This document shows positions 1-64,000 of a stretch of DNA of 64,000 bases, piece by piece (positions within the stretch are counted from its first letter, which is position 1; the number at the start of each line of letters is the position of its first letter). Source of the stretch: Gracilaria domingensis (lineage: Eukaryota; Rhodophyta; Florideophyceae; Gracilariales; Gracilariaceae); the NCBI GenBank assembly GCA_022539475.1, contig VCMS01000032.1, positions 278,238 to 342,237 of the forward strand, written 5' to 3'. A program made the position numbers and the translations under genes. The notes under the pieces were generated by a model that saw nothing but the letters and a program-made list of their open reading frames with translations, did not search any database and was not told where the DNA came from.

Positions 1-444
1 TCTTCTTTGATATCATATGGAGACAGCGAAACAGTTCTTTACACAAATACCGAGTTGTTGCCTGCAGTAGATTTGGTAGAAAGAAAGTCAGTGGACGCAG
101 TGCTTCAGAGTGACCCCAGTCTATTCATGAGCAGTTCATTGGTGAGTACCATTGGCTCTGTACTTTCTTCGCTGAATATGAACTCTGGTGGTCCAACATG
201 TCCTCCGGGATGGATTTGGGTTTCCCGAGCAGTGTCACTGATGAGCGCAGATGAGGAGTGCTGTTCAGATAAGTGTGAGCTGTTGCCGCTGTCTCTCAGC
301 AATCCTTTCCTTTGGAGCATACAGCAGGAAATTTGTTGCGGGAACTGCAATCTTTTTGTCTGCCAGGATCAAACTCTGCTCCCGGTGTCTATTCCGTTGA
401 ATCAAGCCCCGCCGACAACTCACCCGACAAGTATTGACTTGTGA
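1..444 (+). CDS. open frame, unknown, entering from the left edge
   Basis: The frame is open from base 1 to a TGA at 442-444 (about 147 codons) and has no convincing ATG near its left end, so if real it is the C-terminal part of a protein that starts outside the window. It is rich in Ser, Leu and Cys, including Cys pairs around residues 86-88 and 110-113, and shows no motif I recognise. No membrane segment is clear. The opposite strand is open over 105-350, so coding is not established. A chance open frame is a fair alternative. Confidence 0.22.
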   Translation, partial: SSLISYGDSETVLYTNTELLPAVDLVERKSVDAVLQSDPSLFMSSSLVSTIGSVLSSLNMNSGGPTCPPGWIWVSRAVSLMSADEECCSDKCELLPLSLSNPFLWSIQQEICCGNCNLFVCQDQTLLPVSIPLNQAPPTTHPTSIDL

Positions 445-1099
445 TAGTGCCTTTGCCCTTTGAATGCAAACACATTTGCATACTGCATTGCATGACTACT
501 TACCTTAATTGCGTCTTTAGATTCGCTGCACAGAATAACTAGCAAAGAGATGCTTAGATCACATTACGTCAAACTAATGTTGTTAACCATTTAAATATGT
601 ATTACTCTTCAAGAAAACAACACGGGACGCTCTACCCCATTCTCTCATGGACACCAATATGCTGATGAGGTTATTTGGCTTTCAATATCATCTTGTACGA
701 GAAATTAGATAGCAGATCGGTTGATCAGAAACAAAAGCCTTTACTCTTTGGTTAATCGCTGACGCTTCTAGCGAGAACCTCAGGCTCTAAGAAAGCCACC
801 CTTTGGCGGCAGAGCACGATTTGCGTTCGGGCAGCAGCGTAGGTTAACCGCACCGTCGGTACAGTCAGCTCTTCGCCCGCCAGAGTCTGGCGAACAGGCA
901 ATAAGAGACCCGCACAATCGTACCCTTGGTCAGTGTTGCACGATTTCTAAAAATTTTCTTCGTCACCCTCCCGTCACCCGGTGCAGTGCAAAGTTTTTGC
1001 CAGTGGTGGCCTCCTGTCACCCACTTTCAGCGTTTTTAAAGACAATTGGAAATCCGAAAAGGTTTTCAACTTCAATGCAATGCGAAAGTATATGCAAAG

Positions 1100-1152
1100 T
1101 TCGAAAGGCTCGTCAGGTGTGCTGCTGCAGCACATCTGACGAGCCTTTCGAA
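1100..1152. repeat. near-perfect palindrome, 25-bp arms
   Basis: Positions 1100-1124 are the reverse complement of 1128-1152 with one mismatch and a 3-base loop (CTG). The arms begin TTCGAAAGGCTCG. The palindrome makes both strands encode the same Phe-Glu-Arg-Leu-Val-type peptide, which explains the overlapping shadow frames here. It could be the core of a miniature inverted-repeat element or a cruciform-forming site. Confidence 0.85.
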
Positions 1153-1500
1153 TTTCCACGTCTGCATGTGTCTGCGTGGCAGTGCCACTGCCACAATTGC
1201 AGACTGCGGCTGCCAGCCTGGCAGGATGAGCCTGTAATCCAAAGTATAGGCCTCCGTCGAAATCCCTCTGTACCGGAGGCTCCGGTACAGAAGCAAAACT
1301 CCAGCCTTTGTCTTGCGTCAAAACTATGGGCCAGTCCAGGCCAATGTCACCCCAATCTCAGATGTTCTCACAAACAGCTCTGGTCGGTACTGCCGACTCC
1401 GCGAATTACGTCTAGTTACTACGCTCACCGGCTCTCGATCTCAATACAAACAAAACCGACGTGAGCACCAAAACAAACTCAAAAGGACACTCATGATTCG

Positions 1501-1560
1501 GAAAAGCAGATCACGACTCTTACGCACTACAAGCAAACGTGTTCCGCCGGATAGTCCGTT
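1501..1560. repeat. imperfect direct repeat, copy 1
   Basis: This ~60-base block recurs at 1796-1854 with roughly 70-75% identity by eye. Translated in the same frame, both copies give a peptide of the type RxSRxRLLRTTS. It points to an old tandem or dispersed repeat rather than to a gene. Confidence 0.6.
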
Positions 1561-1795
1561 ATACATTCCAGGCTTTGTTACCAATAACAGCTGCAAGTGC
1601 AATCAAGAATCACTTGGTCCTTTGTGTCATGCACCCGGAGGTTGTTTGTATGGTGTAACAATAAGCAACACAAAACTTGAACAGGAGCATTTGACGCCCA
1701 ACAATATCACTACTGAAACCGATAAGGCTAACGAAGTCAAGTCTAAAACCAGAGTTCCGCCACAACGCAGAGCAAAACCGATCTGTGTACCTCGC

Positions 1796-1854
1796 GAAAG
1801 CAGGACAAGGCTGTTGCGCACAACCAGCGCATTTTTTCCGCTAGAAAGTCCCGT
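1796..1854. repeat. imperfect direct repeat, copy 2
   Basis: This is the second copy of the 1501-1560 block. A short palindrome, CCCGTGATTTCACGGG, follows immediately at about 1849-1864. Confidence 0.6.
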
Positions 1855-2206
1855 GATTTCACGGGCGTTAACAGAGAATAACAAGTAGACACAATTTGCG
1901 AGCGAGACAGATAATAGCACAAGATTAGGCACACGGGCACGAAACAGATGTCGGCAGCGTATGCGTTATGATTTTGTTTGATTATGGATGCCAGATCCTT
2001 TTGGACTCGACTATCTGCTCTTTTTCTGGAGTCCAATGGAATGGAACCACCTTCTCTTTACCTTAAGGATGTGGCATCGGGTTTGCGTGGAGTTTTAGGG
2101 ACATAAGTAGCTACTACGGGCATCATTTTGGCTGTGTATTCGAGATCAATCAAGCTGGGGACTTTGCAGTTGCTTTAAGTAGGGAAAGTTCACGGAGAAT
2201 AGCGTT

Positions 2207-2672
2207 TTGGACGATGAGTCATATATGACTTACGTTTTTGTCGTGATTCACGTCGGCAATTTGCTTAATACCAACCAGAGATATATCTTTGATAGATTCA
2301 AGGATGAATTTGGTGTTCTTCGTAATGGAATGAACTCTCTTTTGGCTGGTGCAATTGGGGAACGTTTGAGTGTGCGAGTAGATGCATCAGTTATGAAAAT
2401 GTCATTGCATATGCTCTGTCACGTGGTTGAGAAATGGGCTGAATAAACGATGCAGGGGAATGGGTCAGCTACACCAACTGGATTCATTGATTTTTACTCT
2501 TCAAAGGGTGTGTGAGTCGCGCTTAAACATGGCCTTTGCCGAGTTTATGCTGAAAGAACCGCTCAAATCCGTTTCCGAAAAGTATCTCGAGGCAATATAT
2601 GCAGCTGGCACACCCAAATCAGTTCTTGGTCAAGGCTACATCACAATAGCGAAGATGATAAGAACTATGTGA
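2207..2672 (+). pseudogene. two short open frames, possible gene remnant
   Basis: Two overlapping short frames (2207-2446 and 2427-2672) give amino-acid mixes that look protein-like, such as an amphipathic stretch around 2530-2660. They lie in different frames and neither has a recognised domain. They could be exons or pieces of a decayed gene. There is no supporting promoter or splice evidence that I can defend. Confidence 0.18.
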
Positions 2673-2994
2673 AGGAAAGGGCGGTAATGTGGTATTCTCA
2701 TGTCTATTGGTGGGTATCTTACTACCCGTAGGAATGGTTTTGCAGCCAACAGGCAGACAATGGCAAGTTTCGCTATCAAGGCCAGCGCATGAGGATCTGT
2801 GTGTTACTTCTGTTGTCTTTTCGATTGGGAAGCTGGACCGCTAAAGGTTGTGTAGTTGAAACATTGGAAGGAACAAAGTGTGCCAAGCTGCTACGCATCA
2901 ACCTTTATCTTCACCTTTGTGGCCGTCGTCTGCAGTCATCGCATTTAAACTATAATCACACGTATACAGACGCTTATCTTTCTACATCCCCCTT

Positions 2995-3501
2995 TTATCC
3001 GAAAAGCTCCCGCATGACATTCGTATCCGGCAGTCCTTCACTGTCTTCTTCGACCTGCTCCCAGTCAAGCAAGTCATATTCATTGCTGGGCTCTTCATTC
3101 TCCGCGGCTGCGTGTGGGGCAAACTCGGAAGAGTGAAACCCACCAGACTGTCCGAAGGTCCGCTCTCGTGAGAGATGGCAGACCAGTGACAGAGCCCTCT
3201 GTACCACCGTAACTCGGTTGTAAGGCCGAAGTGGCAACTGGCTATACCTACAGAGGTGATAGGCCACGTGGTGAGGAAACGATGAGAAACTCCAGAGATG
3301 GGGTGGTATCGGCAACGATGAAACACGACCAACGACAGGTGTAGTCCCGAGAGGGAAAGCAACAGAAAACAACAACCAAACAACACCCACACGCGACGGG
3401 TAGGGCCTCCTCGGCACTGTGCCCGGAGCGGGGCGAGATCCTCCAACGGTAATGCACGGGTTTCCGTAAACACGGCAAAACTCTATACAGAGTCGGATCA
3501 C
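2995..3501 (-). pseudogene. minus-strand ORF with acidic C-terminus, probably truncated
   Basis: A minus-strand frame ends at 2995. Its last ~45 residues are acidic and protein-like (contains EYDLLDWEQVEEDSEG), while the part upstream of about 3140 is unlike it and looks like repeat sequence. The simplest reading is a real 3' coding end that was joined to, or invaded by, repeat DNA at about 3135. The family is unknown. Confidence 0.25.
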
Positions 3502-3508
3502 TTCGTAA
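3140..3508. other. repeat-like DNA left of element C
   Basis: No gene is seen. A block at about 3203-3270 (accaccgtaac ... tggctata ... cacgtgg) recurs imperfectly at about 3591-3640 inside the candidate LTR to the right. The LTR of element C may therefore be longer than called, or contain an internal duplication. Confidence 0.4.
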
Positions 3509-4087
3509 TGTAGTCCTATACCTCCTCGGTACGACCCTCAGGTCCCGACATCAACGACAGATGTTCCTCAAAGGTACCGAGAGGGTAGGACCACCGTAAC
3601 CAGACGTGGCTATACTCGCGAGAGTGATAACCCACGTAGGCGGTTGGCGCCAGAGCCTCACTCGTGTAGAGTCCACTCAGGAGAGCGCTACTCGACAAAG
3701 AGTTCACTTAGAAGTGCTCGGGTTGACTTTACAAAGGTGCTCGCGACGACGAGGTCGAGCTCACCTAAGTAGGTCTAAACTAACTATGTACACGTGGTGC
3801 ACACCCGCAGGGGTCCGTACACGTGGCTAGCCCAGTGTCAGGCACCTCAGGTGCACTACCTATTGTCCCGTAATATGCACACACACGGTGGTGTAGTACA
3901 CGCGTCCACCTAGCGGTATTGGCCAGCAATGGCAACCCTGATTACAGGTAACTGTGGGAAAGCCATTCCAAAAGTAACCGCCAAAATTGGGTCCAACTCA
4001 TAACTCTTCGAGTGCATCCTCGTATCACTCCCCTGAGTATATGAGGCGCATCATCCTGATAACCACGCAAAATGCGTTGCTCTACAT
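3509..4087 (-). repeat. candidate 3' LTR of gypsy element C
   Basis: Read on the minus strand, a polypurine tract at 4088-4102 is followed at once by TGTAGAGC, the expected start of a 3' LTR. The 579-bp block ends (left edge, plus strand) with TGTAGTCCTATA, the complement of a TATA...ACA end. Its length is almost the same as the 569-572 bp LTRs of elements A and B, which also begin TGTAG. The matching 5' LTR is not present, so the boundaries rest on motif and length only. Confidence 0.45.
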
Positions 4088-4102
4088 CTCCCCCTCCTTA
4101 GA
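4088..4102 (-). other. 3' polypurine tract of element C
   Basis: On the minus strand this reads CTAAGGAGGGGGAGA directly before the LTR start, the position of the plus-strand DNA priming site in LTR retrotransposons. Read on the plus strand it is a pyrimidine tract ending in TAG, which would also suit a 3' splice site just upstream of the antisense gene at 4166. Close copies occur at 9160-9175 and 12308-12323. Confidence 0.5.
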
Positions 4103-5018
4103 GCCGAGAACGACTTCGAGGCTGAAGTTTTGTGCGAAACGCAAGTACGTAAATACGTCACAATCATGAGCGGTACCAACTCCTCGGTTTCTATACCTCG
4201 CAAGCGCGATACACACTCAAGCGAACAGAGTATTCAAGTATCCGAACTCGATCACAGTACATCATCTGTCATTCCGATGAACCCGAATCAGTTTCCTCAT
4301 CACCCGACGGGTCAGGCGAGCGCGTCGAACTACCCTCAGCCGGGTTCTGCGACGGCTCCACTGCCTCAGTCTCAACCGATGGTCCCGGTGAACGTTCCGT
4401 TATGGAATTCAGCGCAAGCGATGCCGCTGATGGCGAACCAAGCTGGTTGGATATCGAGGGAATCTCTCGCAGTACGCGATCCACTCCGTGATGGGTTTGC
4501 GTTCAGCCGTGCACCGTGGTTTCATCCGGTAGCTGTTAACGATGACACTCTCCTGGAGTCGTATGCCGAAAACGGCTTCCTACCGGGCGGTCTGCCGTTA
4601 GCGGTAGTGCAATCCCCAGAATGGAAAGTTCGTATAGCGATCGACCCGATGCTCCTCCGGTACGATACCCGCGAGGGTGAGAACCTGAACACCGCGCGCG
4701 CGGAACACGCGAAGTTGGCGTACAAGAGACTCAGTCGAGTGCACCTCGAGCACCTGGTTCCACCGTCATATGGGTTCGATACTCCGTTCTACCGTACTTT
4801 CGGTGAAGTCCGATATGGAGACAACTTGGCGACGTTCGACCATGCGCGGTACGCTGGCGATGGCCCGACCACATCGAGGTTGATGTTGTGCTGGAATCGG
4901 CCCATACTCCGAGCGGAGTTCCGTTATCTTGCAAGAACGCTTCCCAGGGTGGGTTCGTCAACCGCATTCGGTTTGAGCGGAAAGCTCGTTCCCGTCATGG
5001 GTATCTGATTCCGTACCC

Positions 5019-5801
5019 GAATATCGAGACCGGAGAGGTACAGACCGCAGGCCTTTGTTGGACGGTTCCCTCCTCTACCAGATTGGTGGCGTGATGTGGA
5101 GGTACCCAAAGGGTGTTTTGCAGAACTGCCTCCGTGCTTGAGTTACATCGGCTCCCGATTGATCAGCGATCCGCGTTCAGGATGGTGGGGTCTGGTAGCC
5201 GGCGAGTGGGCGGCACGCGTAGCAGCGTTTCTCCTCTGGGAGGCTTACGACAACTACCGTGTTTGGTATATTCCGCCGATGCTTCGCACATTATCCGCTC
5301 GCTGGATTTGCACACTCCCTTGGGGTCCGAAGAGAACGTGGATGAGATCCATTACATCTTGGATGTTATCGATGGAGTCGATTGGGAACGGTGCCCCGTT
5401 CGCAGCGTGGGAAAGGTCCTCGTCGTCACTACGACCGCTCACCCGGTAAGGAGACATCCCACCTGCAGGAGATTTCGTGTATTACGACCCATGGGAGGGT
5501 ACGATGACAACTATGCGCATATGCCGAGTGGGCAGGCGAACCAGCCACGGTCGATTCAGACAGTCACCCCGTTGGGTTCATGTTCAGTGACACTGGGTCG
5601 CGCCCCAGTAGATCTGGATGATCCGAACACGTAGTGGATACCGGTGGAGAAGGCGGCGGGAGCACTCGTCGAGAATGGACCAGGAGTTGGTGAACGACCT
5701 ACCGCGGCGTAAATCAGGTGTTGCAACGCCAGCGGCGGGGTACCCCAGGCTCCGTGGGTGGAATGTTCCGACTCAAGCGAGTTGTTCCGGTGGTGGGTCG
5801 G
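5019..5801. repeat. left flank of N gap, duplicated
   Basis: This ~783-bp stretch is repeated in direct orientation at 6492-7285, immediately after the N run. The two copies differ mainly by one-base insertions and deletions. Duplicated sequence on both sides of a gap is a typical sign of two overlapping contig ends that were not merged. Confidence 0.8.
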
Positions 5802-6491
5802 NNNNNNNNNNNNNNNNNNNNNNNNNNNNNNNNNNNNNNNNNNNNNNNNNNNNNNNNNNNNNNNNNNNNNNNNNNNNNNNNNNNNNNNNNNNNNNNNNNN
5901 NNNNNNNNNNNNNNNNNNNNNNNNNNNNNNNNNNNNNNNNNNNNNNNNNNNNNNNNNNNNNNNNNNNNNNNNNNNNNNNNNNNNNNNNNNNNNNNNNNNN
6001 NNNNNNNNNNNNNNNNNNNNNNNNNNNNNNNNNNNNNNNNNNNNNNNNNNNNNNNNNNNNNNNNNNNNNNNNNNNNNNNNNNNNNNNNNNNNNNNNNNNN
6101 NNNNNNNNNNNNNNNNNNNNNNNNNNNNNNNNNNNNNNNNNNNNNNNNNNNNNNNNNNNNNNNNNNNNNNNNNNNNNNNNNNNNNNNNNNNNNNNNNNNN
6201 NNNNNNNNNNNNNNNNNNNNNNNNNNNNNNNNNNNNNNNNNNNNNNNNNNNNNNNNNNNNNNNNNNNNNNNNNNNNNNNNNNNNNNNNNNNNNNNNNNNN
6301 NNNNNNNNNNNNNNNNNNNNNNNNNNNNNNNNNNNNNNNNNNNNNNNNNNNNNNNNNNNNNNNNNNNNNNNNNNNNNNNNNNNNNNNNNNNNNNNNNNNN
6401 NNNNNNNNNNNNNNNNNNNNNNNNNNNNNNNNNNNNNNNNNNNNNNNNNNNNNNNNNNNNNNNNNNNNNNNNNNNNNNNNNNNNNNNNNNN
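5802..6491. other. assembly gap (690 Ns)
   Basis: A run of undetermined bases inside the element C antisense gene. Because its flanks are duplicates, the gap may be artificial. Long open frames spanning it have no meaning. Confidence 1.
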
Positions 6492-7285
6492 CGAATATCG
6501 AGACCAGAGGTGTTACAAGACCTCAGGCCTTTGGTGGACGGTTCCCTCCTCTACCAGATTGGTGGCGTGATTGTGGACGTACCCAAAGGTTGTTTTGCCA
6601 GAACTTGCCTCCCGTGCTTGAGTTACATCGGCTTCCCGATTGATCAGCCGATCCGCGTTCAGGATGGTGGGGTCTGGTAGCCGGCGATGCGGCGGCATGC
6701 GGTAGCAGCGTTTCTCCCCTCTGAGAGCTTACGACACACTACCGTGTTTTGCGTATATTCGCCGATGCTTCGCAACATACCGGCGTCGCGGATTGTGCAC
6801 ACTCCCTTGGTCGTCGAAGAGTACGTGGATAGATCATTACATCTTGGATGTATCGATGGAGGTCGATTGGGGAAACGGTGCCCCGTTTCGCAGCGTGGAA
6901 AGGTCCTCGTCGGTCACTACGACCGCTCACCCGGTAGGAGACAGCCCACCGCAGCGAGATTTCGTGGTATTACGACCATGGAGGCGTACGATGACAAACT
7001 AGCGCATATGCCGAGTGGGCAGCAACCAGCCAACGGTCCGATTCCAGACAGTCACCCCGTTGGGTTCATGTTCCAGTGACAACTGGGTCGCCCAGTAGAT
7101 TCTGGATGCATCCGAACATGGATACTTGTGGAGAGGCGGCGGGAGCCACTCGTGGCGAGATCGACCAGGAGTGGTGAAACGACCTACGGCGCGAATCAAA
7201 AGTGTTGGCACGCCAGTCGGCCGGGGTACCCAGGCTCCTGATAGGGTGAATGTTCCGACTCAAGCGAGTGTTCCGGTGGCGGGTC
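6492..7285. repeat. right flank of N gap, duplicate of 5019-5801
   Basis: This is the direct duplicate of the left flank. Both begin CGAATATCGAGACC and end near a Pro/Val-rich coding segment. Indel-type differences dominate, which suggests uncorrected long-read noise. Confidence 0.8.
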
Positions 7286-7569
7286 CGGCCCCTGTAGCGG
7301 CTACCGTTCCTTCGGTCCTTCCGGCCCGACAGCTCCGGTCGCTCCGGGAGATTCTCCGGCGAACATCGCGATGTTGCGCGCCAGTCTCCAGAACGCTGGA
7401 ATTATCGTGCCCGATCATCTCACCACTATGGCAGGGATACTGGCTTACGCCGTTCCGCACCCTTCGCAGGGTCCCTCCGGTAGCGGCGGTGCCGTCCCTC
7501 ATCGGGGGGTAAGATGACCAGCAGGGCTGGAGGACTTGGTCCTTAGTATAAGATAGAAACAGTAAAACC

Positions 7570-8110
7570 ATCTAGTGGTAACTTTCCCTTCACCCTTTTG
7601 CCTGTTCTCCACGAACTTGATCATCTTCGATACTTCTTCACTCACACTGTGTTCAAGTGTACTTCACTTCTTTGGTGCTTCTTCTACTCTAACCGTTTTA
7701 AATCGTACAACCGGCATTTCGGTATGCTCTTCTTTCTTTCTTCTCACTTCCTCTAGTTAAGTCTTCACCGCTTCATTGGTCTTCTTTCCTTCATTCATCC
7801 CCACACAGAAGGGTCAACTCTCCATTCTGAGTCTTCCGCATCGCGGTATAGTTGAAAGCTCCTCACCGGGAACGGTTCTTATCCCACCTGGGCTTGGTCC
7901 AGGTTGGACGCAAGGCTGACCGAGTGCGACGGTGGTATGAAACGATCTTCGACCTAAGGTAAGGTGCTCGGCCGGCGTCCATGTGTCCTCCTCGAGCGGA
8001 ATGTAGCCATACCAGCGCACTTTGGTACGAGTACCGTCCCATCGGTTTTACAACATGACGTACGATACGTTCGATCACGTATTCCTGCGGTACACCTCGG
8101 TGTTGACTGC
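7570..8110 (-). pseudogene. chromodomain and charged tail, C-terminus of element C polyprotein
   Basis: On the minus strand about 8085-7950 encodes a chromodomain in two frames. The first half is of the type EYVIERIVRHVVKP and the second RWYGYIPLEEDTWTPAEHL, giving the hallmark pattern of an aromatic-rich strand, WxGY and TWxP. One frame break separates the halves. Chromodomains at the integrase C-terminus define chromoviruses and steer integration to chromatin carrying methylated histone H3. Below 7800 the minus strand encodes a Lys/Glu-rich, coiled-coil-like tail with one stop. The order after integrase (9740-10504) is as expected, but about 1.6 kb of poorly readable sequence lies between. 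Confidence 0.65.
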
Positions 8111-8120
8111 TCTCCTTCAC

Positions 8121-9735
8121 CCATTGTGGTTTGTACCTTCGAGGGTGGCGAGGTGGTGGCCGGCTAACCTCTAGAGGGTTCCTCTTGACTTAACCAGTCA
8201 CGACTCACTAGGAGTTCCTCGCTGCACGACAACTACAACTTACGCCAGAGCGTCCATCTTCAACCTGAAAGGTTCTTCTTGAAATACTCTCCTTCTGAGT
8301 CTGACGAGCTTCGGCTCTTTGGTTGAGCTTCGACCGTCCAACGTAGCTCGGATTCTGAGCTCCCTCTTGCTATCCAGAAAAGGATCGTCCGGCGACGGAG
8401 AACGGCGAGGGTTTCGCTCCGTGTGCGCCATGGAGGCCGGCATTGAACCAATCACGGTTGCATGATCGCGCCTTCTGGTTGCCAGGCGTTGGCACGTCGT
8501 GAGCACGAGTTAACCTACCATAACAGGTGTCCGTTCGCCTACGGTTGGACGACGCGTACAGTCGTGCACCGTGCACGTGTGGTGCTCGCGCACGCGACTT
8601 ACTGTCAGCAGTTCCCCGCGTCGGCGGTGCTTTCCATACGTCACCACGTCACACAACGTGTTACTCTCCACTTGGGTGTGTCATGAGTCCTCTGCCACGC
8701 GGCGTGGGTGCACCATCGACGGTTTCAAAAACTCGTACTTCGTACTTCACCTTTCCGAAGGTTGTTTTCCCAAATACATACGCGGGGAAGTACGACTTCT
8801 CGTTCCTGATACCACGGAGCGCGTGTTAACACCGGTCGGTAACATTGAGCTTGGTCTACCGCTTGACGTTCTGGCTTCTCCGCGAAGCCCGGGTCTATCA
8901 GATACGGTCTTCTCGCACTGCGTGCGTGCCCACTCAAGTTGGGTGTCCCCGATCGGGGTTAAATATCCAGCAGCGGTACAGGGTACCCTTGGGTGGTTCT
9001 GTCGGTTTCCAGCGCATTGCTCAACGAACTCGACGGAGTATCACCACGAGGTACAGCGCCTCGGCGCACCACAACGCTATCGGTAGAGGACCGCGAGATT
9101 GTGCGGTACCTTGCGACACAGTGTGACCGTGCGACGCCGGTGTAACGGGTTCCGTACTTTCCTCCCCCTCCTTAGGCGGTGGCACGGGAGCCACGACGTC
9201 GGTGGGTGGTAACTCTAGTTGAGTTGCCTCTTCGTCTCCCCGCAACGGACCGGAGGGTTGTGCTACCCGCGGAGGTGATCTGACTTCGCGGTAGCATCCG
9301 ATAAGCCGCGATCAGGGCGGAGAGTCGCAGGGGCGCGAAAGATTACGACCTGTTTTCAGTCCCCTGTAGGCTGTCACCCCAGTTGGGTGTAACGTTGAAC
9401 GTAGGTGTTGGTCCAGCCGCGGAACGGCCTCTAACGATATCCGTTCGTGGACGAGTATTGATTATCCAATTACTACGCGTTCGTCCGCTGACGGAAATAA
9501 CCTGTGTAGGGTCCTTCCGCGAATAGGCGAGAGCTGTGGCGGCGTCCTTCTCCGATTATAGTATTCTTTGCGGAGAAATACCATATCGTCTGGTGTTTTT
9601 GACCTTGGTAATGGGTCTTAACCTTCGCATCGAAAGTTGCGCTGGTATAAGCGGCCTGGCGCCTTATCCATCGCCTGTGCCGAGCGACCGGGTAACCATT
9701 TGGTTAACCAATCCTTCCAAGCGTTCCTGTATAAC
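8121..9735. other. poorly readable part of element C between integrase and chromodomain
   Basis: I see no continuous frame. By position it should hold the integrase C-terminal linker. A polypurine-type motif sits at 9160-9175. A segment on the minus strand near 8260-8450 is Ser/Lys/Glu rich. The stretch has many frame breaks and could include an insertion that I cannot delimit. Confidence 0.4.
9160..9175 (-). other. internal polypurine-type motif, element C
   Basis: The minus strand reads CTAAGGAGGGGGAGGA, matching the 3' polypurine tract core. It lies downstream of the integrase core. It may be a central polypurine tract or, on the plus strand, a pyrimidine tract plus TAG splice-acceptor-like site. 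Confidence 0.4.
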
Positions 9736-9739
9736 CCAA

Positions 9740-10504
9740 CAGACGGTACGTAGAAAGCGTTTCTTGAGCCTCGATTGCAACCGGTGCGGTACTCTTGACA
9801 ATACCAACTCAAAAGGTGCTAGCTTCGTTACCCGGTGGACTTGGTGTTGTACGCATACGTAATAGCGTCCGTATACAAATCCCAATCCTTAGGATGATCT
9901 GCCACATAAGATCTTAATGCATTCAGCATGGTACGGTTAAATCGTTCTACCTGACCATTTGTTGGGGTGGTAGGTGTCGTAAATAGATTCTTGACACTCA
10001 AATCCGACAGACGTCCTGGAAAAACTTCGACGTGAACTGTGAACCGTTATCTGATAATAGATGAACCGGTGGACCGTACACAAAGACCCAGTGGGTGACA
10101 AAAGCTTGTGCAACCACGGTGGCCGTAATCCGTTTCAGCGGGACTGTCCGTACCAACTTAGAGAACCGATCGGTGATAACCAGAAGGTATCGATTACCTC
10201 TTGCGGTTCTGATCAATTCACCTAAGATATCGATAGCGATAAACTCCAAAGGAGACCGTGCTGGGAACAGCGTTAACTTCTTCGAGTACTTACGAAGTTT
10301 CACGTTATTCTTAGCGCACTCGGTGCAAGAGCGTCGTACTGCGTAGCAGTCCAATGCCATTGACGGCCAGTAAAAATCCCTACGCAGGGTCAAGTATAGT
10401 TTTCGACCTCCTGGGTGGGCTCCTACCTTCACATAGTGTGTCATTACCAACACACGGTTTTGCAGCGAGTATGGGACCACAATTTGGGTATACGCTTCGA
10501 CCAA
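9740..10504 (-). pseudogene. Ty3/gypsy integrase, element C
   Basis: The enzyme would insert the DNA copy of the element into the genome. The minus-strand frame starting at 10504 shows the zinc-binding His/Cys region (HPGG, then FYWP, then CTEC) and the RNase H-fold core, with catalytic Asp in FIAIDILG and the second Asp in LLSDNGSQFT. The frame breaks at about 9998. The C-terminal part resumes in another frame at about 9885-9745 with the conserved segment VHRVTKLAPFELVLSR. The third catalytic Glu region falls at the break. The gene is part of a gag-pol unit read leftwards. The breaks may be decay or sequencing noise. Confidence 0.85.
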
Positions 10505-10512
10505 CCTAACCA

Positions 10513-11519
10513 GTACCCCTGATCGTTAACCTGAAAAGGTATACGATCTCCTCCATTGAGACGAGCGCGAATTCGCGTACAAAACTCATCCGTTTGCTGT
10601 TCTCGGATCATCTCCTCGGGAGTGATGGGTACAAAAGATCCGGTCAAGGATCCAACTTCTCAGAAGTGAGCAGGATGTCGTCACAGATGTCATCCGACAA
10701 AGATTCGACCCAACCTGCTTGTTCTTCCACCATAAAGCATGTATGTCCAGATCGTCCACTGGTGCCGCTTCTGCATCTGTCCCAAGCGGGAGAGTGCATC
10801 TGCCTGCAGATTCAACGTTCCTTTTTTGTACGTAACTGTGAAATCGAACTCCGATAACCTCAAGCGCCAACGCATCAAGCGTCCTGATGGTTCCGAGATT
10901 TCCATGAGCCATCGAGAGATGAGTGGTCCGTATGTACCGTAAAATGGTTGCCCATAAGATATGGTCTCAGTGTAGTTAGAGCCCATACAACGGCTAAGCA
11001 CTCTTTCTCCGAAACTGAGTAGTTACGTTCGTGTACGTTCAAGGATCGCGACCAGTATCCAATTGGATGTCTCACGCCGTCTTCCGTGACCTGAAACAGG
11101 GCGCAACCAACCTGGTGTGCACTGGCGTCAGTGTCTACTTCGAATGGAAGTCCTAGCTTAGGCAAAGCCAAGATTGGCGGTGACGTTACTGCGTCAATTA
11201 ATGCCGAAAAAGCAGACGCTTCCGCGTCGCCTAGGGGTTCCAGTTGAACTGGTTGACCTTTTCTCAAAAGGTGGTTAAGGGGGGTCGCAATATCTGCGAA
11301 GTTCGGGACAAAACGCCGATATACATTACAAAGACCCAGAAAACTGCGGAGTTCCGTTTGTGTCGTAGGGTGTTTCGCTTCCTTCAGCGACTTCACGCGA
11401 ACTGCGTCAACTGAGAGCTGTCCAGGTCGAATGATATGCCCTAGGTATTTGACAGAATCTGTGAAGAACTCGCACTTCTTGAGTTTCAGCGTAATGCCCG
11501 CGTCCCTGAGGACTCTCAT
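10513..11519 (-). pseudogene. RNase H and connection domain, element C
   Basis: This is the continuation of reverse transcriptase. The frame from 11519 contains the end of the thumb (KYLGHIIRPG type) and a gypsy RNase H domain. The acidic catalytic residues are visible: Asp in FEVDTDASAHQVGCALF, Glu in EKECLAVVWAL, Asp in FTVHTDHSSL. It would remove the RNA strand during reverse transcription. The frame shifts at about 10880-11000, and two shorter frames carry the linker towards integrase (SRLGQMQ region). Confidence 0.85.
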
Positions 11520-12226
11520 GACGTCCCGACGTGTGTTAAGTGGTCATCAAGGTTATCGGAGAACACGATGATATCGTCAAGATACACCAAGCAGGTCTTC
11601 CACTTGAATCGAGCCAAGAGGATATCGATAGCACGTTGAAACGTAGCCGGCGCGTTGGTTAATCCGAACGGCATTCGTTTAAACCGGTACAAACCTTGGT
11701 GGCACACAAAAGCAGTTTTGTCCTTATCCTTTTCACGGATCGGAACTTGCCAGTATCCCCAATTGGCATCCAAGGCGGTGAACACTGTAGCACTCCCAAG
11801 CGAGTCAATGTATTCGTCCATCCTGGGTATGGGATAAACGTCTTTGACGGTGACCGAATTTAGACGACGGTAATCAATACAGAATCGCCACGATCCGTCC
11901 GCTTTTGGAACTAGCACCACGGGTGAGGCCCAAGCGGATTGAGCCGCCTCTATGACGCCAGCGCGTAACATCTTCTCAACCTGAGATTGCTCTTCTTCCC
12001 TAGCTTTGGGACCAGCCCCGGTATGGGTGTTGGGAAATGGGGCTAGTACCTGGAAGTAGTCAATACGGTGTTCCGTGATTCCAATTGTCCCGAGGGATCC
12101 ATCCCACATGGGTGTGAACTCCCTCAACATTTCTCTTAGCTTACCTCTATGAGATTCAGGTACATGATTAAAATTCAACTGTTCCAGTTCCTTGACAGGG
12201 TCTGTATCTTCCGTTCCTGGTGGCAA
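11516..12226 (-). pseudogene. Ty3/gypsy reverse transcriptase, element C
   Basis: The 236-codon frame carries the fingers-palm order of a gypsy reverse transcriptase: a template-grip segment (ASPVVLVPKADGSWRFCIDYR), the first catalytic Asp in VFTALDANWGYWQV, then RMPFGLTNAPATFQ, and the YLDD box in CLVYLDDIIVF with both aspartates intact. It copies the element RNA into DNA. The frame ends with a shift at 11516-11519, where RNase H follows in another frame. This is the best preserved polymerase in the window. Confidence 0.92.
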
Positions 12227-12230
12227 CGCT

Positions 12231-12863
12231 TTACCCTCGTGGGTGCCAGCGATTCGGTAACTTCGCTCGCCGGGGTAACCGATGCGGTAAACGCGGTTTC
12301 CGCTGATCCCTCCCCCTCCTTAGCATCGGTATACCGAGAACATCCGCAACGGGTATCTCCGTCGGTACGATAGCAGCAGGGTGTGGGAGAGTGGTACCAA
12401 GGATTTGGTTTTTAGCTAACCACTGTCGGTTGTGCCAAAGTTGGCGACCAAAACTCTGAATGGTTTGTCGGGTTCCACCGAGATTACTCCGTTCGCCAAA
12501 CGAGTTGCTTCTGATCATACAATGATGGCAATGGTTGTACCACACGTAGGCCAGACTGCTTAGTAGTTATGGTGACCCAAACTTGGGATTGCGCAGGGAT
12601 TGCGATGGCATGAGCCACATGGAGCTTAGATGATACCGGGTCGACGGTTGGAACTTCCTGTGCAGCAGGGAGCGGGACGCGCTTGCGTGTAGCTCTCTTT
12701 AGCGGTTTCCTTACAATCGGTATTTCGAACCATCATCCATGGTAACAACTCGAGCTCGAGGTCGAATCGCTTCAACAAAACGATCACAAAAGTCACAACC
12801 GAGTATCACCGGTGCGGCAATGCTTTTGCAAAACCATGAAATCCACTTTAACCATACAGGTTC
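12231..12863 (-). pseudogene. protease-reverse transcriptase linker, element C
   Basis: The region between protease and reverse transcriptase has broken minus-strand frames (for example 12231-12545) without a recognised domain. It contains the polypurine-type motif at 12308-12323. Confidence 0.5.
12308..12323 (-). other. internal polypurine-type motif, element C (pol start)
   Basis: The minus strand reads CTAAGGAGGGGGAGGG just before the reverse transcriptase frame. Equivalent motifs sit at the same place in A (17645-17658) and B (32807-32823). See the separate finding. Confidence 0.45.
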
Positions 12864-13052
12864 CTAATCGTACCATGAGAGGTATGTACCCAAGAGTACG
12901 CAACGGTTATTGTTGGCATCCGCGATATCCAAACCTGGACCATGACGAATTTCATCCCGTAGCGCGGGTGGCACCAACTCAAGGTGAATCAGGTTCGGTG
13001 CAGCTCCTGTATCCAACACAGACAACTGTCGAACCATGAACTGGTTAGACAA
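12864..13052 (-). pseudogene. aspartic protease fragment, element C
   Basis: The minus-strand frame contains LSVLDTGAAPNLI, the D-T/S-G active-site signature of retroelement proteases, with the Asp, Thr and Gly intact. The enzyme would process the Gag-Pol polyprotein. Only ~60 residues are in one frame. It sits in the expected order between nucleocapsid and reverse transcriptase. Confidence 0.75.
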
Positions 13053-13289
13053 GCCAAGATCGGCATAAACTTTGTAGTTCTCTTGGCCATCACAAGAACT
13101 CTTTCCGGAATACGGAGATTACGGGACCGTATCCACGGACGACGTAGAACCGAAAGGTGTTCTGAGCTCACGTCAGTTTTAGCCGCTATCCTTGAAAGGA
13201 TTCTAACAGCTGGGGAGCGAAGCTGTGACGCCTCGGGCGCCTTTAACTTCGGCTCGGAAGGCGCCCCTCCCGTAGGGAAACTCCCGAAG

Positions 13290-13736
13290 TCAGTTTTTCT
13301 GAACGGGGCTCACCGAATTCGGTGCGTGAACTCCGTTCGGGGGGCCTAACTGAACCCCATGCGTGGTACTTCGCTTGAACCTGGTTCGAAGGTGCCTGTG
13401 CCGGAACGGAGGGCTGAGCATAGACCGGAACCGGTAATCCAAGTTCAGCTCTGCCTTATCATATTCCTTTCGTGGAACAGATTCCTTTTCCTCGGGCGTG
13501 AGGGCGTCGTAATACGCAATAATTTTCGGCCTGTGCGACGGCGGAAATACGCACTGCGTCGATACGTGACCTGGAAGGTAGCACTGGTAACATATGACCG
13601 AGGCCGGTTTGTCGCGAGGGCGATTGTCCACTCGACGTTGTGGTGCTGTGTCCTTCCACCCTGGACGGTTCAGACGCGACGAATTGTTAGCGTAAGGCAG
13701 CGGGGCTGCAGGCACCCGGACACCTTGGGCATACAA
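13290..13736 (-). pseudogene. Gag nucleocapsid end with zinc knuckle, element C
   Basis: The frame contains one CX2CX4HX4C knuckle (CYQCYLPGHVSTQC, about 13592-13551), the nucleic-acid binding motif of Gag. The capsid part that should lie upstream (to the right) is missing because the sequence switches at 13811 into the LTR of element A. Element A therefore appears to have inserted into, or been joined onto, the gag gene of C. Confidence 0.8.
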
Positions 13737-13810
13737 TGCGGGGTCTTCTTCCGTGCTCGGAATCGAGGTTGACGGCAGGTCCGTAGATCCGTAAGAATCG
13801 GGTTACTTCC

Positions 13811-14379
13811 TGTAGTATAGCTCGGCTAGATCAACGGGGGCTCTACAAGACCAAGTGGTGACGTCACGGGGCTCCGGCACGTGTGCCTCCTGTACCACGT
13901 GGGACGCGCAAGCGCAGGCTTGGACAAGACTAATTAGTTTATTCTCGTTAATTTAGAATTAATATTTACTAGGTAGTGTAGATATGTGGCCGGGGTGATG
14001 CACCACAAATGCACCTCCCGGTGGCCCACGTGGCGCTAGGCCCGTGAGAGCCGGAGGGCGCTCGGGTGTACTAAACCCCCGAGACGCCAACCTCCCACAC
14101 CAAATGGTAAAGTCAAGCACCAACTAGGCTAATTTGACACCAGTTCGGTTCTACAGTCACCAATTGGTAAGTCTAGTAGTCCTCTAATAGTTTTGCTGAC
14201 CTCGAGGGTTATACGTGCCTGCCGCACACCAGTGCAGGCGTATTTACCACTTGGTCACCGTGCACTATAGGCAACGGTAGGTGCTGCCGACCTATTAGGT
14301 GTCACGTGTTCACTCCTCCGCCGGGTCGAGCCCACGCAGGGCTCCCCACTAGCAGCTCGCACCGATCGGCTATACCACA
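13811..14379 (+). repeat. 5' LTR of gypsy element A
   Basis: The block starts TGTAGTATAGC and ends GGCTATACCACA, giving TG...CA ends and a short terminal inverted repeat (TGTRGTATA). It is the reverse complement of 25140-25711. Its orientation is fixed by the polypurine tract beside the second copy. It is about 569 bp long and contains repeated pairs of the type ACCAATTGGT/ACCAAATGGT, which may be regulatory. Confidence 0.85.
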
Positions 14380-14961
14380 TATTTTGGTCTCCCGACCTAG
14401 AATTTGTGGATTACCAAGTGTTTTGGGAAGAAGGATTTGAAGTCACGAGATACCCGAGTGGTTTGGTTCCCGTTGCCGAAGCAATTGCTCCGACGCCAGT
14501 TACCTAATGGAGAAACGGGGCGCGCGCCTACCCAAATAGGGGCCGAGCGCTCCACCAAGTGGTCACCCCATACGGGTTCAGTGTCCTATCCGGTTGGATA
14601 ACCCGGAACCTGCATTTCGGAAGAGAAGAAACGCCCACCCGAGGCGGAAGGAGCGTAGACCGAGAGGCGGGGGCCCCTCGACCCTTCCCCGGGCTGGACC
14701 AATTGACGGAGAGCAGGCCTCGCGAAGGCGGAGGCCCGCTCGCTGTAACAACCCCAGTGGATAGACCAATGGAGTGCCAGTTCGGACCGCGACTGACTTG
14801 GACGATCACCCGAGTGTAGTTGATCGAGCCCTCCCAGAGTGCCTACGACAATGGTACCTGTGTTGTGTTACAAGATACCTCGAAAATGAGGTGCGAGGAC
14901 ACATCGACCGATTGGTTATGCTGGCTCTGCAGCCAGCAGGGGCTAAGCTTCAACCTGAGAT
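14380..14961 (+). other. element A leader with possible primer-binding site
   Basis: Five bases after the LTR, 14385-14397 reads TGGTCTCCCGACC, which begins with TGG as a primer-binding site complementary to a tRNA 3' CCA end would. I cannot name the tRNA. The rest of the leader has no clear gene. Confidence 0.35.
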
Positions 14962-16842
14962 GTGGCCCAGGCCGCGCTCATGAAGCAAGCTCCCCCGCCT
15001 GCAGTAGACGCCACCAAACCACTTGGTATTCTCCACCCTAACCTTCCTACACAACCGACTGGTGAAGGATTTATCGACCGTATGGGGAAAGGGGCAGAGC
15101 CTCCAGGGATGGAGGGCCCGAGGTACGTTTACCTCCCCCAACCTACTGGTGTAGCTCCGTCAGGACCAAATGGTGGAGACCCTGATGGAGATTCGTCGAG
15201 CTCAGGAGACGAGCGTCGACGTAAACCAAATGGTAAGAAGAAGAAAACCAAAAGGGGAAAGAGAAAGAGTCGCCGGTCGGACTCGGACTCTTCGTCCTCA
15301 GACACCGATTCGGATTCGTCAGGAGACGACGACCGTACAGGTTCACGACGCAAGAGGAAGACTCTCGCAAGAAGAAAGGAAAGAATCCCGCAAGGGTAAG
15401 ACCAAAGGTATAACGATTCGGACTCAACTTCCGACGAGAGACTGACCTAGAGGTGCTACACCGCTCAATGATTTATTCACCAAAGCGGTGACTATCGTAC
15501 CTATAGGTTAGAGAACAGACAGGCTGAGTATACCAAAGAGGTAGCTCAGAGATAACGAAGCATCATAGGAAGCTTCGTTTCCAACGGGTGAAACTCGCTT
15601 TAGCGGGGATGACCCTATTCGTCATTGATTTCCTTCAAAGTTCAAGATCGCTTGTGATCAGAATGGGTTTTCAGAGGCAGCAGCCATGTGGCTGTTTCAA
15701 TTTACCTAACTGGTCAGGCTGGAGCGTTGCTCCACAGCCGCCTCCAAGGAACACCATGGCGGTGGACGAAGACCAAACGGAAATGTTGACAACTACCCAC
15801 AGGTGGTTAACTTCCTACTGGAAACCTACGCGACCGATGAGTAATCCAGGAGGGTACGCAGAGTGCTTGCGTACCGCCAGCGCGCGGACAAACCGAATTG
15901 GAATTCGCTCGCTCCTTATGGCATTAGCCTCCCGCTGTGGAGCTCTTTACTACAAAGGTTGAAATCGATGTACGCCGACAACGTGGCGAAGTCTATCCGA
16001 TCACAGGTTCGTAACTACCTAGCTACCAACCGCACGGTCGACTACAACCACTAGCCCGCCATGCACAGGGACTAGGCGACACCGTTCGGTCAGGGGGCAG
16101 GAAAGACTCCGCACGCACTCGGAAACCATCGAAGGAGAAAGGAAAGACAGGCGGTCGAGGTTTGACGTAGAGGAAGAGAGACCAGCTACGGGGGAGGCGT
16201 CCACACAATACCGCCCCCAGGGTCACCATCCACTTGTGCATGCACAACCGACCACTCGATCGCCGGTAATACCTCTTGGTCCAGCTCGCTATCCAGCGAG
16301 CCACCCTCAGACAAACCTCAGCCTCCACCATAACAGGTATCCGTACCGTCAGCCCGGTCCTAGCGGTACCATTCAAGCAATATGGTGAACAAGGACCATA
16401 CCCGCAGCAGCGGAGTGCAGTACCTACTGGAGGCCTCCCCCATCGCGCGCTCGTCTCCGCGATGAAGGACCCACAACCGGCAATCTCCTCTGTTGGTTCT
16501 GTTTGTCGCCCCACCACTTGGCAACAGCGTGCCCAAGTTGGCTCCGCAGAACAGGAACGCTCTCCTGACTGCTCGCCAGCAGAACCACCAGGGATATTTT
16601 GGGGCCCCCCCGGCACGGAGCGCAGGCACGGGACACGCAAATGGCGACCAATGCAGCCACACCTCATCAGGTACCAACCTCGTCACGGAGCAGGACCAAC
16701 GGATCCCGCCGCAGGCTGGAAAGACGCCGAACAGTTGGCGATAGAGGCCTTCCCCAACTGTCCGAAGACGGAAAGGCCTTCCAGAACCAAAGTGTGCAAG
16801 TATGACAATACCCATTGGTTACAGGGCAGGAGAGCCTCATGA
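14962..16842 (+). pseudogene. Gag of element A (broken)
   Basis: The first part (14962-15399) is a plausible Gag N-terminus. It is Pro-rich, then runs into a Ser/Asp- and Lys/Arg-rich low-complexity tract (~residues 60-135). A capsid-like region follows in several frames (15588-16054; a Trp/Leu-rich segment near 15680-15720 and a SLAPYGISLPLWSSLL segment). The nucleocapsid knuckle CWFCLSPHHLATAC (CX2CX4HX4C) is intact at 16491-16532. Frame breaks are frequent. Gag would form the virus-like particle and package the RNA. Confidence 0.7.
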
Positions 16843-17580
16843 CGGCACCGAACCGCATATGCTTTGCTCAAGCATTAGTACTATAAGCGTAAACGTCACC
16901 CTCGGGTTTACTTCATAACCACTTGACCATGGCGCACTGTCCGGACACCGGGGCAGAATCCTAACTGGTGAATGCCAAAACTATTTAAACTAACAGGACA
17001 ACGTAATTAAAGCTTCAGCCATGTACATTAACTTAACCCACTGGGACGCCAAGCAACAGACACTAACCGTCAACCATGGGAGCGCCTTACCATAATGGGT
17101 ATTGATTGACACCATGAAGGTCCGAGTCCTTCATAGTCGTCAACCCAACGGGCAACAGACTGTATCCTCGGAACAACTTTTATAGACCCAGCATGTCAGG
17201 GCAATTTTTTCCACGTTCGTAAGACATTCCTTGTTCCACAGATTGGCCCCGGGTCGCCATATTGGTAACGCACAGGGGGCCTCCTCCGAAAGAGAACCGC
17301 ACTCAACACCACGGTCCCGAAAACACCACTCTCCAACCCAAGGTGCGATGGCCAAAGGCGGAACAATACCGCCTATCAACCACTGGTAGTGAAGCGTCAC
17401 ATGCCAACAACCTGGCCTGTTTATCCATTCAGAAACCATTCACGGTTGGCCGAACGACACATGACCTTAAGGCGAATGGTATAGTCGACAGACAATGACG
17501 ACCAAAACCGTTTCAGCATCACCTCAGCTAACTGTCAGCAACCGCCCGCTCAAGTTGCCAAAACACACCGTAATGGTCTT
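16843..17580 (+). pseudogene. decayed protease region of element A
   Basis: By position, between the zinc knuckle and reverse transcriptase, this should encode protease. I find no intact D-T-G signature and no long frame. The region is unreadable rather than empty. Confidence 0.35.
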
Positions 17581-17644
17581 GCCTTACCGGCTCCCCGTAC
17601 GATCTTCACGATTATACCACAAATGGTCCCACGAGGTCCGTGGA

Positions 17645-17658
17645 TCTAAGGAAGGGGC
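17645..17658 (+). other. internal polypurine-type motif, element A
   Basis: The plus strand reads CTAAGGAAGGGGCA before the reverse transcriptase region, equivalent to 12308-12323 in C and 32807-32823 in B. Confidence 0.45.
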
Positions 17659-17699
17659 AGTGTCAATTCGTTCAATTCAGTCGCACAGACTATGGTAGC

Positions 17700-18740
17700 A
17701 GCGACTGTAGCTGAGCGGAGTAAGAACCAAAACTGTGAGCTTCGACCCAATCGACCAATTGGAAGACGGAGCCTGAATATAGGACTTGAAGGGGAAGAGC
17801 CTGCAGGAGCTCGGATCCTTGCGACTCCTGGAGCCATTCAGTACCATTTGTGGTCGTGGTAAGCTGGGAGCCATTAAGGCACCGCACAGGATTGGACCTC
17901 AAACCGGACTCCCGTCCATCCAACCAACAGCCATACTCGCCGCGGGACATAAGGCCCGTGACGGTAAAGAGCTGGGAGGGGTAGAGCGGATGCTCCGCGA
18001 GGGGGGTTATAGAACCGGCAAACTCGGAATGGCTAGCCCGTGTAGTGCTAGTCCAAAAACGAGGAGAACCCGTATTGAGGTGCTGATTGACTACAGAAAA
18101 CTTTAATGCGTAACTGTAAGGGACGTCGTACCCCATCGAGATGATGAAGTGCCAGCGACTCCCTTAGGAATGCGAACATCTTTACCACACTGGACGCCAA
18201 CTGCGGGGGTATGGCAGACAAATACCAGAGGGTGACGCGTGATAAGAACTGCGTTTACAGCCACGCAGGCCTGTTATCGCTCGACGCATGCGGTTTGCGT
18301 TTAAGAAAGCGCCCCCCGCTACCTTCCAAAGGGCTTTAGACCATCATTACTGTCTAAATGAATGGACAACCGCAGTGGCCGATACATAGATGGACGTATA
18401 GTCACTACTCGACGGTCATAGAGGAGCCACTTCTCGCACGTCCAAGTGTACTGCAGTTGCCTACAGTAGGCAGCGTGACCCTCAAACACGAAAGTGTATG
18501 GTTCTTCAACCAAGAGGTGAGTACCTAGGGGCATACCAAAATAAGCCCGGGAAAACTCGAAAGTGACCAAGAACGGGAATATCGAGCGCGTACAGGAAGC
18601 GAAGCTCCCTACGTGCGCCAGACCGGACATACGATCCTTTATAGGTTCTATGCAACGTCTTACCGGACGGTCATCAGGGTTTGGCAAAGATAAGCCAGCA
18701 CCTTGAAACCGGAGTTGCAGAAGGGGCAGGCCCACACACG
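17700..18740 (+). pseudogene. Ty3/gypsy reverse transcriptase, element A (broken)
   Basis: Alignment with copy B shows the same reverse transcriptase order: a region ending in IDYRKL near 18100, the VFTTLDANC-type catalytic segment near 18180-18200, and the fingers motif near 18290-18340. The position of the YIDD box (about 18380-18400) carries an extra base, so the frame is lost in the active site. Many other frame breaks are present. Either the copy is dead or this stretch is badly base-called. B shows what the intact motifs look like. Confidence 0.75.
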
Positions 18741-19275
18741 TGGGACCACGAAGAGGACGAGGTAAAGGCGTTCTATACATTGAAAGCAGCGCTTCCTCCC
18801 CACCGGTACTGGCATTGCCCAAAACGGACTTCCGTATACGACTGGACGACGGATGCGTCGACGCCCAAATAAGGTTGCTGCCTAATGACAGGAAAACAGC
18901 GGAGACGGCAAGCTCCGCACCAATGGGTATTGGAGTAGAGCGTCTAACCAAGCGGGAGGAGAAACTACACCGTAAGCGGAGAAGAATGCCTAGCGGTTGT
19001 TTGGAGCATGCTGCATGGCTACGTCCTTACCTATATGTGTGCGCTTCACGCTGCCGAAACGGATCACGGAATCCTGAGGTGGATATGAGCTTGGCGGACG
19101 CATCGGGTCCTCTGGCCCTGATGGCGTCTGAACTCTCGGAGTTTGAGTTACGATGTGCGAGTTACCGACCCGGGGGTCAAGCCCGAGTGGCGGAGCCATG
19201 TCCGTGCAGATACCGAAAGGATTGGACACTGACCCAGTGGACGACGGACATCCCATGCTGTATATTAACTAGCTA
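18740..19275 (+). pseudogene. RNase H region, element A
   Basis: The frame 18740-19276 and its neighbours match the RNase H part of copy B (31250-31990): a LPKTDFRIRLDDGC-type strand at the first acidic position, then a region matching the WILGLADASGRLARWRLRLSEFE segment of B. Frame breaks prevent a continuous protein. Confidence 0.6.
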
Positions 19276-19539
19276 ACCACGAGGTCAATGAAATTCTGAA
19301 GGATTATTGGCATGATGACAGTACTACCAGTGGTAGTGGAGACTCTCCTTCCTGTGGAGAAGGGGAACACGCTCCAATCACCCTGAGGAATTCTTACGCG
19401 AACAATCGACCATAGGCTGTGCAAACGCTCGGCTGACGTACTGTGAAGGAAGGATTCACATTTTCACGTCGACCCACAATTGGTACCTTCATCAGACGCT
19501 CACCTTTAGACGAGAGCTCGCCAAAGTCCCGTACCTGAG

Positions 19540-20400
19540 CATTAAGGACAAAGGGTGTTATATCTGTTCACACAATCCACGGCTTTCGGGGCACCCTGGA
19601 GCCCACGCGAGTTGTACGTATACCCTTCGCAGGCAATTCTACTGGCCGCAATGGCAACGATGGAATATACCGTATGTGGCCGCAATGCAATTCGTGCATT
19701 AAGACCCAGTGGTGTGGCGAAGCACAGGAAGTACCTAAAGCTATTCCCGGCGGCGGGGCCCTGGAATTCGTAGCAATCGACATACTGGGCCCCTGCCCAA
19801 GACCTCAGAGGTGATCGCTTGTGTATAGTCATAACCGACAGGTACAAGCTCACCAGAGCCCATACCCCTGAAGAACCAAACGGCCAACGACACTAGCGAC
19901 AGTCCTTTCATGGAGAATTGGGTCTACCCGCGTACGGTGTGTTGTTGCTCCCCGTATGTAGCGCTATGGTACCGTGTTAACCGGTGTGCGTGAACCTAGC
20001 TTCATGAAAGTTCGAGCATTTGTACAATGGCGTAGGTGTCAAGCATACTTTACCACGGCCTATCATCCGCAAACAGACGGCCAAGTGGAAACGCTCAATA
20101 AAGACCCTAGTGGCACGCCTACGGCACTATGTCGAAGAGCACCAAACCACATGGTGGAGTGATGTCCACACCATTGACATATGCGGTGAACAAGACCTCC
20201 AGGTCCACAGGGTCACTCAAAACAACCCCATTCGACCTGTACTTTCGCGAACACCACTGTATTATACGTCGCCAGCCGGAAAACCTGACCGCTCGGAAAG
20301 CGGCCGGGTACATCACACCCGGCGAAGGTCAAGAGAGAGCATACTCCAGAAGTTACGCGCCGCTTGGCTGCTGGCCAAGTTAAGATGACTAGCAGCCAAG
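19540..20400 (+). pseudogene. integrase, element A (broken)
   Basis: The reverse-complement match to B is very clear over 19600-19960: zinc-binding region, then the core with EFVAIDILGPCP at about 19765-19800. The C-terminal part around 20040-20160 carries TAYHPQTDGQVE, the conserved segment containing the third catalytic acidic residue region of gypsy integrases. The frame changes several times. Confidence 0.75.
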
Positions 20401-20539
20401 AAAACGGTATGATTAAGCGGACTATGACCGAACGGTGAGCAAAGTGGACCAAAGTGGTAGCAGGAGACAATGGTCTTCCTCGAGTAGCCACCAAAAGGTA
20501 AGCTCCAACCCCCAGCGGAGATGGAACGAGGGACATCGC

Positions 20540-20700
20540 CTGAGGAGGATATCAATTCTAAACTACTACCAAGTCCACGGACCATACGGGTGATTCGCTT
20601 CCGACGAGCATACCGCTACGTCATTAATGAAGGTTGGAGAACACGGTCCCATCGACAGGATGTCAAGGCCGCACAACCGACGACAGCGAATGCACAAAAC
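20540..20700 (+). pseudogene. integrase GPY-type C-terminal module, element A
   Basis: The fragments INSKLLPSPRT and the following ~40 residues, compared with copy B (30101-29883), match the GPY/F module that follows integrase cores in gypsy elements. The pattern is KL.P...GPY, then V...G, then a V.IDR.-type end. Confidence 0.5.
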
Positions 20701-21138
20701 CAATAGTGAGCCAACGCACAGAAGCGGAGAGGGGAGGCAAACGTCTCCATGCACCCCTCCTATGACGAGTCAGCGACGGTCAAACCTCACCAGAGCCGTA
20801 ACGGCTGAGCCCCAACGACCAAACGGCACAGGGAGATAACCCTCGGCAAGACCAAACGGGTCACACCAGCCCACGGGAGCCACGCACCCTATGACCAAAT
20901 GGAAGAGTCCACACCCCTCAAGTAGACACTCAGGAGGGCGCTATGACACCATTGTAGGTCACGAACACACCAAAAGGGTAGCGCCTACGGGTGAAGATGG
21001 ATGCGGTGGTCGCCCGAGTACGACTCTATGGAAAACCAGCCTGGTCATATCGCCTAACCAACTTTCATCATCCATACGGCGCAAACAAGGCGTAACGCCC
21101 CCACCCACACTGGTATTGCTTCGCTGGTACGCCGTCCG

Positions 21139-21155
21139 CTAAGCAAGGGGGGGCG
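21139..21155 (+). other. internal polypurine-type motif, element A, after integrase
   Basis: GCTAAGCAAGGGGGGGCGG lies downstream of the integrase region, at the same place as 29466-29482 in B and 9160-9175 in C. Confidence 0.4.
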
Positions 21156-21237
21156 GTTATCGAGCCGTTGAAGCGCACGCTAACGAAAAAGCAACTAACT
21201 AACCTAACAGAAAACAAAGAAGAGATCAGAGATCACA

Positions 21238-24200
21238 ATGCAAGACCACTTTATTAGTCGAGAAAATCCACGAGAGGAACCACGAGGTGACTTAGGACCT
21301 GGAGACCCACGGTCGCCACGTCCGCGCCACGACTGGTTCCAGCGACCGCGACCACGTCCAGCGGAGCGTCCCGCGAGCATGAAGCGGAACCTCCACGTAC
21401 CAGAGGACCACCGACATAGGTCCGCGGAGCTTCCGGCCCGCCGCCGCTAGCCCGCTCGGTGGCGCACCACCACTTGTAAGGGACAGAAGTACCAGCAGTC
21501 GCAGGTGGTACCGCCTGCAGACTAGCCGCATGGTATTCGCAGAACAGGACCAGTGGTGCGGCATGGAAGGAAGGGGCCGGTAAAGCTAGACGAGGGATGC
21601 CACAGAGGTCGAGGAGCAAGACCACTAGACGGCCCTGCAGGGGGGCAACCAGTAGGCGCGCCAGGAGCACCGGACGCTCGGCGAAGCGGAGCCGAAACGG
21701 AAACCAGTTGAGAAAGAAACCACTTGGTGCTCCTGTCCCACTACTTGCTGGGGAGAAGAGGAACGTTGTGAGACCAAGCGGAGTATGGAAAGGGGCCGAA
21801 GAATCGACCACCAGGAGGCTCACCCAAGGGAGTTGATACCGTACCAAAGGCCACCAAAGACCTACGCATGGTCGCCAGGTTGCTGTGACGCAGGAGCCGT
21901 ACGGGTGTGAAAAAACTTTCCCACGGGGTCGATTGTACACGGCGCGTGGCCTTCCACAAGGTTGCCAACTAGACCAACATAGGCGTCACCTCACGTAGAG
22001 ATTGCGCTGGAAGTAGTCGCGGAACTGTCGCAGCTCAGAAGTTGCGCCGCTCGTGGTGAGCAAACCAGGGAGGCAAGTTGGTAAGAGTAATCCACAGCGG
22101 TGGAGGATGTCATTTGGACCGCAGGACGGTTGAAAGTGCACCATCGAGGCGTGGTTGAGACGGAAGCCCAGAGCGCTCCGTTATCGGCGCCACTATTCAC
22201 CCACCCAGGGGGCACCGGATTCACCGAAGCGACTGGAAACCAACCCGAAGAGGCCCCCTGGGCAGCCCGTCCGAGGGTGAGCAGCCGCCTGAGGGTTCGC
22301 CGAACCAACTTTGGACACAGGCCAGCCACCGCTGTCGAGGAGTAGCCTGTTACAGGTGCCGACGGAGCAATGCGGGGACCCATAGTTCTCGGCAGCCACC
22401 ATCACGTATCGTCATTACAAATGGTCTTCGCGCCAGCCATGCTGACTGCTGTGGAGAGGCACGATGCCCTATGGAACCTCCGGTCGTAGACATCCCAACC
22501 CTGTCAGGGCCCCAATTGTAGTTACTTACCGCAGTGAGGTAAACCATCCAACTAGCTGCGCAGTTTTATTTAATTTGCGGTGCCCTCCACGATGTTGAGA
22601 GCCACCAGTGGCACGAAATGTCGCCGACCGACATCGTTGGGAATGTTGAAGTCGAACCAACCTGGGGGTTGAGTTCCGCTGGTTTCCGGACAGACTTGTC
22701 AGGGCAACGCGGTGTCCCAGTCACACCTTCACGAAGCCTGAAGGGCGAGGATAGCCACCATGACGGCCCACTCGCTGCAGTGCGACCGACCAAACGGCGA
22801 TATTGGTCGTGTTCCTTATCGAGGGATGATGCTACTACCAAAAGTACGCAAGACCGGCGGGTCGGCACTTCCAGCCCACTGGCATACTTCATAGTTGCGT
22901 TTTTTTTCCACCAAAGAGGCGTCGATGGACAACCAGCCCGACGGTTCTGCGTCGCTCTGCGACCAATACTCAACGTTGTGAGAACCAACAGAAACATGCG
23001 TCCTCGTTACGGTTTGTTACGGCGTGACGAACACGGCTCTCAGCATCGCATCGGTGCGCGCCACCTCCCACGGTCCGGTCCAATGTTGGTATCTAAAGGG
23101 CGCCGGCGCACGCGGACGTATCCAGATCGACCTCGATAGGGTAAGCAGTTCGTCCAAAGCCGGTGAAGGTAACGACCAAAACGGCGAAAGTAGTGGGACC
23201 TCCCATCGCAGCGGAATGAAGGGAGATCCGACGGTATGGCCACGGGGATATAGCGACAGAACCTTCGTGTGCCGCTGCCGCGCATGGAAACACTGTTGTC
23301 GAGCCCGAACCCGGCTCTGCTTTCTCGCCCTTGCGTGAGGAGGAGGCGCCCATAGGCACGCCTCCAAGCCCGGCACAATCCCAAACGAAGGCAATCGTTA
23401 GTTATACCTGCCTGCAGACTCAGGTGGCGAAAACCGAAGGGGCCAGAAGGAGAACTGATGGGAAAGGCCAGTTTCCAGAGCGAACCAACTCAGAGAGAAT
23501 CAAGCAAAATCTGCGCACCATAGTGGGCATGCGGCTGCCCGGCGTCCGTTAATGTCATGAGATTCAGCGTTGAGCTTCCACCGTACCAGCGACCGCAAGA
23601 GTTGACGCTGGCTCGGACCGTGCGGGGCCGCATAAGGATCATACCCAACCGCGACCGTAGCGAATCGTGACGAGCGCGTGTACTCGACCGCGTGTTGGGT
23701 TTGAAGATGCCACCGCCGGCCGCGCGCCACCCCAGGGGTTTTGCCGGACCATCCTCGGACCGGGGCGACAGCGGCTTCGCGAACCGGAGCGGGTGGCTTC
23801 AGGATGAGGGGAAACTTCAGAAGCGAAGTAATCCCTTTATAGGGTCGTAGTGCGGCTCATCCAGTACCAATTGGTGGCCACCACGGGTCCTCAGCGCCCG
23901 ATGAATGGACACGGGCTGTACCGGCCTGCATGGCAGATAGAGCTGCGGAAGGTTCAAACCGTTGGTAACCGACTGAAGCCGGCGCTTGCTTTCGTCCCCG
24001 TGCATCGACCTATTGGAAGGAGGAGGACGGTAGTCTCTTCGTTTCGTCGTCGCGGCGCTCGAACGTCATTGACCACCCCGTTTGGGAGAGGCTGGGTCGT
24101 TCACCATGGGGTATGAAAGGAGCGGAATGGAGGCGAGACGCGCGCACGGAGGACCACCAATGGAAAGGGAACACCACCACTTGGATTGACAAGATGAGCC

Positions 24201-24660
24201 TGAGGGCCTGTCACGGGAGAACTCGCACGCTACGAGTTGACTGACACACCAGTGAAAGATGCACCAGATGTGGCGGCAAGCTGCACGAGGTTCGGGACAC
24301 GAGGAAAGTCAACAACCACCACGAGGGCGTGTGCCGAATCGGTCGAAACAAACTTACGACCCACCGACGGGAAGCGCGAACAACTGGTAAGGCCGGGACT
24401 AACCCGCCCAGGGGAGGAACGGACAGGGAAGATGGAAGGGCGGACTCGCGCGGAGACCGAAGAGGCGAAGACAAACCACGTCAGGTACCAGTGCGCGCGA
24501 CAAGATCAACACTGAATGGTCGCGCGTTNGCAGGCGGCGAAGCGCGCCGTGCACCGCGCCGTCTTCACGCCCTCGCGAGACGCGCCGTGCACCAGGCGAT
24601 GCGCGCCGACGACCGTTTGGTGAAAAGGCGGCAAGCGCCATGGAACTTCGCAGCCACGGT
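21238..24660 (-). pseudogene. antisense gene (aORF) of element A, decayed
   Basis: The segment between the integrase and the missing 3' LTR is the inverted counterpart of 25740-29370. In B the corresponding gene would read on the plus strand, so here it reads on the minus strand. Frames such as 23730-23500 and 21940-21254 (minus) have Pro/Ala/Arg-rich, protein-like compositions, including YDPYAA, but no recognised domain. No long continuous frame remains. Its place and orientation match the better preserved gene of element C. Confidence 0.4.
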
Positions 24661-25139
24661 GTAGTGCAACCCGTGAGCGGGGAAAAGACACCACGAAGAC
24701 GTTCGGGATCTTCCTCTACTGAGGGCAACCCAGAGAACAGAGCCTCTCTGGAATGGCGCAACTAGCCGGGTGTAAGACCGGGGCCAAACCGTCACGACGG
24801 GGCGTTGAGAGTTGAGCAGAGAAGGGTGACTCGCACGCGAGTGTAGTAGCCTCGAAGAGGGACGAAACCACGGACTGGGGAAAGGGAAAGATAGGAGAGA
24901 GAGAGGGAAAAGAGAGGTACGGCGTATCGCCGGGGTATTCCCTATACAGGGTCGAACACGACAACAGCTGGTTATAACACTCCCAAAGTTGGGTTCTGTG
25001 GAGACGCAGGGTGGATAGCCGCACCGTTACAACGGGGACTTCCTCCGATAAGGAGTTGTGCACCGCCGAAGGCGAGAGTGGCTAGAGCAAGATCCTTGAG
25101 GTAGGATCACCCTGGTTGGGGCACTTTACTGGTGCGAAG
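24661..25139. other. centre of the inverted repeat, unique spacer
   Basis: About 480 bp without counterpart in either arm. It follows copy B's 3' LTR on B's downstream side and follows the broken 3' end of A. No convincing gene is seen. A purine-rich run (about 24880-24920) is notable. The five bases next to B's LTR read CTTCG in B's orientation. The five bases before A's 5' LTR read CTTCC. Confidence 0.6.
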
Positions 25140-25711
25140 TGTGGTATAACCGATCGGTGCGAGCTGCTAGTGGGGAGCCCCGCGTGGGCTCGACCCGGCG
25201 GAGGAGTGAAACGCGTGACACCTAATAGGTCGGCAGCACCCACCGTTGCCTATAGTGCACGGTGACCAAGTGGTAAATACGCCTGCACTGGTGTGCGGCA
25301 GGCACGTATAACCCTCGAGGTCAGCAAAACTATTAGAGGACTACTAGACTTACCAATTGGTGACTGTAGAACCGAACTGGTGTCAAATTAGCCTAGTTGG
25401 TGCTTGACTTTACCATTTGGTGTGGGAGGTTGGCGGCTCGGGGGTTTAGTACATCCGAGCGCCCCTCCGGCTCTCACGGGCCGAGTGCCACGTGGGCCAC
25501 CGGGAGGTGCATTTGTGGTGCACCACCCCGGCCACATATCTACACTACCTAGTAATTATTAATTCTAAATTATCGAGAATAGACTAATTAGTCCTGTCCA
25601 AGCCTGCGCTTGCGCGTCCCACGTGGTACAGTAGACACACGTGCCCGGGAGCCCGTGACGTCACCACTTGGTCTTGTAGAGCCCCCGTTGATCTGGCCGA
25701 GCTATACTACA
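25140..25711 (-). repeat. 3' LTR of gypsy element B
   Basis: This 572-bp block is the inverted copy of 13811-14379. On the minus strand it starts TGTAGTATAGC right after a polypurine tract (25724-25712) and ends TATACCACA. It is therefore the 3' LTR of the minus-strand element B. Confidence 0.85.
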
Positions 25712-25724
25712 GACCCCCTCCTAC
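25712..25724 (-). other. 3' polypurine tract of element B
   Basis: The minus strand reads GTAGGAGGGGGTC directly before the LTR start. This is the normal site for plus-strand priming and fixes the LTR orientation. Confidence 0.7.
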
Positions 25725-25799
25725 CGACAGGCACGCCCCGTGGCTGCGAAGGTCCCACGGCGTTTGCCGCCTTTTCACCAAACGGTCGTCGGCGCGCAT

Positions 25800-28700
25800 C
25801 GCCTGGCGCACGGCGCGTCTCGCGATGACGCGAAGATGGCGCGGTGCACGGCGCGGCTCGCCACATGCACTGCAGCGCCATTACCCACGCCGCCGTACCC
25901 CCTGTGGTAGGTGCGATCGTACCTTACGTCCCTCGTGGTATTGGAACGCGAAACCGCGAACCGCGACCATTCAGGTTGATCTTGTCGCGCGCCTGGTACC
26001 ACGTGGTTGTCTTCGCCTCTTTGGTCCCTCCCGGAGGAGTCCGTCACTCCATCTTCCCCTGTCCGTCCTCCCCCTGGCGGGTTAGTCCCGGCTTACCAGT
26101 TGGTTTCGAGCCTCCCTTCGGTGGGTTCGCAGTTGTCAACCGATCGGCACACCGCCCCCTCGTGGTGTCGCTCCTATTCTCTGTTGGCCACTTGGTCTTG
26201 TGCCGTACTGAGTGATACCTCGTTGGTTCCGACACGTACTGTCTCTCCGCTTGAGTGAGGGCGCCACTGGGTGTCGTTGCCTTGGGCGGCCGCGTCGAGG
26301 TGAGGAGACTCCTGCCCGTGGCTCTTCAGACTTCGTGACCGTACCGGTGCTGACGCCGCTTCTACCTAGTGATCTGCCTCATCGGGTGTTCAGGCTTGAT
26401 TCAGTCCAGCCGAGGGGTTTACCCGACTGCGTGGCGTTCACGCCCCTCCACCTGGTTCCTCGCGGTCTCCTTCCGTCCCTTAGGTTCCCTCTGGGGTGGT
26501 TGTAACCTCCCTGGTTCACGGAACCCGTCCAGCCGGCGCACAACCCTGGTCATTTCACGGTGTGTCAGCTCGCTCGAGCGGCGTGCCCGTTCTCTGTGAC
26601 CCCTCAGGTTTCATCTAGTCATCCAATTGGTGGTGTTCCCCCTCTCGGTTGGTATCCTCCGTGGCACGCTCTCGCTCCAACTCGCGCCTTTTATACCTCA
26701 TGGTGATCAACCCGCTTCCCCAACGGGGTGGTCGATGACGTTCGAACGCCGTGAAGACGGTGCCGAGGAGGGCATCACGTGCGCCCTTCCCGTTGTGGTG
26801 GACCCCGGGGTGAGACGGCGCCGTTTCAATCGAATTACCACGTGGTTGACTCTTCGCAGCCCTGTCTGCCGTCCCAGACCGGTACACCTGTGTCCTTCCA
26901 TCGGGCGCCGAGCTCCCGTGGAGGCCAACCACTTGGTATTGGAGGAGCCGCACTTCGACCCTATAAAGGGATATTCGGCTTCTGAAGTCTCCCCCTCGCG
27001 GAGGTCAACCATTCGGTTCGCGAAACTGTTGCCTCCCGGTCGAGGATGTCTGGCAAGACCCCTGGGGTGGCGCGCGGCCGCGGAGTGGCATCTTCAAGCC
27101 TAACACGCGGTCGATACGCGTTCTCGTCAAGACCTTACGGGCGCGGTGGGTATGATCCCTACGCAGCCGCGCGGCCCGAGCAACGTTAACCCTCTTGCGG
27201 TGGCCGGTACGGTGGAGGCTCAACAGCTGAATCCTCATGACCTTAATAGACGCACGGGCAGCCGCATGCCCACTATGGTGCACGCTTTGCCGATATCTCC
27301 GCCGAATTGGTCGCTCTGGGAACTGGCCTTTCCACATCAGTTCCTCACTCTGTCCCTTGCGGTTCCGCCACATGGGTCTCACGCAGTATACCGCAATTGC
27401 CCGTTGGGATTGTCGCCGTTGGAGGCGGTGCCTATGGCACCTCCTCCACCACGCAAGGGCGAGAAGCAGAGCCGGTTCGGTCGACAACAGTGTTTCCATG
27501 CGCGCAGCGACACACGAAGTTTCTATACTACATCCCCGTGCCGTACCGTCGATCTCCCCTTCATCCGCTGCGATGGGGAGGTCCACTACTTCCGCCGTTT
27601 GTAATATCCTTCACCGCTTGGACGAACCTGCTACTCACCTCGAGTCGATCTGGAGTACGTCGCCTTTGAGCGCCCTTTGGATACCAATTATTGGACTGAC
27701 CGTGGAGGTGGGCGACCGATGCGATGGCTGAGAGCCGTGTTCGTCACCGTAACAACCGTACGCGACCATGTTCCTGTTCCACAACGTTGAGTATTGGTCG
27801 CAGAGCGACCACAACCGCCGGCATGGTACGTCAATCGACCCTCTTGGTGGGACCACTATGAATATGTCAGTGGCTGGAAGTGCCGACCCCCCGTCCTGCG
27901 TACTTTGGTAGTAGCATCTCCCTCGAGAGGAACAACGAATATGCCGTTTGGTCGGTCGCGCGCAGCGAGTGGCCGTCATGGTGGCTATCCTCGCCCTTCA
28001 GGCTTCCGTGGAAGGTGTGACTTGGACACGCGCTGCCCTGACAAGTCTGTCGGATCAGCGAACTCAACCAGTTGGTCGTATCTTCAATATTCCCAACGAT
28101 GTGGTCGGCGACATTCGTGCCATGGGCTCTCCAACATCGTGGAGGCACCAAATATACTGCGCAGCAGTGATGGTACCTACTGCCGTAAGTAACCACAATT
28201 GGGGCCTGAACAGGTTGGATGTCTACGACCCGGAGTTCATAGCATCGTGCCTCTCCAACAGCAGCACATGGCTGGCGAAGACCCATTTGGTAATGACGAT
28301 ACCGTGATGGTGGCTGCCGAAACTATGAGTCCCCTGCATTGCCTCCGTCGGCACCTGTACAGGCTACTCCTCCGACCAGCGTGCTGCGCCTGTTCCAATG
28401 GTCCGGCGAACCCTCAGGGCTGCTACCCTCCCGGACGGGCTGCCCAGGCCTCTCGGGTGGTTTCCAGTCGCTTCCGGTGAATCCGGTGCCCCCTGGTGGT
28501 GATAGTGGCGCGATACGGAGCGCTCTGCTCGTCTCAACCACGCCCCGATGGTGCACTTCAACCGTCCTGGTCCCAATGACATCCTCACCGCTGTGGATAC
28601 TCTTACCAACTGCTCCCCGTGTTGCTCACACGAGCGGCCACTTCTGAGCTGCGACAGTTCCGCGACTACTTCCAGCGCAATCTCTACCGTGGTGACAGCC

Positions 28701-29330
28701 TATGTTGGTCAGTTGAGCAACCTTGTGGAAGCCACGCGCCGTTACATCGACCCCCTGTGGAAAGTTCAACCCGTACGCTCCTGCGTCACAGCAACCTGCG
28801 ACCCCAATGTAGCTTTGGTGGCCTTGTACGTATCAACTCCCTGGTGACCTCCTGGTGTATCCTGCGGCACCTTCCATACTCCGCTTGGTCCTCACAACGT
28901 TCTCTTCCTCCAGCAGCACTGGACAGAGCACAATGGTTTCTCAACTGGTTTCCGTTCGGCTCCGCTTCCGCCGACGTCCGTGCTCCTAGGCCGCCTACTG
29001 GTCTGACCCCCGGTGCAGGCCGTCTAGTGTCTTGCTCCTCCGACCTCTGTGGCATCCCTCCGTCTAGCTTACCGCCTCCTTCCATCCACCCACTGGTCCT
29101 GCGAATACCATGCCGGAGTCCACGCGGTACCCCTGCGGGACCTGCTGGTACTTCTGCTCCCTTACCAAGTGGTGGTGCGCCACGCGGCGGCTAGCGGCGG
29201 GGGCGGAAGCTCCGCGACCTATGTCGTGTCCTCTGTCGTGGAGTTCCGCTTCATCTCGGGACCTCCCGTGGACTGTCGCGTCGTGAACCCGTCGTGGACG
29301 CGACGTGGCCGTGGGTCCTCCAAGGCCTCC
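25800..29330 (+). pseudogene. antisense gene (aORF) of element B, decayed
   Basis: It lies between B's integrase and its 3' LTR and is read opposite to pol. Protein-like segments appear in all three plus frames (for example 26007-26258, 27307-27669, 28339-28647, 28619-29194), rich in Pro, Ser, Leu and Val. Frame breaks are about every 100-300 bp. No domain is recognised. The constant position in A, B and C argues for a genuine accessory gene of this retrotransposon lineage. Confidence 0.4.
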
Positions 29331-29465
29331 TAGTCACCTCGTGTTCCCTCTCTGGATTCTTCTCGACTAATAAAGTGTCTTGCATTGTATCTCTGATCTT
29401 CTTTTGTTTTCCTGTTAGTTAGGTTAGTTAGCTTTCGTGTAGCGTGGCGTGCAACGGCTTCGATA

Positions 29466-29482
29466 CCCCCCCCCTTCCTTAG
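29466..29482 (-). other. internal polypurine-type motif, element B, after integrase
   Basis: The minus strand reads CTAAGGAAGGGGGGGGG, the same motif as the one before reverse transcriptase at 32807-32823. Confidence 0.45.
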
Positions 29483-29882
29483 CGACGCGTACCACGCGAA
29501 GCAATACCAGTTGGTGGGCGTTCGCCCTGTTTGCGCCAGTATCGGATGATGAATGTTAGGGATATGACCAGTGGTTCCATAGAGTCGTGCTCGGCGACCA
29601 TCCATACCATCTTACCCGGTAGCGCATACCCTTTGTGGTGTTCGTGACCTACAATGGTTCAATAGCGCACTCCTGTGTCTACTTGAGGGTGACTCTTCCA
29701 TTTGTCATGGGTGCGTGGCTCCCCTGGTGGTGTGACCCGTTGTCTTGCCGAGGCTCGATCTCCTGTGCCGCTTGGGTCGTGGGCAGCCGTTACGGCTCTG
29801 GTGGAAGGTTGACCGCTCGCTGACTCATCATAGAGGGGTATGGAGACGTTTGCTCCCTCTCCGCTCTGCTGCGTTGGCTCAC

Positions 29883-30910
29883 CTATGGTTGTGTATTCGC
29901 TGTCGTCGGTTGTGCGGCCTTGACAATCCTGTCGATGGAGACCGTGTTCTCCAAACCTTCCATTATGACCGTAGCGGTATGCTCGTCGGAGCAATCACCT
30001 TGTATGGTCCCGTGACTTGGTAGTAGTTTAGAATTGATATCCTCCTCAAGGCGGATTCCTCTTCCATCTCCGCTGGGTTGGTCGCTTACCTTTTGTGGCA
30101 CGTCAAGGAAGCCATGTCTCCTGCTACCACTTTGGTCACTTTGCTCACCGTTCGGTCATGTCCGCTTTATACCGTTCTTGGGCTGCTGTCATCTAACTTG
30201 GCAGCAGCCAAAGCGGCGCGTAACCTCTGGAGTATGTCTCTCTTGACCTTCGCCGGTGTGAGTCCCTGCCGCTCCGAGCGGTCAGGTCCGGGCTGGACGA
30301 TAAACCATGTGGTTCGCGAAAGTACCAGGTCGAATGGGGTTGTTTGAGTGACCCTGTGGACCTGGAGGTTGTACGCATATGTCAATGGTTGGACATACTC
30401 AGACCATGTGTTGGTGCTCTTCGACATAGTGCCGTAGGCGTGCCACTAGGGTCTTATTGAAGCGTTCCACTTGGCCGTTTGTTGCGGATGATAGCCGTGG
30501 TAAATAGTGCTTGACCCTAGCATTGTACAAACCGCCTCGAAGAACTTAGAAGCTAGTTCGAACCGTTATCGGTCAGTAGGTACATGGAGCACCGTACGGG
30601 TAGACCCAATTCTCCAGGAAGGCTGTCGCTAGTGTCGTTGCCGTTTGGTTCTTCAGAGGTATGGCTCTGGTGAGCTTTGTGAACTGTCGGTTATGACTAC
30701 TACAAAGCGATAACCTCTGAGGTCTGGGCAGGGCCCCAGTATGTCGATTGCTACGAATTCCAGGGCCCCGCCGCCGGAATAGCTTAGGTACTTCCTGTGC
30801 TTCGCCACACCACCTCGGGTCTTAATGCACGAATTGCATTGCGCCACATAGGTATATACATCGTTAGCCATATGCGGCCAGTAGAATTGCCTCCGAAGGG
30901 TATAGTACAA
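29883..30910 (-). pseudogene. integrase and GPY module, element B
   Basis: The frame 30910-30653 shows the zinc-binding half (FYWP, CNSC) and the core start with catalytic Asp in LEFVAIDILGPCP. The frame 30427-30167 carries the C-terminal TYAYNLQVHRVTQTTPFDLVLSR segment, seen here in two pieces. The GPY-like module lies at 30101-29883 and ends in VSIDRIVKAA. Breaks at about 30650 and 30430 remove the second Asp/Glu region from a continuous frame. Confidence 0.8.
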
Positions 30911-31249
30911 CCGCGTGGCTCCAGGGTGTCCCGAAAGCCGTGGATGTGTGACAGATATAACACCCTTGTCTTAATGACTCAGGTACGACCTTCTGGAGAG
31001 CTCCGTCTAAAGGTGAGCGTCTGATGAGGTACCATTTGGTCGACATCAAAATGAGAATCCTTCCTTCCAAGTACGTCAGCGAGCGTTTGCACAACCTATC
31101 GGTCGACTGTTCGCGTAAGAATTCCTCACGGGTGATTGGAGGCGTGTTCCCCTTCCTCCACAGGAAGGAGGGTCTCCACTACCACTTGTACGTACTGTCA
31201 TCATGCCAGTATCCCTTCAGAACTTCATTGACCTCGTGGTTAGCTGGTT

Positions 31250-31990
31250 CTATAGTAAAGCATGGATGTCGTCGTCCACTGGGTCAGTGTCCAATCCTTC
31301 GGTATTCAACCGGGACAATGCATCCGCCACTCGGTGCTGACCCGGGCGGTACTGCACATCGTACTCAAACTCCGAGAGTCTCAGACGCCATCGGGCCAGA
31401 CGACCCGATGCGTCCGCCAAGCCTAATATCCACCTCAAGGAGTCGTGATCCGTTCGGAGCGTGAAGCGCACACCATATAGGTAAGGACGTAGCATGAGCA
31501 TGCCCAAACAACCGCTAGGCATTCCTTCTCCGTTACGGTGTAGTTCTGCTCCGCTTGTTAAGAGCTCTACTCCAATACCAATGGTGCGAGCTTGCCGTCC
31601 TCCTGTTCCTGCATTAGGCAGCAACCTATTTGGGCGTCCGACGCATCCGTGTCCAGTGTATACGGGAGTCCCGTTTTGGGCAATGCCAGTACCGGTGGGA
31701 GAGAAGCGCTGCTTTCAATGTATAGAACGCCTCTACCTCGTCCTCTTCCAGGTGGTCAAAGTGTGTGGGCTGCCCCTTCTGCAACCTCCGGTTCAGGGGT
31801 GCGGCTATCTTTGCAAAACCCTTGATGAACCGCCGGTAGACGTTGCATAGACCTATAAAGGATCGTATGTCCGTCTGCGACGTAGGGAGCTTCGCTTCCT
31901 GTACCGCTCGGATATTCCGTTTGTCACTTCGAGTTTCCCGGGGCTTATTGTATGCCCTAGGTACTCTACCTCTTGGTTGAAGAACATACA
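31250..31990 (-). pseudogene. RNase H region, element B
   Basis: The frame 31991-31626 holds the thumb and the start of RNase H (SFIGLCNVYRRFIKGFA, then ALPKRDSRIH-type segment). The frame 31624-31250 holds the second half, with FTLRTDHDSLRWIL at the third acidic position and QHRVADALSRL at the end. One frame break lies at about 31625. Confidence 0.8.
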
Positions 31991-32717
31991 CTTTCGTAGT
32001 TTGAGGGTCACGCCTGCCTCTTGTAGCAACTGCAGTACCACTTGGACGTGTGAGAAGTGCTCCTCTATGGACCTCGAGTAGATGACTACGTCATCTATGT
32101 ATACCAATGCGGTGTCCACTTCACTTTAGACAGTATAATGTCTAACGCCCTTTGGAAGGTAGCGGGGGCGTTTCTTAAACCAAACGGCATGCGTAAGAAG
32201 CGATACAGGCCTGCGTGGCATGTAAACGCAGTCTTATCACGGTCACTCTCTGGTATTTCGATCTGCCAATACCCGCAGTTGGCGTCCAGTGTGGTAAAGA
32301 TGTTCGCATCTCCTAGGGAGTCGATGCATTCATCCATCCTCGGGATGGGGTACGAGTCCCTTACCGTTACGGCATTAAGTTTTCTGTAGTTAATACAGAA
32401 CCTCATACGGGTCTCTCCTCGTTTTTGGACTAGCACTACAGGGCTAGCCCATTCCGAGTTTGCCGGTTCTATAACCCCCTCGCGGAGCATCCGCTCTACC
32501 TCCTCCAGCTCTACCTCACGGGCCTTATGTCCCGCGCGTATGGCTGTTGGTGGATGGGACGGGAGTCCGGTTTGAGGTCAATCCTGTGCTGGGTGGCCTT
32601 AATGGCTCCCAGCTTACCCGACCACATGGTACTGAATGGCTCCAGGAGTCCAAGGATCCGAGCTCTGAGCTCTTCCCCTTCAAGTCCTATATTCACCTCC
32701 GTCTTCCAATTGGTCAC
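31853..32717 (-). pseudogene. Ty3/gypsy reverse transcriptase, element B
   Basis: The frame 32490-32095 contains EWASPVVLVQKRG, INYRKLNAVTV, the first catalytic Asp in IFTTLDANCGYWQI and RMPFGLRNAPATFQ. After one frame break the YIDD box is intact at 32101-32090 (ALVYIDDVVIYS) in the frame 32119-31853. The frame 32717-32511 is the N-terminal extension. Only one or two base changes separate it from a continuous enzyme, so this copy may be younger than it looks. Its promoter side is missing. Confidence 0.88.
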
Positions 32718-32806
32718 TGGGTCGAGCTCCAGTTTCTGGTCTTCTCGCTCAGCTAGTCGCTGGCACCATATGGTCTGTTCGCGACGAATTCAACGAATTG
32801 ACACTG

Positions 32807-32823
32807 CCCCCCCCGTTCCTTAG
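32807..32823 (-). other. internal polypurine-type motif, element B, before RT
   Basis: The minus strand reads CTAAGGAACGGGGGGGG. It is part of the recurring motif series discussed in the findings. Confidence 0.45.
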
Positions 32824-32881
32824 CATCCACGACCTCGTGGGACCATTGTGGTATAATTGTAAAGATCGTACGGGGAGCCGG

Positions 32882-33315
32882 GTCTGTGTTCTGCAAAGTG
32901 GAATATAGTCTGTTCGCTTTGGAAACTAAGCTAGTTTTGGGGCTATTTGGGGCGCGCGAGGGGGTAGCAGAGGCTGGCACTCAAAAAATTAAGAAATTTT
33001 GGAATATTAAATTCCATCTCGCGCAGTTTAGTTCTTGGTCCCCTAGTTTTTGTAGAGGTTCTACTTCGCCGCACCACCCCATTCACTCTTTTCCGCGACC
33101 CTCTCTCAAAACTGCACTCGTGCTAGTTTGCGTTTCCATTTTCTCCCATGTTGCAATGCCAATCGCAACTCATCCCACCTCAATCATCCCATCACTTCTT
33201 CCCAGTCCACACCACCCCGCTATTTACCCATTTCTCGCCCATCACGCGTTCATTTTGTAGAAGTCAGGTGCACAACTCTCCCCCTTCTCGTATACCCGCC
33301 TCGCCCCAAAACGGC
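32882..33315. repeat. direct repeat, copy 1
   Basis: This begins GTCTGTGTTCTGCAAAGTGG and recurs at 34931-35395 with ~90% identity by eye. The second copy has an extra ~30 bp near 35305-35345. It borders the truncated end of element B. The ends do not look like LTR ends (no TG...CA pair), so this is called simply a long direct repeat. Confidence 0.85.
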
Positions 33316-33400
33316 TTCAATCCCTCCCATCCTTCTCTCCTCCTGTCCCCTCAGAATCCCCTTCGCAGTCCGCGCTACCTCCGCCGCACTCCTAACCCAG

Positions 33401-34350
33401 TCACCACCGGAGCTCCCACTCCCTCCGCGGCACCTCCTCCACCACCTTCTTCATCTCCTTACGCCTCTTCTTCAGACGGCTCTTCCCATCCCCAACCCCA
33501 CCACCCTTTGTCTTCGGTGTCACAGGAGACCCCTTCTGCACCGCCACCCTTCCCACACTTCCCTTCTCCGTCTTTCCCTCCACACCTCCTTTCACCCTCT
33601 CCTCTTCCACCAATCTTTGCCTCTTGCACAGCTCCTTCACCTCCTTCTCCAGCACGTCCAACCTCTCGTTCAGAACCCTATTCTCCTCCCGCAACTCTCC
33701 AACCTCCCTTCCCGCACACTCCACTATCCCATACACATGATTTCTCATCTCCACTCCCAATACCGACAACGAATTCCGCAGCTCGAAATCGCCTCAACCG
33801 AAACACCACTACACCCCACTCAGCACCACACCGCCCATTTCCGTTACAATCTCCACAATTCCATCGTCCAGTTGCTCCTTCATCACCAACCCCAACATCC
33901 CCACCCTCGCCTTCATCTCCCCACAAACCGCATCTCCCTGTCACCCTCTCCGCCCCCACTCTCTATCTGGTCTCCAACCTCTAACTGACTCAGATGCACC
34001 GCACCCCTTCTCTCCATTGCGACCCCTCCACCTCCAATTCTACCCCCTTCTCCACCTCATCCCCTCCCCTTCCTCGCCTCACACTTCTTTCCTTCCTCAG
34101 CCACTTCCTTCTTCTGCACATCGACAGCCGCCGTAATTCAAGTCCTCTTCGCTTGTGACGGTCTGCGTACCTCCTTCCCCTCCAACAGCACCCACAGCTC
34201 CTCATCCTTCACGTATCCGTTCGACCAACTCTTCAGAAAAAGAAGTAGAGTTGATTTTCGAAGTTCCGCTGCGATACAGTGCAATCGACTAAACTGTGCT
34301 GTCCACCCCTCCAACTGTCCAAACACAGGCGGGCCCCCTATTCCTCGCAC
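33401..34350 (-). pseudogene. decayed ORF with a coiled coil, repeat-encoded
   Basis: On the minus strand, protein-like segments succeed each other with frame breaks. Frame 34350-34138 has a WTAQFSRLHCIAAELRKS region. Frame 34205-33990 is Arg/Lys rich. About 33910-33800 begins MKARVGMLGLVMKEQ. Frame 33769-33401 has a clear coiled coil (GELREENRVLNERLDVLEKE) and then a basic tail. The plus strand looks open here for over 800 bases only because the minus-strand codons are purine rich. It may be the accessory protein of a transposon bounded by the direct repeats. The family is unknown. Confidence 0.4.
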
Positions 34351-34365
34351 GCTATGATTGTTTCT

Positions 34366-34548
34366 CTTCCCTCATCTATTTCCCGCCAAAAACATCCACT
34401 GTACACTCCGCCCTTCCACTATTTTAAGCGCCATCTCTTCTTGCCTCCTCTTCACATAGTCCCACCTCACCTCGCCTCGACCGGCGATATGTTTCGTCTT
34501 CCACCATAACCCCCTCGATGGTTATAGCAAAACAGGAGNTGTCCCTGT
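34366..34548. repeat. tandem duplicated block, unit 1
   Basis: A ~183-bp unit repeated once, immediately downstream (34549-34731). Both units contain TTTCCCGCC, CCTCGACCGGCGATAT and CGATGGTTATAGCAAAACAG. On the minus strand the last element reads CTGTTTTGCTATAACCATCG, a TATA-like sequence upstream of the minus-strand ORF. A single N lies at 34539. Confidence 0.75.
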
Positions 34549-34731
34549 TTCCCTCATCCCATTTCCCGCCAAAACATCTACTGTACACCTCCGCACCTTC
34601 CACTACTTAAGCGCCACCTCTCTGTCTCCTCTTTCGCACTCACATAGTCCCCACCCACCTCGCCTCGACCGGCGATATTTTTCTCTTCCACCATAACCTC
34701 ACTCGATGGTTATAGCAAAACAGGAAGATAT
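34549..34731. repeat. tandem duplicated block, unit 2
   Basis: This is the second unit of the pair at 34366-34548. The units differ by small insertions. Doubled promoter-like units of this kind are known upstream of some retroelements. Here that is only a suggestion. Confidence 0.75.
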
Positions 34732-34930
34732 TGCCAGTGGAGGCAAGCTAGGGACTAGTGATTGTACTTAGAGTAGCTCACCCTCCGTCTCGACTGGGGG
34801 CATCTTCTTCTTCCGTCACATCCTGTGTGGGTTGTGACAAAAAAAGAATATGTCACCACTCGACACCGGATGGGTAACAATGATAGCACGTAGAGTAGTT
34901 CATCCTCCCTCTCAGCGTCCACTGGGGATC
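34732..34930. other. short degenerate repeats, no gene
   Basis: Two ~45-bp imperfect direct repeats (around 34767-34800 and 34888-34925, sharing AGAGTAG.TCA.CCTCC.TCTC) precede the second copy of the long direct repeat. No gene is seen. Confidence 0.5.
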
Positions 34931-35395
34931 GTCTGTGTTCTGCAAAGTGGAATATAGTCTGTTCGCTTTGGAAACTAAGCTAGTTTTTGAGCTTTTTGGG
35001 GCGCGCGAGGGGGTGGCAGTGGCTGGCACTCAAAAAATTAAGAAATTTTGGAATATTAAATTCCATCTCGTGCAGTTTAATTCTTGGTCTCCTAGTTTTT
35101 GTAAAGGTTCTATTTCGCCGCACCGCCCCATCCACTCTTTTCCGCGACCCTCTCTCTAATCTGCGCTTGTGCTAGTTTGCGTTTCCATTTTTCCCCGAGT
35201 TGCGATGCAAATCGCAACGCATCTCACCTCAATTATCCCACCATTCCTTCCCATTCCGCACCGTCCCCACTCTTCACCTATATCTCGCCCATCACGCGTT
35301 CGGATCCTCCCTCTCCGTCTCCCGGAAAGTTATTCTGTAGAGGTACGTGTGAGAACCGTCCCCAATCTCGTGCACCCGCCTCGCCCCAAAACGGC
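34931..35395. repeat. direct repeat, copy 2
   Basis: This is the second copy of 32882-33315. Right of its end the sequence becomes GC-rich and unrelated. Confidence 0.85.
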
Positions 35396-35571
35396 CGCAT
35401 GCCGCGGAGGCGTCTCGCGAGGCTTCCTCCAGCTGACTATTGGCGATGATCGCAGCTGACGACTCAGGTGCCGACCTCCGCAGTTGACCATCATCTGCTG
35501 ACGCCAAGCCGCTTTCGCTCGCCGCGTTACACCCTCACATTTATCGCGCGGCCTTCCGCCATGAAGGCGAC

Positions 35572-36443
35572 GTGCTTCCTCCGGCCGCTTCCGTCGCTTC
35601 TGAGCTGCCGATACCACGCCCCCACGCACGCTCTACGTCGCATCGCGCTCATTTACAGCAGCCTCGCACGACATGCCTGCCTGGAGCGCGCGCGATGCGC
35701 GCGCTCATGCTGCAGGCGCTCACCGACGGGTTGCGCGACACGCAGCTCACGCTGGCGATCGTCGGCGCCGTCACGCTGTGCTTGAGCGTCTGCCAACCGG
35801 TAGCAGCGCTTGGGCTTGTTTCTTCGCGCACGACGAGAAAGATTATCCCCATCAGTTGCCGGCCGGCAACCCTTGCGTTGTGGCCGCTGTATAGCGCGAT
35901 ACCCCACGCGCATCTGTGTGCCCTTCTGCGTGCCGCTGCTGTTCTTCGCTGTGTTTGTAGTGTCGGGCTTGTCGTCGGCCGCCTCCGCGCGAAGCGAGTT
36001 TGCGCGCGCGTTGTCAAGGGAGGGAAGCGCGTGTGAGGCTCTTCACGGACCGCTGATCTACAGTGTGACGCTGCTGTTGCTCACGCTACTTTTGTTCGGC
36101 ACGCAGGCCACAGCGGTTGCCGTGGCGAACATGTGCGTTGGCGACCAGCTTGGAGGTGGTGGGACGCAGAGTCTAGTCCATAAAGTGGCCCAGAAGCGGC
36201 CAGAGTGTTGCCAGCAGCATCGCGTTTGTGCTGGGCGCATCGACGAGCTTCATCGCATTGCTGCGCTGGTTTTCGTTCTTCGAAATGGCCGTTCTGCCTG
36301 GCACGGGTACCTTCACCTTGTTCGCGCTTATTGCGTTGCTGAGCGCGGGCGCAGAGCTGGTGGCGGACGAGATTGGAAGCGATGACAACGTGGCCGTTGC
36401 GCCGTTGGCACTTTTAATGGGAGACGGCTGCTTTGCCTCGTAG
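35572..36443 (+). pseudogene. phytol/polyprenol kinase-like pseudogene (VTE5/FOLK-type)
   Basis: This membrane protein family uses CTP to phosphorylate phytol or farnesol, feeding tocopherol and other plastid isoprenoids. Family landmarks appear in order across three frames. RTTRKIIPIS near 35835 corresponds to the conserved RK-hH-hS.G start, with Pro where His is expected. ALHGPLIYSVTLLLLTLLLF lies near 36038-36098. AVANMCVGDQLGG near 36120 corresponds to the hMhhGDGhAdhhG box. The end AELVADEIGSDDNVAVAPLALL at about 36354-36415 corresponds to the E.......DN...P box. Several hydrophobic helices are visible. Two frame shifts (near 35890 and 36225) and altered key residues argue for a pseudogene, unless base-calling is at fault. 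It is very GC-rich. Confidence 0.55.
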
Positions 36444-36734
36444 AGCTGATCGCATATGACTGCATCGTGGCTGCAGTGCGCCTGCAGCTCATTTCTTTTT
36501 TGTAAACATTTTCACGACACACTTTATCAATTTCCCGCGCTCGCTTAATGTCGACGACATTCTTCCTCATCCGACTCACGTTATGAGCTCCCAAATGGAG
36601 GCCGTTTCCCCATCACTGCCGCTTCAGCCGCGCGCTCGTCCGCCATTGTGCTCCAGCGTGCGTCTGTGCGCCGTGCGCATGAACAAGGCAAAGGCTACTG
36701 TCTCACCACCACCGCTCTGACTGTCGCAGGATGT

Positions 36735-37242
36735 CGCGCCGCCGTGCGTCGCTTTTGTGGTCGCCTGGCTGGCTGGTCGGTCTTGTGCCAAGTATCTGGC
36801 CGATGCTGGCTGCGACCATGTGGTGTATGAGGCACGCGATGTGCTTGGCGGCAAGGTTGCAACCTGTAAGGATCAAGACGGCAATTGGTATGATACAGCC
36901 TTGCATATCTTCTTTGGCGCTCATCCGAATATACTGCGACTGTTTGAAGAACTGGCAATTGAGGATCGCTTGCAGTGGAAGAAGCACTCCATGATTTTTA
37001 ATATGAAGCGGATGACGAGCGTTGAACAAGATGGCTTGATTCGTATACCGTCTCTTTACTTACGCTTTGACTTTTCTGCCTGGTTCCAGCACCCTTGAAT
37101 GGTGTGCTGGTCATCTTGAGAAATAATGATATGCTTACCTGGCCCTAGAAGATTCTCTTCGCGAAGGGCTTACTTCCCGCCATTGTGTTTGGCCAACCGT
37201 ATGGTGAAAAGATGGACGTACAATCCTGGACGCGGATCGCAT
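36735..37242 (+). pseudogene. phytoene desaturase fragment (pseudogene)
   Basis: The plant/cyanobacterial phytoene desaturase introduces double bonds into phytoene in carotenoid synthesis in plastids. Frame 36757-37098 matches the N-terminal part after the dinucleotide-binding start: [42 protein letters not shown] and [12 protein letters not shown]. After a frame break the homology continues at 37087-37240 ([19 protein letters not shown], then LLPAIVFGQPYGE) with an in-frame TAG at 37147-37149. The GxGxxG start is damaged ([13 protein letters not shown]) and two thirds of the protein are absent. It is a dead fragment. A functional copy must lie elsewhere if the organism makes carotenoids this way. 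Confidence 0.85.
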
Positions 37243-38720
37243 GACGCGACGCCGGCAGCAAAGCCCCGTGCCGCCGCAGAGCGCTCAAACGCGGCACCGT
37301 GCGCGCGCGCGGCGCCGCCCGGCGCGCACCGCCAACGGGCATGCTATGCGTCTCACTCCGCTGCTGCCGCCGCCATGGCCAACTCACGTGCCATGAGCGC
37401 GCCGTACCGCGTTCCCTCTCCGGGTCCTTGCCCTTCCTGTAGCGCTGCTGCTGTACTGCAAACGCGCGTGAGCCCAGCCGGCCACGCCCGACTCGCTGCC
37501 AGAAGCCTCGGCGGCGCCGGCCGTGGCCGGCAGTGGTGCCGGTAAACGCCACGATGCTGGGGCTGCCAGAGGCCCCGATTTTGGCTGCACGCGCGCTGGC
37601 GCGCTCGGAAGTGGCGTTGCTGGCCCAGCTGCCGCCTCTGGAGGCGCGGCTGCGATCGGCGCTGCCGGTAGACGAGCGCGCTGCCATGCCACGTGTGATC
37701 AGCGCGCCGCCAACCCCCTGGACTTGGCACGGCGTGCAGCGGCGCTACGTTACGGTGCGCGTCTGGGCTGTGCCCGACCCTAGTTTAGTCTCCGACGGCT
37801 AGCGGCTTCCGCCGCGCGCCAGCTGCACGCGGGCGCGTTGTGTGGCAGCGTCGCCGACTTCTCCGCCGCGCTGGCTCGCGCCGTGCCGCGCTTCGTCAGG
37901 CCAAGCGCGGCGACGTTGCCGCCGCCGCTGGCCGTGTTGTCGGCACTGCCACGCCACCGCGCCGGGCGTTTCTTTCTCGCGGCGGCCGCGCTGGGCGGGC
38001 AGCCTGCGTGCGCGACTCGGCATTGTTCGCCACGCGCGGCGGCGCGTGGTACGTGGCGACTGCCGCCACCAATGCCAACCCGGGCCTCGGCATGCCCCAC
38101 GCGTGCGCACGTTCGTGAGCGCCTAACTGGACCCGTGGCTGCGCGCGCCGCCTATGATGCTGCGACGCTGGTGGCGACGAGTGTGGCAGAGCGCCGCAAC
38201 TGGACAGCACCCAGCTTCGTTCCAGCGCGGGCGTTCGTGGCACTGCCAGGCAGTGCGGCGCTCGGCAGTGAGCTGCTGTCGCCGTCGGCGCGCGATTATA
38301 CGCCAATGCGGCTGGCCCTGCTGCTGTGCGCGCGCGCGCTGCAGCGCGACAACGACGCGCCCACAGTGAGCAGCGTGGCCATCTTCAAGCTGCCGTTGCT
38401 GTTCAACCTCATGCCGGTGGAACTCATCGCAGACGTTGACACGCTCAGCATGTTGCTGTACAAGCTGCTCACTGACGTGCTCTCTGCCGTGACGCTTCTG
38501 ATCAAGGGCTTCGAGGTGCTGCTGGTGGGCGCGCAGCCTTCGTAGGCCGCCATCACGCGCGTCATCGGCGCCGACGTGCACACCCGCACTGCGCACGACG
38601 ACAAGGCCGCCGTGATGGTTGTGGCGATGTGCGAGCCGCAGCGCTCGTTTCTCATCGCCGCCGTTTGCCGTCGCGCTCGCGTTCGTGGCCGGCGGCGTGC
38701 TCGCCGAGTTTGGCGCCATG
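37243..38720 (+). pseudogene. GC-rich gene remnant, unknown membrane protein
   Basis: Protein-like segments follow one another on the plus strand with frame shifts. Frame 37533-37802 is Ala/Leu/Pro-rich with WTWHGVQRRYVTVRVW. Around 37960-38120 there is GAWYVATAATNANPGLGMPH. Frame 37838-38545 ends in two hydrophobic segments (FKLPLLFNLMPVELIAD and LLTDVLSAVTLLIKGFEVLLVG) and a stop at 38543-38545. A final helix, FAVALAFVAGGVLAEFG, lies near 38656-38720. The order suggests a non-cytosolic domain followed by membrane helices. I do not recognise the family. Confidence 0.35.
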
Positions 38721-39504
38721 CGCTGACGAGCGCGAAACAGCGGCCGCGCAACGCGCAGCGCTGCCTGAAGCGTATCGCGGCGAGGGGCGCGCACTTCGCA
38801 GCCGGGCGTGCGTGCGCCAAGGGCGAGCGATGCGCGTGCAGCTGTTGCATGAGTTAATACACCATATTGAGCGCGTAAACGAGCTTCGCCGTTTTCGCCG
38901 CAGTTTTTGCTTGAGTCTGATCTCACTTTGTCACCTTCTACTACGGGCCACGTCCGCGCAATTTCTGCGCGCGCCTCGCTCTCAGCCGCCACGAGGCGCG
39001 CGGTGGCTCAGCCTCGTCACCAAAAGGCGCGCCTTCGTCACTACTTCGCGCCTCCAAAGCGAACCAGCTCCGCTACCGCGCCTTTGAGCGCGGTAATATA
39101 ACGCATCGCCGCCGCGCGGAATGAGCTCGTCGCCATGACGCGCGCGCTGCACACAAGCGCGGTCGCCGCCGCGCTACTCCTCGCACTGTGCGCGGCGCCC
39201 GAATCGTGAGGTTTTCGGTCTCCACTCCATGATGGCGAAGGGCGCTTGGTCCCGCGCGGTGCACATGAACTGGTGCTGATTCACGTAGCATGATGACGCG
39301 CTCACAGCAGCCAAGTCTCGCACGCATGGGCCATCCAGAATGAGCTGGCACGCAAACGTCGTTGAACGACGCACGGCCCGCAGGAATGGCGCCGCGCGCT
39401 CCGTGGGCGGCGCGGAGGTTTGCTGGCATAGGTTGTTGCAGACGGGTGTCATCAGACATGTCGTAATGTCATTCTGTCGTATTGGCAGCGTGCGAGATCA
39501 AGTT
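38721..39504. other. GC-rich stretch without clear gene
   Basis: Short overlapping frames occur on both strands (for example minus 39452-39174), none with a recognised motif. The GC-rich base composition continues from the pseudogene block. Confidence 0.4.
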
Positions 39505-40078
39505 ATGTTAGGGTCGCTACCCTAACACAACTCGACCACCCTGCCCGCGGGCGCGTTACATTTTGGCTGGATGTGCGTGCGGTGTGTGTTTTGGGAGGTC
39601 TGTGGACGCTACAAGAATGAGGCGAAAACGAGCCCGCGGGCGGGGGGGGTCGGTCGTGTTAGGGTAGGTACCCTAACACGACCGGACCCCCCCGCCCGCG
39701 GGCATGAAATCGCACATTTTTGAAAAAATCGGCCAAAACGTGCCCGCGGGCGGGGGGGTCCGTTCGTGTTAGGGTAGGTACCCTAACACGAACGGACCCG
39801 CCCGCCCGAGGGCATAAAAAAGCACATTTTTTAAAAAACCGGCCAAAACGTGCCCGCGGACGGGGGGGTCCGTTCGTGTTAGGGTAGGTACCCTAACACG
39901 AACGGACCCCCCCGCCCGAGGGCATAAAAAAGCACACTTTTTAAAAAACCGGCCAAAACGTGCCCGCGGAAGGGGGGGTGCGGTTGTGTTAGGGTAGCCA
40001 CCCTAACACAACCGATCCCCCCCACGCCGGTGGGCACGTTCTGGTCACATTTTAGCACTATGCCGAGACCTCCCAAAA
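39505..40078. repeat. array of telomere-like palindromes within a larger inverted repeat
   Basis: Five palindromic units occur at about 39505-39530, 39645-39690, 39757-39800, 39870-39915 and 39980-40020. Each has a core of the form GTGTTAGGGTA..TACCCTAACAC flanked by G7/C7 runs and CCCGCGGGC. Units are ~112-117 bp apart. The whole block is bracketed by an outer inverted repeat (GTTTTGGGAGGTCT at 39579-39592, complement at 40065-40078). The same unit type sits at 54285-54570 in the centre of the bidirectional promoter. These are hairpins, not tandem telomeric repeats. Confidence 0.85.
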
Positions 40079-40599
40079 CCCCTTCCTCAACACTTCTTGC
40101 ACTCATTACCATGCACCCGCCCGCGAACACGTTGGCACCGCTGTCTACGTGGATTGGCGGGATGGCAAAAAGCTGTACATTAATTAGAGTATATCTTGAG
40201 TATTAGGAGCGCTTCAAAACGCATGAATGGAGAGCGCTACCATTGTTCGCATAAATCTACGTCCACCAAAACCCTTCGCTAGAAGGAACTTTTTGAGGCC
40301 ATTCTGTAGCGTTTTGATACCTCCCAAAACACAATCGGTTGCATTCCTTGCAACGATTTTGTTGCGAGCTCAGTACAGATCTTTTAGAGATAAATCAACT
40401 AGTTTTTTCATCCAATTGATGCTCAACCAGTAACATAATACGCGACCTTGTTACAATTTGTGTAGTGTCTGACACACTACACTATTTAAACTGATCAAAG
40501 TGGCGAAGAGAGTACCACCGAAGCGCGCCAACACCCTCACGCACAAAAGTGGTAATGCGCAGGGATGAGATGCATAAAAAAACAGAGTGACGACAGTAT

Positions 40600-40850
40600 G
40601 TAGCTACTTAAATACTCGCCACCACTTTTCCTGTGAAGATACAAATTCTACCGAGGATGAAGATAAGGTATTATCTAATAGCATGAGCGCTTCCGCTCTA
40701 GCGTTCAATTTATATATCTGAATCTAATTTGTTCGTTGTGACGGTCTGACAAACAGCGATGAAGGCCTCCAACGACCATATAATACCGGATTTATAGGGG
40801 TAATAGAGCGAGCTCTCTGCGAAACACCATAAATAACTAAATGGAGTCCT
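40600..40850 (+). pseudogene. decayed copy of the start of the 54851 gene
   Basis: Aligned by eye, 40600-40850 follows 54810-55050 base for base with roughly 60-65% identity: CTACTTAAATACTCGCCACC against the CATTTAAAGGCTCACCTCC promoter core, AGCATGAGCGCTTCCGC against ACATGAGTGCTCCGC, and AAACAGCGATGAAGGCC against AAACAGCGATGGAGGCC. There is no open frame. Together with the palindromes to the left and the transposase to the right it marks a relict sister copy of the 54-64 kb element. Confidence 0.65.
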
Positions 40851-40867
40851 GATAGTCTAACTACTAC

Positions 40868-41143
40868 ATGATTTTCAGAGGTTTAGAGAACGGGGTTTGT
40901 AGCAGCTCTTATATGCTAAATTCATTCAGTATAAAACTCTATGAAACAGAATGGCGACGAGAGTCGTCGCAGAAAGCAAAACAGATGGTAGGCATGAAAA
41001 CCGTTCAGCCCTGTGTGCTTGAGCTGGTAGCACATGATTATCGTTCCAATTTTGAAATCGTATCGCTTCACCTTCCGTTAACAAAGCCTGTCACCAACAA
41101 TACAAGAGAAGACATTAATCGACGTGTTGCGGAGATGCCGTAA
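40868..41143 (+). CDS. small ORF, unknown
   Basis: Ninety-one codons from an ATG at 40868 to a TAA. There is no recognised motif and no clear match in the intact element. It lies between the relict gene and the relict transposase and may be chance or a leftover of another cassette gene. Confidence 0.2.
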   Translation: MIFRGLENGVCSSSYMLNSFSIKLYETEWRRESSQKAKQMVGMKTVQPCVLELVAHDYRSNFEIVSLHLPLTKPVTNNTREDINRRVAEMP

Positions 41144-41199
41144 AAGGCTGCCAATGGTGTTAGTTTTTCTTCTGTTGAGAGTCGAGATAGAACCTCAGA

Positions 41200-43334
41200 C
41201 TCCCAGTTCTGGAGCTATGAATTCCTGCCCACGACTTTGTCGAGGAGCGTTAAAGGCTTCAATCTGCCACCGAAGGACGAAATAGAGTTTTCATTACATC
41301 ATGCGCCACGATTGCACCTATAACTAGTCCAAGCGACGCCCGAGTACTGAGAGAAAACTGTTTTGATTGAAGCCCTGTCCTGCGCTCCCTATCAGATTTC
41401 AAAGAATTCCTTTACGAAAGGAAAACCATGTCAAGGTTTTTGTATGCTTTGGCCTCCATCATTCAAAGGAGATCTGCCTTTGTGAAGGTTCCATTCAGTG
41501 ACCTGCCTTTCTTCGACGTGGACAAATCTATATGTAAACCTTTGGCAAAAAAGTTGCATTGCATTGGGGATAGATTTGCGTTTGTAAAGTTGCTGATTTG
41601 AGTACGTATCGTTCGAAATAAACGTGACGGGGATGATTCTATTGCAGTGAGTAGCGTCTCTGACTAGAGGTTTTCGATTTCTGGAGAATTAATCAGCTTC
41701 AATTTGTCTGGATGCAAGTTGCGTAACTGTTCGAAGAGAGCTCTCCTTGTTCCCAACAGACTGCATAGAAACAAACTCTGGATCAATCCTACCGTCAAGG
41801 GGGTTTCGATGAACGACGGAATAAGAGATATGTAATCAGAACGCTTGAGAGTACCGCCTGAGATATACTCTCCCTCGCAAGACATATACTTCTTCTGCCT
41901 CGTCTTTCTTTGCATATTCTAGAATAACTGAGTATGTATCTCTAACGCTTTTGGTTTGGTCTTGAGAGGGTCCAGTGATTGAAGTAAGAATACTACTTCA
42001 TAAAGATGAAGAGGGGCCTCGAATCTATGACAGGAGCTCCCCGTTTTGGTCCGTGAAGAGTTAACAGAATGTCTTTAGCCTCAAATATCCGCACGAAAAC
42101 TTGCAGAGGATGGCACACTCGACTTAGTTTGTCTTCGCCGATGAACTGAAAACTTTCTGCGTGAGATTTAGAATGGGCTCCAGGACTTGACGAAGAGATT
42201 CTTGAAGGATTTGCATCCTGGACTCGCGTAGAGACTTGCTAGAAACGAATGGCATTGCGTCTGCTTCAGATCGGAAACCTCGATCAGTGTGGTAGGGAAG
42301 TATGCCACTACTGTGAGGTCATCACGGATGCACTTACGGCGTAGCTCGTCGGAGAAGTTGGGAAATATGAGCTGAAGAGGATAGGCGGTAACTGATGTTT
42401 GCTTTAGAGTTGTTGAAGACTTATCGGTGTATACCTGCAGAAGACCTACGAAAGATTCACTGTAACTATTTCTTGGAGTACCACACTATTCTACTATCCA
42501 ACGAGCCCATGACCATTTCCTTAAGTTTTGAGGTGGCGTCTCTTGCGAGAGAGCCGGACATGGGGTGAGATATTTTCGTGGAGTGGGTCTGAGGTATAGG
42601 GTGGAAGAATGTGTTTTCGTTGTTAGCCAACTGGAGCTGTTTCAAAAGTGTCTGAACGGGGTCTCTCGTGTAGAGGGTGGCGCTGAACTTACATCCTTCT
42701 GGCGAGACAGTTCTTCGATTGAAACCGTCCTTTGAGGCGTATCGTTCGAAAATGGCGTTCTTCAGTTCTGTACAGCGCTTGGAACTTGTTATGGTCTCGT
42801 TGAATCGCTTTTGCGAGAATCGCGGGTCCCGAAGTAGCCCAATTAGCTCGTCTGCCTCACGATGACCAAGGTTGGAAGCTACTGAAGCCAGACAAACCGT
42901 GAGATAATCCATATGCAAATCACCGAGGGCCTCCTCAGAAGGCACTGGGCGGGAACTGCTTCCGTGTTCTCGCTCTAATGCCGCGGGACCCGGGGAAGGA
43001 GAAGCACAATGCGAACCGTCTGGAATGGGAGGGGCGCACGGAGTGTGGTCAACGATGTCCTCGGACACCGGAGGCTCGGGAGGGCGACAAGGGGCAGTGA
43101 CCGTTTCGGAAGATGCGGCCGCGTGCGCGGAAAGCTTGAGACGTTTGCTTCTCCGAATGGGCCGCCTATTGTCGTCTTCCAGCGCTGCTTTCGGACTAAA
43201 CGGGCAATGGTTGACATGCTGTTGAAGAGATAAGACTCCTCGGCGAGTAACGAAGGGGCACCCACGCTTCTTATGTGTTCAGTAGTAGACCATGGGAAGA
43301 AGAAATGAACGAGAAACGACGACAAAGACTGCAA
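41200..43334 (-). pseudogene. Plavaka/CACTA-like transposase, relict copy 1
   Basis: This is the same gene as at 60632-63725. The best frame (43068-42466) covers the N-terminal region and matches copy 2 almost exactly until ~42470, where a frame break occurs. The start upstream (43334-42975, another frame) holds KQRWKTTIGGPFGEA. From ~42100 leftwards the similarity drops from ~97% to ~65-70% by eye. Frame 41915-41664 corresponds to the SLISSFLETS...LHNLHLG part of copy 2, but the C-terminal third is absent. The copy is clearly inactive and has a mosaic history. Confidence 0.75.
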
Positions 43335-43662
43335 GAGAAGGGCGTCCGAAGGGAGAAGGAGGTCGAGCGACAGTCAAGATCGACGTCATGCTGAGAACGG
43401 AGAATATATTTTGAGTTTAAATCACGTGCTTTCGTTCAAAAACGAACGTAGGTACACGTCGACCTCAACACAAGGGTGTACTTCTCGTATTATCTACCAC
43501 TGGTTATAAACCTGTGGTTCTCCAACGTTTTAAGCTGTACACCTGTCCAATCTCGCACAGAAAAATAATTCTCTTCCCTCCGCCGCCGCCGCCGCGCCTC
43601 CGACGTCCGACCTTCCGTTACCGTCGTGATCCGTGCCATCCACATCCTCGCGTTATACTCCG
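43335..43662. other. upstream flank of transposase copy 1
   Basis: Up to ~43495 this is nearly identical to 63900-64000 and contains the putative promoter of the transposase (on the minus strand). Beyond that it is unique. No gene is seen. Confidence 0.5.
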
Positions 43663-43736
43663 CTCCGTCCCTCTTTTTCCTCCCTCTACTTTATGGAGGC
43701 TCCTTAAAGTAGAGGGCGGAAAAAAGTAGGACGGAG
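43663..43736. repeat. hairpin 1 of a cluster
   Basis: Inverted repeat with ~31-base arms and an ~11-base loop. The left arm begins CTCCGTCCCTC and the arms meet around CTACTTTA/TAAAGTAG. Confidence 0.8.
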
Positions 43737-43989
43737 TCATCCGTATCTCACGGATGTATTCCGTGCAGTCTATTCGTACGTTCTTCCATATCCTTCCACG
43801 TATCTTTGCTCTAAACTAACCAATCCTCACCACGTTTCTTCGCGCTCTGCGACATGCAAACGGCAGGAAATAAGCTAATCACCCCCAACTTCTTCTATTT
43901 GCTCAAGATATAGAACGAGTTGAAGGGTGAAAACGGGAACCTGGTAACCCAAAGCGACGACTGTAAGTACGCGACTAATGGTTCATTTC

Positions 43990-44074
43990 GTTGCGCCATA
44001 GGCTCTAGTTTCGCCTCTTGCGCTACTTTTCAAAAGTAGCGCAAGACGCGAGAAGCTAGAGCCTATAGCGCAAC
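43990..44074. repeat. hairpin 2 of a cluster
   Basis: Inverted repeat with ~40-base arms, starting GTTGCGCCATAGGCTCTAG and closing at CTACTTTTCAAAAGTAG. It has a few mismatches. It looks like a miniature fold-back element. Confidence 0.85.
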
Positions 44075-44496
44075 AAAACAAGTTGGTTCCTTGGCGATCT
44101 TGGATCTCTGACTGTTCGGGATAGACGATTCTGGTACTTGGTTGGGACATAGGCTGCTCTTTCGTTTATCGCATCTTGCGGTATGTTTGCTGCATGGGCA
44201 TTCTTGGTGCCCTTGCTTGTGAGTTCTCGCTTCGACACCTTTTGCGCTTTACGATGATGGTGGGCTGGTAATCTAACCGATCCCTTTCCTTCTTCTTCTT
44301 CCTTTTGCGAGTTACTAGGTCCCTCGACTTTTCTAGCGCAACGTTTCTGTTTTGTTTTATCAATGGTACGTTCCATCGCATTTCAAATGTATCCAACCGA
44401 TCTTTGACTAACTTATGGATACTTTCTGCTTGCGTATAGAGGTAAACGAATTTTGATGCGGACGTAGCTCACGAGTTTCAGGTGCAGGTTCCTTAA
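44075..44496. other. no gene seen between hairpins
   Basis: The minus frame 44376-44056 (106 codons, Lys/Arg/Glu-rich) overlaps hairpin 2 and has no recognised motif. I do not call it a gene. Confidence 0.35.
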
Positions 44497-44530
44497 GTAG
44501 GGAACCATGCATCTGGGCATGGTTCCCTAC
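44497..44530. repeat. hairpin 3 of a cluster
   Basis: GTAGGGAACCATGC, a 6-base loop, then GCATGGTTCCCTAC: perfect 14-base arms. Confidence 0.9.
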
Positions 44531-44540
44531 ATGTGGAACG

Positions 44541-44573
44541 GAGAGGATGAGGCGCTTCGCGCCTCATCCTCTC
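44541..44573. repeat. hairpin 4 of a cluster
   Basis: Perfect inverted repeat: GAGAGGATGAGGCGC and GCGCCTCATCCTCTC around TTC. Confidence 0.9.
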
Positions 44574-44620
44574 GGAGTGCGTATGTGTTCTACCGATACT
44601 GCACTTCGGTGGAGGTGCCC

Positions 44621-44640
44621 TCTGCGGCATCTGCCGCAGA
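44621..44640. repeat. hairpin 5 of a cluster
   Basis: TCTGCGGCATCTGCCGCAGA, 9-base perfect arms. Confidence 0.85.
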
Positions 44641-45205
44641 TTGCGCCTACATTGGCTTCATCATGGGGAAATGGTATATGTAATATAGCGAAGTAGTGGT
44701 TAGCAAAAACGGTCGATAGAAGAATAGATACGAATAAAACGGTATGATTTCATAATGGACATCATCTGTACTAGCAACAGTATTCCATGCGTTGCAGGGT
44801 ATTATTCCGCAGAAGGTATCGTGTAATGTGCCCCTTAATGGAAACTGAACCTAGACTTCGCGAAATACCGTTCAGGTAGCCCTCGACTAAAGAACTAGCA
44901 CGAGTGGAAAACCCACCAGTATTTACTGCACAGCGATTCTGGACGACCCAAGCAATTATCTTCAAATTTTGAAATAATTGATCTCGATATTTTTTCAAAA
45001 AATTTACTGGACGACCCTTGCCACTTTCTGGACGACCCTCGCCAAAAACTAGCATCTGCAAGAGACAGACGATATATTTATGTTCTCTCACATCCCTTCT
45101 CGGTTGTGATACAAGAGAAATACATCTCCAATAGAGACGGAGAATATAGTCGTGATAACACGTAAAGGTAACAATGTAATAAACAATAAATTTATGCTAC
45201 TATCT
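44641..45205. other. intergenic, no clear gene
   Basis: The minus frame 45091-44771 (106 codons) has no recognised motif. The stretch is AT-rich and would contain the 3' end of the epimerase transcript. Confidence 0.4.
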
Positions 45206-45917
45206 CTAACCAACCTTTCGAAAACCAGCTATGACATGAGCTGGGTTACTCGAGCCAAAGATGGCAGATCCTGCAACTAAAATGTTTGCACCGGCCTTCA
45301 CTACTCCTTTCACAGTACTCAGTCCAATACCCCCATCCACCTGTATCCCTATTCTTGGGTACAACTCCCTTGCATGTCGCGCCTTATCAAGAACACCCCC
45401 CATAAACGCCTGTCCTCCAAACCCTGGCTCCACCGTCATCAACAATAACATATCTACAACTCCTTCCTTCATAAGTGCTTCTACGACCTTTATAGACGTA
45501 TTCGGGCGCAACGCAACGCAACTCCAACCTGCATTCCCATCCTTTTAATTCGGTTACATAATTCCTTCAACACCACGTTCTCCTCCTCAGTTGGTACCTC
45601 GCACTTTTCTAGACCCTTAGCCACACTCTCGATATGAAATGTGACTCCGTCTGCGCCTGCTTCTGCAAGGTCTTTTATCCAGCGCCCAGGATCTGATACC
45701 ATCAGATGACAGTCCAGAAACAATTTCGTATGCCTCCGCAACGATTTCACAACAGGCGTCCAACAATAAGGTTCGCCACAAAATGACCATCCATTACATC
45801 TATATGCAGCCACTCCGCTCCAGCCTCTTCCATTGCACTCGCTTCATCTGAAAAGCGAGCAAAGTCTGAAGCCAAAATTGATGGCGCTATAATTAAACGA
45901 GAATCCATACTGAACAT
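45206..45917 (-). CDS. RPE: ribulose-phosphate 3-epimerase (two frame breaks)
   Basis: The enzyme interconverts ribulose 5-phosphate and xylulose 5-phosphate in the pentose phosphate pathway and Calvin cycle. The TIM-barrel signatures are in order: [12 protein letters not shown] near the N-terminus, metal-binding [32 protein letters not shown] and LVAGSAIFG near the C-terminus. The start ATG is taken at 45917 (or 45908), ~45 bases after a TATA box. No transit peptide is visible, so this is probably the cytosolic form. The frame breaks at ~45790 (about one base missing after HFVANLIVG) and at ~45505, where a 5-base unit GCAAC is repeated once too often. Both are single small indels in an otherwise well conserved protein, so sequencing error or a very young defect is likely. 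Confidence 0.9.
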
Positions 45918-45960
45918 CGATAACTTCAGTAACGCCAAACCCGTCCTTCCCAGACACACC

Positions 45961-45971
45961 CCCCTTTTATA
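45961..45971 (-). promoter_or_regulatory. TATA box of the epimerase gene
   Basis: The minus strand reads GTATAAAAGGGG about 45-55 bases upstream of the ATG, a good spacing for a start site at about 45938. Confidence 0.55.
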
Positions 45972-46369
45972 CCTCAATAAAAAAGAAGATTATGGCAATC
46001 CGAGTGAAGCTATAGAACCCGTTCACGTCATTTATGAAGCCAAAATGGCTCCTTTCATCCTGTATTTAAGCTCCCCGTAACTCTTACTTTACAACTCAGG
46101 TTCGAATTCAGTGTCATTCATTGTACACTTTCTACTTCCACCTACTTTTCATAAAACATCATCACACTTTGTGGCTTGTCGTCTCATACAAGCCCTATCA
46201 TTCATTCAGTACAATCACATATCATACATTTCGCTCACTTTCACAAAGTGAACCATGTTCCCGTTCTGCGCTTCCCAACCGTTTGTACTTAAGTATCACT
46301 CTTTACCCCAGCAGTTCTCCGCCCCATCTTCCATTTCTATCGTCACACAAAAACAATCGAACACTCGCA

Positions 46370-47272
46370 ATGAACTCCCAGTACGACATGCCTCCGACTC
46401 CGCCTCCGAGTCCCAGATACTCTGACGTCCCTCAGGCCTCATCTCCCACCCGAAGGACTCGGGCCGTTATTGTAGGAAGGGGGCGTATAGGTGCCATGCT
46501 GGCGAACGAAGAAGATATGGTCATTTCCGCACACGAATTCTGCAGCATGGCTGCTACTTCTCATCTTTCTGATGTACCGATACTAGTTTGTGGAAGAACG
46601 AACACCCTGGAGACCGTAATTCAGGCTTGCCCTTATTCGCTCAGAGAGAATCTCGTTTTCTTCCAGAATGGAGACATCATACCATTGGTTTCGAAGCTCG
46701 GTGTTGACAAATGTTCAAAAGTTGTCCTATACGTTGGTGTCCCCTCAAGAAACGCAGCTCCGCAGGATGGTGTCACTCCTGAAATTCCAGATGGTCTCAC
46801 TGTCGCAACAGGAAAGTGGGCCTCCAACGTTGCAGACAGGTTTAGGTCTATGGGTCTCACTTGCGGGGTTGTCGACGAAGACACATTTCTCGTAAGCTAT
46901 TATGAGAAGCTCCTGTGGCTATCAGCGTTCAACATCGTCGGGGCCTCAAGAGGTTTCATTCTCATGGACGTAGTCGCTACGGAGTGCAGTACGGTTGTGC
47001 TCACAATAATTAAAGAGCTGTTGAAGATAGTTTCGCTTAAGACAGGTACTACTTTCAACCTGGAAGAGACCGTTGGGCGACTTCTTGCATATGGGAAAAC
47101 TCTCGTTGGCTTCCCTACTTCTTTCTCCGACTTTCAGTTTAGGAACGCGTACTTCTACGACTTTTCCCGCCAAGAAAGAAACAACGTAGGCGATGACCCC
47201 GCTCCTTTTCATACAAACTACGTCAACGTTGTTAAAGAAAAGCTACCCCCCTCCCCATTCCCCCAGCTTTGA
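46370..47272 (+). CDS. ketopantoate-reductase-like protein
   Basis: The 300-residue product from the ATG at 46370 (the first after the upstream Ser/His-rich, unlikely extension) begins with a Pro-rich leader. It then shows a dinucleotide-binding start, RAVIVGRGRIGAML (GxGxxG, residues ~35-47). Later ILVCGRTN, LVFFQNGDI and the KLLWLSAFNIVGA region correspond to the NAD(P)-binding domain and the Lys-containing interface helix of the ApbA/PanE ketopantoate reductase family, which reduces 2-dehydropantoate for coenzyme A synthesis. The substrate is uncertain. Similarity to the real enzyme is remote and other NAD(P)-dependent reductases share this pattern. The gene is intact and single-exon. Confidence 0.6.
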   Translation: MNSQYDMPPTPPPSPRYSDVPQASSPTRRTRAVIVGRGRIGAMLANEEDMVISAHEFCSMAATSHLSDVPILVCGRTNTLETVIQACPYSLRENLVFFQNGDIIPLVSKLGVDKCSKVVLYVGVPSRNAAPQDGVTPEIPDGLTVATGKWASNVADRFRSMGLTCGVVDEDTFLVSYYEKLLWLSAFNIVGASRGFILMDVVATECSTVVLTIIKELLKIVSLKTGTTFNLEETVGRLLAYGKTLVGFPTSFSDFQFRNAYFYDFSRQERNNVGDDPAPFHTNYVNVVKEKLPPSPFPQL

Positions 47273-47899
47273 GGTTAGAACACATGACTTTTCGGTGTTG
47301 TAAACCTTTTAGAGATAGTTAAACATAAAAGTTACTTTATCGAAATGACCTGTTCCTATTACATTAGTTATATTGTTCGTCCTTCTGTGGTTCAAATATG
47401 CCCCTTTAAATCCTATATCTCTTATCACTAATACCTGGCTAAGTTTTGTCTAGATGGAAAAGGGTCATTCCACATCATTAAAGTGCACGATACTAGTAAC
47501 GAAACAAGTACAAAAATTGTGATATTTCTGAAGAACTAAGCCTTTGCAATACTTGGGGCACCCGTATAAAGTAAGGTAAACCTTTTATGGGTTTCAACCC
47601 TTAATGGAGGTTCTTTTACTGATCTTGATTTCTAAGCTCATGTTGAAGATATTCATAGTTTTCTTTACCCACTTGAACCCGTACATATAATTTTTGACTA
47701 AATCATCCTTTCTTTACTGCAAATCGATGCAAAAGCTTCTCGTCGTAGTAACGTTTTAAAACAGTACTACAATACCCGCATATGGTCGTTCTTAGACTCT
47801 TTTTATACTACGAAACACCTTGTGAACATCAATCACATCCTTCTCATTCGTATACCCACACCCATTTGCAAAACGAAGCCTTTCGAAAGCTTTCAAAAC
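47273..47899. promoter_or_regulatory. intergenic region with TATA box for the HAD gene
   Basis: No gene is seen. TTTTATAC at 47801-47808 is a TATA-like box ~92 bases before the ATG at 47900. AT-rich sequence further left would hold the 3' end of the preceding transcript. Confidence 0.45.
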
Positions 47900-48772
47900 A
47901 TGTATAACTCACAAGTTAGAGCCCAGGAAGTAACTCCTCAGCAGCTGGCTAACGAAATATTCGAAAATGGCTACGCCGTCATTAGTGATATTGACGGTAA
48001 TCTGAAAAGAGCTGGGGAGAACATTCCTGTCGAAACAGTCAAATGCATGAAGTACATCAATGCACGCGTTGGTTTCGGAATTGCTACTGGGCGAGATATA
48101 GAGGATGCCGAGAGTTTCATGGAGCACCTGGGTGGCTACACTTTCGGCATCTCTGGAAACCAAGGCGCACGGGTGAGATTATCCAATGGTACCGAAATTG
48201 ATCAGGACCTTGAGAGGGAAGGCTACGAAAGATGTGCAGCCGAACTTGAGAGACTTGCACTCTCCTTAAATGAATCGCACGGACTTCACGAAGAGCGTCA
48301 ACAAGCAGTTGTGAGCACTAGAAAAGACAGTGGACTCCCTAACTTCACGTACAATGGACTGTCGAAGTGGAAAACAGAAGTTAACTCCGGTATTTCAAAA
48401 GTGTTGACATCCTTTCCGAACCTGGTTGCGTACCCTCAAGATGAAAACTGTGACATAGGGGACATTCGTTTCACGAAGAACAGTGGGGCGCTAGCCTTCG
48501 TTGAAAACGACCCCCAGTTCGACACACATTTAATCGTTGCTTTCGGGAATGCTTCCAATGATGGCCCTCTATATGAAATGGCAACCCTGGCAGTTCATGT
48601 GAAGGGAGACGACCCTCCAGCAGCGGTAACATTTCTTGATGGGTGGAGGACGTGCATGAGACCATCAGAAGGGTGGCAGAACTGTACGGGTACAGAAAAT
48701 GCAAGTGTCAATGGTTTAGAAATGCTCTGGGAATTTGTTTCAAGTGCTACGATGCCTGTAATACTTAGCTAG
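47900..48772 (+). CDS. HAD-superfamily phosphatase (Cof/trehalose-phosphatase-like)
   Basis: The 290-residue protein starts at an ATG at 47900. Motif I is ISDIDGNL (residues ~27-34), giving the DxD nucleophile and acid/base pair. The segment GFGIATGRD supplies motif II, and VAFGNASNDGPL near residue 220 supplies the acidic motif IV. A cap domain lies between (TRKDSGLPNFTYN...). This is the layout of C2-cap HAD phosphatases that act on sugar or trehalose phosphates. The exact substrate cannot be read. A polyadenylation-type AATAAA follows 17 bases after the stop. A paralogue faces it tail-to-tail at 48821-49732. Confidence 0.7.
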   Translation: MYNSQVRAQEVTPQQLANEIFENGYAVISDIDGNLKRAGENIPVETVKCMKYINARVGFGIATGRDIEDAESFMEHLGGYTFGISGNQGARVRLSNGTEIDQDLEREGYERCAAELERLALSLNESHGLHEERQQAVVSTRKDSGLPNFTYNGLSKWKTEVNSGISKVLTSFPNLVAYPQDENCDIGDIRFTKNSGALAFVENDPQFDTHLIVAFGNASNDGPLYEMATLAVHVKGDDPPAAVTFLDGWRTCMRPSEGWQNCTGTENASVNGLEMLWEFVSSATMPVILS

Positions 48773-48788
48773 GATATGAGATCTCAGT

Positions 48789-48794
48789 AATAAA
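48789..48794 (+). terminator. AATAAA polyadenylation-type signal
   Basis: AATAAA lies 17 bases after the stop codon of the HAD phosphatase gene and within the 48-base space between the two convergent genes. Confidence 0.5.
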
Positions 48795-48820
48795 AGTGTC
48801 GTATATATCTCAATACCCTT

Positions 48821-49732
48821 TTATAATTCATGGTGGTTTTTATCGTGCTGCTTTTCCTCGTAGCCGTACAACAGAGCCACCAGCATAATTGTCGAATGTA
48901 CATCCTCCACGCTTTCGAACAGGTTGTGTACTCCACCCGGGATACACTCTTCTTTGACGTGAACGCCGTACACGCCTACCTCATGCAAAGGCCCGTCGCT
49001 CAAAGCACTTCCGAACGTCACGACGTCATCCGTATCAAAAAATCTCGGTTCATTATCCACAAGATTTGCTCCTCCGCTTCCTTTTGTGTATCGCTTGTCC
49101 ACAATTTCGTAACTTTTATCGCCGGGATAGATAACAAACGCATCCATCTTCTGCAACAGGTCCCCAATAGCAGAATCCACTTCTTCTCTCCACTGCCACA
49201 GTTTGTTGTACACGAAATTGGGAAGGCCACTATCACTTCTGGTCTCCACGAACCCCTTCTCATCATCATTCACAATACCATGCCTCCTATTCAAATCCCT
49301 TGCCAGGAACAGTAGTCCGTCAACAGTGTGGTCAAGGGTGTGATCATTGAATGCAGCCTTAATTTCCCTCTCGTCAGAGAAACGGAGGAAAGCTCCATGA
49401 TTCGCCGAGACACCAAACTTATAGTCTCCGAGTCCTTCCATTTTCCCCTCCACGTCGCCCACATCACCCCCTGTGACAATCCCAAAACCAACACGTTCGT
49501 CAATGAACTTCATACACTTCACAACTTCTTCTGGAATTGACTCTCCTTCTCTTCTCAACGTTCCATCAACGGAACTTAATATATTGTAACCATTGGCATA
49601 TATGAACTTAGACAAGGTATTGGGTGAAATTTCCGCCAAGTCTCTCTGTTCCTCTGCCATTTTTCCTGATACAGTCACCATACTGCCACAAGTACCGCAT
49701 AGACAGGAACTGCATAGACTTCTCAGTTTCAT
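48821..49732 (-). CDS. HAD-like pseudoenzyme, paralogue of 47900-48772
   Basis: The 303-residue protein starts at an ATG at 49732 and aligns along its length with its convergent neighbour: VKCMKFIDERVGFGIVTGGD against VKCMKYINARVGFGIATGRD, and SGLPNFVYNKL against SGLPNFTYNGL. At motif I it reads LSSVDGTL, so the nucleophilic Asp of DxDGT is Ser. At motif II the Arg of TGR is Gly. The motif IV acidic residue is kept (FGSALSDGPL). The reading frame is intact, which argues for a retained non-catalytic role (binding or regulation) rather than decay. The N-terminus has a short Cys-rich stretch (CSSCLCGTC). Only 48 bases separate the two stop codons. Confidence 0.7.
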   Translation of the reverse strand: MKLRSLCSSCLCGTCGSMVTVSGKMAEEQRDLAEISPNTLSKFIYANGYNILSSVDGTLRREGESIPEEVVKCMKFIDERVGFGIVTGGDVGDVEGKMEGLGDYKFGVSANHGAFLRFSDEREIKAAFNDHTLDHTVDGLLFLARDLNRRHGIVNDDEKGFVETRSDSGLPNFVYNKLWQWREEVDSAIGDLLQKMDAFVIYPGDKSYEIVDKRYTKGSGGANLVDNEPRFFDTDDVVTFGSALSDGPLHEVGVYGVHVKEECIPGGVHNLFESVEDVHSTIMLVALLYGYEEKQHDKNHHEL

Positions 49733-49996
49733 ACTTCTCTTAAAAGCAACCTTAAGTGCAGTTTCAGAAGTGTTAGGACGCTACATGTTCAATTGCGAAT
49801 TGAATGGTGCCACCAATGATGTTAACGATACCGAGCATGTGGCATGTTGCAACTAGACGAAACTGGACCAAAGACGTATGGCCTTTTTTCAATTACCAGA
49901 CTGCCGCACCTTTTCCATGTTCATATGTATAGCCTTGCAATAGTATACTACTCTTAATACTCGCAAGACACTCATAATTTACTAATCATCTCATTC
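49733..49996. other. intergenic, nothing clear
   Basis: This holds the upstream region of the HAD-like gene and the 3' side of the dioxygenase gene. No gene or repeat is recognised. Confidence 0.5.
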
Positions 49997-52900
49997 TCAT
50001 CCACTTCGAGGCGCTCGCAGCCTCATTATTGGCAAATCGTCATCACTACTACTCTCGAGCACTTCGGTTCTACCGGCGTCCGCTTCCACACCAATCTCCA
50101 CGACCAAGTGGTCTTCTTCCATGTCAACCGCCCCACCCTCCTTATCGGACAACAGTTCATCCTCCGCCTCCTCCTCCTCGTCACCATTGACAAACGTGGG
50201 TCGGAAATCCCGCACCCGATGAAGAGCATCAGGTAGTGCGTAGCCCTCTGGTACCATGTACATGTGGTATCTAACCAGCAAATCCATAGACTCGGGCCTA
50301 TCCGCCTTGTCCTTCCCACTTGCTCCAGCATGTGTCACATCACCACGGCCCACGAATGCAAAGTACGGTGGGATGATTATCTTCTTCGCTGGATACACCT
50401 CCGACATCACTCGCAACTGTTGGTTGTTCATCCCCACTAGTTGATGGCTTCCAGCACTCACCCAGAGAGGAAAGTCCTCTTTCCCAGAGGCCATTACAAA
50501 GTATCCGGGGTTACCAGTATTCATTGTTTCCTTCGTAACCAGACCACTGAAGTCGGTGTGCAGCGTCTGGCGCTTGCACTTTCTCGTCGTCCCCAGAAAT
50601 CGACCACCAGTTTTCGGAGTGTACATCTTCACAGCTTCCCTTTCATTGTCCCATAGTCCCAAAGCCGCAGCAATTGTACCCATTCGAACATCAAGGAAAG
50701 CACGTGGCCTTACAACCCACCTGAGCTCCTCATCATCCTCCGGCTTCTCCACCGTACCCCAACGTGTCGACATCACTCTCCCCTGAAATGTTCCATCGCT
50801 ACCGTCCTTCCATCCTTCATCATCGTTGATTATTTGAACAAACGACTTCTGTTTCTCCCCTTTCCGTATATCCGGCATCGCTCCATACTCATTCTCGAAG
50901 AAGTCCACCAACTTCCCCGACACATCTCCGAACTCCCGAACTTCTTCCAACTCCTCCCATTTAGGGACACCATTATCCGGCGCAAAGCCATCAAGCACGC
51001 AATATCCATTCTGCCTTAGCTCAGCTTGCATTCGGGCGAAGAACATTTGCCCAAATTCGTCATGCTCCTTCGCAGCAACCCACAGCACCTCTTCATCATC
51101 CATACCTGTCGGACGAGTACGAGGATACTGCATACCAAATGTCTCCGCCCGTAGGCGATGTTCAGCCCTTGCAGTCTGCCAAAAGACAGGATGGTGTACA
51201 TCTCTGAGATTCGAGACACTTAGCAGCTCCGACCTATGTCCCTTCGGCAAGTGAATGACTCTGAGCCAGGGGTCCTTGTGCTCAATTACGTTCTTCCCTT
51301 GCCATTCCAGCGGTCTCAGCCTGACATACCCGCACCATGATGGGTTCGGTGGGCCATCATATGGGTCACCTCGAACAAGTCCGTGCTCCTCAGATTCCGG
51401 AAGAGCTGTAGGTAACTCGTCATCAAATGACCCCCCACCTGTCTCTTGCTGATCGTCTGGCGCAGCATCTTTCTCGACGGTGACAACCCGTGGAACTGTC
51501 ACAGCAAGAAGCTCTTCGTCATCTACAAATGCAGAACTACCTGCGTTCTCTGCATTCGCTCCCTCTTCCAATGCCACGAACTGAACCTTCATCGACCTTC
51601 CTCTCAGCACATGTTCATTTAGTTGAGACATCAGGTCATCCGGTGTCATGCTGTTCAGAGTAGATCTCATCTGTTGTGTGAAAATCTTTCTCCGTTTCTT
51701 CCTCGGCGGAGCCCGCTGTTCTTCTTCAGAGCTATCCAGAACTTCTATGGCACCTCGATTTCGGCCGTGCTCAATTTCCCTATAACTCACCTGCGCCCGT
51801 TCTCGTGCACTTCTTCGCAGCTCCCCTTCTTCACTGGCAGATGTTGCAGCAGCAGCAGCGGGAGTCCTCCTCTTCGTCATGGACTGCTTCACTGGTGCGG
51901 GGGGCGGAATTACCTTGAGCATCGTCCGCAATCGATTCTGAACGGAATTCGTGGCAGTTCTAATTGAGTTCATCCTGCTCCGAACACGCGGCAATGTGTT
52001 GAAGTTCACAACTTGTCCCAAAAGGAACTGATTCACAGCTGCGTTGTTGTCTGGGTCTTCAACGTCATCTTCATTCGATGGAGCAGACAGACTGATTTCG
52101 CGTTTCAGGAACACTTCCATGGACTCTTCCTCGTTCAGTTCATTCCTCACTGCTCGAGCCGCGCGGAACAGAGACACTGCTCTATCATAAAAGAAACCTC
52201 GAACCTCCTTAAAGCTTTTCCATTGCTTTGTCTTCGTCGACTTGCCCTTCAATAGAAACATCTGAAGACAATCAAGAATGAAGGAAAACTCCTTGGCATC
52301 CAAAACATATAGCGGAGTATGGGACAGATGTGTGAGACCTATGTCACCCACACTCTCACATATATCCTCGAAATGGGCCAGCATTCCCTCACGAGACATG
52401 AGTTGCAGGGCGACATTGGCATATCTCAGATACCGACGCTCTTGCACAGTCCCAATCAGTTGGCTCTCCTTCAACACTTCTGCCACTTCTGCAGGATCCA
52501 CGTCGGCTGGCGTCACCCCCTCAACATCTTCAATTAGAATAGTGACCACACTAACTATAGAGTGTATCTTGTCTGCAAACATCATCCTTCGCATGGCACT
52601 CGTCGACTCATTGAGGTACGAAGCAACACATAACAATTTCTTCATCCCAATGGGCCTCCCATCTCTTCGTATGAGCAGATTGCAACGCCAAAACCTGGCT
52701 AATCGCTTCCAATTCGGTGCAGCAGTCGCTGCCAAATATTGTATAGCTTTGAGACGATGCAAACCATCTACAATGAAGCACTTCTTCGTTAGGCGTCCCT
52801 TGTCAGTATCCCTCTCTCCCGTAGTGCATCTTGTAAGGCCACCACTGGAGAACCCATGGACTGCAATATCCCCCGCTCCTCGATACTCTTCACAAGGGCT

Positions 52901-53913
52901 TCAACGTGGCGTTTTCTTACTCCACGGAGTAAATTGGGCGGAGTGTCCACCAGAGTGATGTCAACCGTAACAACAACCATCCGGTACTGATTGAGGTTCA
53001 CCTTTGGTACCTTCTGACGAATTCGTCTGTACGTCTTGCTCCGAGTAGGTGTCCCTTGTGTTCCAGACCGCTCGCCAGAAACACTTGAACGTGCCATTCT
53101 TGCGGACAGAAGCACAACGTCATCGTCCTGCTGCTCCGCAGTTTCTGGTGCAGTTTGGGGTACAGATAGACCAGCTCCTTGTGCGGATTGCGCATCCGCG
53201 TCTGGAAGGGGACCTTTTATGATCTCATCTTCCTCTTCTTGCACAGCCGTCCCGTGCTGAACCGTCTGTTTCGACGCAGAAGATCCCCTTGTGTCGACGG
53301 TTTGATTCATCGCAGGAGATGCCCTTTTCGACGCAGTGGGCTTCGTAGCGGAGGTAGACTTTGTTTGACCTGTCCGCTTCGTACCTGGGGATGCTCTCGT
53401 CTCCATAGACCGCTTCATAAGAGACGACGGACCTGCCAACGGAGGTGCTACTGATGCGCTACCTCTCGGTGTTGATGAACTTCGAATTGGCTCCGTGCGG
53501 CTTGTCGGCGTCATCACCTCACTCATAGCGCTCACCGTTCGTCGCTTGGACGCCGGAATGCTGGCTGCCACCGGTTCCATCATTTTCTCATCCCAAGGAG
53601 CGGCCGTCCGGAGATCCTGGATGTATTGTGGAAGATCCAGGCCCTCCGCTCGGTAAGGGTAGAACGTGTGACCGCTTCGACTGATGAGAATATTATGAAC
53701 CACCACAAGACCTGGGTCCAATTGCTTTCCGTTCAACTCGCGGCGTAGAACACTTCCAATTCCATGCAACAACGCTTCCCCGACTATCACCTTTCCTTCA
53801 TTCTCAATATCCATCTGCAGAGAAACCCGCATTCCACCTTGCAATGATCGAGTGCTCCGCCGAGTGCAAGGAGTCACGCTTTGCGTACGCTTTCGACCAC
53901 GAGTTCGCTTCAT
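49997..53913 (-). CDS. ParB-like domain plus 2-oxoglutarate/Fe(II) dioxygenase fusion
   Basis: The gene reads from an ATG at 53913 to a stop at 49997, about 1,300 codons, with one frame break at ~52810 inside a GAGAGAGGG run. The N-terminal part is basic and Ser/Thr-rich. A ParB-like fold follows: the strand VVVTVDITLVD, HVEALVKSIEERGILQ (~residues 330-347), and just past the break CFIVDGLHRLKAIQYL, the DGxHRxxA signature. Then come a helical region, a basic nuclear-localisation-like PPRKKRRKIF, and a dioxygenase core near the C-terminus with iron ligands in TLHTDFSGLV (His, Asp) and DVTHAGASG (distal His), plus an Arg in LLVRYHMYMV that could bind 2-oxoglutarate. The pattern resembles DNA-base oxygenases (TET/JBP type) more than protein hydroxylases, but this is inferred. 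An acidic tail ends it. Confidence 0.7.
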
Positions 53914-54850
53914 GTTGAACAGCTATTGCAGTGAAAGGTGTATATCAACAATACGCTCGCTCTGGACGATACAAGAACGGAGGCGAGCCTTTAAATGGCG
54001 ACTTACGCTGGGCACACCCGCTTTCGGCAGCTCCTCCCAGCGCACTGCAAGTCTCGTCCGTGTCCTGTCCGTGGCCGCTCGCACGCTGATTGTACGCTTT
54101 AGAGTCGTGGAGTTCGCGCAATGATGACTCATGCGAGCAATGGTCGCGCTCTCTAATCGTGCTCTTCAAATGCTTTGCATAGTAGTCAAGAGTACACTCA
54201 TTCACTTTCATGTACAGCTTACTCCCGCCAATACACGTGGACAGCGGCGCCAACGTACCGGCGGCCGGGTGTAGCGAAATCACTGCGGGGTGGCGTGTTT
54301 TGAGGGGTCCCGGGAAGGCGCCAGAATGTGGCCAGAACGTGCCCCCGAGGGGGGGGGGTCGGTCGTGTTAGGGTAGGTACCCTAACGCGACCGGACCCCC
54401 CCGCCCGCGGGCATAAAATCGCACATTTTTCAAATAATCGCCCAAAACGTGGCCGCGGGCGGGGGGGTCCGGTCGTGTTAGGGTACCAACCCTAACACGA
54501 CCGACCCCCTACGCCCGCGGGCACGTTCTGGCCACATTCTGGCGCCTTCCGGAGAACTCCCAAAACAATCCTCCTGGCACTTCCGGCAGTGATTTCGCTC
54601 CACACGCCGTGCACATATATCAAACTAGAAAAAACTAGCGCTTCACACCCACTTGATCCGCGACTTTTAGCACAATACGGGACCTTTGCAATAGCTCCGA
54701 ATCGCGACGTGGCCGACACGCGACGCTATCGCACCGAGCGGACACGGACACGGACGAGACTGGCAGTGCGCTGGGAGGAGCTGCCGAAAGCGGGGGTGCC
54801 CAGCGTAAGTCGCCATTTAAAGGCTCACCTCCGTTGTTTGCGCTGAAGCG
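53914..54850. promoter_or_regulatory. palindromic bidirectional promoter between divergent genes
   Basis: An imperfect palindrome runs from about 53970 to 54840, centred at ~54420. Outer arms 53985-54075 and 54745-54836 are reverse complements. Each contains CCTTTAAATGGCGACTTACG or its complement, with TTTAAA as a TATA-like core pointing at the dioxygenase gene on one side and the 54851 gene on the other. A middle pair is GCGAAATCACTGC at 54274-54286 and its complement at 54586-54598. The centre holds telomere-like hairpins. The symmetry implies that both genes receive the same promoter. Confidence 0.75.
54285..54570. repeat. telomere-like hairpins at the promoter centre
   Basis: Two units of the type GTGTTAGGGTA..TACCCTAAC with G/C-run flanks (about 54345-54400 and 54455-54515). 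They are bracketed by a longer inverted repeat (AAGGCGCCAGAATGTGGCCA near 54315, complement near 54530). They are the same family as 39505-40078. Confidence 0.85.
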
Positions 54851-55797
54851 ATGGATTTCACCGATGATGGAGAGGAGATACATCCTATCGACATGAGTGC
54901 TCCGCCTCCGGCGTTCCATGAATATGTCAGACTTTTCTTGGTTCTTCGCGATGCTTTGGCAAACAGCGATGGAGGCCCTGATCGGCCACGGGACGTGGGG
55001 TTTAGAGGGCAAATAGAGTTCTGCGCCGAGAACTATAAGGATATTCCGGAGGCAAGGAAGATGTTTGAGGAGGCCACTAACTCCAAGAACCTGCAGAACT
55101 TGACACTGCAACAGCTGCGAAAGAGTGTTGTGAATAACAAACCTGTGGAACAACGATATATTGTAACGAAGCTTCTTGACAAGAAGGACGGGGATGAGGA
55201 CCAGAGACTCCGCGATTTTTCCTTCTCTCTATGGATATGGGTATATATCTACCGGTGCGATGCCTGCTTGGTTATTTCATGACCAGGAGAAAGCTGGTTC
55301 TGAAGATGACAGTGTTCATCCCACCAACAGCTGTGAACTCATTTGAGGTCGTTATATACTTATCATACCTCGGCCACATAATGGGAGAGAACGACAACAT
55401 CAGAATGATGAAGAAGAAACAACCGAAAAAGAAACGAAAATTGAACCATGCACCATCTGTGTACATACCCACTTTTACGTCGTTCTCCAAAGACAACTGT
55501 GATCGACTGGGATTCGCTATCAGTGAGGTCGTATGGGCATGGAGTTGTTTTGCGGCTCATCTTGGATACATGAACGTTCAGCACATGGTGAAACCATACA
55601 TTTACATGAATATGCAGACGTTGAAGTATACAGCGCTAGAGACACGGGAGTCTGGTTATGCCCCGCCGAGCCAGAGTGCTCGATTCAACACAAAGGATGT
55701 GCCACAGAGCAGTACTAGTGGATCGGTGGAGACCTTGAGTGATGAATGCGATACAAACCTCCGAATACTGGCTAAGGAATTTTTGACAGACCTCTAA
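54851..55797 (+). CDS. cassette protein 1, unknown, nuclear-type
   Basis: The first gene of the plus-strand group begins at an ATG at 54851, 30 bases after the TTTAAA core. The first 143 codons are in one frame: an acidic Pro-containing start, then a helical region with NLTLQQLRKSVVNNKPVEQR. At ~55235 the protein continues in another frame to a stop at 55797, with a basic KKKQPKKKRKLNH stretch and a Ser/Thr-rich tail. The switch could be an indel or a very short intron (a GTGCGA...GACCAG of 32 bases at 55255-55286 would restore the frame). No domain is recognised. A decayed copy exists at 40600-40850. Confidence 0.5.
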
Positions 55798-55842
55798 ACC
55801 ATATGCACCCACGATAGCCTCTATAGCTTACGGGTTGATCAG

Positions 55843-57987
55843 ATGAGGAACTGGATAGAGTTTTCAGGGATACGGATGGATACCGTATCTGGTTCTGACT
55901 CCGGTGAGTTGCCTGCACGATTTCAGAACTTTTCGGAGTTGCTATGGAAACCGATACAGGATATGCGTCATGCGGCAGGGTTCAATGTGGGCATTCACGC
56001 GAAACCCGATATTGAACTGACGAAAACTCCTAAAACTTCCGGTAATGCCGAACCTTTTTCGACCAAGTCTGCCCCAGCCCCACCTCGTCGAGAGTATATA
56101 GATCTCGTGAGCTCCGATGGCGACGACTTCGAGAAGCCGGTGAATCCTGCGGAGCATGAATCTCGGGTTGCCGGGTACAACATCCAAAAGACTGGTATTG
56201 AGCCGCCCATGAAGGGGATATCCAGTCTCCTTCGAATGAATATGGACAAGGTGTGGAAGGGGATGAGAAAGTCACACTTTGTAGCGTACAACTGTGACAT
56301 GAAGGACATGAGGCACACACACGAAACGTTAGTGAATCAGAGTGAGATTTTATGGGGTGAGGCACAGCTTGTCCTAACAGACCCTTCCTTTAACACTCGA
56401 AGGAAGAGGAACAAACGGAATAGTTCTCACGATGTCTTCAGTGAGGATGACATGATCCGTACGGCTGACTTAATAAGTTCCGCGCTTCGGTCAGGTGGGC
56501 ACTTCATCATATTCTGTGCAATGGCACAGTTTCATGTTTAGCACAGGATACTTTCGGAAACGGTGAGTACGAAAGATGAAGCTGGAAGCGAAGGTAAACC
56601 AGAACTCATTCTTTCATTTAAAGTGGATGGGAATCCACTGGTGTTCATCCGGGATCGAAGTAATGTTGGAGGGAATCCACGGAAGTTTGGGATACAGCCC
56701 GTAACGGAGTACGCCGTTCATGGGGTGAAGCGTGGATTGCGACCATCGGAGGAAGCCAGTCTTACTCCATTTGAGGAGAACAATTTCATTCCTTCTACTT
56801 TCCCGGCTAACAGGAATGTAATTGACCGGGTGCCAAAACCGAGAGCGGGGGAGTGGTGGACATGGAAGGTACATGAGCCAGGTAGTTCAGTACCAAGTGG
56901 GCAGTACATAAGACCGGAGCAGAAGTCCAGGGAGTTGATGAAAGAGTTGATATGTCGCTTCACAAAACCGGGTGATCTTGTCATGGACATGTTCGCGGGA
57001 ACTTTTTCTACGGGTATGGCGTGCCTCTCGCTGACAAAGCATAGGAAGTTCTTGGGGTGCGAGAAGAATAGGCCATGTTTCAGCCATGCGAAGCACCATG
57101 TAACGACTCTTATGGCCGAAGTTCTTCGCGAGGGGAAGAATGACATCGTGGTTGAACAGGAGGTGGTGGATGCTGCTTCAACGACTTATGAACGGGTCCC
57201 ACATCGGGACCGAGGTCGGCTTGAATGGGAGGCTCCATTTGGATACCCCCAGTACCAAGTGATGCCTGCACATATTACTCAGTTCCTAGGAAGATACTGG
57301 AAGGACTGGGAGTTTGTCGACAAGTGTGGACAGTATACTGTAGATCTTTGGGACCAGAAGTACCGAGGAGCTCTGAATCTAATGGATATGCATATGCTGT
57401 TGACTGCTGAAGCCAATCGCTATCGCTTACATGTAGCATCTTCTAAGATTCGACATCCCCGTGCTGGTATGGGGGTGTTCACGGAACATAAGATATTGGC
57501 TGGGGAAACTATTTATCATCTTTATGGAACTTTGGTATACACGGATCTGACGAACCGGAAGGAAAGACACTTAACGTATGGAAGTGGCTGTCTCGGAGCA
57601 ACTCCAGTGCGGTACAAGTTGTTTTCTATGATGGTCACTGTGACTGGTACGGAGTTTCTGCACCTGAGGAACAGACCAGAACAGGCTCAGGATAGAAAGG
57701 AGAGCGAAGTGTACATTGTCCTGGCGCCTTTTTGTATCGGGGGCTACATTAACGACGCCGGATATCATGCCGGGGATCCCGATTTATCGCAGCCCCGGTC
57801 AAACAGGACTCAAAGTGCCAATATGCAGATGGTGGAAGCGAAGTCCGTGATACAGTTTAAGTCCGACCTTTCTAACTATGCTCTACTTCGTTGTAGAGCA
57901 GTAAGAGATATTGAGAGGGGCGAAGAGTTGTATTTCAACTACGGAGAGCAGTACGCCTGGGACTGGGCTCTGACATTGGAGCAATAG
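55843..57987 (+). CDS. DNA methyltransferase - SET domain fusion
   Basis: A 714-codon frame is interrupted only by an in-frame TAG at 56539-56541. The N-terminal half has the circularly permuted order of beta-class N4-cytosine/N6-adenine DNA methylases. The catalytic DPPY-type motif appears as LTDPSFNTRR (~residues 178-187) with GGHFIIF after it. The SAM-binding half follows with SRELMKELICRFTKPGDLV and MDMFAGTFSTG (residues 362-391), and FLGCEKN. The C-terminal ~170 residues are a SET domain: GMGVFTEHKILAGETIYHLY, YINDAG (N-D-A at the binding site) and GEELYFNYG. It would thus join DNA methylation to histone-lysine methylation. Ser replaces Pro in DPPF/Y, so activity is uncertain. The TAG falls inside the methylase domain. 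Confidence 0.75.
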
Positions 57988-58238
57988 ATGAGTTCAGTAC
58001 CGCATAGAAAGTAAATATGCTTGTGAATATTGCAGCTGCCTGCAATACGCGTTGTACATGTACACTGGAGCTCTTCATCTATTTGTAACGGCGATATTTG
58101 CGACCCATTGGGCAACTCAAATTCCTAAAAAGCAGGAACTGCGGAGTCTCGCGGAATATCTGAACCATGTACCCCCCGCCCCCCCACCCCTCCCCCCCCC
58201 CAACAATTTCGTTTCATTACCCCGTTTATCTCCACAAC
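57988..58238. other. intergenic with long C-tract
   Basis: No gene is seen. A pyrimidine run of about 30 bases, nearly all C (about 58170-58201), lies ~40 bases before the next ATG. On RNA level it could act as a splice or pausing element. As DNA it is a G-quadruplex candidate on the minus strand. Confidence 0.45.
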
Positions 58239-59495
58239 ATGGGTATAACGCCGAGAAAGCGAAATAGTACGCAGCGGAACAAGAGTGGACAGAAGAAGAG
58301 AAGAGCATCATATGATACGAATCAGGCTACAAGCACCGCACGTCCTAAACGGAAGTCGTCCTCGACGAAGGAGAGAGTCAGTGGGCGTCGTTCTACAGTA
58401 CTCTCTCGCCCATCCGGCAGCGGAGAGTCTTCCGGGATTGCGTCAAGAATTCGTGGATCAGCGAACGATGTCGTGCCGTCAACTGCCGATAATGCAAATC
58501 GTGCATCTGTCTCTGCTCCTCAAGAAGATGAGGTAACTCGGCCCAGCGGGTCAGGACAGGAGGCCATGACAACTGGAACTGAAGAGGTTCTTATGACACC
58601 AAAACCTTCATGTCCCCGGCCGATATCGAACACCGGAGCTACTGGGGCGCGGGTTACGCCGCCCAGTGGATCTGGACAACAAGGGACAATGACGAGAAGT
58701 CGTGAGAGCCCTATTATATTAGGATCGTCACGTCCCTCCCTGTCTTCTAGAACTGGGGCCGCTATGAATCGTATTATGCCTCGCAATGGGTCCGGACAAG
58801 GGAGAAAGACTATAAGAAATCGAGAGACAACTGATAGACGAGTTACTCCTCGACCTTCCCCTCTTTCCAGAACGGGGGCCGTTGCAGCTCGTACGAGGCC
58901 CAATTCATCTGATATACGATGCCATGGAGGAGGACAGACACGGGAGTTGGAGCTCGGAGCCGTGCCAAGGGTGGACACAGAACGCCTGCAGCCTCTCGTG
59001 TCTAAGGCTATGGCACATGAGGATAGTTCTGATAACGAAATAACACCGAATCCTGCGGCATTACCGGGGCCTGTCGCCGAAGAGGCTAGGGGAACACCGG
59101 AAGATATCCCCACTGGTGTGAATTCAACCTCTATGAACAGAAGTGATCTTTTAAATGAACTGAATTGCTTGAAAGAAAAGGTTAAGACGCTACAAGAGGA
59201 CTTGATGGTTCGGGAAATTCTAGTGAAGGTCGCCCAAGAGCAGAGTACGGCTTTGAAAAAGAGGCTTGAAGAGAAGGATTTAGTCATTGAAGGGCTAAGA
59301 GGGGCACTGAAACAGGAGGGAGATAGGAGTACACGTGCTGGTGAACCTGGGCAGACAGGTCGAAAGAAGCATAAAATTGAGGTGTGCGACGAGTTTCGAG
59401 GGGTTGCTCCAGCAGTGTATCACAACATGCTGACGTGGGCAAGGAGAGAAACAAGTGAGCTATGGCTCGAAGGTGAGTCGCTCACCCGAAATTAG
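58239..59495 (+). CDS. cassette protein 2, disordered with coiled coil
   Basis: The 418-residue frame from the ATG at 58239 starts with a strongly basic, nuclear-type region (RKRNSTQRNKSGQKKRRAS). It continues as a low-complexity tail with five to six imperfect repeats of ~45 residues built on PSGSGQ, followed by a mixed segment and an S-R-T-G-A motif. It then shows a coiled coil at ~residues 300-375 (LNELNCLKEKVKTLQEDL, ALKKRLEEKDLVIEGLRGAL). The C-terminal ~40 residues look folded (VYHNMLTWARRETSELW). It probably scaffolds DNA-bound complexes. That is inference. The stop TAG at 59493 is in the same frame as the next ORF, so the two may form one protein. Confidence 0.55.
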   Translation: MGITPRKRNSTQRNKSGQKKRRASYDTNQATSTARPKRKSSSTKERVSGRRSTVLSRPSGSGESSGIASRIRGSANDVVPSTADNANRASVSAPQEDEVTRPSGSGQEAMTTGTEEVLMTPKPSCPRPISNTGATGARVTPPSGSGQQGTMTRSRESPIILGSSRPSLSSRTGAAMNRIMPRNGSGQGRKTIRNRETTDRRVTPRPSPLSRTGAVAARTRPNSSDIRCHGGGQTRELELGAVPRVDTERLQPLVSKAMAHEDSSDNEITPNPAALPGPVAEEARGTPEDIPTGVNSTSMNRSDLLNELNCLKEKVKTLQEDLMVREILVKVAQEQSTALKKRLEEKDLVIEGLRGALKQEGDRSTRAGEPGQTGRKKHKIEVCDEFRGVAPAVYHNMLTWARRETSELWLEGESLTRN

Positions 59496-59513
59496 GGTAA
59501 ATGTGCCGAGAAG

Positions 59514-60635
59514 GTGGAAGACGCAACTGAGAGTGGGGAAGGGCTTATTGAGCCGGAGGAAGGTGGTTCATACATGGTTCCTAAAAACCCCGTGGAGCTC
59601 TTGGGCAGTTTTGGCCTGTTCACACCGTCGGTAGAGGGGGGGCCAGATGCTTTGCTGAAGAAAATGGTTGAAAGCGAGTTGAAGGAGTTGAGCTGGGAAG
59701 GTATTAGAAAATCATCTCTTACCGACAGGTGTATACTGGAACTTTGTGCAGATATGTGCCTTAGGCAGGGAATGCGGCAGACCATGAGTGACCTCATGGG
59801 CGTTCGGAAGAGAAATACGAGGGATAAACTATTTCTGCTCCTGGGGTACGATCTGATTTGGAGAAGAACAAAGCTGGTAAAAGAGAATGCTGACGAACTC
59901 ACAATGAAGTTGAAGGAAGCGCAGGACAACATACTGCGTCTTGACGAAAATGGTGTACCGAACACCTCATGGTGGAGAAAAGCCCCATTTGTTCGTCTAA
60001 AGTACTCCAATGCGGACAATGTCGAGGATATGCCGACGGAAGATCAAGACTTGTTCTTCCGCAACCGTGTCGGGGTACAAGTACTGGAGGAGTTTATTGG
60101 GTATGATGTGGAAGACAAGGATACGGGCACCTTTTTAGATGGCACAATACTGTTGCTCGCACGTTTGGACGCTTGGGTGTTGACGGTTGTGAGCCTTCTA
60201 AGTACGGATTTGTCAAGGGGTGGCCAGAGACAGAAACTGTTTACAAAGAAGTTTGCCCAACTGCTACCTCTGTGTTTAAAGAATGTTCTGGGGGATGTTA
60301 GGCAACGTGTCTTGAGGACCAATTCCAGCGAGTTTCATAATTTTGGAACGACAACGGAAGATTTGACTAAGGTTCTTGGTAATGACATGAGAGAGGCTAC
60401 ATTTGGATATCGAATGCCGTCGAACGGAAGACTTTACCTCACTGTGAAAGAACAATTTCTTATTGACAGTGTGAGCCGAAGATTGGGGTCTATTAGCGAT
60501 TGTTTCGTTGGTGAATGCGAGGAAGGGGATATGGAGTTCAAAGAAATGGACATGAACGATTTCGGAAGTAGCACAGGATCACAAGAAAAGGCACCACAAG
60601 GTGAACATGTAGAGGATGGAGCCCTTAATGTTTAA
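59514..60635 (+). CDS. cassette protein 3, unknown, possibly the C-terminal half of protein 2
   Basis: A 373-codon frame that begins without an ATG (GTG at 59514; first internal ATG near 59575) and shares the frame of the preceding gene, separated only by the TAG at 59493-59495 and five codons. The boundary contains GGTGAGT, a donor-like sequence, and an acceptor that keeps the frame would give a 48-base intron. The product is helical and charged, with conserved-looking WWRKAPFVRLKYSNAD and FFRNRVGVQVLEEFIGYD segments and an acidic tail. No family is recognised. Its stop overlaps the stop of the convergent transposase by about 4 bases. Confidence 0.55.
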   Translation: MEDATESGEGLIEPEEGGSYMVPKNPVELLGSFGLFTPSVEGGPDALLKKMVESELKELSWEGIRKSSLTDRCILELCADMCLRQGMRQTMSDLMGVRKRNTRDKLFLLLGYDLIWRRTKLVKENADELTMKLKEAQDNILRLDENGVPNTSWWRKAPFVRLKYSNADNVEDMPTEDQDLFFRNRVGVQVLEEFIGYDVEDKDTGTFLDGTILLLARLDAWVLTVVSLLSTDLSRGGQRQKLFTKKFAQLLPLCLKNVLGDVRQRVLRTNSSEFHNFGTTTEDLTKVLGNDMREATFGYRMPSNGRLYLTVKEQFLIDSVSRRLGSISDCFVGECEEGDMEFKEMDMNDFGSSTGSQEKAPQGEHVEDGALNV

Positions 60636-63600
60636 GGCTGTACAAGATCAACGTGCTCAGTTGGTCCTTCATCTGAATCATGATAGAATCGATTGATGTA
60701 GAATCGGTGTTGAAACCATTGAAGTGGAGCACAAAAAGGTGGAGCAGGGTAGTTTGATCGAACAACATGGACAGTTCCCTGTAGTGCAGAAGCTGGAACA
60801 ATCCCGTACCAAGGAGTTAACTCTACGATAGTCTCCGCTTTGGAATGACGAGGGAACGGAAGAGTGTGGCTTTTCATCGTTTGTAGCTCACCGTAAAGAT
60901 ATGCATTTCAATATGTGGTCGATGTTTGTTGCGGGGGGTAAAACCTCGAAATACCGGACGAATGCCACCTCTGGTGCGGTAAGTGCAGAATCAAGGAGAG
61001 ATATTCGAATCAGAGCGACTACCTGGGCAACCCAAGTCTCTGAATCTTTTCCACTTACCAATACAGTGGAAAACTTTGGCTTTCTACTGGGACCAAACGC
61101 TGGAGAAGCGAAGACACGTTGGATGATGGGGTATTTGGGTCGTCCCAGCTTAAGTGCCTTAGAAGACGAATCGAAGTGTTCAAGAGTCGGAACGAAACCG
61201 CCTTTCACGAGGGCCGAATTCACCAGAGTTATCCTTGTCTTTTCTGGGAAGTATGTAATAGAGTGCTCATCCAGTGTTTCTTTCACGAGACTGAGGAAAG
61301 GAGGAAGGGCCTGTTCACCAATTTGGTCAAGAATCGACCTTGTTTCCGTACTTGAGAACATCTCTCTAACAGCAGTCCATGTTTTTTAACTGGACATACT
61401 TGAAACACAATGTTGAAGAGCTCGTAAAGTGAAAGAACGCCCTCTCATTGCAAACCGAGAAAGCTGTGTGGAAGTTCCTGGTAAACCTGGATTACGCTGG
61501 TAAGGAGTATTGCCATTCCATTGCTTTCTAACATGTCTGTGCTCAATGGAGCGAATAGTCTCCTCCACAGCCGTTGCTGTTCTTCTGGACGTCTTTTTGT
61601 AGTGTCTCTTAAATAGCAGGTGTGCATGTTCGTATATGCCTGCGTCGTAGTACTTGATACTTCCCAGACGGCGAATATCGTCCACGAGATGATCGAGAAG
61701 ATGAAACTTCAGAGTTCCCAGTCTGGAGGGATGAAAATCCGCCAGAGTCTTTGTTGCGGAACGCTTGAAGGCTTCAATCTCCGACCTAAGACACAGGAGA
61801 GAGCTTTCAGTCCAATACGGGTCACGATTGTATCTGAATAAGGTCGAAAGCAAGTCCGAGTACTGAGAGGAAACGGTTGTGATTGGGGCAACGTCCTGTT
61901 CTCTACAGCATATGTCAAAGAATGCTCTTATGAAGGGGAAGACCATGTCAAGTTCTTTGTAGTTTTTGGCCTCCAGCATTCCACGGAGACCGTCTTTCGT
62001 GAAGATACCATTCAAAGATTTGCCTTTGTCCTGCGTGGAGAAATCGATATGTAAACCTTTGGCAGGAGAATCGCGTTCTATGGCAGCTAGAATTGCGTTT
62101 GCATGGTTCAGGAGTTGGGTGCGTATCGTTCGAAATGAACGCGATGAAGATGTTCCTATTGTGGTGCACAGGGTGTCTGACTGCAGTCTCTCGATTGTGG
62201 CCGTTTTTATCAGCTTTGAGATGCCGAGATGCAAGTTGTGTAATGGTTCAAATGAGAACAGACTGTATGGAGACAATCCCGGGATCATTCCAAGGCTTAC
62301 GGAAGTTTCGAGGAACGAAGAAATGAGAGAAATGGAATTTGAACGCATCAGAGTATCCGCTTGAGATCTCCTCTCCCTCGCACGACGTGGACGTCTTTCC
62401 GCCTCGTCTTTTTGTGCATGTTGCAAGATAGCTGTGTATGTCTTTCGGATGCTTTTCGTGTGCTTTTGAGAACGTCCGTTGAATGAGGTGGGAATAGGAC
62501 TGCATAAAGATGAGCGAGGGGCTTTGCATCTATGACACGGGCTTTCCGTTTTGGTCCCATGAAGAATGGACAGAATGTCCTTAGCCTCAGGAATATCCGC
62601 ACAATAACTTGCAAGCAGAGGATGGCACACTCGACTTATTTTGTCTTCGCCGATGAACTGAAAACCTTTCTGCGTGAGATTTAGAATGGGCTCCAGGACT
62701 TGACGAAGAGATTCTTGAAGGATTTGGGTCCTGGACTCGCGTAGAGACTTGCTAGAAACGAATGGCATTTCGTCTGCTTCAGATGCGGAACCCTCGATCA
62801 GTGTGGTAGGGAAGTATGCCACTACTGTGAGGTCATCACGGATGCACTTACGGCGTAGCTCGTCGGAGAAGTTGGGAAATATGAGCTGAAGAGGATAGGC
62901 GGTAAATGATGTTTGCTTTAGAGTTGTTGAAGACTTATCGGTGTATACCTGCAGAAGACCTACGAAAGATTCACTGTAACCTATTTCTTGGGAGTACCAC
63001 ACTATTCTACTATCCAACGAGCCCATGACCATTTCCTTAAGTTTTGAGGTGGCGTCTCTTGCGAGAGAGCCGGACATGGGGTGAGATATTTTCGTGGAGT
63101 GGGTCTGAGGTATAGGGTGGAAGAATGTGTTTTCGTTGTTAGCCAACTGGGCTGTTTCACAAGTGTCTGAACGGGGTTCTCGTGTAGAGGGTGGCGCTGA
63201 ACTTACATCCTTCTGGCGAGACAGTTCTTCGATTGAAACCGTCCTTTGAGGCGTATCGTTCGAAAATGGCGTTCTTCAGTTCTGTACAGCGCTTGAACTT
63301 GTTATGGTCTCTTTGAATCGCTTTTGCGAGAATCGCGGGTCTCGAAGTAGCCCAATTAGCTCTGCTGCCTCACGATGACCAAGGTTGGAAGCTATTGAAG
63401 CCAGACAAACCGTGAGATAATCCATATGCAAATCACCGAGGGCCTCCTCAGAGGGCACTGGGCGGGAACTGCTTCCGTGTTCTCGCTCTAATGACGCGGG
63501 ACCCGGGAAGGAGAAACACAATGCGAAGTGTCCGGAATGGGAGGGCGCACGGAGTGGGGTCGACGATGTCCTTGGACACCGGAGGCTCGGGAAGGCGACA

Positions 63601-63725
63601 AGGGCAGTGACCGTTCGGAAGAGCGGGCGCGGGCGCGGAAAGCTTGAGACGCTTGCTTCTCCGAATGGGCCGCCTATTGTCGTCTTCCAGCGCTGCTTTC
63701 GACTAAACGGGGCAATGATTGACAT
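60632..63725 (-). CDS. Plavaka/CACTA-like DDE transposase, copy 2 (frame breaks)
   Basis: The gene runs leftwards from about 63725 to a stop at 60632, ~1,030 codons. Frame breaks lie at ~63275 and ~63150, an in-frame TAA at 61386-61388, and a last break at ~60880. The largest frame (63146-61386) shows the family landmarks: LLQVYTDKSSTTLKQ with the first acidic residue, DDLTVVAYFPTTL, ILHGTKTESPCHRCKAP (a zinc-type CxxC), FSFEPLHNLHLGISKL, and LGTLKFHLLDHLVDDIRRLG near the C-terminus. The tail WVAQVVALIRISLL...FEVLP and the final FYINRFYHDSD match the C-terminal end typical of Plavaka proteins. It would excise and insert the element. It is convergent with the cassette genes. Confidence 0.8.
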
Positions 63726-64000
63726 GCTGTTGAAGACGAAAGATCCTCAGCGAGTAACGAAGGGCACCCACGCTTCTTATGTGTACAGTAGTAGACCATG
63801 GGAAGAAGAAATGAAAGAGAAACGACGACAAAGACTGCAAGCGAAGGTCGTCTGCAAGGGAGAAGAGGTCGAGCCACAGTCAATATCGACGTCATATCAG
63901 AACGGGGGAATATATTTTGAGTTTAAATCACGTGGGCTTTCGTTCAAAAAAGGAACGTAGGTAAGTCCGACCTCAACACAAGGGGAACTTCTCGTATTAT
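63726..64000 (-). promoter_or_regulatory. upstream region of transposase copy 2, continuing out of the window
   Basis: This is nearly identical to 43240-43495. TATATTTTGAGTTTAAATC at 63911-63929 offers TATA-like sequence on either strand. The right end of the element is not reached. Confidence 0.45.

What the first reader, a model, noticed from the sequence alone, without database searches (positions are those of the whole stretch)
49997..64000. A transposon-linked cassette of DNA- and histone-modifying enzymes
Seen: within 14 kb lie a ParB-like/2OG-Fe(II) dioxygenase gene, a DNA-methylase-SET fusion, two or three unknown nuclear-type proteins and a Plavaka-type transposase, with divergent and convergent gene packing and almost no spare DNA (the last two genes overlap at their stops). 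Known: in basidiomycete fungi TET/JBP dioxygenases travel with KDZ-class transposons, and in rotifers a bacterial-type N4-cytosine methylase fused to a chromodomain silences transposons. Inference: here both writer and oxidiser, plus a histone-methylase module, are carried by one element, which may mark or unmark its own DNA to control its silencing.
Basis: partly seen in the sequence, partly recalled or inferred. Interest (0 to 1): 0.92.

Follow-up and report, generated by a model that had tools for sequence, protein, structure and literature searches.

The report
Algal transposon carrying DNA-marking enzymes
In a red seaweed genome a large, abundant DNA transposon carries its own bacterial-type DNA methylase fused to a histone-methylase-like domain, next to a second probable DNA-modifying protein and a cluster of palindromes, which suggests that a jumping gene can bring its own system for marking chromatin.

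Summary
The host is a red alga, Gracilaria domingensis or a near relative. The genes belong to a Plavaka-type (CACTA-related) DNA transposon of about 22.8 kb with ends CGTCTGT...ACAGACG; 2-bp target duplications flank 18 of 30 copies tested (chance about 6%), fewer among the longest. Each end occurs about 570 times in 78 Mb. The window copy is decayed and holds a nested 10.1-kb deleted copy. Intact relatives encode, without introns, a 1044-aa beta-class DNA amino-methylase fused to SET; a 1305-aa protein with a ParB-like domain and a putative 2OG-Fe(II) dioxygenase region; an unknown protein; and the transposase. Methylase-SET and transposase are under clear purifying selection. The two enzyme genes diverge from a promoter holding 1-5 long palindromes (1,695 genome-wide, control 0). 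One sequenced deleted copy lost methylase-SET and most of the dioxygenase gene but kept palindromes and ends. A metagenomic relative joins a ParB-like domain to methylase-SET. I infer self-marking of the element, nucleated at the palindromes. Dioxygenase chemistry, ParB-palindrome binding and any modified base remain unshown; TET/JBP membership is not supported.

The parts
32882..34929 (+). Left end and left arm of the outer, about 22.8-kb element (terminus CGTCTGTGTTCTGCA..., first base altered here); a lysine-rich ORF of 322-342 aa lies here on the - strand in four other copies
34930..45071 (+). Nested, internally deleted 10,142-bp copy with both ends, palindrome array, decayed transposase and GC-rich sequence of other origin; no match to the ParB/dioxygenase protein and only a decayed 55-aa trace of the methylase-SET start (40644-40808)
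   Evidence: empty site in three other copies
34928..34929 (.). 2-bp target duplication (AT), left side of the nested copy
45072..45073 (.). 2-bp target duplication (AT), right side of the nested copy
45195..45935 (-). Decayed ribulose-phosphate 3-epimerase-like gene (name recalled from motifs, no family search); half deleted in three other copies
46370..47272 (+). Rossmann-like ORF (ketopantoate-reductase-like by recall; no Pfam or NCBIfam hit)
47900..48772 (+). HAD phosphatase-like gene 1 (PF08282 42.6 bits, above cut-off); at least 114 match rows in the genome
48821..49684 (-). HAD phosphatase-like gene 2 (PF08282 20.6 bits, just below the cut-off of 20.9)
49997..53913 (-). ParB-like domain plus putative 2OG-Fe(II) dioxygenase gene (1305 aa in intact copy L036); frameshifted in the window
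53973..54065 (+). Arm of a 93-nt inverted repeat (96%) at the 5' side of the ParB/dioxygenase gene
54284..54579 (.). Palindrome array in the shared divergent promoter; cores GTTAGGGTA NN TACCCTAAC-like at 54367-54386 and 54477-54496, period 110 bp
54746..54838 (-). Other arm of the 93-nt inverted repeat, at the 5' side of the methylase-SET gene
54851..57987 (+). Beta-class DNA amino-methylase (N6_N4_Mtase) fused to SET; 1044 aa in intact copies, two stops and DPPF to DPSF in the window
58239..60635 (+). Unknown protein with low-complexity N-terminal half (798 aa in copy C296); one stop in the window
60632..63800 (-). Plavaka transposase (about 1,000-1,100 aa in open copies), broken in the window; approximate limits
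45002..45071 (+). Right terminus ...CTAGCATCTGCAAGAGACAGACG with CTGGACGACCC subterminal repeats (of the nested copy; that of the outer copy lies off the contig)

Best explanation
Shown: a Plavaka-type transposon of a Gracilaria red alga, about 22.8 kb when complete, carrying in many copies a bacterial-type DNA amino-methylase-SET fusion, a ParB-like/putative dioxygenase protein, an unknown protein and the transposase, plus metabolic genes that look captured. Inferred: the two enzymes form an element-specific chromatin-marking module. The methylase adds a methyl group to element DNA (N6-adenine more likely than N4-cytosine, from the DPPF/DPPY motif and the nearest bacterial relatives); SET methylates a nearby protein, probably a histone; and the ParB-like domain recognises the palindrome array in the shared promoter, concentrating the putative dioxygenase there to remove or convert a mark. 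The likely benefit is to keep the element's promoter and ends usable by the transposase. The products act in trans, so deleted copies that keep ends and palindromes can still be served.
For: Multicopy with sharp ends: left end 576 and right end 563 matches, reversed controls 0; 2-bp duplications in 18 of 30, among them C42 (13.1 kb, TA; methylase-SET match inside) and C6 (21.4 kb, TC; ParB/dioxygenase match inside); empty site in three copies. Purifying selection on shared variants: methylase-SET pN/pS 0.30 (0.21-0.43), transposase 0.19 (0.09-0.38). Both domains conserved at 41% identity in metagenomic P0001. Methylase region resembles beta-class N6A/N4C methylases among solved structures, including rotifer N4CMT (model pLDDT 53); nearest named relatives are mostly adenine methylases. 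P0006 joins a ParB-like domain to methylase-SET (its SET is below the Pfam cut-off), and viral ParB_N-N6_N4_Mtase fusions exist (L038, L039). Palindromes in 10 of 10 fetched copies, 1,695 places genome-wide with control 0. Deleted copy C8e (L100, L101; duplication GG) has lost methylase-SET and most of the ParB/dioxygenase gene but kept ends, promoter with palindromes and most of a broken transposase gene.
Against: No activity, modified base or binding is shown. The dioxygenase region hits no known family and its model failed (pLDDT 32). The ParB-like assignment is weak (PHROGs E 0.0085; no PF02195 hit; hhalign to viral ParB 0.2% probability, within shuffles). Selection on the ParB/dioxygenase gene is weak (shared pN/pS 0.58, 0.35-1.14). 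The deleted copies could have kept the palindromes by descent. Only 2 of 11 tested elements of 18.9 kb or more, and 2 of 6 with a listed enzyme match inside, have matching target duplications. The genome shows no C5-methylase hit, so what mark a dioxygenase would oxidise is unknown; reports of cytosine methylation in Gracilariales (PMC9861306, PMC8566409, passages) do not fit that easily.
Confidence: 0.5

Rival explanations
1. Passenger capture: the transposon picked up the enzyme genes as it did the metabolic ones, and they play no part in its life.
For: The element seems to capture genes (HAD, Rossmann-like, decayed epimerase-like); the ParB/dioxygenase and unknown proteins have shared pN/pS not clearly below 1; copies of 10-11.5 kb, too short for all the genes, are frequent (15 of 47 pairs), and the one sequenced lacks the enzymes.
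Against: Methylase-SET is about as constrained as the transposase; its layout persists at 26-42% identity in distant relatives, although only P0001 and P0003 have SET above cut-off; 9 of 90 match rows have a full 1055-aa stop-free frame.
Confidence: 0.2
2. Anti-silencing by self-methylation alone: methylase-SET hides or activates the element; the other protein is not a dioxygenase but a DNA-binding partner.
For: The dioxygenase call rests only on H-x-D...H...R motifs; no family or fold support.
Against: These motifs are invariant, with similar spacing, in three sequences at 29-32% overall identity, as expected for the 2OG-Fe(II) fold (motif knowledge recalled).
Confidence: 0.2
3. The palindromes serve the transposase or the unknown protein (like CACTA subterminal sites, recalled), or are promoter or hairpin elements, and have nothing to do with the ParB-like domain.
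For: Retention in deleted copies; CACTA-type elements have a second DNA-binding protein (recalled); the ParB-like domain match is weak.
Against: They lie in mid-element and not near the ends, between the two enzyme genes.
Confidence: 0.35
4. Host gene cluster next to an ordinary transposon.
For: None found beyond the window itself.
Against: 90 methylase-SET, 47 ParB/dioxygenase and 114 HAD rows, with collinear blocks in the fetched copies.
Confidence: 0.01

Closest known systems
TET+ Plavaka and other TET+ DNA transposons of fungi (Kojima 2025, PMC12730594; seen: abstract, introduction, section 4.2, passages)
   Same: Plavaka-type transposase, short target duplication (2 bp in PlavakaA, 2 or 3 bp in PlavakaB), a putative DNA-oxidising enzyme on board, proposed anti-silencing role
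   Different: Red alga; dioxygenase not recognisably TET/JBP; ParB-like domain; adds a DNA methylase-SET fusion and promoter palindromes; termini CGTCTGT..ACAGACG and not TGT..ACA or CATCA..TGATG
Transposons with SET genes (HarbingerS and MuDR of Phytophthora; cited in the introduction of PMC12730594)
   Same: A DNA transposon carrying a SET methylase
   Different: Here SET is fused to a bacterial-type DNA methylase, in a Plavaka element
Retrotransposons with C5-methylases in dinoflagellates and charophytes (de Mendoza 2018, PMC5890265; abstract seen)
   Same: A eukaryotic mobile element with its own DNA methylase
   Different: C5-cytosine enzyme in retrotransposons; here an amino-methylase in a DNA transposon
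Bdelloid N4CMT (Rodriguez 2022, PMC8885841; passages seen)
   Same: Bacterial beta-class N6_N4_Mtase in a eukaryote coupled to a chromatin domain; related fold
   Different: Host gene with chromodomain that silences transposons; here carried by the transposon with SET; DPPF/DPPY motif
Viral (IMG/VR) ParB_N-N6_N4_Mtase fusions (L038, L039)
   Same: ParB domain joined to the same methylase family, as in P0006
   Different: No SET or dioxygenase; homology of their ParB part to the algal domain not detectable by hhalign

Membership tests
Plavaka / CACTA-related (CMCT) DNA transposon | Plavaka transposase domain above the curated cut-off | tested here: met
   PF18759 64.7 bits, cut-off 26.3, 996-aa frame
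Plavaka / CACTA-related (CMCT) DNA transposon | 2-3 bp target duplications | tested here: met
   2-bp match in 18 of 30, 3-bp in 0 of 30; mispaired 2-bp background 24 of 380 computed on the first 20
Plavaka / CACTA-related (CMCT) DNA transposon | Short terminal inverted repeats of published type (TGT..ACA or CATCA..TGATG) | tested here: not met
   Inverted ends exist but read CGTCTGT..ACAGACG; so a Plavaka relative, not PlavakaA or PlavakaB as published
Plavaka / CACTA-related (CMCT) DNA transposon | C(2)C motif of the transposase | tested here: met
   CHRC in 9 of 10 aligned copies, one gapped; DDE residues not assigned
KDZ transposons | KDZ-type transposase or associated domains | tested here: inconclusive
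   The element's transposase is Plavaka; one search with CxC2 (PF18803; KDZ link recalled) gave 0 but no control rang
TET/JBP dioxygenase | Tet_JBP family match | tested here: not met
   No match for the 1305-aa protein or its relatives; PF12851 0 in the genome, but no control rang
2OG-Fe(II) dioxygenase fold | H-x-D...H...R with double-stranded beta-helix | tested here: inconclusive
   Motifs invariant in three sequences; fold not obtained, pLDDT 32
ParB family / parS system | ParB N-terminal domain | tested here: inconclusive
   DG[LR]HR motif; PHROGs ParB E 0.0085 (L036) and 0.027 (P0006), none for P0009 or P0010; no PF02195 hit; hhalign to P0006 24.7 against at most 19.1 in 20 shuffles, but to viral ParB 12.0, within shuffles
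ParB family / parS system | Binding to a palindromic site and NTP-dependent spreading | not testable with these tools
   Palindrome array present; no binding data
Beta-class DNA amino-methylase | Domain match, DPP[YF] before FxGxF, matching fold | tested here: met
   PF01555 56.9 bits, cut-off 26.7; motif order; Foldseek 1e-10 to beta-class enzymes with a model of pLDDT 53
SET lysine methylase | SET domain with GxG, N and ELxFxYG motifs | tested here: met
   PF00856 32 bits, cut-off 22.4; motifs (recalled) intact in 14, 15 and 14 of 15 copies

The most novel reading that the evidence does not exclude
A eukaryotic transposon runs a plasmid-partition-like targeting system: a ParB-like clamp loads at parS-like palindrome arrays in mid-element and spreads, carrying a DNA dioxygenase (and in relatives such as P0006 the methylase-SET itself) over the element, so that the transposon writes, edits and couples DNA and histone marks on its own copies, including deleted ones, independently of host C5 methylation.
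Probability: 0.2. Interest if true: 0.95.

Novelty: new variant of a known kind. Interest (0 to 1): 0.8.

Why it matters
Transposons with one epigenetic enzyme are known; here one element joins a bacterial-type DNA amino-methylase to a SET domain in one protein, adds a second putative DNA-modifying protein and keeps a palindromic site between the two genes. It adds a candidate eukaryotic 6mA/4mC writer that belongs to a transposon, in a genome where the search found no C5-methylase, although about 8% genome methylation biased to non-CG sites is reported for a relative, Gracilariopsis chorda (PMC8566409, passage). It makes testable whether transposons can create their own, host-independent epigenetic marks.

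Tried and rejected
Host-gene reading: rejected by copy number. KDZ reading: one search with CxC2 (PF18803) gave nothing, and no control rang. TET/JBP: no hit (also 116, where no control rang). Structure: the dioxygenase part failed (pLDDT 32) and was not searched; P0001 gave pLDDT 53, and of its Foldseek hits (first 50 seen) all listed ones were methylases, so nothing was learnt of its N-terminal half or SET part. The third homology search (profile A1) found only the two Gracilaria proteins again. IMG/VR: 0 relatives of the ParB/dioxygenase protein and 3 weak methylase ones. Plasmids: 0 for P0009 and P0006; phages: nothing credible for P0010. PADLOC: only methylase matches. CpG decay as a sign of 5mC: C>T or G>A 0.0071-0.0082 per CpG site against 0.0059-0.0064 elsewhere, weak. 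Palindrome covariation: symmetrical changes at 3 flanking positions in 24 distinct, related arm pairs, not convincing. Selection on HAD1, HAD2 and the Rossmann-like ORF: too few shared variants. Target duplications: 30 of the 47 listed pairs were tested, 17 not. Papers not held: two looked up by DOI.
Full report
Host. The window is the end of contig C32 of a 77.9-Mb genome of 680 contigs. Phycobilisome linker domains match at 14 places on several contigs, and the ParB/dioxygenase protein matches two Gracilaria domingensis proteins at 89 and 92% identity. The host is therefore a red alga (Rhodophyta, Gracilariales), that species or very near it, and not a fungus.

What is in the block. Intact copies elsewhere show what the window copy once was. 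Methylase-SET is a 1055-aa stop-to-stop frame, 1044 aa from ATG (L015), with PF01555 (56.9 bits) and PF00856 (32 bits), both above cut-off. The ParB/dioxygenase gene is one 1305-aa ORF (L036). The two unknown ORFs of the window are one gene, 798 aa from ATG in copy C296. The transposase frame reaches 1100 aa. None needs an intron. The window copy has a frameshift in the ParB/dioxygenase gene, two stops and a changed DPPF motif in methylase-SET, one stop in the unknown gene and a broken transposase. It is a dead copy.

It is a transposon with defined ends. Ten copies of 20 kb were aligned to the window and three were extended to the left. The element begins with CGTCTGTGTTCTGCA and ends with TGCAAGAGACAGACG. 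The window holds two: an outer element starting at 32882 and running off the contig, and a nested one (34930-45071) inside it. Three other copies show the unoccupied site, GGGGATATATT, against GGGGAT[element]ATATATT, that is a 2-bp duplication. Flanks of 30 elements, of 47 pairs formed from 100 listed left and 100 listed right ends, show a 2-bp match in 18 of 30: 13 of 20 and 5 of 10. No 3-bp match was seen. Mispaired flanks of the first 20 match in 24 of 380. Two further copies read with both ends, C57 and C164, do not match. By size, 16 of 19 below 18.9 kb have the duplication but only 2 of 11 at or above it. Of the 30, six hold a listed enzyme match (C6, C29, C34, C38, C41, C42), and two of those six have it: C42 (13.1 kb, methylase-SET, TA) and C6 (21.4 kb, ParB/dioxygenase, TC). 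I suspect assembly joins inside repeats longer than the reads, or recombination, in the long copies; this is not shown, and their flanks should not be trusted.

Copy number. Left end 576 places (up to 3 mismatches) and right end 563 (up to 2), reversed controls 0. Protein matches: methylase-SET 90 rows (89 of 748 candidates scored), ParB/dioxygenase 47 (of 1066), HAD1 114 (of 1157), Plavaka 123, part of which seem to belong to other families (of 672); all are lower bounds. Nine of the 90 methylase-SET rows have a full 1055-aa frame without stop. The 47 paired elements run from 6.4 to 24.3 kb, with 15 at 10-11.5 kb and 5 at 22-23.5 kb.

Deleted copies keep a centre. L100 and L101 cover 8.5 kb of a 10,328-bp element (C8e, duplication GG). 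It kept left arm, Rossmann-like gene, the start of the ParB/dioxygenase gene, the promoter with two palindromes and most of the transposase gene in broken frames, and lost HAD1, most of HAD2, most of the ParB/dioxygenase gene, methylase-SET and the unknown gene. The nested copy of the window has palindromes, no match to the ParB/dioxygenase protein and only a decayed 55-aa trace of methylase-SET. On C1-C9, 10 of 12 elements with both ends listed hold exact palindromes, and all 46 listed exact palindromes there lie inside such an element (30) or within about 12.2 kb of an element end (16) (only exact matches were listed, so the two without may hold altered ones).

The palindrome. The shared promoter of the two enzyme genes carries 1-5 copies, mostly about 110 bp apart, of a dyad with core GTTAGGGTA NN TACCCTAAC and GC-rich arms, in 10 of 10 fetched copies; over 32-bp arms the best match perfectly and the worst of these have 12 mismatches. 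The pattern with up to 2 mismatches occurs at 1,695 places, control 0. In 24 distinct arm pairs six of the eight GTTAGGGT positions never vary (the search pattern itself favours this core). A further 93-nt inverted repeat (96%) flanks the array.

Selection. Among variants shared by two or more copies pN/pS is 0.30 (95% bootstrap 0.21-0.43) for methylase-SET, 0.19 (0.09-0.38) for the transposase, 0.58 (0.35-1.14) for the ParB/dioxygenase gene and 0.66 (0.42-1.30) for the unknown gene; singletons lie at 0.61-0.82. Methylase-SET and transposase have thus been kept functional while the family spread; for the others this is not established within the family. Motifs: TDPPFN in 12 of 15 copies; DG.HR in 9 of 11; H-x-D in 8 of 9 covered copies and the later H and R in 9 of 9.

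Relatives. Methylase-SET has six metagenomic relatives: P0001 (41% identity over 96%) and P0002-P0006 (27-30%). P0001 and P0003 carry SET above cut-off, P0006 below it, P0002 without a hit; P0004 and P0005 have no SET in the precomputed list. P0006 begins with a ParB-like domain: weak PHROGs ParB match (0.027), and its first 140 residues align with the ParB-like region of the algal family by hhalign at 24.7 against at most 19.1 in 20 shuffles. The same test against the ParB part of two viral ParB_N-N6_N4_Mtase fusions (L038, L039) gave nothing above shuffles. The ParB/dioxygenase protein has two distant relatives, P0009 and P0010, which share with it DG[LR]HR, LH[TS]DF, GRGD..H.G and RYH.Y.VP. 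No family library recognises the second half. I call it a putative 2OG-Fe(II) dioxygenase from motif order alone (motif knowledge recalled).

Mechanism. The methylase part belongs with beta-class N6-adenine/N4-cytosine methylases: Foldseek about 1e-10 to TTHA0409, CcrM and M.BceJIV, and 5e-8 to rotifer N4CMT, with named relatives mostly adenine-specific. DPPY is given as the N6A motif in PMC8885841 (passages seen); hence 6mA is the better guess. The genome search found no C5-methylase (control rang in 10 of 14 genomes; exon-by-exon search), and CpG sites decay little faster than others. Against this, reviews report methylation-sensitive marker changes in Gracilariopsis and demethylation in Gracilaria dura (PMC9861306, passages) and about 8% methylation, mostly non-CG, in Gracilariopsis chorda (PMC8566409, passage). 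I propose that methylase-SET writes marks on element chromatin and that the ParB-like protein, nucleated at the palindromes, edits them. The steps shown are the anatomy, the mobility, the selection on methylase-SET and transposase and the retention of palindromes in two sequenced deleted copies; every biochemical step is inferred.

Comparison with print. TET genes on fungal Plavaka and other transposons, and SET genes on oomycete Harbinger and MuDR elements, are in print (PMC12730594; abstract, sections 4 and 26 and passages seen). DNA methylases on retrotransposons are in print (PMC5890265; abstract). [quoted passage not shown] passage). Marchantia 4mC enzymes are mentioned in PMC8566409 (passage). 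None of my ten searches listed, by title or start of abstract, a report of this element or of a methylase-SET fusion on a transposon; the library lacks most subscription papers, and two older ones on fungal TET transposons and eukaryotic adenine methylation (topics recalled) were not held, so this is not proof of absence.

Noticed in passing
window 35400-39500: GC-rich (62-64% at 36-40 kb) sequence inside the nested copy with membrane-protein-like reading frames (by eye); looks like captured host or foreign DNA.
   Followed up: no
window 10875-12319: Ty3-like polymerase fragment outside the element (identified by eye).
   Followed up: no
L026 about 165-651: A 482-bp piece of the element's right end (like window 44590-45071) inserted alone at window-equivalent 58147 in copy C211; left edge truncated, GTC on both sides.
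   Followed up: partly
L034 reverse strand, about 2211-3222: A related terminus about 75% identical to this family's left end: perhaps a second, older element family.
   Followed up: no
genome rows with profile 105-317: Further Plavaka-like families with open frames up to 1110 aa in the same genome.
   Followed up: no
P0007, P0008: Public Gracilaria domingensis proteins of this family are named 'cell-wall-anchored protein SasA' and 'mediator subunit 15-like'; these names look wrong.
   Followed up: no
elements of 18.9 kb or more: Only 2 of 11 have matching target duplications against 16 of 19 shorter ones; may mark assembly errors at long repeats.
   Followed up: partly
window 53973-54065 and 54746-54838: 96% complementary 93-nt inverted repeat making the two enzyme genes' 5' regions mirror images.
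   Followed up: no
window about 5750-6490: Masked stretch reads as N (X in the frames).
   Followed up: no
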